Part shown: positions 1 through 64,000 of the stretch, piece by piece
Layout of the letters: every line of letters starts with the position of its first letter
How positions within the stretch are numbered: position 1 is the stretch's first letter
Source: a virus
DNA length: 64,000 nucleotides
Direction: 5' to 3' (one strand)
IMG/VR virus record: IMGVR_UViG_3300023179_000062
Span: 1-64,000 of that record
Notes under the pieces: model-generated
Told to the model about the DNA's origin: nothing
The model's database searches: none
The model's input: the letters and a program-made list of their open reading frames with translations, nothing else
Position numbers and translations under genes: made by a program

Positions 1-276
1 TGATTTATGAAAGATATTTTTCCACTTAGTTATTTTTCCAGAATAACCTAGTTAATTCTAGCTTGTATAAACACCTAGTTTGTATAAAATTATAAATTCA
101 GCCCCTCCCACAATTTTTTTCAACTCAATTATTTTTCCCCATATCCATCAAATTTCTCAATTATGTTTTATTTCATTACTTTTTATTTCATTACTTTTTT
201 AATGTTTCTTTTCTCTTGCTTTTCTGGATGGACTATGCTGGGATTATGGCTACTCTTTTATCTTTGTGATTAGAGC
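1..276. other. AT-rich non-coding left edge
   Basis: No convincing reading frame is present. The stretch is AT-rich and carries a perfect 15-nt tandem repeat (TTTTATTTCATTACT at 166-180 and 181-195) and several T-runs. It ends at the first early promoter. Confidence 0.6.
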
Positions 277-304
277 TTGACATTATTTCTCCAAGGTGTA
301 ATAT
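277..304 (+). promoter_or_regulatory. early sigma70-like promoter P1
   Basis: TTGACA (277-282), 16-nt spacer, TAATAT (299-304). The -35 lies in AGAGCTTG, an octamer shared with the promoters at 1547, 2724 and 4051. It drives the small gene starting at 334. Confidence 0.65.
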
Positions 305-333
305 ACCCCCTGAACAACCCCCTTGCAAACTAT

Positions 334-531
334 ATGAAACGCCCCGCCTTTACTGAAGCTCAAGAAGAAGCACTTGGAAATGCCATAATCAATCTCTTAG
401 GATTGAAATTTACTAAGGAGCACCCTGATCGTGTGAATACTTCAGGCGGAACTAAAACCGCGCTTGGACTAGGGCGAACCGTGATTTTTGAAATGGAAAA
501 GATTGAAGAAAAGAGTTTGACAACCCCTTGA
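334..531 (+). CDS. small early protein, 65 aa
   Basis: The family is not recognised. The frame stays open upstream to a TTG at 277, but that TTG is the -35 box of P1, so the ATG at 334 (reading MKRPAFTEAQEEAL) is the only plausible start. The product is soluble and mixed-charge, with a helical first half and a central TSGGTKTALGLGR segment rich in Gly and Thr. Its 3' end contains the -35 of the next promoter, so genes and promoters are tightly packed here. There is no Shine-Dalgarno sequence before the ATG. Confidence 0.6.
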   Translation: MKRPAFTEAQEEALGNAIINLLGLKFTKEHPDRVNTSGGTKTALGLGRTVIFEMEKIEEKSLTTP

Positions 532-544
532 AATAGAGTATAGT
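517..544 (+). promoter_or_regulatory. early sigma70-like promoter P2 (leaderless)
   Basis: TTGACA (517-522), 16-nt spacer, TATAGT (539-544). The ATG at 550 begins 5 nt after the -10, so the transcript should start on or next to the start codon. Nearly identical in sequence to P3. Confidence 0.65.
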
Positions 545-549
545 ATCCT

Positions 550-642
550 ATGACTTACAAACAAGCAAATGTTCTAATCTGTCTTATGGTGATTCCTTGC
601 ATTTACCAAATTTATCAAATTTACAAAATGGCAACTCCCTGA
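550..642 (+). CDS. 30-aa hydrophobic early peptide
   Basis: The frame runs MTYKQANVLICLMVIPC and ends KMATP. A single hydrophobic segment covers roughly residues 7-18, followed by a Tyr/Ile-rich YQIYQIY stretch, so it is a candidate single-pass membrane microprotein. Support comes from the strong promoter exactly 5 nt before the ATG and from the TCCTATG start context shared by other early genes here. No family is recognised; expression is inferred from promoter placement alone. Confidence 0.4.
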   Translation: MTYKQANVLICLMVIPCIYQIYQIYKMATP

Positions 643-651
643 AAAGAGTAT

Positions 652-679
652 TTGACAACCCCCTGAAAAGGGTTATAGT
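652..679 (+). promoter_or_regulatory. early sigma70-like promoter P3
   Basis: TTGACA (652-657), 16-nt spacer, TATAGT (674-679). Duplicate of P2. A 9-bp inverted repeat (676-684 / 701-709) straddles the expected start point and could be an operator. No ORF follows closely, so the product may be an untranslated RNA. Confidence 0.6.
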
Positions 680-727
680 AGGGGACTAGCTATCTAGACG
701 CTCCTACTAAAAAGAAAAAGAAAGACT

Positions 728-755
728 TTGACAAAGGGCGAGAATGTGGTAACTT
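728..755 (+). promoter_or_regulatory. early sigma70-like promoter P4
   Basis: TTGACA (728-733), 16-nt spacer, TAACTT (750-755). It points into the hairpin-rich stretch 794-1000, which has no convincing gene. Confidence 0.45.
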
Positions 756-793
756 GTCCTAAGCAGTGAGAACGGAGAATCTCATAGAGCTAT

Positions 794-848
794 AATTCTA
801 AGGGAACCTAATCAAAATAATAAAAGAAGTGCAGGTTCCCTTAGAATT
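794..848 (+). ncRNA. candidate structured early RNA (16-bp hairpin)
   Basis: AATTCTAAGGGAACCT (794-809) is perfectly complementary to 833-848, giving a 16-bp stem with a 23-nt loop. It lies downstream of P3 and P4 with no gene in between. Its 5' arm recurs as an identical 18-mer at 2648-2665, so that second transcript could pair with the 3' arm in trans. A CGGCT/AGCCG pairing follows near 852-873. RNA status is inferred; no known family is recognised. Confidence 0.35.
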
Positions 849-893
849 TACCGGCTGGGAGTGCTTGTTAGCCGTCCTTCGGTGGTGTATGGG

Positions 894-899
894 TATAAT
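894..899 (+). promoter_or_regulatory. possible extended -10 promoter P5 with an 18-codon ORF
   Basis: TATAAT at 894-899 is followed after 5 nt by an ATG at 905 that opens an 18-codon frame ending at 961 (MAGRCQQKPFLFHLG...). The -35 is poor. The spacing matches the leaderless units elsewhere in the window, but evidence for a real gene is thin. Confidence 0.25.
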
Positions 900-973
900 A
901 CACTATGGCTGGCCGTTGTCAACAAAAACCTTTTCTATTTCATCTAGGGAAAAACGAATGATTTACCTACGTG

Positions 974-997
974 TCTCAATAAGAGGTCTTATTGAGA
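974..997. other. perfect 11-bp inverted repeat
   Basis: TCTCAATAAGA, GG, TCTTATTGAGA. It could be a hairpin ending the upstream RNA or a dimeric operator site 27 bp before promoter P6. No T-tract follows. Confidence 0.4.
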
Positions 998-1023
998 ATC
1001 GTGTGAGTTGGCCAAATCAGTTG

Positions 1024-1051
1024 TTGACTTAACTTATAAAACGGGTATAAT
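1024..1051 (+). promoter_or_regulatory. early sigma70-like promoter P6
   Basis: TTGACT (1024-1029), 16-nt spacer, TATAAT (1046-1051). An ATG at 1060 opens only seven codons (MKKSVVD). The sequence AATCAGTTGTTGACT around the -35 is repeated exactly at P7, showing a promoter duplication. Confidence 0.6.
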
Positions 1052-1075
1052 GATGCCCCATGAAGAAATCAGTTG

Positions 1076-1104
1076 TTGACTAATACCAAACAATACACTA
1101 AACT
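1076..1104 (+). promoter_or_regulatory. early sigma70-like promoter P7
   Basis: TTGACT (1076-1081), 17-nt spacer, TAAACT (1099-1104). It lies 10 nt before the ATG at 1114. Confidence 0.5.
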
Positions 1105-1113
1105 AGCCGTCCT

Positions 1114-1350
1114 ATGAAAAACCTATTCGCCAAATCCCGCACTATCAAAGAACCGAAACCCTCTAAATGGAATTTCAAGCGCAAGCGTGAGCGCAATCTG
1201 CCAAGCGATTACGGCGGCAAGATTACCCGCGCTGCTGGTGGCTTGTATCGTTTCGGCCCCTTCACTGATACGCTTGAAACCCTCAAAGCCTATGCACGCA
1301 CTCTCAAGCTGGAATACCTGAAAATGGGTGCCGTTAGCATCAAACTTTAA
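1114..1350 (+). CDS. small basic early protein, 78 aa
   Basis: The N-terminal half is strongly basic (about residues 6-36, containing KWNFKRKRERNLP), and the C-terminal half looks like a small alpha/beta unit (YRFGPFTDTLETLKAYARTL). Charge and size fit a nucleic-acid-binding or host-takeover protein, but no family is recognised. It follows tandem promoters P6/P7 and uses the TCCTATG start context. An antisense frame of similar length lies opposite but has no promoter. Confidence 0.65.
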   Translation: MKNLFAKSRTIKEPKPSKWNFKRKRERNLPSDYGGKITRAAGGLYRFGPFTDTLETLKAYARTLKLEYLKMGAVSIKL

Positions 1351-1356
1351 TCTCAA

Positions 1357-1506
1357 TTGAATGTTTTTGAGAGACTTAATTTAACTTAAAGGTTCAAGCT
1401 TCGCACTAAGAAGAAAGCGGATTACTTGCCAGATATTAAAATAACAGTGTCTTAAACTGTCAATATAGGTGATTACATAGTCCTATAGTCTCTCAAAAGC
1501 ATTCAA
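1357..1506 (+). ncRNA. candidate structured RNA with long closing stem
   Basis: Bases 1357-1375 pair with 1488-1506 over 19 bp, with a single G-U wobble. Inside are ACAGT/ACTGT (1444-1448 / 1456-1460) and TATAGG/CCTATA (1464-1469 / 1482-1487, partly competing with the outer stem). The enclosed 110 nt hold no ORF. It starts six bases after the stop of the 78-aa gene, so it may be a processed 3' element or an independent RNA. No known class is recognised. Confidence 0.45.
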
Positions 1507-1546
1507 ATTCAAAATTTCTTCCTTGAAACATTCGGGTAAAAAGAGC

Positions 1547-1574
1547 TTGCAATCGTTTGGAAAGGTGGTAAGGT
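1547..1574 (+). promoter_or_regulatory. possible early promoter
   Basis: TTGCAA (1547-1552) within AGAGCTTG, 16-nt spacer, TAAGGT (1569-1574). It would give a leader of about 48 nt to the gene at 1628. Confidence 0.4.
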
Positions 1575-1627
1575 AAGAACGTTAAGTTAAGGTAACAAAT
1601 AACAAAATCAGTCGAGAATCAAAATCT

Positions 1628-1780
1628 ATGAAAACTGGCATCATTGAACGAATCAGCACGGCAACCAATAAGACAGAGCTTGATGCTCTGGTGACGGAAA
1701 TGGAAGGGTACAAGCATATTGCCCCTGCAACCTTGCGGCGTGGCTATCGCAAAGCAAATGCCATCCTGCGAACGTTCTAA
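1628..1780 (+). CDS. small early protein, 50 aa
   Basis: The frame begins MKTGIIERISTATNKTEL and ends RGYRKANAILRTF. It is predicted largely helical, with an acidic middle and a basic C-terminus. The period of hydrophobic residues suggests two short helices. No family is recognised. It lies between a candidate promoter and a strong hairpin (1808-1856), which makes a compact single-gene unit. Codon use resembles the flanking early genes, with many GCC, CTG and CGC codons. Confidence 0.55.
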   Translation: MKTGIIERISTATNKTELDALVTEMEGYKHIAPATLRRGYRKANAILRTF

Positions 1781-1807
1781 AACTTTCGGTGTTAGGTGTG
1801 TTGGGTA

Positions 1808-1856
1808 ACGTGGGGAGACTCTAAGGGGAAAGGTAGTACCTTTAGAGTCTCTACGT
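1808..1856 (+). terminator. strong hairpin after the 50-aa gene
   Basis: Bases 1815-1827 pair with 1839-1851 (13 bp, one G-U) around a GGGAAAGGTAGTA-type loop, and ACGT/ACGT (1808-1811 / 1853-1856) can extend it. There is no T-tract, so it may stabilise or process the 3' end rather than terminate transcription. The stem carries the GAGAC/GTCTC motif seen in other early hairpins. Confidence 0.45.
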
Positions 1857-1881
1857 GTTCTCTAATTACAATAAAACCATA

Positions 1882-2019
1882 ATGTCTTTCATTTCATTCT
1901 GTCTAGCTCTTACAGCTATTCATATATTGATGCTAGTTTTTCGAGTATGTTCTAAGACTCAACTGGTGGCACAAGCCATTTTAATTTTAATTCTGTTTTT
2001 CTATTTGACAAATAATTGA
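1882..2019 (+). CDS. 45-aa small membrane protein
   Basis: The frame begins MSFISFCLALTAIHILMLVF, followed by a short basic turn (RVCSK) and a second hydrophobic stretch (LVAQAILILILFFYL). This is a two-helix hairpin membrane protein with the loop probably cytoplasmic (positive charges). Its last codons contain the -35 box of the next promoter. No family is recognised; small two-helix proteins of this kind occur among phage early genes, but no function can be assigned. Confidence 0.5.
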   Translation: MSFISFCLALTAIHILMLVFRVCSKTQLVAQAILILILFFYLTNN

Positions 2020-2032
2020 AATGGGGTATAAT
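2005..2032 (+). promoter_or_regulatory. consensus sigma70 promoter
   Basis: TTGACA (2005-2010), 16-nt spacer, TATAAT (2027-2032): the best consensus match in the early region. It gives a leader of about 35 nt to the gene at 2073. Confidence 0.75.
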
Positions 2033-2072
2033 GTCGTCGTCAAGGAAACCTTAACTCCGATAGAAAATACCT

Positions 2073-2525
2073 ATGCAAAGCGTCCCGATTATTGAACAGT
2101 TGAGAATCGCAACCCGTAAAGGCAACCGCCTTGCTACTGCGATTGGTGCCATCCTCGGTACCGTTGTCCCCGTCATGGTATATGCTGTGACTCATCATCT
2201 GCCTAAACTCTCATTTATTGATCCAGCATTTTATGTGCTGGCAGTTATGGGAATCGGTGGGTGCTTCTTCTCCCTGAAGTCCGTGATTCAGTGGGGGCAG
2301 TTAGCATTTAATAATGATAAAGCGAAAGCGGTGTCATTTGCGGTGCTGCTAGAAGGCATGCTGGTGATGTCCGGCATGGTAAATGAGTTAGGCTGGTTAG
2401 GCTGGGCCGCACTGGCTTACCTTTGCATGATCAATGCTGTGTCAGCAGGATGCAGTATCGCCATGCAATCCAAGGAATGGACAAGCGAAAAGAGACGTTC
2501 CTTGCCAAAGAAAAGCAAGAAATAA
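2073..2525 (+). CDS. integral membrane protein, 150 aa
   Basis: Four hydrophobic segments are visible, roughly residues 21-41, 49-68, 85-105 and 107-127, followed by a basic lysine-rich tail (KRRSLPKKSKK) that should stay in the cytoplasm. The N-terminal 20 residues are amphipathic and basic. It sits alone between a consensus promoter and a strong terminator, so it is an independent early unit. The family is not recognised. A role in changing the host envelope early in infection is possible but unsupported by any motif. Confidence 0.75.
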   Translation: MQSVPIIEQLRIATRKGNRLATAIGAILGTVVPVMVYAVTHHLPKLSFIDPAFYVLAVMGIGGCFFSLKSVIQWGQLAFNNDKAKAVSFAVLLEGMLVMSGMVNELGWLGWAALAYLCMINAVSAGCSIAMQSKEWTSEKRRSLPKKSKK

Positions 2526-2540
2526 GGAATAAGAAATAAA

Positions 2541-2574
2541 AGCGCCTAGTGGTTCATTCCACTAGGCGCTTTTT
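2541..2574 (+). terminator. intrinsic terminator
   Basis: AGCGCCTAGTGG, TTCATT loop, CCACTAGGCGCT, then TTTT. A 12-bp perfect stem with a U-tract, 15 nt after the stop of the membrane protein. Confidence 0.9.
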
Positions 2575-2647
2575 CATATTGACATTAGATCGAATTAGAT
2601 TAGAATAAGCGTACCAAGCAGCGGCACCCTTTGCACCTGTAGATGGT

Positions 2648-2665
2648 TAATTCTAAGGGAACCTA
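2648..2665 (+). repeat. 18-nt repeat of the 793-810 sequence
   Basis: TAATTCTAAGGGAACCTA, identical to 793-810. Here it is not part of a hairpin. It lies in the otherwise featureless interval 2580-2720 upstream of the DUF932 promoter. Confidence 0.7.
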
Positions 2666-2723
2666 CTCAGGCTCTCTCATATTTGCGACTCAAGAAAAAA
2701 CATTCGTAAAAGAATAAAAGAGC

Positions 2724-2751
2724 TTGTGCATTCTTCCCTGTATGGTATAAT
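2724..2751 (+). promoter_or_regulatory. early promoter for the DUF932 gene
   Basis: TTGTGC (2724-2729) within AGAGCTTG, 16-nt spacer, TATAAT (2746-2751). The leader is about 52 nt and has no Shine-Dalgarno sequence. Confidence 0.65.
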
Positions 2752-2808
2752 TCCGTTGTCAGCAACTCCGCTGGCACTCACCAAAAACAACGTTAGAATC
2801 CTACTCCT

Positions 2809-3978
2809 ATGTCACACGAAATCATCCAGCCTTATGATCGCACTCTCTCCACCGTCGGCAGTGAATGGCACGGCCTCGCAGAGCAAGTTGAAAAAATCAC
2901 CCCTGAACTCCTGAAAGAGCGCGGCATCTTCTTCCCCATCAAACAGGGAACCGTGCTTAACTCTCTCACTGATGGCGTGAGCTTCCCTGAAGCACTCGCT
3001 GCCGTTACTGCCGCAATCAATGCAGGCGATAATGAAGGCGCAAAACTCGCTCTCGATGCCTTGGGCCTTGCTCAAATCAGCACGCACAAAAACATCATTG
3101 CCGACTTGCGCGGTCTGCGTCCTGACCTTGAAACGGAAGAGTATGCTATGGGCCTTGTCCCTTTGCACGTCACGAAAAAATCCTACGAAGTGATTTCTAA
3201 TGAGCGCGTCTATCAGGTTATCTCTGAAGCGTTCAAAGATTGCCCCATCACTAGCGCGGGAACGCTCCAAGCTCTCCAAGTGTTTTTCATGTCTCTTGAT
3301 ATCGGTGACAATACTCGCAAGGGGCCGCGTGGTGAAACGTTCATGCAAAATCTGAACGCTCTCACCAGTCACAACGGCACGCTTGGAACGCGCTTCTATG
3401 ATTCCTGCGTTCGTATCGTTTGTATGAACACTGTCCGCGCTTCTCTCTCGTCCCGTGGCTTGCTTGATTTCGTGGTTTATCATACTAAGGGCGCTGATGC
3501 CGCTCTGTCTAAGGTTAGCAATGACCTTTCTGCCGTGATGAATGCTCGCAATGAATACTTCAACGGCTTGGAAATCCTCGACACCGTTTCTTGTGATGTG
3601 GCAACGGCTCGTAACTTGTTCCTTGCTTATACGGCACGCATGGCCGAAGAAAAGGGCGCGGATGTTTCCAAATTTGAAATTTCAACGCAAGTTTACAACC
3701 GCGCTGAAGAGATTGGTACGATGTTCGTTCGTGGCAAGGGCAACCGTGGCGCAAATCTCTATGATGCCTATAATGCCCTTACTGAATGTTTCACGCATGG
3801 AGTCGGCGCGGGTAAGACAGCCACGGCAGAAGATAAATTCACTGCTGGCTTGTTCGGAACCGCTGCCGATATCAAAGAGGGCTATCTGTCCTTCCTGCTT
3901 CAACCTGAAGACGTTCGGACAGCACTCAATGAACAAGGTGCCCGCTTGCTCGCCACCTATGCTCAACGCAAAGCATAA
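2809..3978 (+). CDS. DUF932 phage/plasmid-related protein
   Basis: The 389-aa product matches the DUF932 (TIGR03299-type) family by overall shape: an N-terminal segment with the EWHGLAE signature near residues 24-30, a long middle domain with the RVYQVISEAFKD region, and a helical C-terminal half. These proteins are common on phages and plasmids, and their biochemical role is not established. The length is typical. Start context is CTCCTATG, with no Shine-Dalgarno sequence. Codon use is visibly richer in G/C than in the late genes. It is followed by a 13-bp hairpin, so it is probably a single-gene early unit. Confidence 0.8.
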   Translation: MSHEIIQPYDRTLSTVGSEWHGLAEQVEKITPELLKERGIFFPIKQGTVLNSLTDGVSFPEALAAVTAAINAGDNEGAKLALDALGLAQISTHKNIIADLRGLRPDLETEEYAMGLVPLHVTKKSYEVISNERVYQVISEAFKDCPITSAGTLQALQVFFMSLDIGDNTRKGPRGETFMQNLNALTSHNGTLGTRFYDSCVRIVCMNTVRASLSSRGLLDFVVYHTKGADAALSKVSNDLSAVMNARNEYFNGLEILDTVSCDVATARNLFLAYTARMAEEKGADVSKFEISTQVYNRAEEIGTMFVRGKGNRGANLYDAYNALTECFTHGVGAGKTATAEDKFTAGLFGTAADIKEGYLSFLLQPEDVRTALNEQGARLLATYAQRKA

Positions 3979-4007
3979 GCAAATGAGAGGCTAGTCAAAT
4001 GACCTAC

Positions 4008-4040
4008 GAGAGAGGGAGACAATCAAAGTCTCCCTCTCTC
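4008..4040 (+). terminator. 13-bp perfect hairpin after DUF932
   Basis: GAGAGAGGGAGAC, AATCAAA loop, GTCTCCCTCTCTC. There is no U-tract. It again contains GAGAC/GTCTC, like the hairpins at 1357 and 1808. Confidence 0.6.
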
Positions 4041-4050
4041 CATTTAGAGC

Positions 4051-4078
4051 TTGCATTCTTTTTCAAATAGCGTATTAT
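4051..4078 (+). promoter_or_regulatory. early promoter (leaderless)
   Basis: TTGCAT (4051-4056) within AGAGCTTG, 16-nt spacer, TATTAT (4073-4078), then TTTGT and ATG at 4084. Confidence 0.55.
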
Positions 4079-4083
4079 TTTGT

Positions 4084-4233
4084 ATGATCTACTCCACCCT
4101 TTCTAACGGCCATCTTATCCCCTGCATGCTTCCTATCGGTTCTATGTACCAAACGCAATGGGGCATGCGTCAGGTTGTCGGACATGTACGCACTGCCCCG
4201 CCCTCCCCTTCTACTGAACCTTATGGCGTTTAG
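4084..4233 (+). CDS. 49-aa early peptide
   Basis: The frame begins MIYSTLSNGHLIPCMLP and ends PSPSTEPYGV. The frame stays open upstream to 4051, but those codons are the promoter, so the ATG at 4084, five bases after the -10, is the start. It has no clear membrane segment; it is rich in Met, Pro and Thr. No family is recognised. The neighbouring 27-aa peptide also begins MIY. Confidence 0.4.
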   Translation: MIYSTLSNGHLIPCMLPIGSMYQTQWGMRQVVGHVRTAPPSPSTEPYGV

Positions 4234-4236
4234 TCT

Positions 4237-4265
4237 TTGACAGCTTGCCCTTGCTATGCTATACT
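4237..4265 (+). promoter_or_regulatory. early sigma70-like promoter
   Basis: TTGACA (4237-4242), 17-nt spacer, TATACT (4260-4265). It drives the 27-aa peptide at 4289. Confidence 0.6.
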
Positions 4266-4288
4266 GTCGTACACCCCGCACCCCTCCT

Positions 4289-4372
4289 ATGATCTACCTC
4301 GTCTCTTTCCCCGTTGCTCTTACGCTTTTTTTTCCGATTATGATTAAATTCCTTTCATTTGTGATTAATTAG
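4289..4372 (+). CDS. 27-aa single-pass membrane peptide
   Basis: The frame begins MIYLVSFPVALTLFFPIMIK and ends FLSFVIN. It is almost entirely hydrophobic with one lysine, so it would be a single transmembrane helix. It has the CTCCTATG start context shared with the DUF932 gene and a good promoter. No function can be assigned; it is the last early unit before the late gene block. Confidence 0.4.
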   Translation: MIYLVSFPVALTLFFPIMIKFLSFVIN

Positions 4373-4690
4373 GTGTAATTACCATAAAGTCGTGGAAAAT
4401 CGGGTATTTCCCCAAAACGGGGGCCACCCCCCTACCCCCGCAAATGCAAATTGATTTTTAATATTATGTATATTACAGTACGTGTCTAATTGATTTTTAA
4501 TATTACAGTAGTGTCTGATTGATTTATTACAATAAATCACATAAATCTCTACATGATAAAAATTTATTTTTTTTTTATTATGAAATTTTGATATTTTCTC
4601 ACACACATAGGGACTTTTTTTATTTTTTATAATTAGTGTGGAAAAAATTTCGGGTACTATATGAATCGGGGGGATATATTATATTATTAA
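4373..4690. repeat. AT-rich boundary with direct repeats
   Basis: No gene is present. AATTGATTTTTAATATTA occurs at 4449-4466 and 4488-4505. TATTACAGTA(C)GTGTCT follows each copy (4471-4487, 4501-4516). A partial third GATTGATTTATTAC follows. A G/C block with runs of C and G sits at 4410-4440. This is the junction between the early and late regions, so it may hold an origin or a regulatory site. Confidence 0.5.
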
Positions 4691-4698
4691 TATAAATA
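4691..4698 (+). promoter_or_regulatory. late promoter for the kinase-like gene
   Basis: TATAAATA, exact T4 late consensus, ending 7 nt before the ATG at 4706. Confidence 0.8.
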
Positions 4699-4705
4699 AA
4701 AAGAT

Positions 4706-5416
4706 ATGGGTTTTTCTAAATTTTTCAACGAGCATTTTATTAAGAAGCCGATAGATTACGATACATGGGATCGTCAATTATTAGATAAGGGATGGGAGCG
4801 GAAGGGTGAGGGATCATTTGGAATTGCTTATGTGCATCCTAATAAGGATTACATTTATAAAATCTTTCGGAATGATCCGGGGTATGATTTCTTTTTAAAG
4901 TTTGCATTACAAAATCAAAAGGACAAGAGTGTTGTTAAGTTGAAGCGGGTTGTTTTGAACAATGCGGCATCTCCTGATGAAAACTATTTGTCGAGTAAGT
5001 CTATTCCGAATGTTATCGTATTGGAGAAGCTTACCCCGTTGCGGGATAAAATCTCAAACTACGATTTGGTGTTTAATGCATCGTTCATAATAATGAAAAG
5101 TTTAGATCAAGTGTACAAAGATGGGATGACATATGAGCAAGCAATTGCGGCTCTCTTGGATTATGCAAAGAAACAATATGCATCGGCATATAAGAATATA
5201 ACTAATCGGAAGGATTATGCATTAAAGGTTTGGCGGCGGATGATTAATTTGCTTCGTTCTCCTATGATGTATAAGTTACCTATTTTCCGTACTATGTATA
5301 ATTTGTTTATATTTAGAAAAGAAAATGGGAGCGAGCGTTATTGGGATTTACACGATGGGAATTTGATGTATCGGGAATCCACCGGGGACATTGTATTAAC
5401 TGATCCGTTTGTTTAA
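4706..5416 (+). CDS. putative packaged protein-kinase-like protein
   Basis: The 236-aa product begins with a targeting-type peptide (MGFSKFFNE). A glycine loop GEGSFG lies at residues 34-39, with a candidate ATP-binding Lys at 52 (YKIF). A catalytic-loop-like DLHDGN lies at 214-219 (Asp214, Asn219), and a metal-binding-loop-like TDPF at 232-235. These are the hallmarks, in order, of the kinase/aminoglycoside-phosphotransferase fold. The chain stops directly after the DPF loop, so the usual C-lobe helices after the activation segment are missing. Substrate is unknown. If packaged and injected, it would act on host proteins at once. Kinase assignment is inferred from motifs. Confidence 0.55.
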   Translation: MGFSKFFNEHFIKKPIDYDTWDRQLLDKGWERKGEGSFGIAYVHPNKDYIYKIFRNDPGYDFFLKFALQNQKDKSVVKLKRVVLNNAASPDENYLSSKSIPNVIVLEKLTPLRDKISNYDLVFNASFIIMKSLDQVYKDGMTYEQAIAALLDYAKKQYASAYKNITNRKDYALKVWRRMINLLRSPMMYKLPIFRTMYNLFIFRKENGSERYWDLHDGNLMYRESTGDIVLTDPFV

Positions 5417-5427
5417 TTAACTATTCT

Positions 5428-5435
5428 TATAAATA
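5428..5435 (+). promoter_or_regulatory. late promoter for the GP88-like gene
   Basis: TATAAATA followed by a 20-nt leader that is mostly a (TA)n run before the ATG at 5456. One of the few late genes here with a real leader. Confidence 0.75.
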
Positions 5436-5455
5436 TTGTATATATATATATATAT

Positions 5456-6649
5456 ATGAGATTTAAAGATTTTTTTCAAGAAATGTTCGTGCCTAATAAA
5501 TTATTATTGGAGGTGGATTGGTCTATGTGGCAAGATGTTAACAAAACTTGCATGAGTGCAGAACAGGTTGCAGAGATGTTGAATACTGAATTAAAAAGAG
5601 GTGAACATAATAGAACTGCAAAATCAAAAGATAATAAAAGTCCTAATAAAAATGATCCAAGATTCACCGCAAATACATTAGAAAGAAGTCGGGGAGAAAA
5701 TGGATTCATTGACGTAGAAAAATTTATTAAGGAAATTAATAAATTGCCTGCTACTATTTTTGATGTGGGGGAGAAATCTTCCCACACTATTACAGCGAAT
5801 ATTGTTACAGTGAATACTGGTATTCCTGCATTTCGTGCAATATTATGGGACGAGGAGCAAAAGGAATTTTTTGTAATCAACACTTGTCCGGCGGCATCAA
5901 AGTGCGCATCTTATTGTTATGCAATGCAAGGATATTACATAATCAATGACGGGAAAAATCTCAAGTTGGTTAATCGGTTACAGTTATTATTAAATGATCC
6001 TGTAGCATATGAGAAGCAAGCATATAGAGAATTGGAATCATATGCATGGCATGCAAAGCGCGACGGAAAAACTTTACAAATACGATGGAATGATGCAGGA
6101 GATTTCTTTAGTGACGTTTACATGGGAATTGCAGTAAAGTTACATAAAAAGTTAATTGCAGAAGGATATAATGTTAAAACCTATGCATATAGTAAACTTC
6201 ATAAAATGATTGAAATTGGAAAGTCTTTTGGATTTTCCATGAATTTTTCTACATCTGCAAGAAAAGCAGACGTTAATGCAATTGATTTTGCCACAACAAA
6301 GATTTCTGATATTATTCCAAAAGAAGTTTTCAAAGAGTTTTTCATCTCTAGTGGTAAAGGTTACAAGAAAGATAAAACAGGCAAAACATTATTCAGGAAT
6401 TCGTCTGATAAAGATGCATTCAAAGCCAAGGTTGTTGCATATTATAATAACCAATTACCTATTAAATTGGAAGAGCATCAAAAACAAATGGAAGGAAAAA
6501 TTAGTTTAAAATCATTAATATTCACGGATGAATTACCTTTAGAAGAAGGAGACACATTTAAATATAATGTAATCGTTTTACCGGGGGGAGATAGTGATAT
6601 TTCTGCCCAACGTACAGACGTACATTATACATTACTGTGCATGCATTAA
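5456..6649 (+). CDS. GP88-like protein with N-terminal targeting peptide
   Basis: The 397-aa product starts MRFKDFFQE, the same motif as the packaged-protein candidates downstream; a second possible cut site follows (LLLE, about residues 17-20). The middle carries NTCPAASKCASYCYA (Cys-x5-Cys-x3-Cys) and later IRWNDAGDFFSDVY. Both resemble the gene-product-88 family of actinobacteriophages, where a Cys cluster precedes a GDFF motif. The Cys cluster could bind metal. Biochemical function of the family is unknown. It converges with the gene ending at 6665, with 15 bp between the stops. Confidence 0.6.
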   Translation: MRFKDFFQEMFVPNKLLLEVDWSMWQDVNKTCMSAEQVAEMLNTELKRGEHNRTAKSKDNKSPNKNDPRFTANTLERSRGENGFIDVEKFIKEINKLPATIFDVGEKSSHTITANIVTVNTGIPAFRAILWDEEQKEFFVINTCPAASKCASYCYAMQGYYIINDGKNLKLVNRLQLLLNDPVAYEKQAYRELESYAWHAKRDGKTLQIRWNDAGDFFSDVYMGIAVKLHKKLIAEGYNVKTYAYSKLHKMIEIGKSFGFSMNFSTSARKADVNAIDFATTKISDIIPKEVFKEFFISSGKGYKKDKTGKTLFRNSSDKDAFKAKVVAYYNNQLPIKLEEHQKQMEGKISLKSLIFTDELPLEEGDTFKYNVIVLPGGDSDISAQRTDVHYTLLCMH

Positions 6650-6664
6650 TTTAGTTAATATTAA

Positions 6665-7462
6665 CTATTCCAATCTATTCCATAGAAGAACCTTATATAA
6701 TTCAGGGTCTTTTTGTTTAATAGTATTCAAATTTAATAATTCCCAATTACCATCATTTATTAAAACTATAAATGTTTTAAGTTTAGTTATTTCATTTGGG
6801 CCTAGAACCGTTTCGGCTCTTTCATATCCTGTTTTATCATTCATTCTATAGGATGGATAATCTCCGGTACCTTGATGGGTATCATAGTCGATACCTTTTC
6901 CGGTTTGTTGGCGATGTTTAATGGCATCACGTTTTTCATTTTCTGCGCCAAAATCCTCATACCATTTTACTGCATTAGGGTATTTAGGATATGCAATGGA
7001 TAAATATCCCGCATAATAATTTCCATAAACTTGATGGAGAATAGTTTGAAATGATCGTCCACGGGTTCCTCCGGTATCGGTTGCTTTAGAAAAGGTAATA
7101 GCATTTTTTGGTTGTTTTGCCCAATAGACGGTATCACCGGGAGATTTGGTATCGGTATCTTTTTGAAAAGGGTTTATTGTTTTATGTCCTCTGAATAAAA
7201 CCGGGGTGGATTCCGTCCCCAACTTCTCAGATAATTCATTTAAGTTTTTTGTATAAAAACCATACTTCCTAAATAAATCTTGTAGGCGAGTTTTTACAGA
7301 AGGTAGATCATGTAATTCCGAAGTATCTTGGGGTTGTTGTAACTCCTTGCTTCTACCTAAGTTATATGTTTTCCCGGTATAGTCTTGTAATTGATGGGCA
7401 TATCGAGGTTTACCCACAAATTGTGCCTCAGTTAATAAATTATACAATTCAGAAAATTTCAT
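6665..7462 (-). CDS. putative packaged ADP-ribosyltransferase-like protein
   Basis: The 265-aa product begins MKFSELYNLLTEAQ, a clear targeting peptide with a predicted cut after Glu12. Downstream are LFRGH (Arg91), AITFSKA (Ser125) and YERAETVLGPNEI (Glu214 and Glu217). Spacing and context recall the R-S-E class of mono-ADP-ribosyltransferases, in which the last Glu precedes a LLPP-like strand. T4 Alt is a precedent for an ART carried in the head. The E-x-E pair is not canonical, so activity is uncertain. It is the last gene of a leftward operon; AGGAG lies 9 nt upstream of its ATG. Confidence 0.45.
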   Translation of the reverse strand: MKFSELYNLLTEAQFVGKPRYAHQLQDYTGKTYNLGRSKELQQPQDTSELHDLPSVKTRLQDLFRKYGFYTKNLNELSEKLGTESTPVLFRGHKTINPFQKDTDTKSPGDTVYWAKQPKNAITFSKATDTGGTRGRSFQTILHQVYGNYYAGYLSIAYPKYPNAVKWYEDFGAENEKRDAIKHRQQTGKGIDYDTHQGTGDYPSYRMNDKTGYERAETVLGPNEITKLKTFIVLINDGNWELLNLNTIKQKDPELYKVLLWNRLE

Positions 7463-7466
7463 AGTG

Positions 7467-10400
7467 TTAATCTCCTGATCTTTTATAGAAGGATGGGGCT
7501 TTACCTAATCCTTTAATAGGGACATCGGTATCTCTCAAGGCTTGATCTTTATTAAGCATTCCTAGTTTTGCTTGAGCAAGTTTTTGACGATCTTCAAAGC
7601 GTTGTTGTTTAAGTTTCAGTGCTTCAGGAGAATGGTCTTTATGTCCCGTCATAAATTCTTCATGGGTATAGCACATAGGGGAATCGGCTTTACTTGAGTC
7701 ATAGTAGCTACTATCCATTTCGTATATATATTCTTCGGGATTTTGTCCCATGAATTTGAGAAGGTCCATGGTTGGTTTCACCAGATTATCTTGCCATCCA
7801 GTCCAATAGCTTATAATTTTGTTATGTGTCCACACACGCACTTCATATGCTCCTCTATCATGTTGTTTTTGTGCAATGTCATCTAGAGCAATATCACTCT
7901 TAATATCATTGATATCATCAGAAGGTTTTAACTCATGATCTTTTATACGACGTAAAGTACCCCGAAGATTTCCGTGTCCGGCTTTTTGTGGCGAAGAATC
8001 TTTTCTAAATACAAAGCTACCGGGAGTTCCATCTGTAAGCATTAATACGGTATAACTCTCTTCATTATTATTATAATGGATAGTTGTCTCTGGATCATTT
8101 CTATCTTTTATGTGGTCGGGGCTTTCGGTAAACATGTTTACGTTTTCTTTGATATCACCGTTTTGCACTAATGTTTTAATTTTAGCCATTAAAGTGTCAA
8201 GTGATTCTTTACCGAATACCTTTACCCATTCTTCCCTTGACAGACCCTTGGGTGTTCCCATAGGGGCTTCTTCTGTTACCCATTCACCGTTTACAAAATA
8301 TGCTAATTTAGTCTTATCAATATTTGCAGCCTCTATTAAATCATTCGTTTTACCGACATAGATAATCCATAACCATTTAGCATTGTCATTGAATTGTATA
8401 CCGGGAACCGCACTAGGATTTGTGAAGGGGCGGATTGCACGGGAAATTGCAAAGTTTTTGGTTAATGTACTTGATGATCCTTCTGTAGTCGTCTTTGTTT
8501 CTTCTTTCTCTTTATCCTCGCCCACATATTCTTTTATCTTCTCCTTTAATTCTGTCAAGGCGGCTTGACCGAACGTATTTGCCCAATCAATTCCTAACAT
8601 ACCCACATATTCCACATAGTCCTCTTCAGGCGTCTCATCAGTCCAGTCACCATTAACGAAATAAAATAATTTATCAATAGGTATCTTTGCTTTTTTAACT
8701 AAATCAGTTTCTATGCCTAAGTAGATAACCTTTAGATTTTTTGTCAAGCCATTGGCTGCAATATTTTTCATATGCATTGAAGAGCCAATGAAGGGACGCT
8801 GCGCACGACGAATGGCAAATGCTATCAATTCATCTTGTTCAGAAGGACTGAGAGTTTTTAGTTGGGGAGCAACAGTAGCAACGGGTGTTATTTGTTCCGG
8901 TTTAACAACAACGGCTGTTTTACCTAATTGAGTGAATGCATAATCTCCGAAGATTGAGCGCCATACGGGACTAGTAATTGCATATGAGGTATTGTGCCAT
9001 CCGATCATATGATCCTCATGATGTTTGATCCATGTAGAGTTCGTTGTATCATATAGAAATAATTTTTCTTCGGGAATCTTTGCCTTCTCGATTAATGGCC
9101 CCATGCCTACAGATATTAATAACCGTGATTGAATATGTGCATCCGTGGCAAGAAATGCTAGATTAGTACCTTTCAATTTACCATTATTGAAAAACGGTAC
9201 ATTTGCAATAGTCAATGCTTGTGTTACCAGATTATCATTTACCTTTGGTTTGGTTGTTCCTGTTAAATCACTTAGATCAGGGTCGGGTAATTTATTAGGT
9301 GTAGAGGTACTGTCGTTCTCTGCCAATACTTTAAAGAAGTCTTTAAAGCGGAATGATTCTCCATTGAGATAACGCTGTTGTACTCCCATAGCAGGTTTTG
9401 GTTTTACTCCCATTTGAATAAGGGCTTCTTTCTTTTCCTCAGGAGGAAGCCCATGAACCACTTTTTGCCAATCACTAGTATTAGTAGACTTTTTATTAAC
9501 TAAATCTTTTCTTTCGGGTTTATTTGTTAATGAAGCTAAACTGACGGGATCGGTGTTATCTAATTCCCATTGATATTCATTAGGATTACCTCCTATTAAT
9601 TTAATCATTTCGATTATTTTTGGTAAGTTATTTTTTACATATACAGACTTGTTCCAAAACGAAATATAATTATGTTCTGTCCAAATTCTACCTTGTATAC
9701 ATTCGGGTAGTTTTCGTAACATGAATTCTCTGTCGGTATCCGGTCCTGCATATGATAAAAGTTTAACAGATGGAGTACCATAAAAGGTTAACAGGGATTT
9801 CCGGTGTTTGTTACCATGAGTAAATGCGTCATCAATATATTCAAATAAACCGGAATGAAATACTTTATTACTATTGGTAAGACATATAAAATCTTGATGA
9901 ACAATAAAGGTTCGGGCATCGGGCATTCGCCATCCTAAACTTTCTTCTTCTATTCCATCAACAGGTTCTGCTAAAGGAAACCATGTCACTGAATGATCTG
10001 GAGATTCCTTAAAGAAGTCCTTGAAACTTTCCCCCATTGCATATCTTGCTTCTACACCTTTTGCGGCTTTCGGCTTTACACCCATTTGAATAAGGGCTTC
10101 TTTCTTTTCCTCAGGAGGAAGCCCATGAACTATATGGGAAGTATCTGCGGCTTTAATAGGTGTTTGAGTTGGAGCAAGTTTGAAGAATTGCGAATATTTC
10201 AAAAAGGTATCTTCATTATCCCTACCATTATAAAAATTATATTTCATCTTTGTAGGGTCTTTACCGTATAATTTAACTACTCGTTCGACAGTCTTTTTGT
10301 CCTCAGAAGAGAATGAATCTGCGGAATTCCAAAAAGATACAATATCATGTTGCATAGATATTCTACCTAAGAACCCATCATCAACTGCATCTAAGAATGT

Positions 10401-10715
10401 GCCGCGTCTAATATCGGCTACTCTTTTATTTTTTAGAAAATTTATAACATTTTCGGGGGCGACTCCTATTTGTCTATAATATGGTTCAGACCTTTTGAGG
10501 TCATCTTCGGTGCTTATTGAGTGAACCATGTCACTGTATTCAAGTTTAAAAATATTTTTCTTTGCTAGACATAGTAATTCCCAATGTGTTGCAACCTGAT
10601 TATCATAAAAATACATGATGAAATTCCCACAAAACCCAAAGGTAAGTGCGCTTTTATCGCCCATATATAAATCATCAGGGTCTTCGGTTAATAAAAAAAA
10701 GTCTTTGAATCTCAT
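7467..10715 (-). CDS. 1082-aa concatenated cargo protein with internal targeting peptides
   Basis: The N-terminus is MRFKDFFLLTE. The same type of peptide recurs at about residues 228-237 (GESFKDFFKE), 454-466 (FRFKDFFKVLAE) and 860-864 (MFTE), each followed by a new unit. Units 1, 2 and 4 are paralogous, with an I-S-[FY]-W motif then a GxNPxEY-like end (near 126-156, 350-381, 968-996). Unit 3 has three copies of a roughly 90-aa module (VGxxxxLIxxAxI ... W...FG). The linker HGLPPEEKKEALIQMGVK occurs twice. Cleavage by the prohead protease at each site would release four proteins. Catalytic function is not recognised. Confidence 0.6.
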   Translation of the reverse strand: MRFKDFFLLTEDPDDLYMGDKSALTFGFCGNFIMYFYDNQVATHWELLCLAKKNIFKLEYSDMVHSISTEDDLKRSEPYYRQIGVAPENVINFLKNKRVADIRRGTFLDAVDDGFLGRISMQHDIVSFWNSADSFSSEDKKTVERVVKLYGKDPTKMKYNFYNGRDNEDTFLKYSQFFKLAPTQTPIKAADTSHIVHGLPPEEKKEALIQMGVKPKAAKGVEARYAMGESFKDFFKESPDHSVTWFPLAEPVDGIEEESLGWRMPDARTFIVHQDFICLTNSNKVFHSGLFEYIDDAFTHGNKHRKSLLTFYGTPSVKLLSYAGPDTDREFMLRKLPECIQGRIWTEHNYISFWNKSVYVKNNLPKIIEMIKLIGGNPNEYQWELDNTDPVSLASLTNKPERKDLVNKKSTNTSDWQKVVHGLPPEEKKEALIQMGVKPKPAMGVQQRYLNGESFRFKDFFKVLAENDSTSTPNKLPDPDLSDLTGTTKPKVNDNLVTQALTIANVPFFNNGKLKGTNLAFLATDAHIQSRLLISVGMGPLIEKAKIPEEKLFLYDTTNSTWIKHHEDHMIGWHNTSYAITSPVWRSIFGDYAFTQLGKTAVVVKPEQITPVATVAPQLKTLSPSEQDELIAFAIRRAQRPFIGSSMHMKNIAANGLTKNLKVIYLGIETDLVKKAKIPIDKLFYFVNGDWTDETPEEDYVEYVGMLGIDWANTFGQAALTELKEKIKEYVGEDKEKEETKTTTEGSSSTLTKNFAISRAIRPFTNPSAVPGIQFNDNAKWLWIIYVGKTNDLIEAANIDKTKLAYFVNGEWVTEEAPMGTPKGLSREEWVKVFGKESLDTLMAKIKTLVQNGDIKENVNMFTESPDHIKDRNDPETTIHYNNNEESYTVLMLTDGTPGSFVFRKDSSPQKAGHGNLRGTLRRIKDHELKPSDDINDIKSDIALDDIAQKQHDRGAYEVRVWTHNKIISYWTGWQDNLVKPTMDLLKFMGQNPEEYIYEMDSSYYDSSKADSPMCYTHEEFMTGHKDHSPEALKLKQQRFEDRQKLAQAKLGMLNKDQALRDTDVPIKGLGKAPSFYKRSGD
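9409..9458. repeat. 50-bp direct repeat, copy 1
   Basis: Identical over 50 bp to 10081-10130. It encodes the HGLPPEEKKEALIQMG linker that precedes the third targeting peptide. Confidence 0.9.
10081..10130. repeat. 50-bp direct repeat, copy 2
   Basis: Identical over 50 bp to 9409-9458, marking a recent in-frame duplication of a cargo unit. Confidence 0.9.
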
Positions 10716-10722
10716 ACGTTAA

Positions 10723-11256
10723 TTATTTATGCTGAACCATGAAACGGTAATTATGAAATTTCTTATTCTTTCCGTGAACTCGTCGCATTTCATCGGAACT
10801 ATGAATGTAACGATTTACTTTAGTTGATATTTCATAGATACTAAAAATAAAAGCATCCTTATATTGTTCATAGAGTTTGATCCAAAACCCCAATCCCGCA
10901 GGAGTCATTGTGGTGTCTGATAGAATATAAGAATATTTCTTCAGAAGATATTCCATATAAATTGCCCGTGCAAGACCTTTATATTTCGGATTTTGTTGAA
11001 TTAAGTTCTCTTCGATACCGGAACGTTTAAGATAAAACCCTACTTCCGCAGCAACCTCCTGATCATTATGAATAAAATATAAATCAGTATCACCGTTGTT
11101 CACTTCCCAAACATCATACTCAATATTATTCAATTTAACCTTTTCAACAAATCGTCCCATCTTTTTTATATGGGGAATCGTTTCCTCCATTTTCAAATCA
11201 ATGTCAACCCGTTGAGGCATCTCTAATAGTAATTTATAGAGAAAATCAAATTTCAT
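10723..11256 (-). CDS. putative packaged GNAT-like acetyltransferase
   Basis: The 177-aa product begins MKFDFLYKLLLEMP (predicted cut after Glu12). The middle has AEVGFYLK, then NPKYKGLARAIYMEYLLKKY, resembling the acetyl-CoA-binding loop and helix of GNAT enzymes. SDTTMTPAGLGFWIKLYEQY follows, resembling the late GNAT motif in which an aromatic residue and a W-x-K-L helix end the fold. The substrate is unknown. No promoter of its own; it follows the lipoprotein gene by 3 nt. Its stop codon overlaps the late promoter of the 1082-aa gene. Confidence 0.45.
   Translation of the reverse strand: MKFDFLYKLLLEMPQRVDIDLKMEETIPHIKKMGRFVEKVKLNNIEYDVWEVNNGDTDLYFIHNDQEVAAEVGFYLKRSGIEENLIQQNPKYKGLARAIYMEYLLKKYSYILSDTTMTPAGLGFWIKLYEQYKDAFIFSIYEISTKVNRYIHSSDEMRRVHGKNKKFHNYRFMVQHK
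10724..10731 (-). promoter_or_regulatory. late promoter for the 1082-aa gene
   Basis: CATAAATA on the minus strand, ending 8 nt before the ATG at 10715. Confidence 0.75.
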
Positions 11257-11259
11257 AAA

Positions 11260-11694
11260 TTATGGAGTAACAGTAGGAAGTCCTTGTGTGATTGCATTCG
11301 AGAGAGCTTGAAGGATAGGAACAAGATTTTCCACCGAAGCAATTTTATTAGTTACCGCAGTATTATAGTATGTCTTATAAAGAACAACTAATGCATTTGC
11401 TACATTTAATGCTTCAGGGGTTTGGAGTTCTTTAATCTTTGAAGATTTGATGGTTGCTGCTAATGTATCAGGTGAAAGGTCTTGACCAAGGGCAAAAGTA
11501 TTAATTACTGTCACCAAATCCTTAAGATATGGGATTGCTTTTGGTTGTTTTTGAACACCGATACTAACAGTAGGAGGAACAGTGACACTTATAATGACGG
11601 GTGCATTGGTTAAAATTGCTTGTGCTGTCGGAGTTTTACATCCAGTAAGAACTAAGCAAGAACCAAGTAATAAAGAGATAATTAAGTTTTTCAT
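11260..11694 (-). CDS. small lipoprotein, 144 aa
   Basis: A type II signal peptide is clear: a basic start, a hydrophobic core (LIISLLLGSCLVL) and the lipobox LTGC with Cys19 as the lipid-modified residue. The mature part has no recognised domain; it is Ala/Thr/Val-rich with two long helices after residue 60. Phage lipoproteins can be outer-membrane spanins or superinfection-exclusion proteins, but no partner inner-membrane spanin is visible next to it. It is first in an operon with the GNAT-like gene. It carries no targeting peptide, unlike its neighbours. Confidence 0.8.
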   Translation of the reverse strand: MKNLIISLLLGSCLVLTGCKTPTAQAILTNAPVIISVTVPPTVSIGVQKQPKAIPYLKDLVTVINTFALGQDLSPDTLAATIKSSKIKELQTPEALNVANALVVLYKTYYNTAVTNKIASVENLVPILQALSNAITQGLPTVTP

Positions 11695-11701
11695 ATAATA
11701 G

Positions 11702-11709
11702 TATTTACT
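11702..11709 (-). promoter_or_regulatory. late promoter for the lipoprotein gene
   Basis: AGTAAATA, 7 nt before the ATG at 11694. It overlaps the stop codon of the upstream gene. Confidence 0.6.
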
Positions 11710-13456
11710 CTTCTTGCATAGCCATCATCAACCCATCAATTTCTTTGAATATCTTGGTTTGTATTTTTTTGATGTTTCTTTTTACATTAAGCAAATTACT
11801 TATTATAGTGTACATGTCGTTCGGATCATCCATTGTAAATGATAATTCAACGTTTAGTACATCCCTTTCCCATGAACATGTCTGATTCTTTCTATTCATA
11901 ACATTATTCAATGTAGGTTCATAAAACATATAAAACAACAAACGTTTCTGGTTGTTGATTTGGTCAATAACCGTATCCAGATTTTCACTAAATTTGTTGG
12001 TATTGTTCCATGCCCGTTGGAAAGGGACTTCAAATGTAGTATTAATTCTTACAAAAATATAAGGATGAGCGTCTCTATTTACAGGTTGTGCATGAACTTT
12101 GAAACGGGGGCGAAGTCTGGATTGGTAAGAATTTAAAATATTGTTAACTTCGTCTTGCCACGAAACAACATGATTAGTCTTGTGTCGTATCGCTTTATAC
12201 TCGTTTTTTCCAAAGAAATTATTTAACAAATATTCAAGTGATTCGTCTGAATAATCTCCACCCACAAGAACTATATTATTTTGTGCATAGTTATATTCAG
12301 GAGGATTTTTGAAAATTGGTTGATGTTGTCGGACATAATCTAAAATATTTTCATAGATGTCAGGAGTGATATATCCATATTTTTGTTCAGATTGCAAAGT
12401 AGTGGGAACCGCAAAATCTTTTCCCGTTTCAATATCAACAAATCTACGTAAACGGATACGCCCTATAGGGGCGATACTGCCCGTATTTCTATCAGAATCA
12501 TGAAATATATCTTTGTCATTTAAGTTATTTCTAACTCTTTTCCCGTCAGAACCTTTTATTAAATACACAATTCCTCCGTCATTTTGGGCATCAGCAATTG
12601 CACACTTGGCATAAGTTCCGTCTTCAGAAGAGTACTTTCCTCCCCCTAGTCTGTGACAGGACGAGATACCTTTATGATCTGCCATGCGCAAAACATCAAT
12701 AGGATGGCGTGAAAATAACAAATAATAAAACATATTATTTTGGTCAATTGTCTGTTTCAATGCTCTTAAATGATTTATAGGTTGTACTTTTTCTTTCTTA
12801 ATATTATCAAGAATAACACGGATGGAATGGTAAACGCCGTTACCTAATGTGTTCAATGAATCATTAAATCCGCCACGGATAAATTCTACTCGAATATGAA
12901 TTATATCGTCTATTAATTTCTTTATAGTTTGTACATCCAATGGTTCATTTAATTTATAATTTTCTCTAGTATATGCATTGGCTTTAAGCGTCATGATCAT
13001 ACTTTTATCATGGGTATATAGTTCGTATGTATCTGCGGTGTTGTCATTTTCGAAATGAGGATGGTACGATGTTAGAAATTCTATTATGCGATCTAGTGGA
13101 TTATCTTTATATGCATGAATTTTATATCTTATAAAATTTTGAATAAGTTTATCTTTTATACCACTGACATCTATACGATTATATGCGTCCATCAATTCAA
13201 TCATCTTTTCTTTAAGGGCCGTGTTGATATTTTTACCATGTAATTGTCTATTAGGAAAATCGAAATCGGATAATGCCCATCCTAAATTTTCTGATGCTTT
13301 TTGAAATTTTGGATTAAATACCTTGACTAAGAAACGTTCCCCATGTCCGTTAAACAGGTCATTAAATGGGCGATCAGATACCTTATCCACCGCATCTTGG
13401 ATTTTATCAACAAAACTTTGCTGAGCTTCTAGAAATAATTTAAAGGAATCCGTCAT
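11705..13456 (-). CDS. packaged-protein candidate, 583 aa
   Basis: It starts MTDSFKLFLEAQ, with a predicted cut after Glu10. Around residues 249-300 is a striking block, SRHPIDVLRMADHKGISSCHRL followed by a KCAIADA segment and VYLI. I recall similar SRHP...SCH blocks in other phage proteins of unknown function. Conserved His, Cys and Arg suggest an enzyme. An RIRLRRFVDIETG segment follows. The C-terminal 200 residues are helical. The start overlaps the upstream 119-aa gene by 4 nt, so both are translated from one message. Confidence 0.5.
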   Translation of the reverse strand: MTDSFKLFLEAQQSFVDKIQDAVDKVSDRPFNDLFNGHGERFLVKVFNPKFQKASENLGWALSDFDFPNRQLHGKNINTALKEKMIELMDAYNRIDVSGIKDKLIQNFIRYKIHAYKDNPLDRIIEFLTSYHPHFENDNTADTYELYTHDKSMIMTLKANAYTRENYKLNEPLDVQTIKKLIDDIIHIRVEFIRGGFNDSLNTLGNGVYHSIRVILDNIKKEKVQPINHLRALKQTIDQNNMFYYLLFSRHPIDVLRMADHKGISSCHRLGGGKYSSEDGTYAKCAIADAQNDGGIVYLIKGSDGKRVRNNLNDKDIFHDSDRNTGSIAPIGRIRLRRFVDIETGKDFAVPTTLQSEQKYGYITPDIYENILDYVRQHQPIFKNPPEYNYAQNNIVLVGGDYSDESLEYLLNNFFGKNEYKAIRHKTNHVVSWQDEVNNILNSYQSRLRPRFKVHAQPVNRDAHPYIFVRINTTFEVPFQRAWNNTNKFSENLDTVIDQINNQKRLLFYMFYEPTLNNVMNRKNQTCSWERDVLNVELSFTMDDPNDMYTIISNLLNVKRNIKKIQTKIFKEIDGLMMAMQEE

Positions 13457-13812
13457 ATATTTTTCTGTATCAATTTTATGAACGATGGGGGAATATCCGC
13501 CCGTGATATAATTTCCAACATTTGTGGATCGGTGACAAGAGGAAAATTATCCGGTAGGGTAACGGATAACAAATGTAACAAATCATCTTCTGCAAAATTT
13601 TCCCGTAACCAGTTATTCACCGCTTCTTTCACATGCGCTAATGATTTAAATAATAAAACTCTAGGTGGTTCATTTGTCTGTTCGGTGTTATTACCTTGTT
13701 GGGCCAATATCCCCTGTTTCAAAATATAAGAAAGATCAGAATCTTTACATACATGATAGAAGGTTTTAGCGGTGGCTTGTTCCTGTAAAAGAAAAAAATC
13801 TTTGAATCTCAT
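13453..13812 (-). CDS. packaged-protein candidate, 119 aa, ART-fold-like
   Basis: It begins MRFKDFFLLQEQA (predicted cut after Glu11). The rest, TFYHVCKDSDLSYILKQGI, then VLLFKS and a VTLPDNFPLVTDP strand, resembles the opening of the RNA 2'-phosphotransferase / ADP-ribosyltransferase superfamily (YHxT...L..IL..GI pattern). The similarity is by eye only, and no catalytic Glu can be placed with confidence. It is first in a two-gene operon. Confidence 0.35.
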   Translation of the reverse strand: MRFKDFFLLQEQATAKTFYHVCKDSDLSYILKQGILAQQGNNTEQTNEPPRVLLFKSLAHVKEAVNNWLRENFAEDDLLHLLSVTLPDNFPLVTDPQMLEIISRADIPPSFIKLIQKNI

Positions 13813-13819
13813 ATAGCTT

Positions 13820-13827
13820 TATTTATA
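13820..13827 (-). promoter_or_regulatory. late promoter for the 119-aa gene
   Basis: TATAAATA, 7 nt before the ATG at 13812. Confidence 0.8.
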
Positions 13828-16800
13828 ATTCCTCTTTTTGTAAGTACTCATATATATCTTTCCACCCTTTTTCGCTTACATAATATTTAATATTAGGATT
13901 GGTTCCTATCATACCGTTGGAATACATTTTGGTGGCAGGTTTATAAGCATATAAATCTTTATGAGAGAACATCGGACATAGGTTTACAAGTTTAGCATGT
14001 ACCGAGCCTTGGGGTGAATCGCTTTTTGCCCCATTTCCTACACAATATAAAGTTACTGGTCCGTATATGGTTTTTGCATCTTTGATGATTTCCGTCATGT
14101 CATCCGCAATATCATAGAACATATCAAACTTTTTCTGTTTTTCATCGGCTTGTTGGCTTTTTATTATCTCCTTAACCTTTGGTACATTTTTCAAAGTTTC
14201 GGAAGGTCCGAACACTGATTCCCATTTAGATAGGAGCATATAATAATCCATTGATTCTGATGATCCATATTGCCCTGCTTCGAAATATGGATTTTGACCG
14301 GGATGGTATGCATGGATATCATAATATCCTGCTTTGTCTCCCTTGACGGATTGTAAAATAGTATATATGTTTGGGTCGCCTCCCTTACCTAACCATACCA
14401 TAGTAGCATTATTATGTGCAGGATCAATTTTGGTAGTTTCTGGCGATGCCCTATTCTTCATTGCCTCAAATAATTGAGGAGATTGATCCTTGTAAAATAT
14501 ATCTGGTGGGGGTTCGTTGAAAATCGCTTCCCATGTATGTGATGTAACATAGTACATATTTTTACTAACATTTCCCTTGGTATGATTTTCCCAATAGTCC
14601 GAAGATTTATAATATAGTTCATTAGATTTGATTCCTAATATATCACTTATATTAGGGCTTTCTTTTCCAAATCCGACAGGCACCATAAAATGGATGCCGT
14701 TCTTTTTCTGAATCTGGTACTCAGGTGTATTTGCAATTTGGCGTATATCAAGACGTTGTTTGTCCAATTTTTCTTTATATATGTTTAGTTCATCGACTAT
14801 CCCTTCGGGTAAAGGTCCGAAAATATGTTCCCAACTTTCTCTAGTTATATATAATTTATATTCTTCATACTCTACATGGCTAGACACTGATCGAGTATTA
14901 CCTTCTGCTGTATAAGTTGGGGTATCCAATATCAAGTCATAAAACACTACATTAGATGATCTACCTACATACATTAGATTTTTAGAACATAATAATGTAT
15001 TGTCAATGTTATCAATGCCTCGATTACGCAATTCATCCATAGATGAATTTTTGTCGAAAATATACTTAGATATTAGTGTATAGAAATATGTGGCATCCCC
15101 AAGTTTATCATTTTCTCGTAAAATTTTTGCTACTCCTAAAAATAATTCCTTCTTATCATTTACTATCCATCCTTGGAAATCTATATGTTTTAAATATAGT
15201 GTCCAATCTGTATCGCTCATATCTATAAATGGCTGTAAAGAACCTAACCGTGCTAAAACAAACTTTATTGCATCATGAACTTTACTTATATGTTGAGGGC
15301 GAGCATATGCTTCTAAACTATTCAAAACATTATATAGATTGTCTCCATCAATTAACAATTTTTTATCTAATTCTGTAGAATTCATTACTGTTCTGATAAA
15401 GGAAGTATTTGCTTGTATGCTCAGTTCCTTTTTAATTCTCTGATATAATTCTTCATGGGATAATGGAATCGCTGTTATCTCATTGGAATGTATTGCATGC
15501 ATAATAATTTCACGCTGTCTTACAGGAGAGATTTTATCCCATATAATATGATTAATGTCATCTATACCACCCCTTAATGCATATAATATATTAGAAGAAC
15601 TATATTTATTAAAGAATGTATCCGTGCTTAATTTTTTAATTACATCTATTGCATGTGGGTCAGTATTTAAAATATTTGCAAGTAGATCATTTTTTGTTTT
15701 ATTGTGAATTGCACTATAGGAATTGAACATGCTGCTATATATTAATTCAGTCCGTTGATTAGGAGATATACTATCCAATAAATTTTTAGAATTGATGAAT
15801 GTATCTGCGTATGATGAGAGTATAGCCTGATAATAGTAAGTGTTCTTTGAAAACTTTTTTAGAATTGCCTGTAGAGTTGACTTGGGCCATGTTTCAAATA
15901 TAGACGGTTGTTTATCTACGCTAGGGTCACAATTAAATAACTGTTGAAGATTATTATAAAAATCCGAAGTAACTTCTTCATCGTCTCCTATTATTGCCCG
16001 TTCAATGTCTTTCCATACTAATTCGGGGACTTTATGTGTTTTAACATATTCAGCAATAATTTGGACAGGGACTGGTTCTGTATTAAAATTACGTGCCAGA
16101 TTAACTACCATGTAATGGTTAGGGGTTTGTGAATCAGACATGGTATCTATCAGGTTCATCAACTTTAATGTGGATTCAATTTTGTCGGTGTAAGAGTTGT
16201 CGCCTCTCCCAAAAATATAACTAAGTTTATAAAAAAAACTTTTATTAAATGTGTTCTGGTTAAAATTTAAACAAAGGTTTAATAATACTATTGCATATTT
16301 TTGTAAACCATCAATAGCCTTCTGTGAGGTTGATTCGTCTATTTCAAATGAGTCAATACGTGATTGTAGATATTTTATAAAATTTTCTGGTACTGGGGGA
16401 TTTGTGCCTATACCATATCTAACTATATTTTTAAGTACAAGAGTAGTCAGAGTGTCTACAGAGAGTGATGCAAATTGATATTCGGGAATTCTATGTAACA
16501 TCTTATACGTTACGATGTTATTAATCACCATAGACACAAAAGCGGATTTCTTTTTAAGCATAGCATCTATAGCTTTAGCAGGGTATTTATCATTCCTAAG
16601 CGCCTCTCTAATATTTTGTTCGAGTTTATTGACAGAATGTTCACCGACCTCACTCCAGTTTTTGTTTTCAATTTTTTCAAGAACCTTGACAAATTTTTTA
16701 CCAAATACTACGCTTTGAGTTGGTTCGTTACTATGGATTGAACCTGATCCCGTATCATCAATAAAAATCGGGCATCCTATCTTTATCATTAGATTGGACC

Positions 16801-17386
16801 AATATGCACAGTGTTTACATTGTGATAGAAATTTTATCGAAGTGGAACCATCTGTTGATCTTTTATGTGTCTCCGTCATGGATATTTGTCTGACTACGGA
16901 CCATAATGTTTTAAATGGGGTCTGTTTATACATACAATCCAGTTGATCCAAAATCTTTTTAATATCTTCTAATGTATATGGAGTAACTTCAGTAATAGCT
17001 TTAATTTTATCCTCTAAATTTTCTTTTGAGAAATCGCTTGATCTGACCGCCTTATAACCATCGGCAGGTTCATATACATAGACCGTCGGGCGTTCTGCGG
17101 CAAATGGTAAAGATTTATGTTTAAAATTAGATTCCCACATGGGGGCAAGCACGTACCCATATATCCCTGTAGGGGTATCATATTGATTTCTTGGATTAAT
17201 CCCTACCCCCGGATCAAAGGTAGCTTTAACTTTTCCCGCGTTGTCATAATGAACAATATTATCTCGAAAAGATACCATCACATCTTTTCTATCTTTATAC
17301 TGTTCTAAAACTTCCACTACTGAACGGCGTGGAGTATCGCCTCGGCGGGCTTCTGAGAAGATGTTAAAAAAGGAACTGAAATTCAT
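13823..17386 (-). CDS. 1187-aa packaged-protein candidate with C-terminal repeats
   Basis: The N-terminus MNFSSFFNIFSEARR is a textbook targeting peptide with predicted cut after Glu12. Residues 30-80 hold a beta-rich unit; about 200-215 hold a Cys-x2-Cys (QCKHCAYW). The long middle (about 240-790) is helical with no recognised domain. The last 390 residues contain four copies of a module that opens with a V-G strand and closes with Y-Y-x-x-S/T...W-E-x-[IV]-F-G (near 848, 950, 1055 and 1167). The same module is found in the neighbouring 1082-aa protein. Function unknown. No internal cut site comparable to the 1082-aa protein was found. Confidence 0.5.
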   Translation of the reverse strand: MNFSSFFNIFSEARRGDTPRRSVVEVLEQYKDRKDVMVSFRDNIVHYDNAGKVKATFDPGVGINPRNQYDTPTGIYGYVLAPMWESNFKHKSLPFAAERPTVYVYEPADGYKAVRSSDFSKENLEDKIKAITEVTPYTLEDIKKILDQLDCMYKQTPFKTLWSVVRQISMTETHKRSTDGSTSIKFLSQCKHCAYWSNLMIKIGCPIFIDDTGSGSIHSNEPTQSVVFGKKFVKVLEKIENKNWSEVGEHSVNKLEQNIREALRNDKYPAKAIDAMLKKKSAFVSMVINNIVTYKMLHRIPEYQFASLSVDTLTTLVLKNIVRYGIGTNPPVPENFIKYLQSRIDSFEIDESTSQKAIDGLQKYAIVLLNLCLNFNQNTFNKSFFYKLSYIFGRGDNSYTDKIESTLKLMNLIDTMSDSQTPNHYMVVNLARNFNTEPVPVQIIAEYVKTHKVPELVWKDIERAIIGDDEEVTSDFYNNLQQLFNCDPSVDKQPSIFETWPKSTLQAILKKFSKNTYYYQAILSSYADTFINSKNLLDSISPNQRTELIYSSMFNSYSAIHNKTKNDLLANILNTDPHAIDVIKKLSTDTFFNKYSSSNILYALRGGIDDINHIIWDKISPVRQREIIMHAIHSNEITAIPLSHEELYQRIKKELSIQANTSFIRTVMNSTELDKKLLIDGDNLYNVLNSLEAYARPQHISKVHDAIKFVLARLGSLQPFIDMSDTDWTLYLKHIDFQGWIVNDKKELFLGVAKILRENDKLGDATYFYTLISKYIFDKNSSMDELRNRGIDNIDNTLLCSKNLMYVGRSSNVVFYDLILDTPTYTAEGNTRSVSSHVEYEEYKLYITRESWEHIFGPLPEGIVDELNIYKEKLDKQRLDIRQIANTPEYQIQKKNGIHFMVPVGFGKESPNISDILGIKSNELYYKSSDYWENHTKGNVSKNMYYVTSHTWEAIFNEPPPDIFYKDQSPQLFEAMKNRASPETTKIDPAHNNATMVWLGKGGDPNIYTILQSVKGDKAGYYDIHAYHPGQNPYFEAGQYGSSESMDYYMLLSKWESVFGPSETLKNVPKVKEIIKSQQADEKQKKFDMFYDIADDMTEIIKDAKTIYGPVTLYCVGNGAKSDSPQGSVHAKLVNLCPMFSHKDLYAYKPATKMYSNGMIGTNPNIKYYVSEKGWKDIYEYLQKEEL

Positions 17387-17391
17387 ATTTT

Positions 17392-17399
17392 TATTTAGA
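17392..17399 (-). promoter_or_regulatory. late promoter for the 1187-aa gene
   Basis: TCTAAATA, 5 nt before the ATG at 17386. Confidence 0.65.
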
Positions 17400-18383
17400 T
17401 TACATTTTAGGGAATAGGTGCTTCATACTGTAAAGTTTTTTCCAATAACTGTTAGTTCCTACAAAATATTTCACCACTTTACCAATACCCGGTAGTACCA
17501 TTATTAATCCACCATCAGAAGTATATCCTTCAAATTGTCCATCACTTATAGTTTGTTTTTCTAACATTTTCTTAAGAATAGCTCTCTCAATCATATTCGG
17601 GGCTTTAAATCCTCTTTTAATTAAAATATTTTTAATATCAAGTGATACCATTCCCCATAGAGGAACATTTGATTCGGATAATTCGAGCAATGCACGATAT
17701 TTGGATTTCATGCTTCCTGCTGTGGCTACAAATTTAACAAATCCACTCTGTTGAGGACGAACAGCCACATACCCTGACTCGTCTCCATAGAAATGCCAGT
17801 TTTGGGCTTTCTGAGTAAATTTATCTTTGGGCCATGCTTTTCCTGTAGAAGCCATATACTCTTTGTAGAAAATATCATATGCCTTATCCAAATCAAGATT
17901 AAGGATTCTCTCTTCTTTTAATAATTTTCGGCTCTCGGTGAGGTTCTTTCTTTGAAGAATTGGCACTAACCGTTCCATTCCGAAATGTAATTTTTCTGGA
18001 AAATCTTTAAGCGAGAACCATCTAACACTGCTCGTCTCTTTATCTAAGCGCGGTTTAAATTCATCAGGAACAATCCCGATAAAATTGTGGAAAGTGAATG
18101 CTCCTTTGCGATATATATCTAAAGTGTATAAAGAAACTTCTCCTGTATACCCTATTTCTTCATGTAATTCTCGGATGGCTGCTTGATTGGCAGTTTCTTT
18201 CCCGTCTATAGCACCACCAAACAAACCCCATGTGTTAGGTTGATCCACATAAGGAGAACGTAATCCTAACAAGAAACGTTGTGTTTTTTTACAAAATATT
18301 AAAACACCTGCTCCGCGTTTACCCCAAAAATTGGTAGGTTCTGTTGATTCAAGTATAAGTTTGGCTAATCTATCGAAAGTCAT
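17400..18383 (-). CDS. packaged Nudix hydrolase with extra C-terminal domain
   Basis: The 327-aa product starts MTFDRLAKLILESTE, with predicted cut after Glu12. A complete Nudix box occupies residues 57-79: Gly57, Glu63, then REL-H-EE-I-G-Y at 71-79, including the metal-binding Glu pair. Such enzymes hydrolyse nucleoside diphosphates linked to another group (NADH, ADP-ribose, capped RNA); the substrate cannot be chosen from sequence. Residues about 150-327 form a second domain of unknown function with a YGDESGYVAVRPQ strand region. Head packaging of a Nudix enzyme next to ART-like proteins suggests control of NAD or ADP-ribose chemistry on entry (inference). Confidence 0.75.
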   Translation of the reverse strand: MTFDRLAKLILESTEPTNFWGKRGAGVLIFCKKTQRFLLGLRSPYVDQPNTWGLFGGAIDGKETANQAAIRELHEEIGYTGEVSLYTLDIYRKGAFTFHNFIGIVPDEFKPRLDKETSSVRWFSLKDFPEKLHFGMERLVPILQRKNLTESRKLLKEERILNLDLDKAYDIFYKEYMASTGKAWPKDKFTQKAQNWHFYGDESGYVAVRPQQSGFVKFVATAGSMKSKYRALLELSESNVPLWGMVSLDIKNILIKRGFKAPNMIERAILKKMLEKQTISDGQFEGYTSDGGLIMVLPGIGKVVKYFVGTNSYWKKLYSMKHLFPKM

Positions 18384-18388
18384 CTAAT

Positions 18389-18396
18389 TATTTATG
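18389..18396 (-). promoter_or_regulatory. late promoter for the Nudix gene
   Basis: CATAAATA, 5 nt before the ATG at 18383. Confidence 0.75.
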
Positions 18397-20242
18397 TATC
18401 TATTAGTTTTTCCGTTAGAACATAATTTAATACTTCTTCGATTACTCCCCCATCAGAATACCAGTCAGAGTATGAAGATAGCGCAGGAGACAAACTATTT
18501 CTATAATCATTATAATTAATAATTCCTTCAACCGGATTATTCTGTGGAGTTTGGTTCCATTCAAAGAAACAGAAATTTTCAATTCCTTTGTCCAATATTG
18601 GGGTAGCGGTTAAGGTTGATAATTTGAAAGTATCTTCGGTTTGGCGTTTGACATTTAAAAAGTTAAACACATCAGACCCTCGTTCCCTATAGAGTACTGT
18701 CTGCCCATCACTGATATTATCTGTTAAGGCTAATTGTTTTCCAAGATTACTTTTCTTATCAAACCCACATAAAGTACATACATTTTTATTACATGAATTT
18801 TGACAATTAACAAAATTGGTATTACATTTGCAACGAGTTCCTATTAGCTTCTGTAGTGGAATAGAAAAGAAGTTCATTAAACGTCTCAACTCTTCGGGGA
18901 AATCTAGGTTGAAATTGTCCATGCTTACATCAAATTGCTGAGAGAGGTTATATAAGGAATCAATAGTACATACATCAACATCTGAATGATCTGGTGTAAA
19001 GTTTTGAATCTTGTCATATATTAAACCTAATGAATCGCCTTCTCCTGCCACCGCAGATAGATACGAATTAAACGTAGGAAATTGTTCTATGTCAACATGG
19101 GAATATCTTTTAATTAGATTATAAATATTATCATCTTCGCCTTTTCTATAGAACTGATGGAAGTTATCAAATTTATAAATATTGAATGGATCGGATATAC
19201 CTGTTAGATGATATATCTTACCATCCACATTGAACACGCCGGATGCAGAAACAGTTAATTGGTAAGGATATTTACGAGTTTTAATGGTATGGGTTTCGTA
19301 CGGATTCTCCCCACATGCAATTTCTGGTGATATGATTTGGTCCGCAGGTAAAGCCGATGTAGGAAGAATAAAATTCTGAATAGCATATGGATATATTTTA
19401 CTAAGGAATGTTTCATATTTAGCATCCGGTATACCATTACATTCAGTATAATACTTAACTCCTGTTAAGTATCCAGACACATAATGTAATAATGTTGAAC
19501 AACTTATATTAGAATTAGCAATAGTTGTCATAAACGGTGTTTTATAATCTGTCCATTGCAGAGGTGGAAGCGGATTAATTCCATCACTGGTTATTTTAAT
19601 CATATTGGGAGCAATAGCTGATACCGTATGTCGTATTGCCGCATATGCGCGTGAATTTATGAGTATGTTTTTTTCGTTTTGTTTAAGAGTGAAGAATAAC
19701 CACGGCTTCCCCGGCATATCATCTTTATAAGAAATTGCGGATGATGCACTATAGCCCAATAAAATGTTGGCACTGATAACAGGTGAGCATGTAACCGATA
19801 TCTCCGATATCTTATTATCGTTTGCATCATAAAACCCCCAATTAGGTTTCAAATGTCCCCAAAACGAATCGTTATCCACGACAGGAGATGCCTTACTTCC
19901 GCTGGCATAAAGGAATACTGTAGCCGTGGGTTCTGTTGATGATATATTTAATGTTAATGTCTGTGGACAACTAGTAAATGCAGACAGCACATCATATGAC
20001 ACATTAATGGTATTCCGATATAACACATTAGGAAATGCAGATACTTGAAATGCAGATACTCTGTTACAATTAGTGACGAAGATATCATATATATTTGCCG
20101 CAGTATAGTAATGTTGATTAGTGTTGAGATTATCAATTACTCCGTCTCCCCAATTGACAATATATGATCCAGATAACCCCGAATATGATAGGGTGAATAT
20201 GGTGTCTAGGGTATAACCTGAAAGTGGAGAGATATTAATCAC
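18392..20242 (-). CDS. virion/baseplate structural protein with PKD-like domain
   Basis: The 616-aa product opens with a PKD-like beta sandwich (NWGDGVIDN near residue 31, then HYYTAANIYDI). A cysteine-rich segment around residues 467-490 (CKCN...NCQNSC...CTLCG) holds about eight Cys and may bind metal or form disulfides. Many short Ser/Ala/Thr beta strands resemble the other structural proteins nearby. The start is GTG, chosen because the late promoter at 20248-20255 ends 5 nt before it; the overlapping ATG at 20246 stops after three codons. It lies beside gp25 and gp6, so a baseplate role is likely, exact position unknown. Confidence 0.55.
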   Translation of the reverse strand: MINISPLSGYTLDTIFTLSYSGLSGSYIVNWGDGVIDNLNTNQHYYTAANIYDIFVTNCNRVSAFQVSAFPNVLYRNTINVSYDVLSAFTSCPQTLTLNISSTEPTATVFLYASGSKASPVVDNDSFWGHLKPNWGFYDANDNKISEISVTCSPVISANILLGYSASSAISYKDDMPGKPWLFFTLKQNEKNILINSRAYAAIRHTVSAIAPNMIKITSDGINPLPPLQWTDYKTPFMTTIANSNISCSTLLHYVSGYLTGVKYYTECNGIPDAKYETFLSKIYPYAIQNFILPTSALPADQIISPEIACGENPYETHTIKTRKYPYQLTVSASGVFNVDGKIYHLTGISDPFNIYKFDNFHQFYRKGEDDNIYNLIKRYSHVDIEQFPTFNSYLSAVAGEGDSLGLIYDKIQNFTPDHSDVDVCTIDSLYNLSQQFDVSMDNFNLDFPEELRRLMNFFSIPLQKLIGTRCKCNTNFVNCQNSCNKNVCTLCGFDKKSNLGKQLALTDNISDGQTVLYRERGSDVFNFLNVKRQTEDTFKLSTLTATPILDKGIENFCFFEWNQTPQNNPVEGIINYNDYRNSLSPALSSYSDWYSDGGVIEEVLNYVLTEKLIDT

Positions 20243-20246
20243 TCAT

Positions 20247-20567
20247 TTATTTATTAGAAAATATATGGGGATTTCGGTCTTTAAATTCTTTAATTTTCTG
20301 TGTAGCTGTTGCACTCATTAATATATCATGGGTGTGGATGTGTAAGAATTGTAAATATTCCTGCTTTAAGTCCATACTTCTTTGAAATGCATCACGAAGT
20401 CTTTGGGTGTACGTCTTACGCGGGAACATGTCTTGGTTTAGATGTAACTTGTACAGTTTAGTACATGATGCGCGTACTTTCCTATGTAAAGTATTGATCT
20501 TTTGTAATAGTTCAGTATCTCCATTTGAAGATTCTGTTATTAATGAATAAAGTTGCTCAAATTTCAT
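20247..20567 (-). CDS. packaged-protein candidate, 106 aa
   Basis: It begins MKFEQLYSLITESSN (predicted cut after Glu12). The rest is helical and basic (LHRKVRASCTKLYKLHL, YTQRLRDAFQRSMDLK), consistent with a small DNA-associated internal head protein. The start overlaps the stop of the upstream 99-aa gene by 4 nt. It resembles that neighbour in size and helical pattern, so the two may be diverged duplicates. No family is recognised. Confidence 0.5.
   Translation of the reverse strand: MKFEQLYSLITESSNGDTELLQKINTLHRKVRASCTKLYKLHLNQDMFPRKTYTQRLRDAFQRSMDLKQEYLQFLHIHTHDILMSATATQKIKEFKDRNPHIFSNK
20248..20255 (-). promoter_or_regulatory. late promoter for the PKD-like structural gene
   Basis: AATAAATA, 5 nt before the GTG at 20242. 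It overlaps the stop codon of the 106-aa gene. Confidence 0.75.
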
Positions 20568-20863
20568 AATTTTATAGCTTTCAGTACATCGTTGAAATCG
20601 AGATACATGCGTTTAATGTCAGGATAGTGTAGAATTGTATCCATATTACTATTCACAAAATTTTTATATTCCTTAGCAGATTGAGTAAGTATCTCGCTCA
20701 ATTTGGCGTTTTCTTCTGGACGAACTTCTTGATAATTACCAAGATTTATCTGTTTGTGTAAATTTATAATCTTAGACTGTAACTTCTTAATATCATTCGA
20801 TAGTGTAATTTCTCTATCGGAGAAAGCCTCATTTAATATCCTAACATAATCATTGAAAAACAT
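20564..20863 (-). CDS. packaged-protein candidate, 99 aa
   Basis: It begins MFFNDYVRILNEAFSD (predicted cut after Glu12, followed by Ala, the preferred residue in T4). The remainder is a helical, heptad-like protein (NDIKKLQSKIINLHKQINL) with mixed charge. First gene of a two-gene unit with its own late promoter. No function is recognised beyond likely head packaging. Confidence 0.5.
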   Translation of the reverse strand: MFFNDYVRILNEAFSDREITLSNDIKKLQSKIINLHKQINLGNYQEVRPEENAKLSEILTQSAKEYKNFVNSNMDTILHYPDIKRMYLDFNDVLKAIKL

Positions 20864-20867
20864 ATAG

Positions 20868-21338
20868 TTATTTATAAAAGAATATAAAATCCCCTGTATT
20901 TGTAAGCGATGTCTGAATTACCAGTTGTTTATTGTTTAAATTAGGAAGATTTACTATAATAGCCACAATATAAGCGCCTTTATCATAATCAGGAACGACT
21001 AGAATTTTCTCTACTGTAACACGGGGTTCAAACAATGCAATACCTTTATCTATGGTATTACCCAATGCGGTTGCTCCCATATCGGATACGGTTTGTCCAA
21101 TAAAATTTGACAAATCAATATTAAAAGAGGGGGTCAAATATCTTTTCTGTGTTAGAATATTTCTTATGGAGTTAAGAATAGCTGATTCGTCTGTATCACT
21201 TATAAGATCATTTCCTAACACTGTATCAGCATTTCTCGTATTGTCAGATACGCGGTTCAGTTGAAAATCTAATTTAAGATCACGGAAAGTTGTTGAACTA
21301 TTATTCTTTTTTCCTGAAAGATTACTAATGGTTATCAT
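20868..21338 (-). CDS. gp25: baseplate wedge protein gp25
   Basis: The 156-aa product matches the T4 gp25 / GPW_gp25 family. A leader is followed by a DESAILNSIRNILTQKRYLTPSF helix and strand, the NFIGQTVSDMGATALGNTI segment, and a C-terminal beta pair with EPRVTVEKILVVPDYDKG, the family's conserved E-P-R motif. gp25 joins gp6 and gp53 in the baseplate wedge and starts sheath assembly. It is slightly longer than T4 gp25. It is transcribed divergently from the gp6 side from paired late promoters. Confidence 0.85.
   Translation of the reverse strand: MITISNLSGKKNNSSTTFRDLKLDFQLNRVSDNTRNADTVLGNDLISDTDESAILNSIRNILTQKRYLTPSFNIDLSNFIGQTVSDMGATALGNTIDKGIALFEPRVTVEKILVVPDYDKGAYIVAIIVNLPNLNNKQLVIQTSLTNTGDFIFFYK
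20869..20876 (-). promoter_or_regulatory. late promoter for the 99-aa/106-aa operon
   Basis: TATAAATA, 5 nt before the ATG at 20863. Confidence 0.8.
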
Positions 21339-21343
21339 TTAAT

Positions 21344-21351
21344 TATTTATA
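21344..21351 (-). promoter_or_regulatory. gp25: late promoter for gp25
   Basis: TATAAATA, 5 nt before the ATG at 21338. Divergent from the plus-strand promoter 6 bp away. Confidence 0.8.
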
Positions 21352-21357
21352 TTATAT

Positions 21358-21365
21358 GATAAATA
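21358..21365 (+). promoter_or_regulatory. late promoter for the 164/166-aa gene
   Basis: GATAAATA touches the first ATG (21366) and lies 6 nt before the second (21372), which favours the second as start. Confidence 0.7.
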
Positions 21366-21371
21366 ATGGAT

Positions 21372-21866
21372 ATGTCCAAATTTTTAGAACTTTATGAAAG
21401 TGTATTAGAGTCAGTTACACTCGGAACTATTCGCCCACAATCCGTAGTGGTTATTGATCCAGAGATGATCAAACACAAAGATATTGCAAATGATATTATT
21501 CAAAGAAAAGGTGTGAGTTACCTTGCACAGTTACAGAAACTTGCAAATGATAAAGCATTGTTATATGTGTCCGCATTAAAAACAGTTCGTCCAGTTAGTA
21601 ATGTTCATGCTGCTCTTCCAACCAGCAATGATTTCCAAGAAGCTGATGTTATCAATTATTCACCGGGGCTAAGCAGCACATGGCATGCACCCATGACCTT
21701 GCCGATATCTGTATTAAAGAGCATAGTTGAACCAGAGAATATTATGCAAATACCTGTCCCCGGTAAAGAAACCCCTCAAGGACAATCCACAGGTGATAAT
21801 TCGTACAATAACGGAACACAGCATCCTAATGTAGTAGGACAGAAGGAAAAAAGAAAAGGTAAGTAA
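21372..21866 (+). CDS. packaged-protein candidate upstream of gp6, 164 aa
   Basis: The frame has ATGs at 21366 and 21372; the later one fits the 5-8 nt promoter rule and gives MSKFLELYESVLESV, a targeting-type peptide with possible cuts at LYE and VLE. The body has VVVIDPEMIKHKDIANDIIQ and a Pro/Gly/Asn-rich basic tail (QSTGDNSYNNGTQHP...KEKRKGK), looking flexible. No family is recognised. It could be an internal protein or a small baseplate accessory, given its neighbours. Confidence 0.45.
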   Translation: MSKFLELYESVLESVTLGTIRPQSVVVIDPEMIKHKDIANDIIQRKGVSYLAQLQKLANDKALLYVSALKTVRPVSNVHAALPTSNDFQEADVINYSPGLSSTWHAPMTLPISVLKSIVEPENIMQIPVPGKETPQGQSTGDNSYNNGTQHPNVVGQKEKRKGK

Positions 21867-21877
21867 TCTAATTATAA

Positions 21878-21885
21878 TGTAAATA
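21878..21885 (+). promoter_or_regulatory. gp6: late promoter for gp6
   Basis: TGTAAATA, 5 nt before the ATG at 21891. Confidence 0.7.
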
Positions 21886-21890
21886 ATTAG

Positions 21891-23648
21891 ATGAATGATA
21901 ATTTTCCAGTTTCAAAGGACGCTTACTTAGCTTTCGATGGACTTTCTATTAGAGATAAAATACGTGAACGTCTAACCCAAACCGGAGTATTCTCCGATCA
22001 AAGTTTTGAAGGAAGCAATATATCTGCCATCAATGATGTAATATCAATGGTATTTTCGTTGTTACTATATAATTTAAATAAAACAAGTTCCAATGGAACC
22101 TTTTCAGAGACTACATTATATAAATCCATAAACGGCATCGTGAAGGCATTAAATTATAGTCCAATTGGCGCACAGACTGCATCAATTAACTACACCATGA
22201 ATGTTGATTCTCTAGACGCAGGGTTCTACACTATTCCTCGTTATTCATCAGTAGCATTGGGTGGAATAAAGTATTCATTTAATGATGACTTAGTTTTTAG
22301 TAAATTAATCAATGGTGTTAGGGAAGAAATTATTGATATAAACAATTCTAAAATTTTATATCAAGGTTCTTTTCAGGAATATCCTACTGTTATTTCGTCA
22401 GGAACTCCTAACGAGCTTATCTTCATAATTCCTGATAATACCGTCACAATTGATCATTTTAACATATTTGTTTATGTTAAGGAACCCAACGGAATTTGGA
22501 CCAAGTGGCAACGCACGTCCTCATTATATCTTCATAATTCTTCCGATCAAGTTTTTGAAGTTCGATACAATGAGAACAGACGATATGAATTAAAATTTGG
22601 CAACAACATCAATGGTAAACAATTACCAGAGAATAGCCAAGTGGGAATTTATTATTTAGCATCTGATGGGCCTAGCGGAGAAGTTGGTATAGGCGCGGTA
22701 ACTAATAAAAAAATAACAGTATTCAGTACTTCAAGAATAGACAGTATCTTATCAGACGGGCGGGTGGGCAACATATTGAATAATGGAGACATAAACACGG
22801 TATTGCTTAATAATTCGTCTCCTAGCACATATTACAGTGATCCAGAAACTGTTGAACAAATTAGACAAAATGCCCCAACTAATTACAGGTCGCAATATAG
22901 TTTAACAACTGCAAAATCATACGAAACTTTCATAAAAACAAACTTCGCAAATATATTACACGATGTTGCAGTTATGAATAATGATGAGTATTTAGATAGC
23001 TATATTAAATATTTTTATGATTTAGGTTTAACCAATCCTCAATTAGAATATAGATCATTATACAATCAAGTGAATTTTGCAGACGCTTGTAACTTCAACA
23101 ATATATATTGTTTCTGTGTCCCTAAGACACGAAACAATGTAAAATCATATATGATTTCTGAACAGAAATCATTAATTATCAATACTATTGATGAGCAAAA
23201 AGTCTTAACCGCCGAGGTAATTATAGCTGATCCGGTATATATGGCAGTTGATATTGCCGCATCTGCAACAGGACAACCACAAGTTACAGATATCAACAAC
23301 ACACAGATATTAGTTTATAAAGACCTAGTTACTCGTAAGAGTGATTCTACTATCGCATCCGAAGTTAATGACCTTATTATATCGTTCTTTAATAGAGTTA
23401 ATAATAATCTTGGACAACATATAAACGTGAATCAGTTGGTTACAGATATATTGGCAATTGAAGGTGTAGCACATATTGCAACACGCATAAACGATGCTAA
23501 TACTATTGTAGAGGGGCTACAATTATTAATGTGGAACCCTGCGTATCCATCATTTACTACATCATTCAGCACCAACATAACATTGGAAAAATTCCAATTT
23601 CCCTTCTTATATACTCCTTCTATGATATCTAGAATAACAGTTGTTTAA
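21891..23648 (+). CDS. gp6: baseplate wedge subunit gp6
   Basis: The 585-aa product matches T4-like gp6 (Baseplate J family). Residues 12-60 hold FDGLSIRDKIRERLTQTGVF and LNKTSSNGTFSETTLYKSI, followed by the ALNYSPIGAQTASI segment typical of the family. The C-terminal half has the J-like alpha/beta core (YETFIKTNFANILHDVAVMN) and ends near the wedge-closing domain. gp6 forms the inner ring of the baseplate wedge. It is a little shorter than T4 gp6 (660 aa). It has its own leaderless-type late promoter and is followed by other large structural genes. Confidence 0.8.
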   Translation: MNDNFPVSKDAYLAFDGLSIRDKIRERLTQTGVFSDQSFEGSNISAINDVISMVFSLLLYNLNKTSSNGTFSETTLYKSINGIVKALNYSPIGAQTASINYTMNVDSLDAGFYTIPRYSSVALGGIKYSFNDDLVFSKLINGVREEIIDINNSKILYQGSFQEYPTVISSGTPNELIFIIPDNTVTIDHFNIFVYVKEPNGIWTKWQRTSSLYLHNSSDQVFEVRYNENRRYELKFGNNINGKQLPENSQVGIYYLASDGPSGEVGIGAVTNKKITVFSTSRIDSILSDGRVGNILNNGDINTVLLNNSSPSTYYSDPETVEQIRQNAPTNYRSQYSLTTAKSYETFIKTNFANILHDVAVMNNDEYLDSYIKYFYDLGLTNPQLEYRSLYNQVNFADACNFNNIYCFCVPKTRNNVKSYMISEQKSLIINTIDEQKVLTAEVIIADPVYMAVDIAASATGQPQVTDINNTQILVYKDLVTRKSDSTIASEVNDLIISFFNRVNNNLGQHINVNQLVTDILAIEGVAHIATRINDANTIVEGLQLLMWNPAYPSFTTSFSTNITLEKFQFPFLYTPSMISRITVV

Positions 23649-23664
23649 CATACGGTGTATACAT

Positions 23665-23672
23665 AATAAATA
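23665..23672 (+). promoter_or_regulatory. late promoter for the 1278-aa gene
   Basis: AATAAATA, 6 nt before the ATG at 23679. Confidence 0.75.
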
Positions 23673-23678
23673 ATCGTT

Positions 23679-26600
23679 ATGCCTTCTATTGTTCTCAGAA
23701 AGATTGCTCAGCCGCAACAAATCTCTTCCAGAGATATATTTAACACACCCACTCCTTTAAATTATAAAGATTGGTTGGCGCAGCACATTGCAGTAATCCC
23801 TAATGATGCGCAGAAACAATACGAACAATATTTGTTAACCTTTTATACAAAAAAGGAAGATCAGACAGTTGCTAAGGCGGCTAGTATCAAAAAAGACTAT
23901 CTTTCACTGATTGAAAAATTAACCACTATTTTCAAATATGATAAGGATTTCCAAAGGTATGCCAAGATAGATTTATCATCTAACACAGAATTAAAGATTG
24001 CTATACCGTTCTATGCCAAGAAACTTAAAGAGATTGCAGTGTATTATATTAATCATAGAGATAATATCAAACAGAGTAAATTACACTATGCATCCGTTGG
24101 TTCGGAAGTAGGGGTTGAACGTTTTCTATATAAAAACCTGTTAAATTTATTCACTAAAAAACCTTTCTCTGCCGGAGGATTGTATTCTACTGATAATGTG
24201 GATTTATCTGCGGTGTCACCATTCTTTAAAATTCAAATAGAAGAATTATATGATACAACTAATTATTCCAAAGAGAATGTATTAGACATAAACCCTCTAT
24301 TATGTGTGTTAGATGGTTACGTCTCCAACATTTGTACCCAATTCAATGATATCACTACAGATAACAATAATGCTCCATTAGAATCTATTTTTTTATGTGA
24401 TACTGACAATCCTGATAGCAATGATCTTATTCGTCAGAGTTGGGAAAAATATTTAGGAACTGATTTATATTACATGTCGGGTGGCGGTTCAGTGTTTAAT
24501 AGCGCAGAAGTGTCACTAGCTTTACAAAACGGTAACAACTTCTTCTACTGGTTCAGTGGGGAAAATGCTGATGAAATTCCCGAAGGGCGGTATAATGATA
24601 TCGCATTATCTGCGTTAGATTGGTCAGGGGCCACAGGAGCAAGTCATTTCTCTGCCGCTGATATAGTGTTTGTAAACTACGGCAATCTAAAGACAGAGGC
24701 TGCATGGTTGATGTCTGCGGCTAAGTACACCTACGACACTGAAATGGTGGCAACTATTTCAAATAAAAGAGAATTTAAGTTTCCTTACCCCGGTATCGGA
24801 CTAAGTGCCGAAGGCGGCGTGTGGACAGGTAGATTAATAATTGATAATTACGAAGAGGATAAACGATTCTTCCCTAATGAAATTAGCTATCAGAATAACC
24901 AAAAAGAAATAGAAAAATTATACTGGAGTTCTACAGTAACGAATTCCGCTGTCCAACCAACTAATATTCAAACATTATCTTTGGAACAATGTGGTGCATA
25001 TGCGTCTAATAAATTCAAAACGGCTGACAAACTATATATTCGACGCCCGATTGGAGAGCTTACAAATAATGACCAAAATCCTAATGGAGTTTTTACAGGT
25101 GATATTAATATCGCATGGTTATACAAATTCAATCAGACACAAATACCTGTTAACGTAGGTGATACTAATATATATTATCCGCTAACTTCGTTCGATAACT
25201 TGGATGATTTGTATTATGAGTATGAAAGCGGTGATGATATTCCTCTTTCGGCTATTCCTGTAAATGAGTCGTTCTCAGGGGCGATTGCAGGAGATGATGT
25301 TTTAACAGGTGATATGCTTATTAAATTGAAGGCTCCATGTGGACCTGAAATAGAAGCGGCATGGCTAAAAGGTGTTCCGTTGAGATTCTCACAAAATATC
25401 TATTTAAACAATTATACCTGTGGTGAAAATCAATTAACTCAATACTATACCCAATGGAACTATATCAGCGGAACAACCCAACCGGGAATAGCATTCAGAA
25501 CAGATCAAGGCGAATATGTTCGATTTGTTTGGTCAGGTGGTGATATTGACATCAACAATGTTAAAGGATTCACAGGATTTATACATGATCCGTCATGTGA
25601 ATATACACAGTTAAATCATGACAGTTCTATTCTCGATGTCAACTTTTTATCGGTAGATGATACTGAACGATATGAACGTTGGAAAAAATGTAGCTGTAAA
25701 TCAGTTAACTATTCTCCGTTAGGACATCAAGGAGAACATCTACGTATTAGAAAAGTAACGCCCGATTTCATTGTTCCTGATACTCAGCCAGATAAAGCAT
25801 TTAATTTAGTGGATTGGAGAGGTAATGACGGTAAGGCATATACCGAATCTACTGATCTTATCAGATTCCGCCCCGATCATCTAATGGAAAAAGATATTGG
25901 ATGGAATAAAGGTCGATGGGTTCGACCTTCTAATATACCATTTATATTAGAAACAGGTAAAAGTTATATCTATTACAGAACAAATCTGGATAGCTGTAAC
26001 TACTCATTGCCGCCATTTATAATAAATCAAGGCTATTCCACTTCTACCATAAAAACCGACACATGTGATATCATTAATAGTGTTCCTTCTTGGTATAAAG
26101 CTGTCAAGAATAGTAAAGGGGAATGGATAGATACTGGTATTTTGAGTGATATGGTGCTAGATTCTGGATCATTCTTCACATACGTTCATAGAAATTCCTA
26201 TGTGATCGCTAAGCAAAAACTACTTTATAACGGTGCAGATGTTACCCCTATAAGTGGGGATTATATCACCGTATTCAAGGATGACACCAATATCACATAT
26301 GAGAAAATCATATTCTCTTCTCCTGCTGTAAATTTCTTAATTAAGATACCTCTTTTAAATAATAGTGCATATTGGGCAAAGGCAGAATATGGTGATAAAG
26401 AAAAACCTGTTCAGAAAACCACTGATGATAATCGTAATGTTAGCGAATATCTACAATTGTCACAGCCGCTACCAAGCAACATAGTATTAACCGAACAAAA
26501 CGTTATACGTTACGAATTAAGCGAATGTAATCAATGTTTCATATGGAAACAACCAATAACTTTACAAGTATCTAATTCTGAGATGCGTTGGAATAAAATC

Positions 26601-27515
26601 AGTATAGATGATTGTGTGTACTCTGATGTGTTGAACTATCTACATGAACGTGCGGATAAATTCTGTAACTCATACACCCCGCAATGCTATTCAGAGTGTC
26701 AAGAATTTAGTATTTGTGGTTGCGGTGATTTCTGTGAAACTTCTAAAACGGGAGTAACTGCCACGGGCATTCCTGCTGATATTATACTCAACACTGAACT
26801 ATCTGGTATACCAGTGTTTATCAACTATTTCGCAAGAAATCAATTCAATTTAAAATTTGATGTTACGGATTTAACTGCGGGGTCAATTCATCATCAACCA
26901 CTTTCTGGATTATTAACAAAAGCTGCAAAACCATGGAATAATTTATTGAATGATAAAACGGCCAATTTCCTTTATAAACAAATAGATGATAACTTATTAA
27001 CTAATCGACAGTTGGGACTCATGGTGCCACAAAGATTAGGATTAGGAAAATATGAATTAGCCAATGCACTACATCCTGAACAGGTGGCAGTGAACGGTAT
27101 AAGTGCTATACGTTTAAACAGATTCGATCATCCATTAGAACCCGAACAGATTGATTCTAGAAAATACAAAAATAATATAGGTGTTCCATTAGTAAATGGA
27201 AAACAAACGTATCATCCTTATACCATAGGAGCAAACGATTTAACCGATATATCGAACGATCTATTAGATTGGCAAACTGATATTTTCGGTAATCAGTATT
27301 ATTTGGTTTCAAAAAAATCTAACTCATTGACATCTATAGGCAGTCTATCTGTGAAATCACCAGACGGAATATTATATGATGGGACAAAATATCTTTCTGC
27401 AATTTTCGACAAATATAAAGCTATAACCTTCGATGGCGCTATAGAGGGAATCATTTCAACTGAGGATGGTTATGGTATAACTACTGAGGATGGTTTCATA
27501 ATATTGATAGGATAA
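23679..27515 (+). CDS. giant baseplate/virion structural protein, 1278 aa
   Basis: It lies directly after gp6, where T4 has gp7, and is in the same size class (T4 gp7 is about 1030 aa), so a wedge or peripheral baseplate role is likely by position. The first 200 residues are helical; the rest is beta-rich with many Tyr/Asn/Asp turns. A Cys-rich stretch near residues 990-1020 (CYSECQEFSICGCGDFC) recalls the Cys-rich segment of the 616-aa protein at 18392. The end has two TEDGYGI/TEDGFI near-repeats. Sequence alone does not prove gp7 identity. Confidence 0.5.
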   Translation: MPSIVLRKIAQPQQISSRDIFNTPTPLNYKDWLAQHIAVIPNDAQKQYEQYLLTFYTKKEDQTVAKAASIKKDYLSLIEKLTTIFKYDKDFQRYAKIDLSSNTELKIAIPFYAKKLKEIAVYYINHRDNIKQSKLHYASVGSEVGVERFLYKNLLNLFTKKPFSAGGLYSTDNVDLSAVSPFFKIQIEELYDTTNYSKENVLDINPLLCVLDGYVSNICTQFNDITTDNNNAPLESIFLCDTDNPDSNDLIRQSWEKYLGTDLYYMSGGGSVFNSAEVSLALQNGNNFFYWFSGENADEIPEGRYNDIALSALDWSGATGASHFSAADIVFVNYGNLKTEAAWLMSAAKYTYDTEMVATISNKREFKFPYPGIGLSAEGGVWTGRLIIDNYEEDKRFFPNEISYQNNQKEIEKLYWSSTVTNSAVQPTNIQTLSLEQCGAYASNKFKTADKLYIRRPIGELTNNDQNPNGVFTGDINIAWLYKFNQTQIPVNVGDTNIYYPLTSFDNLDDLYYEYESGDDIPLSAIPVNESFSGAIAGDDVLTGDMLIKLKAPCGPEIEAAWLKGVPLRFSQNIYLNNYTCGENQLTQYYTQWNYISGTTQPGIAFRTDQGEYVRFVWSGGDIDINNVKGFTGFIHDPSCEYTQLNHDSSILDVNFLSVDDTERYERWKKCSCKSVNYSPLGHQGEHLRIRKVTPDFIVPDTQPDKAFNLVDWRGNDGKAYTESTDLIRFRPDHLMEKDIGWNKGRWVRPSNIPFILETGKSYIYYRTNLDSCNYSLPPFIINQGYSTSTIKTDTCDIINSVPSWYKAVKNSKGEWIDTGILSDMVLDSGSFFTYVHRNSYVIAKQKLLYNGADVTPISGDYITVFKDDTNITYEKIIFSSPAVNFLIKIPLLNNSAYWAKAEYGDKEKPVQKTTDDNRNVSEYLQLSQPLPSNIVLTEQNVIRYELSECNQCFIWKQPITLQVSNSEMRWNKISIDDCVYSDVLNYLHERADKFCNSYTPQCYSECQEFSICGCGDFCETSKTGVTATGIPADIILNTELSGIPVFINYFARNQFNLKFDVTDLTAGSIHHQPLSGLLTKAAKPWNNLLNDKTANFLYKQIDDNLLTNRQLGLMVPQRLGLGKYELANALHPEQVAVNGISAIRLNRFDHPLEPEQIDSRKYKNNIGVPLVNGKQTYHPYTIGANDLTDISNDLLDWQTDIFGNQYYLVSKKSNSLTSIGSLSVKSPDGILYDGTKYLSAIFDKYKAITFDGAIEGIISTEDGYGITTEDGFIILIG

Positions 27516-27525
27516 GTAAGCTAAT

Positions 27526-28218
27526 ATGTACAATTTATATTCCGCATTATCTAGTACCAGTCTTAATTATGGGATAACCCTTTTAAAGGTATTTTATGAT
27601 ACCTTGATGGTGGGTGTTAAGTGTAAAGATAGTGGCATTAATAATTCATATTATGGGCATGTGTTATTTGACAAGATCAATTATGACTATTCGGAATACC
27701 CGTTACAATCTAACAAATCTATCGTGTTAAATCTTGGATTAATAAATTCTGACATTGTACAGTTTACCGGAAATCAAATTGTTGACACTTATTTTGATCA
27801 GAACAATAAAACAGTAACATTATTCACCATATCCTCATTAGAAACTTCATTTGTACCAAAGATTTACAAATATAATATTAATAATCATGATATTGCCATG
27901 CAATATCCTGTAGAGAATGAACTTCCTACATGGTTAGATTCGTCATTAGGTACACTGACTACTGCGCACCCTCCTTGTTTGTCGATAACAGATGATGTAG
28001 CCGATATACTTATTACCACTATCACGGACGAATTTAAAGTGTTGAATCTGTTGACATTTAATCTCGTAACTACCCCCAAATTAATAAATTATTCCAAATA
28101 TAGCGTTGCATTGGACGATTCTAGTGTTATTAAGAAAATTCAAAGAGTTGATAATGAAATACAATTTTATTCCTCATATGATCAAAACATCACGCCGTTT
28201 AAAATAGTGGATAAATAA
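27526..28218 (+). CDS. virion protein of unknown function, 230 aa
   Basis: It is a beta-rich protein with repeating short strands (YSALSSTSLNYGITLLKVFYD; IVLNLGLINSDIVQF). No late promoter is seen before it; it lies 10 nt after the 1278-aa gene and is probably cotranscribed. GGATAAG about 11 nt upstream is a weak ribosome-binding candidate. Its 3' end carries the late promoter of the next gene. It may be a partner of the flanking structural proteins. No family is recognised. Confidence 0.45.
   Translation: MYNLYSALSSTSLNYGITLLKVFYDTLMVGVKCKDSGINNSYYGHVLFDKINYDYSEYPLQSNKSIVLNLGLINSDIVQFTGNQIVDTYFDQNNKTVTLFTISSLETSFVPKIYKYNINNHDIAMQYPVENELPTWLDSSLGTLTTAHPPCLSITDDVADILITTITDEFKVLNLLTFNLVTTPKLINYSKYSVALDDSSVIKKIQRVDNEIQFYSSYDQNITPFKIVDK
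28210..28217 (+). promoter_or_regulatory. late promoter for the LamG-like gene
   Basis: GATAAATA overlapping the upstream stop codon, 5 nt before a GTG at 28223. The nearby ATG at 28221 is followed at once by TGA. Confidence 0.7.
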
Positions 28219-28222
28219 ATAT

Positions 28223-30988
28223 GTGATCTTATCCGCGATAAACATAGAACCCCTTTCTGCTAGTATCTCTCCGTTAGTTATATCTTATATACATAACGGC
28301 AGAAATATCACGTTACCTGTGTCAGCGGATAATTTTTTAGGGGGGACACTATCATCTTATAACTGTTTACGTAAGGTAAAGGATATCGAGATAACCAATA
28401 ACAGTATATCGTTTCTAACCGACACTATAGCATTGTCGTCACTGTTTTATGACAATTATAACAGACAACCCCAAAAATTAAATACCTATTTCTTTAGAGA
28501 ATTAAATGATTTGGACGATTTTAATGTGAATCTTCGATCATCATATAATGTGCGAGGTAATTATTTAGTCACTTGCCCGCTGTCTTCTGAGTTGGTATTT
28601 AATATAGTACCTATGAAAAACTCAATGAATATCAATGAGGAGAAAGGATGGTTTTCTAATTTCCGTGATTATAAATCTTTAAGTTTTAGTAAAACATGTG
28701 GGGCAGATAGTAATGATTTGTTTGCAGAATATAAAACCAGTTACGTTCCTAAGAATATTGAACCTGATAATGAGGCAGTCTTTAATATAGTTGGTAAGGG
28801 AATAAACATAGCGATTAGTGCATTGGGATTGGTAGAATCTGGTGCCATAGGAGGCTCTCAGCCGCTTGATTCAGATATTATATATCTAGACCGCCTTAAC
28901 TCTGTGAAGTCGCCAAATATAGCTAATTTTAACGGCACGCCCCTGTGCCTATGGTTATCGGGAAGTTCTGTATTACAGGGCTTTCCTAAACAGTGGATGG
29001 AGCGATGGTACGATGCTAATAATATAACCCAAGGAAATGCTCTTGTCAGCAGAGTCAACTATTCACCCTTTAGTCCGGTAGTAGATATTCCATCCTCTAT
29101 GTCTATAAAAGACGGGGATACCATCACTATTAATAGATTGGGACCAAAAAGAAATTTAGAGTTTATTGATTATTTCGCATCAACTCAGAAATGTTGTATA
29201 TCGGCATGGGGGCAAACTTTTAAAGATGAACTCAATGGAATACATGGGTTTGTGGAAGGATTATATCCTCATCATACATCTGAGCTTATATTAGATGGTC
29301 GTATCCATGCCCACATACCACCTGTAGATAATTTATTAAAGGAATATGATTTTACTACCTCGTTTTGGGCATATAAGGATGATTGGATGTATGGGCCTGA
29401 TAGCCAAATTTTTGGGAATTTTTCCAATTTCGAAGGCTACAGTGTCAACTATAACACCGGAGGTACTACCAGTTTACTAACATTCCCAACCAATGTTGGT
29501 ATAGTTTATGGATTTAATCCGAAAGGTTATAAGATATTTGAAAAGAATCTTGTTAAGAGTGCGGGATTAGTTGCACCATATATATCCCTTATTACCACAG
29601 ATTTCTTCGGCGCACGATGGATATTTGACAGTGCTAACCGCAAGCTCATCAAACTAGAATCTGACGACTTGCTTAAAGAGGTTATCACCTTACCATCTAA
29701 TGCAGTTATTAAATCCATAAAGATAAACAAATTGAATCAATTGGTTATGTTGGATAGTAAAAACCACACTATCACAACATTTGATCAGACGGGTTCGCTT
29801 GTTTCTACAAATTTCATATCTCCAAATTTCAATAATTTTGAAATTGATGGTAACAACACGCTTAAAACGTCTATTGCAGATAGTATGCACTGTGATAACA
29901 ATAATAACATTTACAAGACTATCGGCAGTAATATCTATAAAAACGATAAGACATATTTCCATGTTGGAAAAGAAATCAATGCTATTAAATTTGATTTATC
30001 AAATAATATGTGGATATTGTTTGATAGAAGCAGAATAATGAAGCTTTCGCCTGATAAGAAACTATTATTTAATATAGAGTTACCTCTAACATATAAGGAG
30101 ACATCCTTTGAGATGAACTTTGTGAAAGATGTCATCGGTTCAACTGAACAGGATATTTTATGGATAGTGTTCAATAATAATAGAAGTATACTTCAAATGA
30201 ATTCAAATGGGGAAATCATAAAAAGATTAAATCTAAATGATGTAGTAAATCTGAATAAATGTAATCCGTTTTTCTTAACTACTAGAGGAGATTTTACCGA
30301 TTTTGATATCAGACGTAAATTTGAAAAAGCGGACAACGGTAATATATCAACCGCAAATCCGGCCTTTTCTGTCAAGATGAATCTTAAATGTGGGGATAAT
30401 AAAGAGTTATTACAGATGTTCTATCCCGTTAAAAATCTACGTGGTTGGGTACATTTCTCCTTAGTTCATAAAATAGAAGACAATGCCACCAGTATTAGTT
30501 TATATATTAATGGAATTAAACGGTTATCAAAAACATTTAATGGTAGCAGAGGCACATCAAATATAAAAATGGTTAATTTTGGAACAAAGGTTTCTCCTTT
30601 TATTATAGGAGGTACTAGTGGAAAACTAGGAGCGAATAAATTAGAACGATCTATTGAGAATGAATATCTTTTAGGGCGATTCGATGATTTACGCATTCAT
30701 CATAGTTGTTTAAACAACTATGAGATATTATCATTAGCTAACAACAAACATTACAGCAATTGGAATGATTTAATTTTCCATATGCCTACAGATAAAAACA
30801 CTTGTATGGAGAATATTAAATTTTTCCATATGAATAGACCTCCCGGCCACAAATCAAATAAATTCAATTTAATTATTGAAGGATTTGATGATGTAGACAC
30901 GCAGGCAAATATCGAACATTACATTCTCGCCAATATAGATAGTCTAAAACCTGTCAATACTATTCTTAATAAAATTATTTTTAAATAA
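28223..30988 (+). CDS. virion protein with propeller-like and LamG-like domains
   Basis: The 921-aa product has a beta-rich N-terminal part. A middle region (about 470-650) has repeated blade-like units (ANRKLIKLESD, KLNQLVMLDSKN, LSNNMWILFDRS, DILWIVFNNNRS), suggesting an NHL-type propeller. A C-terminal concanavalin/LamG-like sandwich (about 740-870) has GWVHFSLVHK, SLYINGIKRL and GRFDDLRIHHSCL. Such domains often bind glycans, so it may be a baseplate-attached adhesin. GTG start is set by promoter spacing. Domain calls are by pattern only. Confidence 0.5.
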   Translation: MILSAINIEPLSASISPLVISYIHNGRNITLPVSADNFLGGTLSSYNCLRKVKDIEITNNSISFLTDTIALSSLFYDNYNRQPQKLNTYFFRELNDLDDFNVNLRSSYNVRGNYLVTCPLSSELVFNIVPMKNSMNINEEKGWFSNFRDYKSLSFSKTCGADSNDLFAEYKTSYVPKNIEPDNEAVFNIVGKGINIAISALGLVESGAIGGSQPLDSDIIYLDRLNSVKSPNIANFNGTPLCLWLSGSSVLQGFPKQWMERWYDANNITQGNALVSRVNYSPFSPVVDIPSSMSIKDGDTITINRLGPKRNLEFIDYFASTQKCCISAWGQTFKDELNGIHGFVEGLYPHHTSELILDGRIHAHIPPVDNLLKEYDFTTSFWAYKDDWMYGPDSQIFGNFSNFEGYSVNYNTGGTTSLLTFPTNVGIVYGFNPKGYKIFEKNLVKSAGLVAPYISLITTDFFGARWIFDSANRKLIKLESDDLLKEVITLPSNAVIKSIKINKLNQLVMLDSKNHTITTFDQTGSLVSTNFISPNFNNFEIDGNNTLKTSIADSMHCDNNNNIYKTIGSNIYKNDKTYFHVGKEINAIKFDLSNNMWILFDRSRIMKLSPDKKLLFNIELPLTYKETSFEMNFVKDVIGSTEQDILWIVFNNNRSILQMNSNGEIIKRLNLNDVVNLNKCNPFFLTTRGDFTDFDIRRKFEKADNGNISTANPAFSVKMNLKCGDNKELLQMFYPVKNLRGWVHFSLVHKIEDNATSISLYINGIKRLSKTFNGSRGTSNIKMVNFGTKVSPFIIGGTSGKLGANKLERSIENEYLLGRFDDLRIHHSCLNNYEILSLANNKHYSNWNDLIFHMPTDKNTCMENIKFFHMNRPPGHKSNKFNLIIEGFDDVDTQANIEHYILANIDSLKPVNTILNKIIFK

Positions 30989-31015
30989 TTATAAATTGAT
31001 TGAATATATTATTTT

Positions 31016-31023
31016 CATAAATA
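31016..31023 (+). promoter_or_regulatory. gp20: late promoter for the portal gene
   Basis: CATAAATA, 6 nt before the ATG at 31030. Confidence 0.8.
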
Positions 31024-31029
31024 TCTATC

Positions 31030-33279
31030 ATGAACACTGTTGACAGAACAATATCCAGCTTACCCTATGTAAAATCACTATTTGGGGATAATGAGATTCA
31101 AAAAATTAATGATAAATATAACATTTTTAATGGTCCCGGTGTAACAAAAGATAAACAGGTTCAACGACTATCCATTACTAATCAGTTTGATAATCAGATG
31201 GAATATACCACTAATGGCGGGCGTGTTCCTAATCTGTTCTATCATCAATTGATGAGCGGAATTAGTTCCGAAAACAAAAAGCGTCGTATAATTGATTTCA
31301 GAAGCATGTCCCAATACCCAAAAGTAGAAAATGCGGTGAGAGAAATATGTAACGAAATGTTTGAAAGGGATGATAAAGGGGAAACATTTAAATGCCGTCT
31401 CCGTGGAGATTACAATGATGAGGTTCGTTCCTTAATTGAGAAAGAATTCCAGAAATTTCTGAATATTTATAAATTCGAAGAAAAGGGGTGGCAATATGCT
31501 CGCGACTGGATTACAGAAGGTGAACTTTTCTTTGAAAATATTGTGTCGGCTAAACAGACTGAATTAGGTATTATAGGTACAACACGAATTGCCGCAGAAC
31601 GTATTGATCCTCTTTATTACGATCTTGATAATGAACTTATTGATTGTTTCATCATGAGAACTAAAGAACATGATGACTATCCGTATCAATGGGGTAAATT
31701 TACTGCACAAAGCTCAATTAGTTCTGGCAGACAACATCAACCGATGTTTTTAAATGACAAACAGATAACCTACATTAGTAATGATCAGTGGGAAACTACT
31801 GGTAAAAAATTCCGTATTCCTATTCTTGCACATGCACAAGGACCATATAGACAGTTGAGTCTTATCGAAGATGCAACTGTTATCTATATGTTAGTTCGCG
31901 CTCCTGAAAGATTGGTGTTTAATATTGATACAGGGAATCTTCCTGCCGCACAAGCAGAGAAATATATGAAACGAATGATGGCAAGTTTCTGGTCAAAGAA
32001 AACAGTTGGACAGGATGGTAGAATAGAAAACGTTTATGACCCACAGGGGATGTTAGAAAATTATTGGTTCCCTAAAGGACGTGATGGTTCAGGCTCCACA
32101 GTAGAAAGCGTTGGTGGTGGCAAACAATCCGCCGATAATCTTGACACATTGAACTATTTCGTTCAATGTTTATATACTGCATTACATGTACCTCTTGGTC
32201 GTTTAAATTCTGAAACAGCATTCAGTGATGGGGAAAACATCACTAGAGAAGAATTGCGTTTTGCAGAATTCATCATAACTATTCAGAAACTATGGGCAAG
32301 TGCTATTAAGAAAACTTTCATAGTTCATTTAAAACTTAGAGGTAGACAACTTCTGGAACAGGCGAAGAAATATAAAGTAAATGATATTAAAGTTCCTAAT
32401 AAGAACGATCCCAATGCTAAAGAAACATTGAAAGTTACAAATATTTTCAAAGATAATTTCAATAATAAATGTTGGGATTATTATGATATTTTATCGGAAA
32501 CTATAACAGATAAAATACAGGCTACTAAGAAATCGTTAGAGGAAGACCGCGAAAAATTATATGCTCGATCATTATTAATTAATGAAGAGTTGTTTGAGTT
32601 GGATACACAGTTAATCACTGAATCTGATAATTTGTTAGTTAATAAAATTGAAGATAGCAAAGCTCGTTTAATCACTGAGTCAGAAACATCAGCAAAAACT
32701 TTAGAATTCATAGATGGAAAAATTAAAGAAATCGAAGATGAAGGTGTAAGTTGGTGGGAACAATACGATATTCAGGAAGAGGATATTGATGTTAAAATGA
32801 ATGAACCTACACAGTTCTTCCAAATTAGAGAGCAACAAATTTTCCAACAAAAATTAGACAACTACACCAATATTGCATCACAAGATTTCATCAGTGCTAC
32901 CTTTGCACAGAAGATGTGGTTTGGTATGAGCGATGAAGAGATATTAGCTAATAGATCATTGATGCAAAAAGATGCAGCATTTAGATGGGAATTAGCACAG
33001 ATCGAAGCAAATGGTCCCGATTTCAGAGAAAAAGCACTACAGGAAATGGAAGACACTCTTGCAGGTGGAGACGATATGGGTGGATTAGATGGTGGAGGTG
33101 GTTTACCATCCGGTGGTGGCGGAGGCGGTCTTCCAACTGGTGGTGGTGGCGGAGACACTAGTTTACCAGCATTCGGAGCACCCCCTGAAGGTGATGTATC
33201 CCAAGGTGGAGAATCCTCGCCACAAGCAGATACAGGCGGAGAAAAAACAGCGGCCCCGCCGCCACCACCACCTAAGTAA
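31030..33279 (+). CDS. gp20: portal vertex protein gp20
   Basis: The 749-aa product matches T4-like gp20: RRIIDFRSMSQYPKVENAV near residue 78, the IDPLYYDL segment, the GNLPAAQAEKYMKRMM segment, and SETAFSDGENITREELRF in the C-terminal half. Twelve copies form the head portal through which DNA enters and leaves and on which the prohead is built. It is much longer than T4 gp20 (524 aa). The last 75 residues are an unusual Gly-rich then Pro-rich tail ending in seven prolines and a lysine, with no counterpart in T4. Confidence 0.9.
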   Translation: MNTVDRTISSLPYVKSLFGDNEIQKINDKYNIFNGPGVTKDKQVQRLSITNQFDNQMEYTTNGGRVPNLFYHQLMSGISSENKKRRIIDFRSMSQYPKVENAVREICNEMFERDDKGETFKCRLRGDYNDEVRSLIEKEFQKFLNIYKFEEKGWQYARDWITEGELFFENIVSAKQTELGIIGTTRIAAERIDPLYYDLDNELIDCFIMRTKEHDDYPYQWGKFTAQSSISSGRQHQPMFLNDKQITYISNDQWETTGKKFRIPILAHAQGPYRQLSLIEDATVIYMLVRAPERLVFNIDTGNLPAAQAEKYMKRMMASFWSKKTVGQDGRIENVYDPQGMLENYWFPKGRDGSGSTVESVGGGKQSADNLDTLNYFVQCLYTALHVPLGRLNSETAFSDGENITREELRFAEFIITIQKLWASAIKKTFIVHLKLRGRQLLEQAKKYKVNDIKVPNKNDPNAKETLKVTNIFKDNFNNKCWDYYDILSETITDKIQATKKSLEEDREKLYARSLLINEELFELDTQLITESDNLLVNKIEDSKARLITESETSAKTLEFIDGKIKEIEDEGVSWWEQYDIQEEDIDVKMNEPTQFFQIREQQIFQQKLDNYTNIASQDFISATFAQKMWFGMSDEEILANRSLMQKDAAFRWELAQIEANGPDFREKALQEMEDTLAGGDDMGGLDGGGGLPSGGGGGGLPTGGGGGDTSLPAFGAPPEGDVSQGGESSPQADTGGEKTAAPPPPPPK

Positions 33280-33285
33280 ATTATG

Positions 33286-33293
33286 AATAAATA
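33286..33293 (+). promoter_or_regulatory. late promoter for the gp13-like gene
   Basis: AATAAATA, 6 nt before the ATG at 33300. Confidence 0.8.
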
Positions 33294-33299
33294 GTAGTA

Positions 33300-35393
33300 A
33301 TGAATAATATAGTTCCAGATGGTTTTGGTAGTACTTTCCTAAGTCCGATAATTAATAATTATGCGGACTTAGTATATAGATGTAAGTCCTTGCTTGGATT
33401 TCCTATTCAAAATGATGAATTAACCGATGCCCAATGGGCGGTTATTATTGATGAGGCAATTGAAAATTATACAACTTGGGGCGGCGGTTCCAAGGAAGAG
33501 TATCTCATTTTCTGTGCAAACATGTATAAGCAAGGATGTGGTGTCAAGTTAGATGATCTAATCTCTGTAGGATGTAATAGTCAATATTGTAACGTCACAA
33601 CAGTTGTTTCTGCGGTTACTTCATTGGTTACAACTTATGATTTAATTGATACTAAATCTGCCTTTCTATCTGTTACTCCATTTTCTTATCCATCATTTGT
33701 AGATAATACAAATCCTTATAGCATTGCTTATAGTGGTGTAAGTGGTCAATACATGTACTTGTATTTCGATCCTAAGAATCCATGGAATGCTAACACAGTT
33801 TGTAACTTAGATTGTGTTCAGCTTAATCCAATCAATTCTCAGTGGTTTCAACTTAGTGGAAATCCGTCATTATCGGCATTGACTTTTGATTTTGTTAATG
33901 ATGCAACTCTATCACCGTTGGCATCAGCCGTTTCTGCGATTCCCGGTTATTCCTTAGACTCTATCCCGTTATCAGCAATGGGGAATCTATTATCAATTAT
34001 CCCTACATCTTATTATGATGTTGCATCATTCTATCCATCAAACATTCCATTTGGTCCTCCTTTAGAAGCATGTTTAGAAATTGGTGGGGGTAGTGGTTAC
34101 ATTTTCCCTAAATGTAATACTCGTCTCATAAATGCATGTTCGGCACTATCTTCCCAATACAATATTTCACCTGCATATGATTATGTGCTTGCAACTGAGA
34201 CTATTTCCGCTGTAACAGTTCAAACGAGTTCTGTTGATTTTCCTACCATATCTGCGTATTTCGATTTGTTCTGTAGCGATTGTAACTGTAACTGTGCAGC
34301 TATTTCATCAATTAATTGGTCAACTTCCGCAGTAGATTTCTTACTGTTCAGAAATGTTATCAGTGGTAGCGATGGTGTTATTTGGGATTTATCTGCTACT
34401 GACATCAGTAAAGCTACCCATGTTAAGCTTAATAATGTGCCTATCTGTGCGGGCGGTGATTCTATTCCTTTGAACTCTAATAACGGAATTTATAGTAATT
34501 TCACTCTATGTAATTCGGCCCTTAGTACTAATGGTAAGATGTACCTTGAAAGTGTTCAATTCTTAAAAGATTTCAAACCAGATACAAATGCCTTATATGA
34601 TACTCATTGCGGATGGAATAATAATGGATTCACTTTGAATTATTACATTAGTGCTAATTCCGACTGTATCCGTCATACTCCTGATAAAATTCCAGTTGAT
34701 ATTTCTTTTTATAAGAAAACCCAATCTACCGAAGTTGGTGAAGTTTCGTCATATTACAGCTATAATTATGATTACGGCCTTAATCGTAAACGTAAGATTT
34801 ATGGTGTTTTCAGTTTAGATAATGCCAACAACACCGGAAGTTATGGTGGTTATGGTTCTGATTTACTTTTCAATTTTGATTATGCGCTTCTAGCTTCTAC
34901 CTTCGGATACAATCTACAAGGATCAAGAATAACCGCTGGTGGTGGATATGATCTTGTCACATATCATTTAGCTCGTTCTTTCGTAGAACAGAGCAAGAAA
35001 ATGCTTCGTTATATTTCTTATCAATGGGATGAAAGAACTCAATATTTGAAAATGACTCCCGAACCTCCACTAAGTCAACAAAATGGTGGTACTTGTTGCA
35101 GTTCTAGTGTCATTGGTGCTTACAATAACCAATGTTATCTTATTGGTGTATATGTTGAAGCGCCTGTTCAAGAGTTACTTTCTACCTATTTCGTTAGAGA
35201 ATATACCCTTGCAAGAGCAAAACAAGTTATTGGAAATATTCGTTCCAAATATGGTGCTGTTACCCTTTATGGTGGTGCAACTTTGGATGGCGCAACCCTA
35301 GTTCAGGATGGTACTGGTCGCATTGAAACTCTTATGAAAGAATTAAGAAACGAATCGTATTATACCGCGCCCGCCAGTTTTTATATTCATTGA
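33300..35393 (+). CDS. gp13: neck protein gp13-like, with large insertion
   Basis: The ends look like T4-type gp13. The N-terminus has ADLVYRCKSLLGFPIQNDEL and then DEAIENYTTW, like the family's 'LG.P...E....Q..D.IDDA' opening. The C-terminus has the EYTLARAKQVIGNIRSKYG helix and an acidic helix before a short tail. T4-like gp13 is about 310 aa; this protein is 697 aa. The extra 380 residues between the halves are beta-rich with many Ser, Ala and Cys. gp13 with gp14 completes the head-tail neck. It follows the portal directly, which fits. Assignment is by pattern. Confidence 0.55.
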   Translation: MNNIVPDGFGSTFLSPIINNYADLVYRCKSLLGFPIQNDELTDAQWAVIIDEAIENYTTWGGGSKEEYLIFCANMYKQGCGVKLDDLISVGCNSQYCNVTTVVSAVTSLVTTYDLIDTKSAFLSVTPFSYPSFVDNTNPYSIAYSGVSGQYMYLYFDPKNPWNANTVCNLDCVQLNPINSQWFQLSGNPSLSALTFDFVNDATLSPLASAVSAIPGYSLDSIPLSAMGNLLSIIPTSYYDVASFYPSNIPFGPPLEACLEIGGGSGYIFPKCNTRLINACSALSSQYNISPAYDYVLATETISAVTVQTSSVDFPTISAYFDLFCSDCNCNCAAISSINWSTSAVDFLLFRNVISGSDGVIWDLSATDISKATHVKLNNVPICAGGDSIPLNSNNGIYSNFTLCNSALSTNGKMYLESVQFLKDFKPDTNALYDTHCGWNNNGFTLNYYISANSDCIRHTPDKIPVDISFYKKTQSTEVGEVSSYYSYNYDYGLNRKRKIYGVFSLDNANNTGSYGGYGSDLLFNFDYALLASTFGYNLQGSRITAGGGYDLVTYHLARSFVEQSKKMLRYISYQWDERTQYLKMTPEPPLSQQNGGTCCSSSVIGAYNNQCYLIGVYVEAPVQELLSTYFVREYTLARAKQVIGNIRSKYGAVTLYGGATLDGATLVQDGTGRIETLMKELRNESYYTAPASFYIH

Positions 35394-35447
35394 CCCCTCC
35401 TTCCTTTTTTATTGGACGTAGTAAATTATTATTTTTAATAATAAAAT
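35394..35447. other. short AT-rich gap, weak hairpin
   Basis: AATTATTATTTTTAATAATA can fold into a weak TTATTA/TAATAA stem. Nothing else is seen. Confidence 0.3.
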
Positions 35448-35455
35448 TATAAATA
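35448..35455 (+). promoter_or_regulatory. late promoter for the 99-aa basic gene
   Basis: TATAAATA, 5 nt before the ATG at 35461. Confidence 0.8.
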
Positions 35456-35460
35456 CACAT

Positions 35461-35760
35461 ATGACTCCAGAGTTTGATAAATTTATTCAAGAGATATTAA
35501 CAGAGGCTAAACGATGTCAAGGCCCATCTCTTCGCCAATTAAGTGATAAAGCAAGGTACCGTTTCATGGCATGTCGGGAAAATCCATACTCGCCGGGGTA
35601 CAAAAGAATTTATTGGGGACATAAGGATGGGTCATTTGATTATACAAAATGTTTACGAAATCCTAGACCGGGAACAAGTGCCTATGAAGAATGTAAGGAT
35701 ATACAACGTGCTCGGCTCAAAAGATTGAAAAGATTACGTAGATTAAAAAATAGAAAATAA
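35461..35760 (+). CDS. small basic packaged-protein candidate, 99 aa
   Basis: It begins MTPEFDKFIQEILTEAKR, a clear targeting peptide with predicted cut ILTE/A. The body has QLSDKARYRFMACRENPYSPGYKRIYWGHKDGS, and the tail is extremely basic (RLKRLKRLRRLKNRK). The pattern fits a DNA-binding internal head protein like T4 IPI-III in size and charge. Three Cys residues are present. No sequence family is recognised with certainty. Confidence 0.55.
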   Translation: MTPEFDKFIQEILTEAKRCQGPSLRQLSDKARYRFMACRENPYSPGYKRIYWGHKDGSFDYTKCLRNPRPGTSAYEECKDIQRARLKRLKRLRRLKNRK

Positions 35761-35763
35761 AAT

Positions 35764-35919
35764 ATGAATTTCTTAGAATTATTAATGTGTGAAGAGGATG
35801 ATGCCGGAATAATGGTTATGCCAGATATTAATCAATTTCATGATGATGCCATATATATTACAGATTTTAGTAAATCATTAAATCTCTACCAACCGGACGA
35901 TTGTACCATAGAATCCTAA
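35764..35919 (+). CDS. 51-aa acidic peptide with targeting-like start
   Basis: It begins MNFLELLMCEEDDAG and continues acidic throughout (PDINQFHDDAIYITDF), ending in CTIES. Its first 11 residues share the F-x-x-L-L-x-x-E pattern of the packaged proteins. It follows the 99-aa gene by 3 nt and has no promoter of its own. Its last 42 nt overlap the convergent PAS gene. Small size and overlap make it less certain. Confidence 0.4.
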   Translation: MNFLELLMCEEDDAGIMVMPDINQFHDDAIYITDFSKSLNLYQPDDCTIES

Positions 35920-36513
35920 AACCTTCCCGTCAATTGATTTATGGGCAACAGCGGTTGTTCTAACTCTGAATCTTTTTTTAGTATTATGGTTCATAACAGT
36001 GTATTCCGCTTCATATGGAATATCAAGCGCAATGCTCTCGTTCCATTGTTTCCATACATATGCACGATCATCGCCTAACACACCTGATAACCATCCACTA
36101 CCTAGACAGTCTTCAAAGGTAAGACCGAACATATCACATAATGCTTTATTAACCCATGTACATTCTCCATTTGGAGCACATTCGTATGCACCTGTGGTGA
36201 TTAAATTATTAGCAATCATTTTGGAGCGTAACTCTGCTAAAGACACTGCATCATTAATTCTATTAATTTGATCTTTTATAGATTTTCCTCCATTTTTAGA
36301 GAATTCATTTTTTAATGAATTTATAATAGGTAAAACTTCTTCGTTTAAGGTTTTACATATCGCTGCTTGCTCGTCCACATGATTTTTTGTAAAATCTAGT
36401 ATTTTCCGTATAGGTGTAATTATTAGTTTCCAGCCACCCCATAGAACACCTATTAAAGTGACAAGCCCCACTAAAATCTCTATTGCTGCTTGTAAAATTA
36501 ATAATGTTTCCAT
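35878..36513 (-). CDS. membrane-anchored PAS-domain protein
   Basis: The 211-aa product has one N-terminal hydrophobic segment (about residues 6-32, ILVGLVTLIGVLWGGWKLII), a helical linker (about 35-95), and a PAS fold at about 108-211 (ITTGAYECAPNGECTWVNKALCDMFG; LGDDRAYVWKQWNESI; FYGTIVRLVE). PAS domains sense ligands or redox state and pass the signal to an attached domain, but no kinase or cyclase domain follows, so it is a sensor without a visible output. It could be an anchored decoy or a lysis-timing sensor (inference). It has a late promoter and is not tagged for packaging. Confidence 0.75.
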   Translation of the reverse strand: METLLILQAAIEILVGLVTLIGVLWGGWKLIITPIRKILDFTKNHVDEQAAICKTLNEEVLPIINSLKNEFSKNGGKSIKDQINRINDAVSLAELRSKMIANNLITTGAYECAPNGECTWVNKALCDMFGLTFEDCLGSGWLSGVLGDDRAYVWKQWNESIALDIPYEAEYTVMNHNTKKRFRVRTTAVAHKSIDGKVLGFYGTIVRLVEI

Positions 36514-36521
36514 GTATAATT

Positions 36522-36529
36522 TATTTATA
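36522..36529 (-). promoter_or_regulatory. late promoter for the PAS gene
   Basis: TATAAATA, 8 nt before the ATG at 36513. Confidence 0.75.
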
Positions 36530-36549
36530 AATACACGATAAACATATGA

Positions 36550-36726
36550 TTATTCTTCGTATTTTTTAATTATGTTAGCAACCATTTCCAGAGTCTCTTT
36601 CAAAATATCTGCGTCCTGTAATGTTATAGTTAATGGACTTTTATTTAAAATATTTACTAAATGGCTCCAATGCGCAAGTAATTGATTTTTTGATATAGGC
36701 GTCGATGTATTAGGAAGATTATCCAT
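36550..36726 (-). CDS. small helical protein, 58 aa
   Basis: The frame is open to a TTG at 36738 inside the upstream gene, but the ATG at 36726, 4 nt after the upstream stop, is a better start. The product begins MDNLPNTSTPISKNQLLAHW and is a helical protein of mixed charge, ending KKYEE. It shares a message with the 104-aa gene. No family is recognised. Confidence 0.5.
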   Translation of the reverse strand: MDNLPNTSTPISKNQLLAHWSHLVNILNKSPLTITLQDADILKETLEMVANIIKKYEE

Positions 36727-36730
36727 GATA

Positions 36731-37045
36731 TTATTCAATATTTATTGTGCCTGTATCATCAATGCTATAATTTATAGTAGGTGTAAAATCTTCTGAAGAT
36801 ATTGCAGTAGGGTCCAGCATAGTTATAGCTTGTAACAATAGAGTAAAACGATTAAATGCTAGTTGACCATTTGTTCCCAACTCTTTTGCTATTTCTTGAG
36901 GTGTTACTCGATCATTTTTCCAAAATAATTCAAAGGCGGTTGTCGCTTTTTGAACTAACTCTGTTACAATAGAAGTATTTAATTGTTGCATAGTTTCCAA
37001 TGCTTCTTGTGCGGGTGTCAGTCTTGGAGGAGTGAATAGTATCAT
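36731..37045 (-). CDS. unknown virion-region protein, 104 aa
   Basis: It begins MILFTPPRLTPAQEALETMQ, then helices with ATTAFELFWKNDRVTPQEIAK and LLLQAITMLDP, and a short beta C-terminus. The TPQEIAKELG segment looks like a helix-turn-helix-like or capping motif, but this is weak. It lies just upstream of a late fibre cluster on the same strand and is probably a small structural accessory. It has its own late promoter. Confidence 0.45.
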   Translation of the reverse strand: MILFTPPRLTPAQEALETMQQLNTSIVTELVQKATTAFELFWKNDRVTPQEIAKELGTNGQLAFNRFTLLLQAITMLDPTAISSEDFTPTINYSIDDTGTINIE

Positions 37046-37050
37046 AATAA

Positions 37051-37058
37051 TATTTATT
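37051..37058 (-). promoter_or_regulatory. late promoter for the 104-aa/58-aa unit
   Basis: AATAAATA, 5 nt before the ATG at 37045. Confidence 0.75.
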
Positions 37059-37069
37059 GTATTAAATAA

Positions 37070-37957
37070 TTAATTACAAACCCAATTAGTCCCATTATAA
37101 AATACTGGAGTGATTATTGCTCCCCCACCCACCACCGCTACCAAATAAGAAGGAGCTAGAGCATCGGTAACAAAGGCGGTATCACCTCGAGTACCTGTAG
37201 GTAAGGTTTCTACAGTATAGCCTTTTAATCTGGCTGTGGAACTATATATTACGGGATAATTAAATGTGGTATTCCCCGTGGTTCCGTCGATTGATACACG
37301 AGAAGTATTGTTAGTTATTAATTGTAAATCTCTATAGTTTCCTCCTCCGCTTCCTGCCTGTGTACCCACTTGAAATATGTTGGATGTCCATGCTAACACG
37401 CCAGTCTCGTAGTTGGTACTTGATGTCCATGTATTATATATTCGCACTGTTTGAGCATTGGTGGTAGTTTGTCCCCTAATTTCTAATGTATTTGCAATAT
37501 ATCCAGACAACCCGGTACTAGATACCCCCCGCCAATGCAACACCCATGAATCCCATATCTGCACACCGCCACCATTGCCGGTGGTGACGCTGGGGTGTAC
37601 TAGTAATATGCCGTCTCCTAGTTGATCCCCGCCATTATCACCATATCCATAAACTGTACGAATAGCTGCCTTGCCTGTAGTATCTAAACTATAAATTGAA
37701 GTACCGGTGGTGTTTTTATAATCAACTATGTTGCCTGCAAAAGATGTAGGTGTAACTGATCCAAAAATAGTACCAGATGCATGCCATGAAGTAGGTGCTG
37801 CAACATTTCTAGGTTTAAAATAGAAATGAGGAGTGTTGGTGGTTGTGCTACCTCTGGTGTAAGGCAAACCTGTTAATAAACATGCAGGTGTATTTGCTCC
37901 ACTATCAAAATCATTGATAGGGAAAGTCGTAAAAGGTGTATGGAACAAATGAGTCAT
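37070..37957 (-). CDS. tail fibre-type protein, 295 aa
   Basis: Beta-rich Thr/Gly/Asn sequence with the shaft-like segment LQLITNNTSRVSIDGTTGN, which is common in fibre and receptor-binding proteins. The C-terminal tip has LPTGTRGDTAFVTDALAPSY and ends in FYNGTNWVCN, a tip type seen on many phage fibres. It should be exposed and host-specific. It starts with a TAATG overlap on the stop of the upstream 138-aa gene, so the two are translated from one message. Confidence 0.65.
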   Translation of the reverse strand: MTHLFHTPFTTFPINDFDSGANTPACLLTGLPYTRGSTTTNTPHFYFKPRNVAAPTSWHASGTIFGSVTPTSFAGNIVDYKNTTGTSIYSLDTTGKAAIRTVYGYGDNGGDQLGDGILLVHPSVTTGNGGGVQIWDSWVLHWRGVSSTGLSGYIANTLEIRGQTTTNAQTVRIYNTWTSSTNYETGVLAWTSNIFQVGTQAGSGGGNYRDLQLITNNTSRVSIDGTTGNTTFNYPVIYSSTARLKGYTVETLPTGTRGDTAFVTDALAPSYLVAVVGGGAIITPVFYNGTNWVCN

Positions 37958-38373
37958 TAGTATTTTCCGCCAATTATAGTTACATAGTATCCTGCTGCTA
38001 CTGTTGTCCCTATAGTTACATTTAATTTATAACCCGGTGGTAAAGCAAAATTTAATATAATCTCTTGGTTAGTTAATTGAGCAACTTCTGAATTAGTGGT
38101 TGCGGGTAATGTTATGTCTTCATATAAAATATTATTTGCGGCTGTTGCATTGGTGCCACCATTATTGATAAAAACACGCGCAACTGTTGCAACATTAGTT
38201 CCTGCTGCACGGAAACGAATTTTCTGAACATATCCCCCATTTGTTGCATCTGCTGTGAATGCTGTTAACACTGTTCCTGTTCCATCCTTTGCAGTGTTTG
38301 CTGTTGTGATTGCTGTTGTTCCCCATTGAATATCTGGAGATAATGTATAAATTGGATTGGTATTTGCAGCCAT
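37957..38373 (-). CDS. small virion/fibre accessory protein, 138 aa
   Basis: An all-beta protein (TLSPDIQWGTTAIT; VATVARVFINNGG; EVAQLTNQEIILNF; LNVTIGTTVAAGYYVTIIGGKY), like a single jelly-roll or Ig-like domain. Proteins of this pattern commonly sit next to phage fibre genes and may decorate the head or fibre. It is first in a two-gene unit with the 295-aa fibre gene. Confidence 0.55.
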   Translation of the reverse strand: MAANTNPIYTLSPDIQWGTTAITTANTAKDGTGTVLTAFTADATNGGYVQKIRFRAAGTNVATVARVFINNGGTNATAANNILYEDITLPATTNSEVAQLTNQEIILNFALPPGYKLNVTIGTTVAAGYYVTIIGGKY

Positions 38374-38383
38374 AGTATATTAC

Positions 38384-38391
38384 TATTTATC
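38384..38391 (-). promoter_or_regulatory. late promoter for the 138-aa/295-aa unit
   Basis: GATAAATA, 10 nt before the ATG at 38373. Confidence 0.6.
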
Positions 38392-38393
38392 TC

Positions 38394-40628
38394 TTAATAT
38401 GTCATTGCTGTATTGACCATAGCCAATATTTTTCCCATTGATACTCCTTGCCATGTAGTTGCACTGTTAGATCGAACAGTAGTATATACATTATTCCAAT
38501 TAGCACTTAATGTATTAACATTAGAATAAACACTTGAATTGTTAGCAGATTGTGTATTAGTTGAGGTATATACTGAATTATTATTTGCACTTTGAGTGGA
38601 AAATGATGTGTAGGTGTTTTGCCAACTAGCTGTCAATGATTTAACATCAGTTCCCTGATAATTCCATTGAACGGCTGAATTAGTATTAACAGTGGAATAA
38701 ACCGACATATTATTCGCACTATTAGAATTGGTATTAGAATAAACTGAATTCCAGTTAGCACTATTAGAATTTACTGTAGTAAAATTACTTAGATTATTTG
38801 CACTCTGTGTATTTAGAGTGGTGTATGATGAATTTACATTATCTACAACAGTGGTTAAACCACTAATCTTTGATTGATTTATATTTGCAGCAGAGGCAAC
38901 ATCTACGTCAACTAAAAGAGAAGCAGGTGTTTGTGTAACCCCGTCAACAACTTTTACTAACCCTGTTCCTCCGACAAAAGGTATAGTAGAGTGTAAATGT
39001 GATGGAGTGGAATCCCCAAATGCCAATGTTACAGTTTTATTATTGGCAGTTGCTTTTGCTCCAATTTCTACATATATTCTATCAGATAATGATACAGTTT
39101 TCTGTGGAACTAAACACGACATTGACTGCTGAATAAATATTCCATTATTAGTTAATACTGCATCATTGGATGTGGAAAGTAAAACAGGCGCATTTATTCC
39201 ATCATAAGTATAAACTATTACCTGTAATACGGTTGGATTATTAGTATTGGCATTGGAATATCCCCATACATTAAAATCCCAAATACCACCGGGTATAGTA
39301 GTAGTGTTCGGGTCTAACGCATCTGTTACAAAACCGGCAATCAATGTATAATTGAGTTGTGAAACAACTCCACTTGTATATATTGTTTGAGCACTTAATC
39401 CTAAACTTCCTAATTGCTTTGCAGTTAAGGGAAGATTGGTTGTGGGTGATTGTGCTAATATGGCTTGATTGAAATAATATATTTTTCCCCCTCCTGATCC
39501 ACCAGTCCCCGAGGCCCATGTTGCAGAATTAGTATTAACTGTGGTATATACAGAAACATTATTTGCACTATTACTATTAGTAGTGGAATATACTGATAAA
39601 TTATTAGCCGATTGAGTGCTAAAATTAGTAAAAGTATTTTGCCAATTACCTGTAAGAGATTTGATATCCGTTCCTTGATAATTCCAATTTGATGCGGAAT
39701 TACTATTAACAGTTGTGTAAACTGATGCATTATTGGCAGATTGTGTATTAAAAGAACTATATACATTATTCCATTTATTACTGTCGCCACCTGTAACAGT
39801 AATAACCCCATTAACATCTAATTTTGTGGTAGGAGTTATTGTGCCAATACCAACATTACCAATATTTTCTGTTAATATTAAATTTGTATTAGGATTAATT
39901 GTAATATTATTGCCTGCCCCTATGCCAAAATCTCCATAGGAATTTCCTATATTCGCAGAATCTATATTAAAATATAAAGGGTCGTTATTAATTCCTATAC
40001 TGCCAGTCAATTTGCCACCACTTAAAGGAAGATATGTTGAATCGGTAAATTCCTTTGTTACAAGCGTGGCAGAAGCACTATTCCATGAAGAAAATGCATC
40101 GTTCCAATTAGCAGAATTTGTATATACTTCTGTGAGAACAGATGAATCTATTCCTACTCCAGTTAGGGTTGCCCCGTTCCAATCAAGCATAACATCTCCA
40201 TTAGCATTATGTAATATACGCGCATTGGGATCAATGCTATTAATATTACTGCTATCTAAAATATTAGAACCTGATAAAAATGATAAAGGAGAACCTAGCG
40301 GAAGTGTTCGAACGGTTGATCCGTCTTGTTCATAATTAGTTAACCGACCTGCTTGATAATTTAATTCATAGTCAAGTGAACAGCGCAAGGAAATACCTTT
40401 ATTTCCGCCAGTAAATTGATCAGTAGTTCCTTGAACCAATCTTGATCCATTTTGAAATGATATGGCGGCACTCTCAGACATAGTTCCACCTGATAAAGGA
40501 AGATACCCGTTTTGAATATTATCTATTGTGGCACTAATTAAATTAAAATTACTTTGAACATCTGTTGATATAGATGTTCCAAATTTTCGATTTAATTCTG
40601 CTTGAAGATTTTGTTGTTCAGGTGTCAT
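38394..40628 (-). CDS. long tail fibre protein with SAN-rich repeats
   Basis: The 744-aa product has YLPLSGGTM and YLPLSGGKLTG motifs (near residues 42 and 205), typical of fibre proteins at shaft turns. Many copies of a short repeat of the form N-x-Q/N-S-A-N-N-x-S-V-Y-x-x-x-N occur in two blocks (about 290-370 and 600-730), predicted to form a trimeric helical or beta-spiral shaft. A globular beta domain lies at about 380-590. Repeat number could vary between relatives. It is flanked by other fibre genes on the same strand. Confidence 0.7.
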   Translation of the reverse strand: MTPEQQNLQAELNRKFGTSISTDVQSNFNLISATIDNIQNGYLPLSGGTMSESAAISFQNGSRLVQGTTDQFTGGNKGISLRCSLDYELNYQAGRLTNYEQDGSTVRTLPLGSPLSFLSGSNILDSSNINSIDPNARILHNANGDVMLDWNGATLTGVGIDSSVLTEVYTNSANWNDAFSSWNSASATLVTKEFTDSTYLPLSGGKLTGSIGINNDPLYFNIDSANIGNSYGDFGIGAGNNITINPNTNLILTENIGNVGIGTITPTTKLDVNGVITVTGGDSNKWNNVYSSFNTQSANNASVYTTVNSNSASNWNYQGTDIKSLTGNWQNTFTNFSTQSANNLSVYSTTNSNSANNVSVYTTVNTNSATWASGTGGSGGGKIYYFNQAILAQSPTTNLPLTAKQLGSLGLSAQTIYTSGVVSQLNYTLIAGFVTDALDPNTTTIPGGIWDFNVWGYSNANTNNPTVLQVIVYTYDGINAPVLLSTSNDAVLTNNGIFIQQSMSCLVPQKTVSLSDRIYVEIGAKATANNKTVTLAFGDSTPSHLHSTIPFVGGTGLVKVVDGVTQTPASLLVDVDVASAANINQSKISGLTTVVDNVNSSYTTLNTQSANNLSNFTTVNSNSANWNSVYSNTNSNSANNMSVYSTVNTNSAVQWNYQGTDVKSLTASWQNTYTSFSTQSANNNSVYTSTNTQSANNSSVYSNVNTLSANWNNVYTTVRSNSATTWQGVSMGKILAMVNTAMTY

Positions 40629-40636
40629 TATCTAAT

Positions 40637-40644
40637 TATTTAAT
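40637..40644 (-). promoter_or_regulatory. late promoter for the 744-aa fibre gene
   Basis: ATTAAATA, 8 nt before the ATG at 40628. Confidence 0.55.
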
Positions 40645-40646
40645 AT

Positions 40647-41564
40647 TTAATCTCGGTCTTCCCAATTTCCTACATAATTAAGGGCAACCCATTTATAAGG
40701 AACGGGTATATTCCAGTTAACCGTAGCTATTCCTTGATCGGTTTTGGTTAATGATTCGGGATCAACCACATCAATATATTCTCCATTAATAAATGTGCCT
40801 GATACATTACTAAGAAGAGTGAAATAGTCTGATATATGATATACAAAATTGCCCAATGCACTACTTGTTCGCCCCATGACAGTATCACCTAAATTAAAAA
40901 TACCATTCCATGCATATACCCACATTTGCACTTCATTCACGGGTAACACCATTAATTCTAAATAATTACCAACATCACTTGCATAACAAGAATATTGTGC
41001 CATTTGTCGTCCTATACGAAAACACCATGTACCTGTATCATCTGCGATATTAGGATATACAGAGAATCTAGTAGTTGATTCGGGTCTAGTCGAAAGAAAT
41101 TTAAAAACTCCTTGTCCTAGACATGCAGATAATGGAGGTAAACGGAAATTTATACTACTCCAATATGGGGTGGATTGGTCGGTTATAATTAATCCTGCCT
41201 GTTCTACTGTAAGAGGAACTTGATACCATCCTGATACAACAGCAGAAGAAATAAAGATACTATTCATCCATGATGCTGAATGAGTTTGAACAATAGTGGT
41301 CGTGTCGTTATTACCGCCTCCCCATCCAGCAGATAGAGAACTTACTGTATTATAATTACTATCATAATTAATAATTTTAGCATCTGTAAGACTTTCATCA
41401 TTTAAAAATATATTAGTGGCGCTTAAATCGCCTGTGAGGGTTCCACCAGTCAGCGGCAGATAATTAACCAATAAATTACCCACTACTTGGTTAAAATCTG
41501 TAATATCTTTAACCGTATGGGTATGGGAAATCTTTTTGGTTACTATTTGCTGAGAACAACTCAT
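40647..41564 (-). CDS. tail fibre protein, 305 aa
   Basis: It has a short polar N-terminus (VTKKISHTHTVKDITDF), then NYLPLTGGTLTGDLSATNIF, the same turn motif as in the 744-aa fibre, and a C-terminal beta domain with several Trp residues (SGWYQVPLT, GTWCFRIGR, VQMWVYAWNGIFN) suggestive of a carbohydrate-binding tip. It ends KWVALNYVGNWEDRD. Probably a second fibre or fibre-tip protein. Confidence 0.65.
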   Translation of the reverse strand: MSCSQQIVTKKISHTHTVKDITDFNQVVGNLLVNYLPLTGGTLTGDLSATNIFLNDESLTDAKIINYDSNYNTVSSLSAGWGGGNNDTTTIVQTHSASWMNSIFISSAVVSGWYQVPLTVEQAGLIITDQSTPYWSSINFRLPPLSACLGQGVFKFLSTRPESTTRFSVYPNIADDTGTWCFRIGRQMAQYSCYASDVGNYLELMVLPVNEVQMWVYAWNGIFNLGDTVMGRTSSALGNFVYHISDYFTLLSNVSGTFINGEYIDVVDPESLTKTDQGIATVNWNIPVPYKWVALNYVGNWEDRD

Positions 41565-41569
41565 AGTTT

Positions 41570-41577
41570 TATTTATT
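41570..41577 (-). promoter_or_regulatory. late promoter for the 305-aa fibre gene
   Basis: AATAAATA, 5 nt before the ATG at 41564. Confidence 0.75.
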
Positions 41578-42838
41578 GTAAATCAGTTACCGTGATTTCT
41601 CCCAACTGCATTAACTCTCTAATCTGTTCAAGAATAGCTTCTCGATTTATGCCTTCAGGCTCATAATAGATAATATCTTCTGTATCGCTTATAAGAGTTG
41701 GGGCGTTTAGATCACTGGTTATGATTAATCCATTTAAATATGGAAATTGTTCTACGCACCAATTATAGTGTTCGGGCAGATTTATTGGGTAAGGATTTTC
41801 TGAGCGGCTACATCTATTCGCATCTTTGGTAAGTCTGCTCCATCCGCAATCTGTTACTGCAATGATATCTGTAAATCCTATAACCTTTGCAGCAGGTAAA
41901 TCAAATGATAACTTCTGTGGTGAGAATATTGAATATTCAGAAATGGGATAACCATTGAAAACTGATCCATCAGGGGCATTATATGCAGACATTGGATACA
42001 TCGACGAGTCGCTTCCGCTTACAAATAAACTAGTAACTCTCTCAAATCCGCCACCTTCTACTGTAATAGTAGGAGTATCAGTAGTTTTGAAATAATATTT
42101 ATCAATATAGCGCAATTGTGGTACTCCTGATATAGAATAGGATTCAGTAACATTATCAGCAGTATTAGATGATAATTTATCATAATCACATGATAGCATA
42201 TCAGTAATGACTATATCATCATATATAAAGCATATAGGTTTTACTGGTTCTAATTCAGTTCTAAATAGCCATGTTTTTATGACCATATTAAGTGTTGCAC
42301 TTAATCTATAAGATTTATCATTAGGTAAATCTCCACCCACTGTTGGATATTCAATCGCAACTTGTCCATCCCAATTAACTTCCACATTTAATTTTTTACC
42401 TGTTTTTGGTTCTTTTAGTGAATAAACTAAATATGGATTAATAAATAAAGCGATATTTTGGATAATTTGATCCATATCCTGTTGATATTTGCTAAGGATA
42501 TTCAATTGAACATTAATATTCCAAGGTATAGGACGAATATTAATGTATCCTCCTTTTGGATTTTGATAAACGATGTCTTGAATTTTATTTTTATTACGTG
42601 CATCGTCCCGGCCCATACCTGTCATTGTCATACCTATAATAGGAAATTTGATAGTATCTGGCTGTCCTTTAATATCTTGTAAAATACGAGTTTTTGGACC
42701 ATAAACAAAATTAACCTTAATTCTATCGGTCATTTTTTCGTTCATGTCTTCATAACGACGAATCTCTATATCGTCTAAAGCAGACTCAAGCATCTTCAAA
42801 TTTTTGGTAATTTCGAAATTATAGTTATATTCGTTCAC
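41573..42838 (-). CDS. gp15: tail sheath stabilizer/completion protein gp15-like
   Basis: The N-terminal 250 residues match the T4 gp15 pattern: RIKVNFVYGPKTRIL, a FPIIGMTMTGMGRDD stretch, then PIPWNINVQLNILSKYQQDM followed by IIQNIALFINPYLVYS, equivalent to the T4 'PSPI...YELSIFTRYEDDMFQI' region. gp15 caps the tail and locks the last sheath ring. The C-terminal 170 residues are extra, with an IPT/TIG-like strand (PTITVEGGGFERVTSLFV). The start is GTG, 8 nt from its promoter. It is divergent from gp14 across a 27-bp gap. Confidence 0.7.
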   Translation of the reverse strand: MNEYNYNFEITKNLKMLESALDDIEIRRYEDMNEKMTDRIKVNFVYGPKTRILQDIKGQPDTIKFPIIGMTMTGMGRDDARNKNKIQDIVYQNPKGGYINIRPIPWNINVQLNILSKYQQDMDQIIQNIALFINPYLVYSLKEPKTGKKLNVEVNWDGQVAIEYPTVGGDLPNDKSYRLSATLNMVIKTWLFRTELEPVKPICFIYDDIVITDMLSCDYDKLSSNTADNVTESYSISGVPQLRYIDKYYFKTTDTPTITVEGGGFERVTSLFVSGSDSSMYPMSAYNAPDGSVFNGYPISEYSIFSPQKLSFDLPAAKVIGFTDIIAVTDCGWSRLTKDANRCSRSENPYPINLPEHYNWCVEQFPYLNGLIITSDLNAPTLISDTEDIIYYEPEGINREAILEQIRELMQLGEITVTDLQ

Positions 42839-42846
42839 AGTAATAC

Positions 42847-42854
42847 TATTTATG
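42847..42854 (-). promoter_or_regulatory. gp15: late promoter for gp15
   Basis: CATAAATA, overlapping the plus-strand promoter by 2 bp; 8 nt before the GTG at 42838. Confidence 0.7.
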
Positions 42855-42860
42855 TAAATA
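42853..42860 (+). promoter_or_regulatory. gp14: late promoter for gp14
   Basis: TGTAAATA, back-to-back with the gp15 promoter; 5 nt before the ATG at 42866. Confidence 0.7.
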
Positions 42861-42865
42861 ATATT

Positions 42866-43651
42866 ATGTCTTACGGTAATCCTAACTTTTCATTCAACCC
42901 GAAAATGGGTTATTCCTTTGACCCTTCGGGGAATAATAAGAGTGCGGAAAATAGTAATCCCGTTCCTGTAACAGATAATTTATATGTTCCGAAATGCGGA
43001 AACAACTTTATCGAAAATAACCATAAACAACAATATCAGGAATATGTGAATAACTATGGACAAACCGTATCGTATCAGCCTGTAAAGTATAATTTCAATA
43101 CACATAACTTCCTTTATGGAGAAGACCCTACATCAGGATATTTCTATGCGCGTAAGGTAAAGGCAATCATTGACTTTAATTCATATACTACATTCTTGAC
43201 TAAATTTGGTATTATGTCAGATGCTGATATTACCATTTATATTCCTATTTCAGAATTTTCCCGTGCATGGGGTTCTCCTCAAGGAGAAACATATCCACTT
43301 GCAGGCGATTTATTCATGATAGATGATTCTGCATGTGATAGACCATTAGGACAATCTCCTATGGTATTTGAAGTCACAGATAAAGACGACAAGATTAAAC
43401 CCGTGGATTTCATGGGTAAACATTATGTTTGGAGATTGACTGCTAAGCGTTTCGACTACAGCTACGAACCAAATGCTCCTCTCGAAAGATTCCTATCCGA
43501 AAATACATCGGATTCCAAGGAATATGGAAGATTGCCGGGTGGTGCAAATCCACCTGATCTTTCAGGGAAAGACTATGATGTGGATGATTTTGCTAATAAA
43601 GAGTTTAAATTACCAGATAAAGAACAATCAGTGTATGGAAAGTACTTATAA
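42866..43651 (+). CDS. gp14: neck protein gp14-like
   Basis: The 261-aa product (T4 gp14 is 256 aa) follows the gp14 layout. A polar N-terminus is followed by NFLYGEDPTSGYFYARKVKAI, a FLTKFGIMSDADITIYI strand pair, YPLAGDLFMIDDS, then the FEVTDKDDK...VWRLTAKRFDYSYEPN end. These match the 'GED', 'FG', 'GDLIYFP' and 'KFIYSGE' landmarks of T4 gp14. The protein joins gp13 at the neck so the tail can attach. Sharing a divergent promoter with gp15 links two tail-joining proteins. Confidence 0.7.
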   Translation: MSYGNPNFSFNPKMGYSFDPSGNNKSAENSNPVPVTDNLYVPKCGNNFIENNHKQQYQEYVNNYGQTVSYQPVKYNFNTHNFLYGEDPTSGYFYARKVKAIIDFNSYTTFLTKFGIMSDADITIYIPISEFSRAWGSPQGETYPLAGDLFMIDDSACDRPLGQSPMVFEVTDKDDKIKPVDFMGKHYVWRLTAKRFDYSYEPNAPLERFLSENTSDSKEYGRLPGGANPPDLSGKDYDVDDFANKEFKLPDKEQSVYGKYL

Positions 43652-43654
43652 ATG
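43647..43654 (+). promoter_or_regulatory. weak late-promoter-like site before the GIY-YIG gene
   Basis: TATAAATG overlaps the gp14 stop codon and ends 14 nt before the ATG at 43669. The last base and the spacing are off pattern. Confidence 0.3.
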
Positions 43655-43668
43655 TGATATATTAGTAT

Positions 43669-44427
43669 ATGGGTAGAATAAAATGGACTGATGAAATGTT
43701 ACATTCTGATGCATTAAAATATAAACATAGAAGTGATTGGCAGAAGAATTCCAGTGGTTATCAAATTGCTGATCGTAGAAATTTATTAGATAGTTGCTGT
43801 CAACATATGGTGCCTAAAATAAATTGTTACACCCATAATATCGGTGTGATATATGCATTTATGTTTGATGATAAAACCATATATATTGGACTGTCAGTTT
43901 CGCTACAGAAAAGATATAACTATCATTTAAGAGAAGGAATAGTTAATAAAAAAATTAATACATCTATACCTTATAAATTTATAATTTTGGAACAAAATAT
44001 CCCTAATCAAATGCTATCAGAGAAAGAAATATTTTATATAGACAAATTTAAAAATGATGGATGGAATTTATTAAATATTGCTAAGGGTGGAAGTAGAGGT
44101 GGTACTTATATTAAAATTAAAAATGAAGAATTGATGAAATCTGCTTCAAAATATTCTTCAAGAACAGAATGGGCAAGACAGGAACATAAATTATATAATG
44201 TGGCGGTTCATAGAAAATTAGTAGATAAATGTTGTGAACATATGACTGTTATTAAACGATCTTGGAATATTTCTGATGCAATTAATGAAGCACAAAAATA
44301 TTCAACTATTTCTGAATGGCAAAAAAATAATAAGTCATCTTACAATTTTTTATATAGAAAACCGGAAATGATGGATGCCATTGCACATATGAATAGACAT
44401 TATATTAGAAAAACTAATACTATATAA
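43669..44427 (+). CDS. GIY-YIG homing-type endonuclease
   Basis: The nuclease core is at residues about 58-120: GVIYAFMFDD, IYIGLSVSLQKRYNYH (GIY-YIG variant with Tyr and Arg), then EKEIFYIDKFKNDGWNLLN including the metal-binding Glu. It is flanked by three copies of a 40-aa DNA-binding-type repeat ending in C-C-x-H-M or similar (about 7-48, 150-192, 200-244). This is a free-standing mobile endonuclease placed between gp14 and gp21, like the seg genes of T4. It is visibly more AT-rich than its neighbours. Confidence 0.8.
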   Translation: MGRIKWTDEMLHSDALKYKHRSDWQKNSSGYQIADRRNLLDSCCQHMVPKINCYTHNIGVIYAFMFDDKTIYIGLSVSLQKRYNYHLREGIVNKKINTSIPYKFIILEQNIPNQMLSEKEIFYIDKFKNDGWNLLNIAKGGSRGGTYIKIKNEELMKSASKYSSRTEWARQEHKLYNVAVHRKLVDKCCEHMTVIKRSWNISDAINEAQKYSTISEWQKNNKSSYNFLYRKPEMMDAIAHMNRHYIRKTNTI

Positions 44428-44433
44428 TAAATA
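44426..44433 (+). promoter_or_regulatory. gp21: late promoter for gp21
   Basis: AATAAATA, 8 nt before the ATG at 44442, at the 3' end of the endonuclease gene. Confidence 0.75.
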
Positions 44434-44441
44434 ATCATTAT

Positions 44442-45122
44442 ATGCAAATCGCTCGTAAATTAATAGTAGAATCACCTAATTATGATCTTGTTTTCGAAAA
44501 AGTACAAGAAAATAGGGATTCTGATAAAAGGTACTTCATTACGGGACAGTATGTAATGATGAATCGCGGTAACAAAAATCGCCGTATTTATGAGGAAGAT
44601 GAAATGGTTCCTGCCGTTGATACCTATATTAAAGAATATGTTCTTGAAAACCGTGGGGGTGGAGAACTTAATCACTCTGACAAGCCAGATGTGGACTTGA
44701 CAAAGTTAGCAGATAAAATCGTTCATCTTGAACGTGATAAACATGACTCAGATTATTATCTTGGGCGTTCTTTAGTACTATCAACCCCATCCGGTAAAAT
44801 CCTTGAATCATTGATTCATGATGGTGTAAAGTTTGGTAAGTCAACTAAATGCTTAGGTCAAATTTCTGAAAGCACTGACGGTTTCAATCGTGTTAAAATG
44901 CCTATTCTCGTCTTAGTTGATAACGTATTTGATCCTTCCGTTTCCACTGCATTCGTAAATGGAATCTGTGAAAATAGAGAATATATCATTGGAAATGATG
45001 GCAAGATTGCCCGTGCATATGAAGCATTAGATGCAAGTCTTTCCAAATATCCTTCCAAGCACTCGGATGAAATCCGTGCCTATATCTTTGAAAACCTTCA
45101 GAAATTCCTTGCAAAAATTTAA
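44442..45122 (+). CDS. gp21: prohead core protease gp21
   Basis: The 226-aa product matches the T4 prohead protease family (peptidase U9, herpes-protease-like fold). It shows NRGNKNRRIYEEDEM, the GGGELNHSDKPDVDL motif with the catalytic His near residue 79, and the VLSTPSGKILESLI region with a likely catalytic Ser. It should cut scaffold, capsid and targeting peptides after [L/I]-x-E during head maturation; its own N-terminus (KLIVE) holds such a site. This is the enzyme predicted to process all tagged proteins in the window. Two small genes follow in the same message. Confidence 0.9.
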   Translation: MQIARKLIVESPNYDLVFEKVQENRDSDKRYFITGQYVMMNRGNKNRRIYEEDEMVPAVDTYIKEYVLENRGGGELNHSDKPDVDLTKLADKIVHLERDKHDSDYYLGRSLVLSTPSGKILESLIHDGVKFGKSTKCLGQISESTDGFNRVKMPILVLVDNVFDPSVSTAFVNGICENREYIIGNDGKIARAYEALDASLSKYPSKHSDEIRAYIFENLQKFLAKI

Positions 45123-45127
45123 TTAAT

Positions 45128-45415
45128 ATGAACACTCATTCTGAATTAGAATTAATATATGAAAATATGCTCACCCCGATAGGAGCATTAAGTATTACTC
45201 AACAGCAACAACCTGTACAAGTTACAGAAATTGAAGAAGAGATGTCGGAAGCCGACGAAGTGAAAATTGCTAAACAAATACTTAAACAAGTAGATCAATT
45301 GGATATGGCGGCAAGTGAAGCAGCAGTTAAAACATATCGCCGCAAATTAGAATCTATTGCTGATGCTATCAGAGATTTAACTAGTTTGTTAATTCAGGGA
45401 CACCCCGGCGTATGA
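45128..45415 (+). CDS. small core-associated candidate, 95 aa
   Basis: It begins MNTHSELELIYENML, with a cut-type site IYE/N near residue 12. The body is acidic then helical (EEEMSEADEVKIAKQIL; TYRRKLESIADAIRDL). It lies 5 nt after gp21 and overlaps the next gene by 4 nt. T4 has small core proteins (gp67, gp68) beside gp21, so a prohead-core role is likely by position. No homology is claimed. Confidence 0.5.
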   Translation: MNTHSELELIYENMLTPIGALSITQQQQPVQVTEIEEEMSEADEVKIAKQILKQVDQLDMAASEAAVKTYRRKLESIADAIRDLTSLLIQGHPGV

Positions 45416-45621
45416 CACAAAAATTTGATAAATTTGTAAACGATTTAATTTCTAAATATGGTGAAAAAGAAGTATATTCGGGTATAGATGTTGAAAAAGA
45501 ACACAAAGATATTACGCATGGAGATAAGCTAAAAACAGCTAAAATAGCTGCTGTACATTTAAAAGAAAGACCTGATTACTACAAAAAACTTAAAAAATAC
45601 GTAGAATCTAATAGCAATTAG
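45412..45621 (+). CDS. small protein of the EH...HLxExPDYY type, 69 aa
   Basis: After a targeting-like start (MTQKFDKFVNDLI, but lacking the Glu) it has GIDVEKEHKDI, then KLKTAKIAAVHLKERPDYYKKL. This pattern (Glu-His followed by IA..HL.E.PDYY) is known in short phage and bacterial proteins, probably DUF5661; function is unknown. It overlaps the 95-aa gene by 4 nt and converges on the 133-aa gene. Confidence 0.5.
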   Translation: MTQKFDKFVNDLISKYGEKEVYSGIDVEKEHKDITHGDKLKTAKIAAVHLKERPDYYKKLKKYVESNSN

Positions 45622-46019
45622 CAATTCCATTTTCTTAAGCTTTTATTGATGCGGCTATCTGGATCATTTGCAGTTTTAGCAGAAGTTAATTTAGATTTCA
45701 TGCCTTTCATACGTGAGCAAAAAGATTTTCGACGTTTTGCAGATTTACTCCCTTTTTTCAATTTAGAGGGTTCAGTAGTTACTGCTGTTTGTAATTTAGA
45801 ACCGGGATGTTCCCTTTTATATGACTCCACCCCTTTTTTATTAAGACCGCCTTCGGGATTTTTCCCTTCTTTTCGTTGCCATGCAGGGGTTGAACTTTCT
45901 TGGACAGGCACACAATTTGGTACTGTTCTTTTCCCCTTCTTTTTCATTCCTACTTTCTTGTAGCCTTTCCAACAGGATTCTAAGATAGAAGTTACATATT
46001 CGTCAAATTGTTCGGTCAT
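45618..46019 (-). CDS. basic packaged-protein candidate with RRKSFC-RM motif, 133 aa
   Basis: The start MTEQFDEYVTSILESC is a targeting peptide (predicted cut ILE/S). The rest is highly basic, with WQRKEGKNPEGGLNKKGVESY and then AKRRKSFCSRMKGMKSKL, and ends DPDSRINKSLRKWNC. This layout resembles a small phage family (DUF6321 type, name from memory) of unknown function. Charge and tag suggest a DNA-bound internal head protein injected with the genome. Confidence 0.6.
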   Translation of the reverse strand: MTEQFDEYVTSILESCWKGYKKVGMKKKGKRTVPNCVPVQESSTPAWQRKEGKNPEGGLNKKGVESYKREHPGSKLQTAVTTEPSKLKKGSKSAKRRKSFCSRMKGMKSKLTSAKTANDPDSRINKSLRKWNC

Positions 46020-46024
46020 GTATA

Positions 46025-46225
46025 TTATTTACATTTTTTTATATTATATGTGTTGTTGTAATGAATTTTGATTTGATTAGTAAGAAAATGCATGATTCGT
46101 CCTTCATTTTCTAATGCAACAGTCCATACATCATTCTCATGCATTCCATTTTCTTTTATATATAGTACATAACCTTGCCCCATTGGAGTGACTACAGGAA
46201 TAGGGTCTTTTGGTTCAAATATCAT
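46025..46225 (-). CDS. small SH3-like phage protein, 66 aa
   Basis: MIFEPKDPIPVVTPMGQGYVLYIK, then ENDVWTVALENEGRIMHF and a lysine-rich end. The VxTPxGxGxVLYI and NDVWxV strands suggest a small beta barrel. No convincing promoter is seen, though ATAAATG overlaps the start. Function unknown. Confidence 0.5.
   Translation of the reverse strand: MIFEPKDPIPVVTPMGQGYVLYIKENGMHENDVWTVALENEGRIMHFLTNQIKIHYNNTYNIKKCK
46026..46033 (-). promoter_or_regulatory. late promoter for the 133-aa basic gene
   Basis: TGTAAATA, 6 nt before the ATG at 46019. Confidence 0.65.
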
Positions 46226-46280
46226 TTATCTGAATATAAAAATGCCAGTATGAAGTTGGAGTGAATCAGATGAAGATGAT

Positions 46281-46730
46281 TTAATATCTTGATGTTCCCC
46301 GCATCCACGAAGGGATATCTGTCGTTTTTGGCATCGGAGTAGATTGTTGTTTCGGACCTTGACTTGACGTATTAGGTTGATTGGGCATTGCGGTATTACT
46401 TCCAGTGGGTGTGGATGGTTGATTAGATGTAGCTAAAAATTGTGGAAATTTCTGTTGAATCTGATTAAGAAGATTTTTACTTATTTGTGCAGTGAAATTT
46501 CTAGGAGAGAGCTTACTAACTGAACCGCTTGTATTTATAACTGAACCGTCTTGTGTATATGGTAGATATTCGGATTGAATACTGGGGTCCATATTATTAT
46601 AGGTATTAGCATCTGTTATTTTTCTAGCATTACCATTCGCATCAAATGACATATATCCTATGGCTTGTGGAGAAGATTTATTATATAATGCTTCAACTAT
46701 ACATTCTAATTTATTATTATTATATGTCAT
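46281..46730 (-). CDS. unknown protein with Pro/Gln/Ser-rich tail, 149 aa
   Basis: It opens MTYNNNKLECIVEALYN, which contains a cut-type IVE/A near residue 13, so it may be another packaged protein. The first 90 residues hold a small domain (QAIGYMSFDANGNARKI; FTAQISKNLLNQIQQKF). The last 50 residues are disordered, rich in Thr, Pro, Gln and Ser, ending PSWMRGTSRY. No family is recognised. Confidence 0.4.
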   Translation of the reverse strand: MTYNNNKLECIVEALYNKSSPQAIGYMSFDANGNARKITDANTYNNMDPSIQSEYLPYTQDGSVINTSGSVSKLSPRNFTAQISKNLLNQIQQKFPQFLATSNQPSTPTGSNTAMPNQPNTSSQGPKQQSTPMPKTTDIPSWMRGTSRY

Positions 46731-46736
46731 ATAATA

Positions 46737-46744
46737 TATTTATA
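46737..46744 (-). promoter_or_regulatory. late promoter for the 149-aa gene
   Basis: TATAAATA, 6 nt before the ATG at 46730. Confidence 0.75.
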
Positions 46745-46758
46745 GATTAATTCAAATT

Positions 46759-46947
46759 TTATAGGTCTTCATAACTATATGAGGTATAATCCATTTCATC
46801 ATATACATCCTTATGACCTTGACATGCATGTAGCCAAGTCCAAGAATCTCCGTCACCCTCATCACCAACTACTTTAACATCTCCCCAACAAGGTTTTTCC
46901 TCAGTTGAAAGATAGTTATATGTGCAATCTGATCCAGTAGCTTCCAT
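46759..46947 (-). CDS. small Cys/Trp protein, 62 aa
   Basis: It has YLSTEEKPCWGDVKVVGDEG and then SWTWLHACQGHKDVYDE. The pair CWG...W-x-H-A-C-x-G-H suggests a small metal-binding fold (Cys, Cys, His, His); I recall similar short proteins from T4-like phages but cannot name a family. It is acidic. Its promoter is unclear: AGTAAATA lies 18 nt upstream. Confidence 0.45.
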   Translation of the reverse strand: MEATGSDCTYNYLSTEEKPCWGDVKVVGDEGDGDSWTWLHACQGHKDVYDEMDYTSYSYEDL

Positions 46948-46965
46948 ATTATCTACTTATTGGGG

Positions 46966-46973
46966 TATTTACT
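46966..46973 (-). promoter_or_regulatory. possible late promoter for the 62-aa gene
   Basis: AGTAAATA, 18 nt before the ATG at 46947; spacing is longer than usual. Confidence 0.35.
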
Positions 46974-48307
46974 TATTCAAGTAATATTACATTTTCGTCG
47001 TCAAGTTGTTCCGATTCTTGTAGATTAAAACGGAAAGATTTTAATTTATAAACTTCCCATTCATTAGGTTTATCATTTCGAACAATTATTCCTTCTGCTG
47101 GAGTATGTGGAACTTTGGTACAGAAACGACAATCTTTTTCAAGATAATCATTCATTAATAATTGTAATAAATCATCATGCCAATGATCATCCCTTAAAAG
47201 CTTATATAATAATCCTGCCTTTCCTTGATAATGCAGTAGAGGAGTTTTAATATTAAATTTATTACAATAATCTACTACTTGAGAATGTGATAATTCAAAG
47301 ACATCGCCTACCGAATTAGTGAAGGTCATACGATAAACAATACATTCTAATTTACCTTCTTCGCAACCATAATCATAATTCTTCTGGATCATCGAACCTG
47401 TTGGAGTATATCCTACGATTTCTCCATAGAAACTATATCCCGGTTTTAATGAAGGATATAATCTTTCCGAAGCAATTTTCCACACATCTGAATCATAATA
47501 ATGGTTGTTCTCTTTATCATCATTTAATGTTGAATTTTTAATAACACTTCTGGAACTATAAAGCATACCATATTCCGTTTCATTTATATTAGCACCAAAG
47601 AATTTACCAATTCTATCAATTAATGATAGTTTCTTTTTAACCAAAACATTAGATACTACAAAAGAAGTTCCGTGATATTTTTCAGTAATAATGATATTAT
47701 CATCAAAATTAATTTTTGAAATACATCTTTTTAGATGTTCCGTTGAAGGATGGAAATGGAACTGGTTATCGACCAATTTAGAAGCATATCTTTTCACGTT
47801 TCCGCGAGTCTTCTTAGAAGAAGCAAGACCACTATTTTCAAGTCCTTTTGCGATATATTTCTTACATAGTTGATGTCCACAGATAGTATCAAAGTCTATG
47901 CCTGCATAGTCTGTTGAACTATCTTCAATCATGACAGGGTTATCCAGTACTACTTCACAGAACAATTCAAGAGCAGATACTGGTACAATATACCCTTCGC
48001 TCTTTGAACCACGGAGACGTAATGCACGCACACGACCATGATATTCGAAGAAACCTTTTGCGGTCTTATCTTTGTTCAATTCTGGTTCACGATATGAGTT
48101 ATGGAACTTGAGAAATTCATTGCTGATTGCACATTCCAATGGGAAATAGCAATATAATCCCGGTTCCGCATCAATACCTGTGATAACATTGTTCCCGAAA
48201 AGAGATACCATCTTAAGCTTATTTGCATTAGGGTGGGGTCTGAATTCAGCTATATTAACTATAGATGCTAGATAATTTGCGTTATGATCTGTTGATTTTG
48301 TAAACAT
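46973..48307 (-). CDS. RNA ligase (DRB0094/Rnl5-like)
   Basis: The 444-aa product has an N-terminal OB-type domain (about residues 10-110) followed by an adenylyltransferase domain. Motif I is EKYHGTS with the nucleotidyl Lys at 210; motif IIIa/IV-type FYGEIVGYTP, EGIIVR and motif V EVYKLKSFRF follow in order. The N-terminal OB domain plus this ligase core is the layout of the DRB0094-type RNA ligases. It would seal RNA breaks, for example host tRNA cuts made as a defence. It is controlled by a consensus sigma70 promoter, not a late one, so it is expressed earlier than its neighbours. Confidence 0.8.
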   Translation of the reverse strand: MFTKSTDHNANYLASIVNIAEFRPHPNANKLKMVSLFGNNVITGIDAEPGLYCYFPLECAISNEFLKFHNSYREPELNKDKTAKGFFEYHGRVRALRLRGSKSEGYIVPVSALELFCEVVLDNPVMIEDSSTDYAGIDFDTICGHQLCKKYIAKGLENSGLASSKKTRGNVKRYASKLVDNQFHFHPSTEHLKRCISKINFDDNIIITEKYHGTSFVVSNVLVKKKLSLIDRIGKFFGANINETEYGMLYSSRSVIKNSTLNDDKENNHYYDSDVWKIASERLYPSLKPGYSFYGEIVGYTPTGSMIQKNYDYGCEEGKLECIVYRMTFTNSVGDVFELSHSQVVDYCNKFNIKTPLLHYQGKAGLLYKLLRDDHWHDDLLQLLMNDYLEKDCRFCTKVPHTPAEGIIVRNDKPNEWEVYKLKSFRFNLQESEQLDDENVILLE

Positions 48308-48312
48308 ATGTC

Positions 48313-48340
48313 ATTATACTATATTTTAAGTCGTTGTCAA
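48313..48340 (-). promoter_or_regulatory. sigma70 promoter for the RNA ligase (leaderless)
   Basis: On the minus strand: TTGACA, 16-nt spacer, TATAAT, then 5 nt and the ATG at 48307. Both boxes are perfect consensus. Confidence 0.85.
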
Positions 48341-48967
48341 TTACCATTCTTGTTCGTATCCATAAAACTCTTTATCTTCTTCATATTCGGGGGTATAGGC
48401 TCCATTATATTTTTTAGATGATTGTGGAGATAATGAATGCCATCCATATGTCTTTTTAGGTGATTGTAAGGATACCCCGTGCCAGCCTTGAAGCTCTTTA
48501 TTAATTTCATCATAATCTGTAAGAACATCATATTCTTCAGAGGATGCATCATCATTTGCATCATAGATTGCCTCCATAAGTTTTTCTCTAGCACGTTTAG
48601 TATGATCAGGAATAACTGTTTGGTCTTCCGCAAACAAAGCAATGCCTTCTTTATTTTTCATGAAACTTCTTGCGCCCTTCTTAACAACACGACCATGTTT
48701 TTGCCATGCGTCAAAAGTTCGAAAAAAAGTATAAACATAAAAATATTCAATTACCCAAGTAGGCAATTTACTTTTAGTATCAGCTAAAAGATCATCAAAT
48801 AATCGTTTAGCACGGGCTTTATGTCCTGTTTCGATTTTGTTATAAACTAATCGAATTTTACCAAATTCTTCAATATTAGTTACCCCATAATAATTGTTAT
48901 AATTATGCCAGCAATACCATAGCGTAGCTTGCTCGTCTCCAATGCGTTCTTTTATTGTTTTATTCAT
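48341..48967 (-). CDS. unknown protein with ArdC-like motif, 208 aa
   Basis: Helical N-terminal region with RLVYNKIETGHKARAKRLFDDL. The FFRTFDAWQKHGRVVKKGARSF segment resembles the W-x-x-x-G-R-x-V-x-K-G motif of ArdC-type N-terminal domains, which bind single-stranded DNA. The C-terminus is acidic with two similar blocks (GWHGVSLQSPKK, GWHSLSPQSSKK). It follows the phosphatase gene by 1 nt and has a real Shine-Dalgarno (AGGAG) upstream. The function is a guess. Confidence 0.45.
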   Translation of the reverse strand: MNKTIKERIGDEQATLWYCWHNYNNYYGVTNIEEFGKIRLVYNKIETGHKARAKRLFDDLLADTKSKLPTWVIEYFYVYTFFRTFDAWQKHGRVVKKGARSFMKNKEGIALFAEDQTVIPDHTKRAREKLMEAIYDANDDASSEEYDVLTDYDEINKELQGWHGVSLQSPKKTYGWHSLSPQSSKKYNGAYTPEYEEDKEFYGYEQEW

Positions 48968-48968
48968 A

Positions 48969-49463
48969 TTAAAATTTTCTCCTTTTATCTATAACTTTGA
49001 CTGGTTCTGGATTAAATGATAGATAATATTCTTTCATTAACTTGAACAATGTAGTGTTTGGAACGGCGATTCTTCTACCGTCTCCTGTCCATTCATATCC
49101 CAATAATTCCATACAGAATTGTGCTACAGCGGCTGAACGAGACTTTCCTGCGCGACAGTTAACAAACACATGTTTATTTTTATGTGCTAAGATGAAATCT
49201 ACGATAGTTTTTGCGTCTTTTTCATTAGGAGGATATAAGAAAATTTCTTTATCATCCCCTCCTATAGCTGGTACTGGAACAGTTAAATCCCAAAAATTGA
49301 TATGCAGGTTAGGCAGATCATCTAAAAATGGATTTCTAACTGCATCGTAAGACATATGAGCATGACCCGGTTCACCTATGGCAATCCAAATGGCTTTATC
49401 AGGATCGACATAAGTTGACCAATCTCTCATGGTTCTTCGAGGAAAATTAACTACCGTTGTCAT
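48969..49463 (-). CDS. dual-specificity-type protein phosphatase
   Basis: The 164-aa product has the Cys-based signature VNCRAGKSRSA, with catalytic Cys103 and Arg109 in Cys-x5-Arg spacing. A candidate general-acid Asp lies upstream (WDLTVPVP or GGDDKE). Size fits a single-domain dual-specificity phosphatase. It could counter kinase signalling in the host or act on phage targets. It is first in a two-gene unit with a sigma70-like promoter. A kinase-like gene is also present in the window (4706), so reversible phosphorylation may be a theme. Confidence 0.8.
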   Translation of the reverse strand: MTTVVNFPRRTMRDWSTYVDPDKAIWIAIGEPGHAHMSYDAVRNPFLDDLPNLHINFWDLTVPVPAIGGDDKEIFLYPPNEKDAKTIVDFILAHKNKHVFVNCRAGKSRSAAVAQFCMELLGYEWTGDGRRIAVPNTTLFKLMKEYYLSFNPEPVKVIDKRRKF

Positions 49464-49469
49464 GATATT

Positions 49470-49498
49470 AGCATAACATATTATCCAAAGTTAAGCAA
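49470..49498 (-). promoter_or_regulatory. sigma70-like promoter for the phosphatase unit (leaderless)
   Basis: Minus strand: TTGCTT, 17-nt spacer, TATGCT, then 6 nt and the ATG at 49463. Confidence 0.65.
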
Positions 49499-49523
49499 AT
49501 TATTGTTTTATTTAAAACAAATC

Positions 49524-49531
49524 AATAAATA
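49524..49531 (+). promoter_or_regulatory. late promoter for the 55-aa core gene
   Basis: AATAAATA, 7 nt before the ATG at 49539. Confidence 0.75.
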
Positions 49532-49538
49532 TTAAATT

Positions 49539-49706
49539 ATGACTAGCGAAGCCCAATCACATATTCAGAAGTTTCTATATAATTTATCTATGGAGAATTA
49601 TTCAGATGCAGATAAAAATCTTAACAATCTTGTAAAACAGAAGGTAGATCGAAGATTTAATGATGCAACGGAGAAGGTTAAGAGTGATTTAACGAAGATA
49701 AAATAA
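49539..49706 (+). CDS. small prohead core-type protein (gp67-like), 55 aa
   Basis: It begins MTSEAQSHIQKFLYNLSMENY and is helical throughout (DADKNLNNLVKQKVDRRF), with mixed charge and a lysine-rich end. It lies just upstream of gp22, where T4-like phages carry short core proteins (gp67/gp68) needed for head shape. The first 20 residues include a cut-type SME/N. T4 gp67 has a long acidic tail that is absent here. Role is inferred from position and size. Confidence 0.5.
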   Translation: MTSEAQSHIQKFLYNLSMENYSDADKNLNNLVKQKVDRRFNDATEKVKSDLTKIK

Positions 49707-49725
49707 TAGAAAATATAACTATTTC

Positions 49726-49733
49726 AATAAATA
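49726..49733 (+). promoter_or_regulatory. gp22: late promoter for gp22
   Basis: AATAAATA, 8 nt before the ATG at 49742. Confidence 0.8.
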
Positions 49734-49741
49734 ATCCTTAT

Positions 49742-50650
49742 ATGTTAAATGAATTACAACCTATTTTTGAGCAGATTGATAAAAATCTCTTTAATGAAGA
49801 CACCATGCAGAAGATTGCATCAATCGTTGAATCTAAAGTCAACGAAAAAGTTGAGTCCCGTGTAACCCTTGAAGTTGAATCTGCTAAACAGATACAGGAA
49901 GAAGATTACACTAACAAGATGCAACACCTTGTAAAAGTTATCAAAGAAAATATTGATAAAGACCATTTAGCTAAAATTAAATTTGTAGTTGAAAAAATCA
50001 ACACAGATCATATGGACAAGCTTATTAAGCTTAAAGAAAACTATGAAAACCTCTTAAAGAAAACTGCCGTGGAGCACAAGATGCAATTGGTAGAAGGCGT
50101 TGATGCGTTTTTGGAAAAGTATATTGACAAGAATCTTCCTTCCCAAGTAATAGAAGAAGCTGCAAAAAATACTCACGTTTCAAATCTTCTAAATGAAGCC
50201 CGTAAGGTTCTTGCAGTTGATCCTACTTTTGTTAAAGATAATATTAAAGAAGCCATCGTGGATGGTAAGAAACAAGTGGATCGTCTCATTCGTGAAAATG
50301 CTGAATTGAAACAAGCAAAAGCATCCGAAGAAACTTCAAGATTCCTTGCAGAGAAGACCGCAAATCTTCCTCTAAATACAGCAAAATTTGTACGTAGTCG
50401 TTTAGCAAATAAACCACTAAAAGTAGTTAAAGAAAACTTTGACTACGTTGTTGAAATGTTTTCGGTTCAAGAAAAGAAAAATAAAGTTTCTTTAGTGAAT
50501 GAAAACAAACAACCTATTTCTAACGTTGATCGGTCTAAAATTTCCGGTGATGCAACAACAATAATTGAAAGTACTGAAAAGAGACAACCCCTATCTTCTG
50601 CAAATCCGCTAGAAGATATGTATATGGGCATCCTTAATTCACGAAATTAA
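49742..50650 (+). CDS. gp22: prohead scaffold protein gp22
   Basis: The 302-aa product is almost entirely charged helix and coiled coil (EKINTDHMDKLIKLKENYENLL; QVDRLIRENAELKQAKASEETSR). It has a helical end NPLEDMYMGIL typical of T4-like gp22. It contains cut-type sites such as PIFE/Q at the start, as expected for a scaffold that gp21 degrades. It lies directly before the major capsid gene, as in T4. It forms the inner core that shapes the prohead and is then removed. Confidence 0.85.
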   Translation: MLNELQPIFEQIDKNLFNEDTMQKIASIVESKVNEKVESRVTLEVESAKQIQEEDYTNKMQHLVKVIKENIDKDHLAKIKFVVEKINTDHMDKLIKLKENYENLLKKTAVEHKMQLVEGVDAFLEKYIDKNLPSQVIEEAAKNTHVSNLLNEARKVLAVDPTFVKDNIKEAIVDGKKQVDRLIRENAELKQAKASEETSRFLAEKTANLPLNTAKFVRSRLANKPLKVVKENFDYVVEMFSVQEKKNKVSLVNENKQPISNVDRSKISGDATTIIESTEKRQPLSSANPLEDMYMGILNSRN

Positions 50651-50659
50651 TAGATAAAC

Positions 50660-50667
50660 ACTAAATA
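50660..50667 (+). promoter_or_regulatory. gp23: late promoter for gp23
   Basis: ACTAAATA, 8 nt before the ATG at 50676. Confidence 0.65.
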
Positions 50668-50675
50668 TAAAATAT

Positions 50676-52232
50676 ATGGTAAATCCATCATCACAATACG
50701 TAGACAGTGCCCCAGCCTTTATCAACAAGGATCGTGGGCGTTCCCTAATCAATAAATGGAGTAAAATACTCGAATTCACTGACAGCCAAACCGCGCCAAT
50801 CGTGGGCTATCAAAAACAATTGGCAACATCAATCATTCTTGAGAACCAAGAAAACTACCTCAAACAACAAGGTTTCCTACGTCCTAACGTGATTCAGGAA
50901 AACGGTATGATCGCAGGTGGAGCATTTGCTTCAACTCCGTTCGGTGGTGGTACCGCTGGTACTGCACCAACCGTTAACGGTCAATACGGTAATGCTTTGG
51001 GTGCTTCCGATTGGTATGCTCCCGGTGATGCACGTCTTCCTAAGACTCTCATTCCTATGATCCGTCGTACTTTCCCTGAGTTAATCACTCATGAAATCGT
51101 CGGTGTTCAGCCAATGAGCGGTCCAGTAGGTCTTGCTTTCGCACTTCGTTATCAATATGACCAATCTGCTCTTGCATGTAGTCCATATGACGACAAGAAT
51201 TGTACATCCCCTAACTCTAAGTGGAATCCTAACGGTCAACCATTTAACACCAACCATTTAGGTTCCGGTGAAGCTGGTTATCAAAAGTTATACACCGCAC
51301 ATACAGGTATCACCGCTGCTGGTCTATCAGGTAATTCTGATTTCTCCATCCCAGCTATTGATTCTGGTGTTGCTCAACTTCTTAGTCACTTTGAAGCAAG
51401 CAGCAATATTCCTACTATGTCTCTTAAGATCGAAAAGACTGCTGTTGAAGCAGGTACTCGTAAGCTTGGAACTAGCTGGTCTATGGAACTTGAACAAGAC
51501 TTGATGAACATGAATGGTATCGACATTGATGCTGAAATGACAAACGCGATGAGCTATGAAATTCAGGCAGAAATCGACCGTGAAATGGTTATCCGTATGA
51601 TCCAAGTTGCCCTCAATGCAGGTCAAGGTACAGGTTATTCCGTCTGGAAGCCACAGCTTGCCGATGCTCGCTGGTTCGGTGAAAGAGGCGTAGACTTCTA
51701 TGCTAAGATCGTTGTGGAAGCTAACAGAATGGCTATTCGTAATCGTCGTGGTCCAGCTAACTTCATCGTTGCTACTCCGAAGGTTTGCACCATTCTTCAG
51801 TTGCTCCCTGAATTCCGTCCGTTTGAAGTAAGTTCCAACATCCAAGTTCACCCAAATGGTGTCGCTCGCGTTGGTTCCCTTGCAGGACAGTTCAACATCT
51901 ATCGTGACACTCGTTCCGAAGCGCAGTATCTTGCAGGTGTTCGTGCAACTTCTATTGAATATGCACTTCTAGGTTACAAAGGTTCTGAATTCTATGACAC
52001 AGGTATCGTGTATTGCCCATACATCCCTGTTCTTGTTCAGAGAACAATTAGCCCTCACACCATGACACCAAATGTCGGTATGATGACTCGTTACGGTGTT
52101 ATTGACTCTCTATGGGGTGCTTCAAACTTCTATCACATCATCATTGTGAAAGATATTGATCGCAATCACTATAGCTCAAGCTTAACTCCAACCTCTGCTG
52201 CAACTCTTCCAGTCTATTCAGTTTCTAACTAA
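50676..52232 (+). CDS. gp23: major capsid protein gp23
   Basis: The 518-aa product matches T4-type gp23 (HK97 fold). It has an N-terminal delta region with the likely gp21 cut at VIQE/N (Glu75), the TLIPMIRRTFPELITHEIVGVQPMSGPVG segment, the SMELEQDLMNMNGIDIDAEM region, and the FIVATPKVCTILQLLPEF stretch. It forms the hexamers of the head. It ends just before a bidirectional terminator. Its codon use is less AT-biased than nearby late genes, as expected for the most abundant protein. Confidence 0.95.
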   Translation: MVNPSSQYVDSAPAFINKDRGRSLINKWSKILEFTDSQTAPIVGYQKQLATSIILENQENYLKQQGFLRPNVIQENGMIAGGAFASTPFGGGTAGTAPTVNGQYGNALGASDWYAPGDARLPKTLIPMIRRTFPELITHEIVGVQPMSGPVGLAFALRYQYDQSALACSPYDDKNCTSPNSKWNPNGQPFNTNHLGSGEAGYQKLYTAHTGITAAGLSGNSDFSIPAIDSGVAQLLSHFEASSNIPTMSLKIEKTAVEAGTRKLGTSWSMELEQDLMNMNGIDIDAEMTNAMSYEIQAEIDREMVIRMIQVALNAGQGTGYSVWKPQLADARWFGERGVDFYAKIVVEANRMAIRNRRGPANFIVATPKVCTILQLLPEFRPFEVSSNIQVHPNGVARVGSLAGQFNIYRDTRSEAQYLAGVRATSIEYALLGYKGSEFYDTGIVYCPYIPVLVQRTISPHTMTPNVGMMTRYGVIDSLWGASNFYHIIIVKDIDRNHYSSSLTPTSAATLPVYSVSN

Positions 52233-52260
52233 TAGCTAAAGAAGAAAAGAAAAATCCACG

Positions 52261-52286
52261 AAAACCCGCTCAATTGAGCGGGTTTT
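52261..52286. terminator. bidirectional intrinsic terminator
   Basis: AAAACCCGCTCAA / TTGAGCGGGTTTT, a 13-bp perfect palindrome with A- and T-runs on both sides. It ends gp23 on one strand and the deoxyribosyltransferase-like gene on the other. Confidence 0.95.
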
Positions 52287-52291
52287 CTTTT

Positions 52292-52828
52292 TTACCCGTG
52301 ATTGATTTTAAAATAATGTTTATTTTTAGCAAGTGTAATAGATGCTGCCACGGTATCAGATAATTGATCATAAATTCTATCATCAATTGCAAGATTATTT
52401 TTTTCGGCGGCATCGGCTCTCCACATAATATCAAGATATGTCATTCTATAGGCATCATTTGGACGACCATATACCACTTTACTTCTATCTCTGGCTATCC
52501 AATATCCATGTTCCCAATTAGTGGTTAGTCCAATTAGTTCTCTTGTTCTAGGAATCCAAAACATGATACAATCAGCAATTTTCAATCCAGCAAATTCCCA
52601 TTCAGGAATATCATACCGATATTGATCCGATTCAAACTTACTAGTAAATTCAGGAACAACAAGTGTTCCATCAAATCCTTGACGTTCAAATTCTTCAATA
52701 GCAGCAAATCGCCATGAAGTTAAGTGGGTTTGATTACCTCTTACAGTTGGTCCCGCAAGAAAAACAATAGGTTTATCAAGGTATTGTTCAAATTCTGTTT
52801 CAGGAGTTTCATATCTAAGTACATTCAT
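52292..52828 (-). CDS. nucleoside 2-deoxyribosyltransferase-like protein
   Basis: The 178-aa product has KPIVFLAGPTVRGN, TSWRFAAIEEFERQG, LVVPEFTSKF, the WEFAGLKIADCIMFWIPR segment and GLTTNWEHGYWIARD. These landmarks match the Nuc_deoxyrib_tr_3 / YtoQ-like group of the deoxyribosyltransferase superfamily. It may exchange bases on deoxynucleosides or hydrolyse nucleotides; the exact substrate is not clear. It is the third gene of a leftward unit with a small membrane protein and a phosphoesterase. Confidence 0.7.
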   Translation of the reverse strand: MNVLRYETPETEFEQYLDKPIVFLAGPTVRGNQTHLTSWRFAAIEEFERQGFDGTLVVPEFTSKFESDQYRYDIPEWEFAGLKIADCIMFWIPRTRELIGLTTNWEHGYWIARDRSKVVYGRPNDAYRMTYLDIMWRADAAEKNNLAIDDRIYDQLSDTVAASITLAKNKHYFKINHG

Positions 52829-52831
52829 AAT

Positions 52832-53017
52832 TTAATAAGTGTCAATAATTTCTTTAGCTTCTTGTTCTGTCATTCCTAACGAGATTAACCATTTAATCTC
52901 TTCTTCATATGTCATTGGTGATGGACGCGGAGTAGGGTATGAGATACAAATGAGCCATAAAATGGGTATCCCTAATGCTAGTATGCCGAATAAACTTCCT
53001 ATTATAATATGCCACAT
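52832..53017 (-). CDS. single-pass membrane protein with UBA-like tail, 61 aa
   Basis: Residues about 2-27 are hydrophobic (IIIGSLFGILALGIPILWLI). A Pro-rich turn follows (YPTPRPSP), then an acidic helical tail EEEIKWLISLGMTEQEAKEII resembling the short helical repeat of UBA/CUE-type folds (by eye only). It sits between the phosphoesterase and the deoxyribosyltransferase-like gene with 3-nt gaps. Function unknown. Confidence 0.5.
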   Translation of the reverse strand: MWHIIIGSLFGILALGIPILWLICISYPTPRPSPMTYEEEIKWLISLGMTEQEAKEIIDTY

Positions 53018-53020
53018 AAG

Positions 53021-53584
53021 TTAATAAGGGAAAACATGTTTATCATAGTGTTTTTCACATGCGGTTCTACAAAAATCAATTTCATCTTCTGAAACGGGTC
53101 TAAAATGCCATGCATCAACTCCAACGTTAATCATATTCTTCTGAACTTTCCATAATCCATGTATATGTCCGGTTAATGAAAATTCCTTATTGATGCATTT
53201 GGTAGGATAGTGGTTTAGATAATATTCTCTACCTTTAATTTCGATGGTTCTGTCTTCTACAATTTCATGAAAAATCTTGGACAAATAATCTATTTTATCA
53301 TCATCATAATTGCCTTTAATGAGAGTTAATTTGGAATCTGGGTACATTTTAAAGAAATTATCTCTAAAGTAGATATCCAGTCTATAAGTCTCTTCGGTGA
53401 GAGAATATACTACATCTCCTAAATGGTATAGCTCGTCTCCATTGTGGAATATATCAGAGAATTTATCTAAAATATGATACCTCTGCTCATATGTAGAGGG
53501 AAATGGTCTATAGAATAGATTTGGTTTCCCGTTTACTCCTATTCTATCTTCATTTAAGTGCCAATCACTTGTAAAATATCTCAT
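53021..53584 (-). CDS. metallophosphoesterase
   Basis: The 187-aa product shows calcineurin-type motifs in order: TSDWHL (Asp7, His9), YHLGDVVY, KGNYD, NHYPT and GHIHG. These bind two metal ions. Small phage enzymes of this kind hydrolyse phosphate mono- or diesters; the substrate is unknown. It is first in a three-gene unit with a sigma70-like promoter, unlike the late genes on both sides. Confidence 0.85.
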   Translation of the reverse strand: MRYFTSDWHLNEDRIGVNGKPNLFYRPFPSTYEQRYHILDKFSDIFHNGDELYHLGDVVYSLTEETYRLDIYFRDNFFKMYPDSKLTLIKGNYDDDKIDYLSKIFHEIVEDRTIEIKGREYYLNHYPTKCINKEFSLTGHIHGLWKVQKNMINVGVDAWHFRPVSEDEIDFCRTACEKHYDKHVFPY

Positions 53585-53590
53585 GTGGGT

Positions 53591-53619
53591 ATGTTACCAC
53601 ATACATATAGGCGTGTCAA
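53591..53619 (-). promoter_or_regulatory. sigma70-like promoter for the phosphoesterase unit (leaderless)
   Basis: Minus strand: TTGACA, 17-nt spacer, TAACAT, then 6 nt and the ATG at 53584. Confidence 0.7.
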
Positions 53620-53625
53620 CGTATA

Positions 53626-54507
53626 TTACATGACATATATACTACCTATTGACGAACCTAATAATGCATCAATGTCATTATTAATATCATTTTCAGAATT
53701 AGATAATATATCATCTAATTCTTCCGTTAATTCTGGTGTCATTTGTTTTGCCACAGGTCCGCTAGGTTTCCCCCATGCATGAGATATTGGTAATATTCTA
53801 GGGAAATTTCTATTCAAGCTTATTTTTCCTGTGATTATATATTGTGCAATTAATTCAAATGTAAATTCGGCATCATTTCGTATATTCTTATCTCTAGCAG
53901 ATTTGAATGTTCCTAAAGCATGCGCTAATTCATTTCGTAATTTACGATCATCTGTTTCAAATCCTCCATAATCACCATAAGATGATATTCTCTTTTTTAG
54001 AGATTGTTTATTATATATGGTACGTGCAATAGTCAATAATAATCTATTAATAGTATCTATTAATTCTTTATAATGATGAGTTGTGCCATTGAATCTTTTA
54101 TGACTGGTGTGTGTTCTAGCAAGTGCATGTCCTAATCTATGAGCTATTGTCCATGCAGTCATTGGCATCTTTTCGTCACCTTTATTATTCACAAAAATAA
54201 TTGTAATTTTATTAGGGTCATTTTGAATGTTTAATTTTAAATTATCTCTGACAAAATCTGGAGATACTCTGCCCAATTCCCCACTTTTATTACCTTCCGA
54301 GGAGCGTAGAAAATACAAGTCAAAATCGAAAGCCGTTTTCTCCCACTTCTTTTTAATTTTTTCTAAACCTTTAGGATTTTTTAAAATATTTATAGAGGCT
54401 TTGTCATATCCATATTTTTTAGCACTGTCTCCCCAATCACCTTTTAACTCAATATTATCTATTGAGTCTTCTTTGATTAATAGTTGATATAATTGATGTA
54501 ATGTCAT
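53626..54507 (-). CDS. packaged-protein candidate with HRLGH motif, 293 aa
   Basis: It begins MTLHQLYQLLIKEDS (cut-type end KE/D). Near residue 120 it has AWTIAHRLGHALART, which resembles a zinc-peptidase H-E-x-x-H helix but with Arg in place of the catalytic Glu. A downstream ELAHALG segment could supply another ligand. It may be an inactive or altered peptidase, or a new enzyme type. It ends LLGSSIGSIYVM. It has its own late promoter. Confidence 0.4.
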   Translation of the reverse strand: MTLHQLYQLLIKEDSIDNIELKGDWGDSAKKYGYDKASINILKNPKGLEKIKKKWEKTAFDFDLYFLRSSEGNKSGELGRVSPDFVRDNLKLNIQNDPNKITIIFVNNKGDEKMPMTAWTIAHRLGHALARTHTSHKRFNGTTHHYKELIDTINRLLLTIARTIYNKQSLKKRISSYGDYGGFETDDRKLRNELAHALGTFKSARDKNIRNDAEFTFELIAQYIITGKISLNRNFPRILPISHAWGKPSGPVAKQMTPELTEELDDILSNSENDINNDIDALLGSSIGSIYVM

Positions 54508-54512
54508 AACAT

Positions 54513-54520
54513 TATTTACA
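54513..54520 (-). promoter_or_regulatory. late promoter for the HRLGH gene
   Basis: TGTAAATA, 5 nt before the ATG at 54507. Confidence 0.65.
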
Positions 54521-55049
54521 CATCTATAACTATACCGTTTGCTTCTTTAATCTTCTGTTCAGCTTTCTTCTTATCTTCATCTGATCCGAATAAACTATTA
54601 AAAATAGATTCTCTGGTAGCAATAATGAATGTGTTATTCTGAGGATTAGCTGCACCATTGGTTAACTCAGGTGTAACCATTTTATTATTAATACTCTTTT
54701 CCTTAAGATCAAGATCACGGGTTTTAAGTTCTTTATTCTGATCCATTTTTCTCTTTTCGATGACAACTCCAACCATATTCTTAATTAATTCAGATTGGCT
54801 TTTTACTACAGCCGCATGCGCCTCAATATATTCAGATGTCCCTACTTGGTTCACTAAATCTTTAGTCTGTTCCATAACTTCAGCATTTGAGTCAATTGTT
54901 TGACGTAATTTATTCATCAAGTAATTATATGTCTCATCATCAGTTAAATTTTCAACTGGTGTTGCCTTAACTTCATTGTTTACTTGTTTGGCAGTGCTTA
55001 GAGAATTAAGCACATCGTCTAAGTCTGGTTGATTAGATGCATCTATCAT
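54516..55049 (-). CDS. gp16: terminase small subunit gp16-like
   Basis: The 177-aa product (T4 gp16 is 164 aa) has a disordered acidic N-terminus, a long central helical pair (LMNKLRQTIDSNAEVMEQTKDL; KSQSELIKNMVGVVIEKRK) like the T4 gp16 coiled coil, and a C-terminal NPQNNTFIIATRESIFNSLF segment parallel to the T4 'NIQNATVFMGSPTELMDEI' end. The small subunit recognises viral DNA and regulates gp17. Sequence identity is low, so the call rests on layout and position among gp17-gp19. Confidence 0.6.
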   Translation of the reverse strand: MIDASNQPDLDDVLNSLSTAKQVNNEVKATPVENLTDDETYNYLMNKLRQTIDSNAEVMEQTKDLVNQVGTSEYIEAHAAVVKSQSELIKNMVGVVIEKRKMDQNKELKTRDLDLKEKSINNKMVTPELTNGAANPQNNTFIIATRESIFNSLFGSDEDKKKAEQKIKEANGIVIDV

Positions 55050-55055
55050 AAGTAC

Positions 55056-55063
55056 TATTTAAT
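55056..55063 (-). promoter_or_regulatory. gp16: late promoter for gp16-like gene
   Basis: ATTAAATA, 6 nt before the ATG at 55049. Confidence 0.5.
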
Positions 55064-55083
55064 TTATTATAATAATAAATCAA

Positions 55084-55091
55084 TGTAAATA
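55084..55091 (+). promoter_or_regulatory. late promoter for the 87-aa gene
   Basis: TGTAAATA, 6 nt before the ATG at 55098. Confidence 0.65.
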
Positions 55092-55097
55092 CTATGT

Positions 55098-55361
55098 ATG
55101 GAATCTCCGCAACTAGAAAATCTGTACGAATCAATATTGAACACCTCTCTTCCAAAACCCGAAGAAATTATAGGACGTTTTATAGCAAAGGCTCATGGGG
55201 GATTATCATCTTCTCTTACTAGTCTGCAACAAGTACAGGATCAGTTGAAGCGTTTAGAAAATTCTGAGGTTTTGCAACAAGCAATCACTCAGTATATATC
55301 TGACATCAAAGCAGTACAAGATAATGTTAATAGTCATTTTGCTAGATATTTTCATAATTAA
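55098..55361 (+). CDS. packaged-protein candidate, 87 aa
   Basis: It begins MESPQLENLYESILN, with a cut-type LYE/S near residue 11. The rest is helical (SLQQVQDQLKRLENSEVLQQ; YISDIKAVQDNVNSHFARYF) with a coiled-coil character. It is a small single-gene unit between the gp16-like gene and the sheath gene, ended by a strong terminator. No family is recognised. Confidence 0.5.
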   Translation: MESPQLENLYESILNTSLPKPEEIIGRFIAKAHGGLSSSLTSLQQVQDQLKRLENSEVLQQAITQYISDIKAVQDNVNSHFARYFHN

Positions 55362-55384
55362 TAATAAAAAATAACAATAAAAAA

Positions 55385-55410
55385 GGCGGGGATTTCTCCC
55401 CGCCTTTTTT
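55385..55410. terminator. bidirectional intrinsic terminator
   Basis: GGCGGGG, ATTTCT loop, CCCCGCC, with an A-run before and T6 after. It ends the 87-aa gene and, on the other strand, the sheath gene. Confidence 0.95.
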
Positions 55411-55420
55411 GTTTAATTTA

Positions 55421-58400
55421 TTAGAATATCTCGTTAAGAGTTACTCCGGTTCTGTTGATTACAAGGTCTGCAATGATCATCTTGATAGTGCGTGTTGGTT
55501 GCACATACACGGCTACTCTCATTAATCCTTGGTCGATACTTTCCGCAGTATTATTGCGTTCATCAACTACGATATCATATCCATATAAACCTGCATTATC
55601 TTTCATGAAGTTAAGAATAGGACTGAGTTTATTCTTAACTCTTGTGCGAGTAATGATGGTGTTAGGTTGTCCGATAAACTCATACAAGTTATCTTGTAGA
55701 GAATTAGCTAACCATAGAAGACCTCTACGAATATAGTTTTCTTGTAATGCGCTTGGTTCTTTTTGAAGAGTCAAGGTATTATATACGAGATAACCAGTAT
55801 TAGGGAACTTAAGAATTGGGTTAATTCCAAGTTTAGTGATCAAGTCCATTTCACGTTGATTTGGATTGATAGCTAAATCTACAACATTTGCAAGTGCTCC
55901 GTTCTTAGCACCTAATGCGGCAGTCCATGGGTATTGATTCTGATCGTTTCGTGCATAGAGTGCTGCTTTATAGGCAGAAGGGCCGAACCATGCATAAGAG
56001 TCAGTGTTCATAGAATATCCTTTAATCCAGTTAGCATGGCTTTCTGAATAGTTGGAATCGGTTCCTGCAAAAAGGTTACGAAGGGGTGCCCAAATATTTC
56101 TGCTGAATGATGCATACTTTTCAGTAGGTTGTCCAGTAGAAGATTCAAGAATTAAACCTTTTTGACGGTTAGCCACTTTATAATCTTTACCATTTACGAA
56201 GATTTGACGAAGAGGGTCTTGAATATGTAAGTGTCCTACTCCACCATTTGCTTTACGAGTAAAGCGAGCAAAGGAATCGAAGATATTATATATTGTAGTC
56301 CATGCATCAATGATAGGAGAGTTCATCGAAGTACCATCATAAGGTGATAGAGAATCGGTGTCTACGAAATAAGAATCGTCATAGTTGTAACAGATACTTG
56401 TATTTGTGATACAGTTATCGTTTGATACACTTGCGCGAGTTGCCCATATAGTAGAAAGTCCGTTATCAATTGTGATATCAATTGGGTATTGGAGAGGATT
56501 TTCAACATTCACTAAAGCTCTTTCAAGTTTAGCAGGAAGATTACCTATATCTTTCTTCTGGCACATAGTATAGAGAGAATCTCTACAATAGCCATTATAA
56601 GCACCTACACCGTATAGGTTATCACCGTATGCAGCAAGTTGTGCCTCTGCATCGAAGTTATCAAATACCCCTCCGGTTTGTTCGCGGAACATTCTAACTG
56701 TTTTCTGTGGAACACCTTTAGAATCTGCCCAGCAATTGTTATTGGAGAGATATGGGTTAATCATAACTTTCAAATAATTGCTATTTGAAACGGATTTTTC
56801 AAGGAAGTATGAGCGAGGAGGACCACCGTATGAATCATTTACTTTTCTGTCTGCATTGAGAGAACCAGTAAACTGTTCAACTTTAATCTGATCAAGTTTA
56901 TTGATAGTTTCAGTCAATTGTGTTGGACGTAGTTTGAATAGAGTTACTGTAAGAGAATCATTATAATTCTTGCTGCTGAAATCTATACCGCCACCGTTTT
57001 CGACTATTTCGGAAATTGATCCAGCCGCACCATTAAAGGTTTGACTAGTGTGGAAATTCCAACGTTCGGATGGAACATGAATCCAATTACCAGATACACC
57101 GGGACATACTTCTTGATAGTAACCTGCAACACTTGTGATGGAGTTGAAATCAGTAGAAGGATTTACATTTAGATTGTCATTTATGGCAAGATAGAATCCG
57201 CTAAAATCTTCAAGTTGGGCTGTTTTTGCAGTATTTACTACCACGATACCTGCACGAACATCATTATTGATGATATCCAAGCTTGGGGATGCATTTTCAT
57301 ATGCACCGCATTTCCAATTGAATTGTTCATTTTGAAGTAGGGTATATTCAGTTGCATTAAGTGTTTTACTGATAGGTTCACCTAAAACATAGAAGTTTGC
57401 ATCGTTTAACTGTGCATCACCTGCTACAGGATAGAAGTTATACTTATCAGCTTCAGGAACTTGTAGATTTAATGCGGTTATTGTGCTGCACGACAAACCT
57501 GCATCAACAGGCACACCACAGAAGGAGATTAAGAAATCAAGAGTGGTAGCATCTTTTGCAGATGTAGCAACCGTAATATTTGTTCCGGTTGTTATTGCAG
57601 AAAGGATAGAAACAGTTGTTTTATAAGTTCCTGCAACATCCGAATTAGCATTGAAATATTTCAATACAGGATTATTTGCAATGGAATATGTACCGAAAAC
57701 ATCACCTGCACTCACATATAAACCAGTCAAAGTTTGACCAGAAAGTAAACCAGAATTAACATTATAAGTTCTTGCAAAGCTAGCATCTGTTAAATCAACA
57801 ATAAGACGTTTACCGTCATTTGATAGATGTGATTGATCTTCGTCTTTAGACACATAGATAGAGTCGAGAGAGAAAGCAGTAACAACCGAATAGGTAGTAT
57901 CCAATCCATTAACTGTAGGACGAAGTTGGAAAACCTTTAAATCTTCAGGAACGCTATCGCTATCAACTACGAATTTGAAACCAGTAATGATCGAATTGTA
58001 TTGAACTGGATGATCGTGGATATATAGCTTCCCTGCTTCTTCGTTGGAAGAATTGAGGGGGCAATTTAAATTGGCAGAACCATAGCAGATAGACGGACTT
58101 ACAAAGTAAGAACTATATAACCATGGGAATTTGACACGGCATGAAGCTTCGTCGATGGAACGGAAATAATCACATGGGCTAACCTCTACAGCAGATACCC
58201 CGATAACAGGGAAAATAAGAGTGTTTACAGAATCAGAGTATCCAAGACCTGCACCGGAACCATATGGCATACGGGTAAAGAGGACGGATGCATCAGAAGT
58301 GTTTAGAAGTTGACTAATTGCATTATATGTATATTTTTCAGCGGATGTTTGAGGCAACCCAAAAAGTTGTTCAAATTCGGCTACCGATGATACTGATGTG

Positions 58401-58540
58401 GGTTCATCAGAAATACCTTGTGATGCGAAACCTGCAAAGAAAACATTAGTTCCTGCGCGAGTGACAGTTGATCCAGATACGTCAATTTCTCTGATAGCGA
58501 CTCCCGGTGAATTTAAAATAGTATTAAGACTTGATGCCAT
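55421..58540 (-). CDS. gp18: tail sheath protein gp18
   Basis: The 1039-aa product matches the T4-type contractile sheath. The N-terminus has SPGVAIREIDVSGSTVTRAGTNVFFAGFAS and EFEQLFGLPQTSAEKYTYNA. The C-terminal third has the conserved AYKAALYARNDQN, QREMDLITKLGINPILKFPN and RRGLLWLANSLQDNLYEF segments and the end VYVQPTRTIKMIIADLVINR. It is far longer than T4 gp18 (659 aa); the extra residues lie in the middle as Ser/Asn-rich beta domains on the outer surface. It contracts to drive the tube into the host. Confidence 0.9.
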   Translation of the reverse strand: MASSLNTILNSPGVAIREIDVSGSTVTRAGTNVFFAGFASQGISDEPTSVSSVAEFEQLFGLPQTSAEKYTYNAISQLLNTSDASVLFTRMPYGSGAGLGYSDSVNTLIFPVIGVSAVEVSPCDYFRSIDEASCRVKFPWLYSSYFVSPSICYGSANLNCPLNSSNEEAGKLYIHDHPVQYNSIITGFKFVVDSDSVPEDLKVFQLRPTVNGLDTTYSVVTAFSLDSIYVSKDEDQSHLSNDGKRLIVDLTDASFARTYNVNSGLLSGQTLTGLYVSAGDVFGTYSIANNPVLKYFNANSDVAGTYKTTVSILSAITTGTNITVATSAKDATTLDFLISFCGVPVDAGLSCSTITALNLQVPEADKYNFYPVAGDAQLNDANFYVLGEPISKTLNATEYTLLQNEQFNWKCGAYENASPSLDIINNDVRAGIVVVNTAKTAQLEDFSGFYLAINDNLNVNPSTDFNSITSVAGYYQEVCPGVSGNWIHVPSERWNFHTSQTFNGAAGSISEIVENGGGIDFSSKNYNDSLTVTLFKLRPTQLTETINKLDQIKVEQFTGSLNADRKVNDSYGGPPRSYFLEKSVSNSNYLKVMINPYLSNNNCWADSKGVPQKTVRMFREQTGGVFDNFDAEAQLAAYGDNLYGVGAYNGYCRDSLYTMCQKKDIGNLPAKLERALVNVENPLQYPIDITIDNGLSTIWATRASVSNDNCITNTSICYNYDDSYFVDTDSLSPYDGTSMNSPIIDAWTTIYNIFDSFARFTRKANGGVGHLHIQDPLRQIFVNGKDYKVANRQKGLILESSTGQPTEKYASFSRNIWAPLRNLFAGTDSNYSESHANWIKGYSMNTDSYAWFGPSAYKAALYARNDQNQYPWTAALGAKNGALANVVDLAINPNQREMDLITKLGINPILKFPNTGYLVYNTLTLQKEPSALQENYIRRGLLWLANSLQDNLYEFIGQPNTIITRTRVKNKLSPILNFMKDNAGLYGYDIVVDERNNTAESIDQGLMRVAVYVQPTRTIKMIIADLVINRTGVTLNEIF

Positions 58541-58549
58541 ATATCATAC

Positions 58550-58557
58550 TATTTATA
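58550..58557 (-). promoter_or_regulatory. gp18: late promoter for gp18
   Basis: TATAAATA, 9 nt before the ATG at 58540. Confidence 0.75.
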
Positions 58558-58581
58558 ATATTCCAAAAAAATCCTTATTTA

Positions 58582-59193
58582 TTAAACAAGTTTCATACTT
58601 AGCTGACTAAAATCAAAAGTAAAGGTGGATTCTGTCTCGGATGCATCACGGGTACTGACATTTATTCCGCCTATACCTGTAATAAATGCATCATAATATA
58701 TAAACTCTGCTACAGGAGCACCATATTCCGCTAAAGGAAATATTGAAATATTGGTTGAGTATGTTTTAATTCTATTTTCTGATAGTCCTTCCAATGCACC
58801 ATTTTGAATATCTAACCATTTCCATAAAATGTAATAATTATCATAATTATTATCTACTGTAAAATTACATACAATTGAGGGATAAGATGGACGACTGTTT
58901 CCAGAAAATTTAAAAGTTTGTCCCCCAAATGATGTTTCTATTTTATTAACAGAAATGTCAGGAATAACCGATCCCCATACGGAGAACCTTAATCTCTCTA
59001 GATTTCCCCCATGACATAATCTGTTTTCTTTTTGAACTAAGGGTTTTAGTGCGGGCGGCATATCCATCACCAATAGAAACTTATCCTTTCTGGATACATT
59101 GAGGACGCTCTGTTGATCAGTATAATATGATTGATTAACTGGTTCAGTAGGACAGTTATCTTCCAACACAGGAGCATTTGGTCTATTATTCAT
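58582..59193 (-). CDS. gp19: tail tube protein gp19-like
   Basis: The 203-aa product (T4 gp19 is 163 aa) has the tube layout: an N-terminal extension, DKFLLVMDMPPALKP, RLRFSVWGSVIPDI, then NFTVDNNYDNYYILWKWLD, and a final ESTFTFDFSQLSMKL strand. It forms the inner tube of the contractile tail. The baseplate tube initiator gp54 shares this fold, but size and position next to gp18 favour gp19. It has its own late promoter. Confidence 0.8.
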   Translation of the reverse strand: MNNRPNAPVLEDNCPTEPVNQSYYTDQQSVLNVSRKDKFLLVMDMPPALKPLVQKENRLCHGGNLERLRFSVWGSVIPDISVNKIETSFGGQTFKFSGNSRPSYPSIVCNFTVDNNYDNYYILWKWLDIQNGALEGLSENRIKTYSTNISIFPLAEYGAPVAEFIYYDAFITGIGGINVSTRDASETESTFTFDFSQLSMKLV

Positions 59194-59199
59194 AATTAT

Positions 59200-59207
59200 T
59201 ATTTATC
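59200..59207 (-). promoter_or_regulatory. gp19: late promoter for gp19
   Basis: GATAAATA, 6 nt before the ATG at 59193. Confidence 0.7.
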
Positions 59208-60168
59208 TAGTGTATAATTCTAACTGTTCTATTACTGTGTTATAATATGAGTCAAATGAATCACCTATTACCCCTTTATGTTGATAATATTTCGGCATAC
59301 TGTCAATATCCATCTGTCGAACTTGTTGAGTTGCTGCGCTTTTAGATACTGTTTGTTCCTCTTCTAATCCTGAAACATCGCCTTTTTCCATATCATTAAG
59401 AGTGATAGAATATCGTTTACCTGTATATGTGGATATATTGTAACTGGTTATTCCTGCACGTTCGTCTGCATCATCATCGTACATATGCCCTTCTTGCTCC
59501 AGTGCATCGTTTATACCCCTTGCCACGTTTCTGAGAGTGATGGAATTTAATTTATGAACTTCTATATTAGTACCATGCACACGAATCCAGTTCCAATTTT
59601 TGATAGCATATTCGCGGGCATCTACTGTTGATCCATATGCAGTTAGCACTAAATCACTGGCTTTAGTCTCTGACATTTTACAGAACGTAACAAGATATTT
59701 GATTATGGCATTAGCGGGGTCATTTTCTATATCTCCCCATTCATCTCCTATCTCATCTCCTATCTCACTTATGATATTGTTTTCATGAAATTCATCTAGA
59801 TTAAAAAATGAAGCAACTTCTGCACCACATTGTTGAATAACATATGCTTCATGGTTCATATCCCCTACGTCCCCGTCCGCATATTGAGCATTACCGCTCT
59901 CATCGAACCAATACTCACCTTTAATAGGAAGTTCTTCTACTTCAGGAGTTTCGGGTGTTTCTTCGGTAGGTTCTTCTGCGGCGAATATTCTATCTTTATT
60001 TGCTTTAATGATTCGTTCAACCATATCAATATCGAACGATTTACCTCCTAATTGCGGAACACCTTTTTCATCTGTTAAAGTATAGGAACCATCATCGTTC
60101 TTTTTCTTGAAAAGAGGAACTATATTTTCTATTATAGTATGCAGGTAACTGTCGAAATATGAAGTCAT
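59203..60168 (-). CDS. packaged-protein candidate between gp17 and gp19, 321 aa
   Basis: The frame is open to a GTG at 60195, but the late promoter ends 5 nt before an internal ATG at 60168. That gives the start MTSYFDSYLHTIIENI, a targeting-like peptide with cut-type IIE/N. A Glu/Pro-rich linker (about residues 65-85) follows, then EYWFDESGNAQYADG with MNHEAYVIQQCGAEV, a W-x-D-x-x-G...H block seen in several unrelated phage proteins. The C-terminal half is helical and acidic, ending VIEQLELYTR. Function unknown. Confidence 0.45.
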   Translation of the reverse strand: MTSYFDSYLHTIIENIVPLFKKKNDDGSYTLTDEKGVPQLGGKSFDIDMVERIIKANKDRIFAAEEPTEETPETPEVEELPIKGEYWFDESGNAQYADGDVGDMNHEAYVIQQCGAEVASFFNLDEFHENNIISEIGDEIGDEWGDIENDPANAIIKYLVTFCKMSETKASDLVLTAYGSTVDAREYAIKNWNWIRVHGTNIEVHKLNSITLRNVARGINDALEQEGHMYDDDADERAGITSYNISTYTGKRYSITLNDMEKGDVSGLEEEQTVSKSAATQQVRQMDIDSMPKYYQHKGVIGDSFDSYYNTVIEQLELYTR

Positions 60169-60173
60169 AGGAG

Positions 60174-60181
60174 TATTTATT
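60174..60181 (-). promoter_or_regulatory. late promoter for the 321-aa gene
   Basis: AATAAATA overlapping the terminase stop codon, 5 nt before the ATG at 60168. It decides the start. Confidence 0.75.
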
Positions 60182-61886
60182 AAACGAATGTCCACCCGTT
60201 GCCTGCGTATTTAGTCATATCATGTTCTTTATAATTGAAAATACCTTTACCCATTTGGAATATAACTGGTGCGGGTGCTCCCCCTGTACATGCATAATTA
60301 GTATTACCGTCTCCCTGATTATAAAATGATATATTTGCTAATTCTTGATTAGGGTCTGCTATTCTAACAGGTTTACCTGTCTCATCATATTCAAGTACTT
60401 CTAAATATTTCTCAGCTATATCCTTCTCTAATATAATTAATGCCCATATAAGAGACATAATTCTGTCGTCATGATGTCCTTTTTTTGCTCCCCATGTTTT
60501 ATTTTCTTTACGAACAAAGGTTTCAAATTCTTTAACAGTTGACATATCATATATTTTAACAGATTCTAGGTGTTCGATGAAATATTTCATATTCATAATA
60601 CCTGTATATTTGGAATTTTGATGACAGAAAATACCGAGATTTTGATATACTCCGCGTGTATCATTTTTCATAGAATAGTGTATAATGTTCTCATATCTAT
60701 GAACTTCTGACAGTGCATCTACTACTTGTCCCCCTTCTTTATTACGTTCTATACATAAAAACGGACGACCCCATGATCGTGCAATCTGGTTCAATTTTTC
60801 TGCAAAGATATATGGTTGTAACCTATTCGATGCAAAGGTAGCACAATGTCTAATATCAGTTGGATCAGTTATATCTATAATCTGTGCAACCGAATAATCT
60901 TGTCCAACCCCTTCAGCAGCATCAACTCCAATTGAGTATACTCTATTAGCTTCTGGTTCTCTCCATACCTGATAATCTCCAAAATCATAAGTGAAATCCG
61001 CAGGACGACACATATTTTTTAGACGCTCAATAACCTCTAAATTCAATGCAGAAGTTCCATCTTCTAAGAAATGAAGGTCAAATTCTTGATTCCACATTGA
61101 CATATCATATGATATTGCTTCTAACTGTTCCTTTTTCCATGCATCATCGCGCCCCGGTATCTGATGCCAATATATTTTAACACATTCCCAATTAGATTTT
61201 TTCTTCTCAGCATTTGAGAAAATATCATAAAATTTATTTTCAGTTCCTTTAGGGGTCGAAACTATGACTAGTTTAGATTTTCTAGACGACGAAAGCGTAG
61301 GAATAATGGATTTAAAGAAGTCATCGGCAATTTCCTTACGTACGTGGGCAAACTCGTCAACAAATAACGTATTTACTGACTTTCCTCGAATAGCATCCGC
61401 AGAAGTAGTTGATACAAATATTTTAGAACCATTAGTTAATCGAAGTTGTTCTTTAGTGAAGTCTGATACGCCTGCTTTAATATAGTTAGGAATTTCTTCA
61501 TATGCTAACTTAATACGTTCTAGAATTTCCTTTGCTTGGTCTTCCTTATTAGCAAGAATTGCTACAGTATGATCTTCTGTGAATAGAGCATACCATAGGC
61601 ATACCACGGTCATTAGGGTGGATTTTCCTACCTGTCGGGATGCACATATAACAGTTCTTCTATTTTGAATAATTTTGAGAATAGCTTCTTTTTGGGGTTC
61701 ATATAACTTTATTTTCTGCCTACCTTCATCTAAATTTACAATATAGAAAAAGTTCTCTGCAAAGTATATAACATCGTCCTTGCATCTACGTAGTTCTTCA
61801 ATCTGTTCGGGGGTGTATTCAATTTCTACAGATATAGGAAGGTTTTCATTATTATTTAAAAACTTATCTGATTTCTTCTTAGCCAT
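60180..61886 (-). CDS. gp17: terminase large subunit gp17
   Basis: The 568-aa product has the ATPase motor: Walker A SRQVGKST at 83-90, Walker B LFVDE at 174-178, and a coupling VIVSTPKGTENKFY segment near 207-220. The C-terminal RNase H-like nuclease starts with GVDAAEGVGQDYSVAQI and has later acidic residues (KKGHHDDRIMSLIWA). It cuts and pumps DNA into the head through the portal. The length is close to T4 gp17 (610 aa). It is transcribed divergently from the acidic repeat gene. Confidence 0.95.
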   Translation of the reverse strand: MAKKKSDKFLNNNENLPISVEIEYTPEQIEELRRCKDDVIYFAENFFYIVNLDEGRQKIKLYEPQKEAILKIIQNRRTVICASRQVGKSTLMTVVCLWYALFTEDHTVAILANKEDQAKEILERIKLAYEEIPNYIKAGVSDFTKEQLRLTNGSKIFVSTTSADAIRGKSVNTLFVDEFAHVRKEIADDFFKSIIPTLSSSRKSKLVIVSTPKGTENKFYDIFSNAEKKKSNWECVKIYWHQIPGRDDAWKKEQLEAISYDMSMWNQEFDLHFLEDGTSALNLEVIERLKNMCRPADFTYDFGDYQVWREPEANRVYSIGVDAAEGVGQDYSVAQIIDITDPTDIRHCATFASNRLQPYIFAEKLNQIARSWGRPFLCIERNKEGGQVVDALSEVHRYENIIHYSMKNDTRGVYQNLGIFCHQNSKYTGIMNMKYFIEHLESVKIYDMSTVKEFETFVRKENKTWGAKKGHHDDRIMSLIWALIILEKDIAEKYLEVLEYDETGKPVRIADPNQELANISFYNQGDGNTNYACTGGAPAPVIFQMGKGIFNYKEHDMTKYAGNGWTFV

Positions 61887-61891
61887 TACAA

Positions 61892-61899
61892 TATTTATA
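61892..61899 (-). promoter_or_regulatory. gp17: late promoter for gp17
   Basis: TATAAATA, 5 nt before the ATG at 61886. Confidence 0.8.
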
Positions 61900-61933
61900 T
61901 GTTAATATTAAAATAGAAAAATCAAACGTTTAC

Positions 61934-61941
61934 AATAAATA
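61934..61941 (+). promoter_or_regulatory. late promoter for the acidic repeat gene
   Basis: AATAAATA, 8 nt before the ATG at 61950. Confidence 0.75.
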
Positions 61942-61949
61942 ATGTTTAT

Positions 61950-62723
61950 ATGGAAAACAATCTAGACCTAGTAAACATTTATGAGAATCATTATCTTAAG
62001 CCACAATCTTCTGCTGTGATTGTTGAGAAGAAAGAAGAAGCTAAGGAAGATGAGACTACTGATGCAGCCGCTGCACCTACTGTTTCTGCTACCAAGAAGA
62101 AAAAGAAGCCTTTCGATGCAGGTGCATGTTATAATGAGAAAAATTCATTCGACAACCTTTTCAATACCTTTATGGAAGAATTTGACTCTGGTGAAAATTC
62201 TTTTGATGACGACTCTAGCGACGATTCCTTTGAATTTGATGCAGGAGAAGATGACGGAATGGGTGGCGATGACGACCAAACTTTCACTCTCTCCGAACTT
62301 AAATCAATGACCCTTCAAGAAATTTGTGATCTTCTCTCTGGTGCAGGCACATCAGACGACGGAATGGGTGACGATTTCAGCTTTGATGATGGAGACGACT
62401 CAGTTCCTACTGAATCCTATGGTCAAATGGGCAACGGTAAGCACCTCGGCAATACTCAGACCCGTGATGGTAAGCCAAGCAAGCAAGCAGCTACTACTCG
62501 CGTAAAGGGTAATGGTGATGCAGATTTCTCTAAAAATGAAACAGGTTTTGCTCCTGAAGACACTGAAGGTTCCGAAGGTGGGCATCACGGTAATACCCAA
62601 ACCCGCGACGGCAAGCCAAGTAAGCAGCCATCAACCAGTCATGTAAATTCCAATGGAAATGCTAAAGTGGGTCAATCCCAACGCACAGGCTACGGTAAAA
62701 AAGAAGGTCAGAGATTATTCTAA
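61950..62723 (+). CDS. acidic repeat protein, packaged or core candidate, 257 aa
   Basis: It begins MENNLDLVNIYENHYL, with cut-type IYE/N near residue 12. A Lys/Glu/Ala-rich linker follows, with a short basic patch TKKKKKPF. A highly acidic domain (about 70-150) is full of Asp and Gly. The C-terminal part repeats GNTQTRDGKPSKQ twice (about 167-179 and 213-225). Acidic low-complexity proteins are used in T4-like heads as core components (gp67), so a core or DNA-exclusion role is possible. A terminator follows. Confidence 0.45.
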   Translation: MENNLDLVNIYENHYLKPQSSAVIVEKKEEAKEDETTDAAAAPTVSATKKKKKPFDAGACYNEKNSFDNLFNTFMEEFDSGENSFDDDSSDDSFEFDAGEDDGMGGDDDQTFTLSELKSMTLQEICDLLSGAGTSDDGMGDDFSFDDGDDSVPTESYGQMGNGKHLGNTQTRDGKPSKQAATTRVKGNGDADFSKNETGFAPEDTEGSEGGHHGNTQTRDGKPSKQPSTSHVNSNGNAKVGQSQRTGYGKKEGQRLF

Positions 62724-62744
62724 TACTGAAAAATAATTAAAACG

Positions 62745-62775
62745 AAAAAAGCGACATGTAAATTGTCGCTTTTTT
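62745..62775 (+). terminator. intrinsic terminator
   Basis: AAAAAAGCGACA, TGTAAAT loop, TGTCGCTTTTTT. It ends the acidic repeat gene; the A- and T-runs pair to extend the stem and could work in both directions. Confidence 0.9.
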
Positions 62776-62786
62776 CATTTTCAATC

Positions 62787-62794
62787 CATAAATA
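62787..62794 (+). promoter_or_regulatory. late promoter for the small fibre gene
   Basis: CATAAATA, 5 nt before the ATG at 62800. Confidence 0.75.
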
Positions 62795-62799
62795 AAATT

Positions 62800-63447
62800 A
62801 TGCTTTATTATGTCCCCGTCACTGTTTCAAAGACCACCTGTATAGGTAATAGTTTATCAACTATCAATATAGGGTTCACTGCGCTTGATAATAATTTACA
62901 AGCACTATCTGCATGGACCGTGAGTAGTATAAACTTTTTAAGTGCTACTATGATTTCAGTGAGTTCGACGTTACAGAATAGAATAGAGTTTTTAAGCTCT
63001 ACTATGATTGCAGTTAGCTCTAATTTACAGGCACAGGTGAACTATCTTAGTTCCACCATGATTTCGGTTAGCTCTAATCTACAGGGACAGGTAAACTTTC
63101 TAAGTTCTGGTTTGAATTATTTAAGTGCTAATATAGTGAATACTCCCGGCACACTTACGCATGCACCATCTGGTGCAATATCATGGGATGTTGCTTCAGT
63201 CGGCAGAAACGCCAATCTTATACTATCATCTAACTGTTTCATGAGAAACCCTACTAATATTGTAGCAGGACAACAAGGGAATATATCTATAATGTCTAGT
63301 GGAACTAGTGGTTATTCTATCACTTCCTTTGGTAGTAACTGGCGCTTCTCTGGTAGTACATCTATGAACGTAGCCGCAAGTGGTAGAAACCTAATCAGGT
63401 ACTACTATGACGGTACTATGATACTCAGTCAGATGCTTCAGTATTAA
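62800..63447 (+). CDS. small trimeric fibre/whisker-type protein, 215 aa
   Basis: Residues about 45-115 hold four copies of a 19-21 residue repeat of the form N-F-L-S-S-T-M-I-x-V-S-S-x-L-Q, with hydrophobic spacing of a coiled-coil shaft. The C-terminal 90 residues are beta-rich (GAISWDVASVGRNANLIL; SITSFGSNWRFSGS) and end in a fibre-tip type YYYDGTMILSQML. It may be a short tail fibre, a whisker or a collar fibre. Its end overlaps the convergent 117-aa gene by 23 bp. Confidence 0.6.
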   Translation: MLYYVPVTVSKTTCIGNSLSTINIGFTALDNNLQALSAWTVSSINFLSATMISVSSTLQNRIEFLSSTMIAVSSNLQAQVNYLSSTMISVSSNLQGQVNFLSSGLNYLSANIVNTPGTLTHAPSGAISWDVASVGRNANLILSSNCFMRNPTNIVAGQQGNISIMSSGTSGYSITSFGSNWRFSGSTSMNVAASGRNLIRYYYDGTMILSQMLQY

Positions 63448-63778
63448 GGTGATCGTCTTTATGACGCTCAATATACTTTTTAGCGGCTTCGTATGAAGAT
63501 GTGATAAGACCGTCAATGCTTATATTTTTTGCGGCGACATCTTTACCATTATAATGTATATTCGTTAACACTATAGGATTAGTAACTATGCGATAATGTT
63601 CTTCTGCATATTCTACTAAGATAAAACAATTTTCTGAAATAGGTGTATTATTCGGTCCCATAGTTAGATATCTGGACTCGAAAATCTCTCTACGCTTCTC
63701 ATCATACATAGAGATGAACATGATTTTATCATCATCTCTATACACTATGCCATTTATGATAGGTTTTTTTGTTGACAT
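63425..63778 (-). CDS. unknown protein, 117 aa
   Basis: A mixed alpha/beta protein with a PIINGIVYRDDDKIMFISMYDEK opening, an SENCFILVEYAEEHYRIV centre and an AAKKYIERHKDDH helical end. No domain is recognised. It starts 2 nt after the stop of the zinc-ribbon gene, so both are in one message. Confidence 0.5.
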   Translation of the reverse strand: MSTKKPIINGIVYRDDDKIMFISMYDEKRREIFESRYLTMGPNNTPISENCFILVEYAEEHYRIVTNPIVLTNIHYNGKDVAAKNISIDGLITSSYEAAKKYIERHKDDHLNTEASD

Positions 63779-63780
63779 TA

Positions 63781-64000
63781 TTAGGAAGTTTTGCGATTGA
63801 TGCGATTAGCTTCTACACTGCGTAATAATCTTTCAGCATCTACATATTTTTTCACACATTTATTACAAATTTGGTATTGTTTATTTGTAGTCAGATAGCA
63901 CGTATAAAACCTTCCGTGACATTTAGAGCAGGAATTGGCTGGTTTAGTTTTTAACGGAATTTGAAAAGGATCAGTTAGTTCTGTAGGAGAATCATATATC
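63781..64000 (-). CDS. zinc-ribbon protein, C-terminal part (runs off the window)
   Basis: Only the last 72 codons are inside the window, read leftward from the edge. The visible part has a Pro/Thr-rich segment, then CSKCHGRFYTC, 16 residues later ICNKC, and a basic helical end (ERLLRSVEANRINRKTS). The two Cys-x2-Cys pairs form a four-Cys zinc site. Such small ribbons occur in phage regulators and nucleases; the missing N-terminus prevents a family call. Confidence 0.6.
   Translation of the reverse strand, partial: IYDSPTELTDPFQIPLKTKPANSCSKCHGRFYTCYLTTNKQYQICNKCVKKYVDAERLLRSVEANRINRKTS

What the first reader, a model, noticed from the sequence alone, without database searches (positions are those of the whole stretch)
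7467..10715. Concatenated polyprotein of four cargo units, each with its own targeting peptide
The 1082-aa protein has an N-terminal tag and three more internal tag-like sites (near residues 228-237, 454-466, 860-864), each starting a new unit; units 1, 2 and 4 are paralogs. A head protease cutting at each tag would yield several separate proteins from one packaged chain. I know of no described polyprotein of this type in T4-like internal proteins.
Basis: partly seen in the sequence, partly recalled or inferred. Interest (0 to 1): 0.9.

Follow-up and report, generated by a model that had tools for sequence, protein, structure and literature searches.

The report
Phage head cargo polyprotein with tags
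An uncultured T4-like phage appears to string four cargo proteins into one long chain, with a head-entry tag or cutting site in front of each; in related phages the same kinds of cargo are made by separate genes that start with such a tag, so the chain is probably loaded into the phage head and cut into separate proteins there, although the cutting itself has not been shown.

Summary
The 1082-aa ORF is real (minus strand, 10715..7467) and nearly identical (97%) in a second contig. A tag profile trained only on stand-alone N-termini of these phages picks exactly residues 3, 231 and 457 as the three best places in the protein; in a 35%-identical relative (658 aa) the three best are again the N-terminus and the two internal junctions. 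The site near 860 is not a full tag, only a cleavage-type site (FTE|SPDH). Comparison across records is the strongest evidence. Three kinds of downstream unit exist elsewhere as separate genes with a tag at their own N-terminus: unit 4 (G005), unit 2 of L009 (four records), unit 2 of L007 (G004, G005, a 595-kb phage). In the L009 and L007 cases the internal Met aligns with the start Met of the stand-alone gene. The phage has a gp23-type capsid protein and a gp21-type head protease. Internal initiation looks unlikely. Tags are also cargo-exchange joints: related sequences diverge exactly there. Cleavage, virion location and cargo function are inferred, not shown. Best reading: a capsid-targeted polyprotein cut by the prohead protease, a new variant of the T4 internal-protein/CTS system.

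The parts
7467..10715 (-). 1082-aa ORF of the cargo polyprotein, 123 kDa
   Evidence: intact and 97% identical in L002
10683..10715 (-). tag 1, aa 1-11, MRFKDFFLLTE|D
   Evidence: same class as tags on about 20 other ORFs of this phage
10176..10682 (-). unit 1 globular domain, aa 12-180 (GRxx...IISFWN family)
   Evidence: AF2 domain confident at about aa 20-178, tag and linker low; alignments A4, A7
10038..10148 (-). linker 1, aa 190-226 (HIVHGLPPEEKKEALIQMGVKPK...RYA)
   Evidence: conserved in L003, L007, L009 and G005
10005..10037 (-). tag 2, aa 227-237, MGESFKDFFKE|S
   Evidence: second-best tag score of the protein; conserved in L003, L007, L009
9501..10004 (-). unit 2 domain, aa 238-405, paralog of unit 1
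9366..9467 (-). linker 2, aa 417-450, repeat of linker 1
9318..9365 (-). tag 3, aa 451-466, NGESFRFKDFFKVLAE|N (no Met)
   Evidence: third-best tag score; divergence between G000 and L002 starts inside it
8166..9317 (-). unit 3, aa 467-850, about three diverged W..xFG-type repeats
   Evidence: hhalign E 3e-5, probability 72%
8124..8153 (-). junction 4, aa 855-864, IKENVNMFTE|S: cleavage-type site without full targeting tag
   Evidence: no tag score; stand-alone homolog in G005 reads MKFEELYKIYTLLE|SPN
7470..8123 (-). unit 4, aa 865-1082, paralog of units 1 and 2
44442..45122 (+). gp21-type head maturation protease, the presumed cutting enzyme; its own N-terminus reads LIVE|SP
   Evidence: phrog_207 E 3e-35
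50676..52232 (+). gp23-type major capsid protein with an IQE|N / LQE|A type site near the end of the propeptide region
   Evidence: PF07068 E 7e-88
11705..13456 (-). stand-alone tagged gene (583 aa, MTDSFKLFLE|A) whose homolog is unit 2 of the L009 polyprotein

Best explanation
The protein is a capsid-cargo polyprotein of a deeply diverged T4-like phage. Its N-terminal tag, helped by two internal tags of the same kind, draws the whole chain into the prohead core. The gp21-type prohead protease then cuts after the Glu at the end of each tag (E11, E237, E466) and at the tag-less site E864, giving about 26, 26.5, 44 and 25 kDa proteins that stay in the head with the DNA and are injected at infection. 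Shown by sequence: the architecture, the statistical reality of tags 1-3, their conservation, their homology to N-terminal tags of separate genes, and the presence of the protease. Inferred: packaging, cutting, injection, and that the units act as separate effectors.
For: The tag scan puts the top three hits of the protein exactly at three unit starts, and likewise in L003; the N-terminal motif occurs in 30/142 ORFs against 2.3% of internal 20-mers. The internal Met of L009 (MGESFKTYFE|A) aligns with the start Met of a stand-alone gene in other records (MTDSFKLFLE|A, MGEFKLFFE|A, MGAFKLFFE|A). Unit 2 of L007 (MEESFKDHFLQLISE|KNYSY) matches stand-alone MLSSTFDIFSKVILE|KNYSY and MLDSHVDAFYKILLE|KNYSY from the Met on, and a 595-kb phage has this family as stand-alone genes, one starting MLESFIGWIKNINE. 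Unit 4 has a separate tagged homolog (MKFEELYKIYTLLE|SPN, E 8e-21). The phage has a gp21-type protease, gp23 and a T4-type terminase. Glu at P1 with a hydrophobic or aromatic P3 is present at every internal junction followed by cargo in the four polyproteins of this family. In L002 only P2 of tag 3 changed (LAE to LTE). Unit 1 models as a confident domain between a low-confidence tag and linker. T4 precedent: a 10-aa CTS, with residues 4 and 7 for targeting and 8 and 10 for processing, carries foreign fusions into heads and is cut; Alt is also cut at its C-terminus by gp21 (PMC9026906).
Against: No proteomic data exist for this phage group. P3 is Phe at E237 and E864, whereas T4 sites have Leu/Ile (own knowledge), though Phe at P3 also occurs in stand-alone tags here (FLE|A, FSE|A). 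Junction 4 lacks targeting residues. L007 ends in a tag with no cargo behind it, and homologs of window 59203-60168 keep a C-terminal GDSF motif, one without a Glu (L036), so an internal tag could serve as a C-terminal tag of the preceding unit. The G005 unit-1-type gene has a decayed junction (MGESSKRS) before its GNAT domain. The full-length structure model is too poor (pLDDT 42) to show that the junctions are exposed.
Confidence: 0.68

Rival explanations
1. Uncut multi-domain internal protein: extra tags add binding strength to the scaffold core, only the N-terminal tag is removed, and the units act as one multidomain protein.
For: All evidence for tags is also evidence for scaffold binding; linkers are conserved; a cargo-less C-terminal tag exists in L007 and a C-terminal GDSF motif in homologs of window 59203-60168.
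Against: P1 Glu is present at all internal junctions with cargo, including junction 4, which has lost the targeting residues but has FTE|SPDH, the opposite of what avidity alone would preserve. Homologous units occur as single proteins elsewhere.
Confidence: 0.2
2. Fusion scars: in-frame gene fusions left old N-terminal tags that no longer do anything.
For: Fusion looks like the derived state for the L007 and L009 units; the junction in the G005 unit-1-type gene is decayed (MGESSKRS).
Against: MGESFKDxF is 8/9 identical between P0001 and L003 although the proteins are only 31-35% identical, with synonymous codon differences; the tag reads FKDFF in tags 1-3 of P0001 but FKDH[FY] in the L003 tags and the first two L007 tags, as if tracking a shared partner.
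Confidence: 0.08
3. Internal translation starts at the tag Met codons make the units as separate proteins, each with an N-terminal tag.
For: Five of seven GES/EES-type internal tags have Met just before the tag.
Against: Sequence before these Mets scores in the bottom 0-4% of real starts of this phage; P0001 tag 3 and the L007 terminal tag have no Met.
Confidence: 0.03

Closest known systems
T4 internal proteins IPI/IPII/IPIII and their capsid targeting sequence (CTS), cut by gp21
   Same: Short N-terminal tag with spaced aromatic residues and a hydrophobic-x-Glu end; a gp21/gp23-type head in the same genome; cargo diverse, tag conserved; foreign fusions to a CTS are packaged and cut in T4 (PMC9026906; PMC3012670).
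   Different: T4 IPs are small single-unit proteins with one tag (own knowledge: basic); here three tags and four units lie in one acidic chain (pI 6.05), with no match to any PHROG family.
T4 Alt (packaged ADP-ribosyltransferase)
   Same: Large packaged enzyme cut by gp21 at both ends (PMC9026906), so more than one cut per chain is precedented.
   Different: Alt cuts remove end peptides; they do not separate cargo units.
Polyvalent proteins of phages and conjugative elements (PMC5512222)
   Same: Several effector-like domains in one chain, some likely carried in the capsid; likened there to polyproteins of RNA viruses.
   Different: Release there is attributed to embedded peptidase domains; no peptidase domain was found here, and the tag at each unit start points to cutting in trans by the head protease.
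SPN3US/phiKZ-type ejection protein processing (PMC10052503)
   Same: Head protease processes packaged ejection proteins, sometimes at several sites per chain, after A-x-E.
   Different: The several cuts described there fall within long propeptides that are removed; no chain divided into several tagged cargo proteins was found in the passages read.

Membership tests
T4-type CTS-bearing internal head proteins | N-terminal CTS with spaced aromatic/hydrophobic residues ending in hydrophobic-x-Glu | tested here: met
   MRFKDFFLLTE|D; best-scoring place of the protein
T4-type CTS-bearing internal head proteins | Genome encodes a gp21-type protease and gp23-type capsid protein | tested here: met
T4-type CTS-bearing internal head proteins | Protein packaged in the head and cut at the CTS | not testable with these tools
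   uncultured phage; needs virion proteomics
T4-type CTS-bearing internal head proteins | Small, basic, single-unit protein | tested here: not met
   123 kDa, pI 6.05, four units; hence described as working like them, not filed as an IP
T4-type CTS-bearing internal head proteins | Cargo sequence homology to T4 IPs or another known packaged family | tested here: not met
   no PHROG or Pfam family at significance, no phage tblastn match, no PDB or viral fold match
Protease-processed polyprotein (functional class) | Several independently occurring proteins joined in one frame with a protease site at each joint | tested here: met
   stand-alone tagged homologs of three unit types; hydrophobic-x-Glu at each joint; no full stand-alone homolog was found for P0001 unit 3 or L003 unit 3
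Protease-processed polyprotein (functional class) | Cutting at the joints demonstrated | not testable with these tools
   needs N-terminomics or co-expression
Polyvalent proteins (Iyer et al. 2017) | Known effector/enzymatic domains in one chain, often with an embedded peptidase | tested here: not met
   no recognised domain or peptidase in P0001

The most novel reading that the evidence does not exclude
A natural cargo polyprotein in the T4-like lineage: one targeting event delivers a fixed ratio of several effectors into the prohead, the head protease separates them, and the tag doubles as a recombination joint through which cargo units are swapped, fused and lost among related phages.
Probability: 0.6. 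Interest if true: 0.86.

Novelty: new variant of a known kind. Interest (0 to 1): 0.74.

Why it matters
If right, phage head proteases not only trim head and cargo proteins but also release several cargo proteins from one chain, giving fixed-ratio co-packaging by one delivery step. It gives a sequence rule (internal CTS-like tag plus hydrophobic-x-Glu) for finding other packaged effectors in uncultured phages, and it shows tags acting as joints for cargo exchange. It is directly testable by in vitro cutting even without the host.

Tried and rejected
Sequencing or assembly artefact: rejected, the ORF is intact in a second contig (L002, 97%) and three further diverged records have their own tagged fusions. 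Internal translation starts: disfavoured. Known-domain annotation of the units by PHROGs, Pfam, PDB sequence and folds: nothing significant. Relatives in annotated phage records: none by tblastn for P0001, the 583-aa protein or L003 unit 3; a linker-plus-tag query gave only chance hits. Relatives in genome contigs: none. Full-length structure: pLDDT 42, uninformative. Alignment A4 was too diverged for a collection scan. The fourth site as a full tag: rejected. Papers combining capsid targeting, prohead protease and polyprotein: no described T4-like tagged cargo polyprotein in the library searched, which lacks most subscription journals.

Full report
WHAT IS THERE. The ORF is complete at 7467-10715 but on the minus strand. 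The window is part of an 85,486-base virus record. The record has a gp23-type capsid protein (PF07068, E 7e-88), a T4-type terminase and a gp21-type head maturation protease (phrog_207, E 3e-35). The capsid protein is only about 31% identical to the nearest cultured phages listed (cyanophages), so this is a distant T4-like lineage. P0001 has no match in PHROGs, Pfam or 50,697 phage records.

ARE THE TAGS REAL. Many proteins of this phage start with a short peptide of the form M-x-F-x-x-F/Y...hydrophobic-x-E. A strict form occurs in the first 20 residues of 30 of 142 ORFs of the loci studied, against 2.3% of internal 20-mers. A profile was trained on 22 such N-termini, excluding the polyproteins. 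The three best places in P0001 are aa 3 (FKDFFLLTE|D), aa 231 (FKDFFKE|S) and aa 457 (FKDFFKVLAE|N). The three best in the 658-aa homolog of L003 are again aa 3, 235 and 455. Other isolated high scores occur in the proteomes, so the score alone is not proof; the coincidence with unit starts is the point. The fourth site, aa 860-864, is not a full tag.

ANATOMY. Tag 1 - unit 1 - linker - tag 2 - unit 2 - linker - tag 3 - unit 3 - FTE|S site - unit 4. Units 1, 2 and 4 are one family. Unit 1 is predicted as a compact domain, with the tag (aa 1-11) and the stretch after about 180 at low confidence (mean pLDDT 78.6); its fold matches nothing known. Unit 3 holds about three repeats distantly like a W..xFG repeat of the large tagged proteins of L016 and L017.

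THE COMPARATIVE TEST. (i) L009 has an 834-aa chain of unit 1 plus a 599-aa unit whose homologs are stand-alone genes in G000, G001, G002 (frame broken) and G006; its internal MGESFKTYFE|A lies on their start (MTDSFKLFLE|A, MGEFKLFFE|A, MGAFKLFFE|A). (ii) L007 has a 1061-aa chain whose second unit (MEESFKDHFLQLISE|KNYSY) matches stand-alone genes of G004 and G005 from the Met on (MLSSTFDIFSKVILE|KNYSY, MLDSHVDAFYKILLE|KNYSY); a 595-kb phage also has the family as stand-alone genes, one starting MLESFIGWIKNINE, so fusion looks derived. (iii) Unit 4 has a stand-alone, fully tagged homolog in G005, next to a unit-1-type gene that carries the linker, a decayed tag and a GNAT domain. (iv) A second, unrelated protein shows the same design: window 59203-60168 ends just after IGDSFDSYYNTVIE, whereas its 68%-identical counterpart in G005 continues from IGDSFTNFVNTVLTE|S into about 110 aa of further protein.

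TAGS AS JOINTS. L003 and L007 DNA is more than 90% identical up to the middle of tag 2 and then unrelated; L007 has lost the L003 third unit, leaving a cargo-less terminal tag; the next gene keeps its tag MKFLELYNLL while its cargo differs. Between the window phage and L002 there are 2 nucleotide differences in the first 1392 bases, then dense differences beginning at codon 465, inside tag 3. Cargo of one type also occurs with different tags (L007:5459 and L016:14169).

MECHANISM. T4 work (PMC9026906) shows that a 10-residue CTS targets fusions into the prohead, with residues 4 and 7 important for targeting and 8 and 10 for processing, and that gp21 can cut a packaged protein at both ends (Alt). 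By analogy the chain enters once and is cut after each tag Glu. Supporting cutting rather than only binding: the Glu with hydrophobic or aromatic P3 is present at each cargo-bearing joint, and junction 4 has FTE|SPDH although it lacks the aromatic positions; the protease's own N-terminus reads LIVE|SP and the capsid protein has an IQE|N / LQE|A site. Cutting, packaging and injection are not shown. Internal starts are disfavoured because sequence before the internal Mets scores in the bottom 0-4% of real starts and tag 3 has no Met.

LIMITS. Relatives are few (four polyprotein architectures of this family, eight records in the main comparison), some of low quality (L007 has a broken 583-aa homolog). 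Parts of the tag alignment rest on short sequences. An internal tag could also be read as the C-terminal tag of the unit before it; the cut would fall at the same place. Function of the units is unknown; other tagged genes nearby include a NUDIX protein and a kinase-like protein, which fits injected effectors but does not prove it.

Noticed in passing
window 4706-20863 and elsewhere: About 20 ORFs of the record carry N-terminal tags of this class, many in one block; they include a NUDIX protein (17400-18383), a T7 gp0.7-like kinase match (4706-5416) and a GP88-family protein (5456-6649): an apparent island of packaged cargo.
   Followed up: partly
window 59203-60168; L017:5983-7113; L034-L038: Second protein family with an N-terminal tag and a conserved C-terminal IGDSF tag-like end; in G005 a further cargo of about 110 aa follows it. 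L036 lacks the Glu.
   Followed up: partly
window 13453-13812 and 6665-7462, with homologs in L003/L007/L009: Tagged small proteins that by eye resemble ADP-ribosyltransferase-like folds (FYHVCKD..., VLFRGHK...); no library match.
   Followed up: no
window 45618-46019; L017:13313-13705: Tag fused to a short C-terminal domain (CWKGYKKVGMKKKGKR.VPNC) found in many phage families of unknown function (phrog_727 E 5e-51).
   Followed up: no
window, upstream of most genes: No Shine-Dalgarno sequence; strongly A-rich -12 to -8 and T at -1 before ATG, with TATAAATA-like stretches, pointing to an unusual host type or late-promoter overlap.
   Followed up: partly
window 55421-58540: Tail sheath protein is unusually long (1039 aa), with the sheath match mainly in the last 210 residues.
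   Followed up: no
window 13823-17386: 1187-aa tagged protein whose C-terminal third holds the W..xFG repeats shared with the L007, L016 and L017 cargo.
   Followed up: partly
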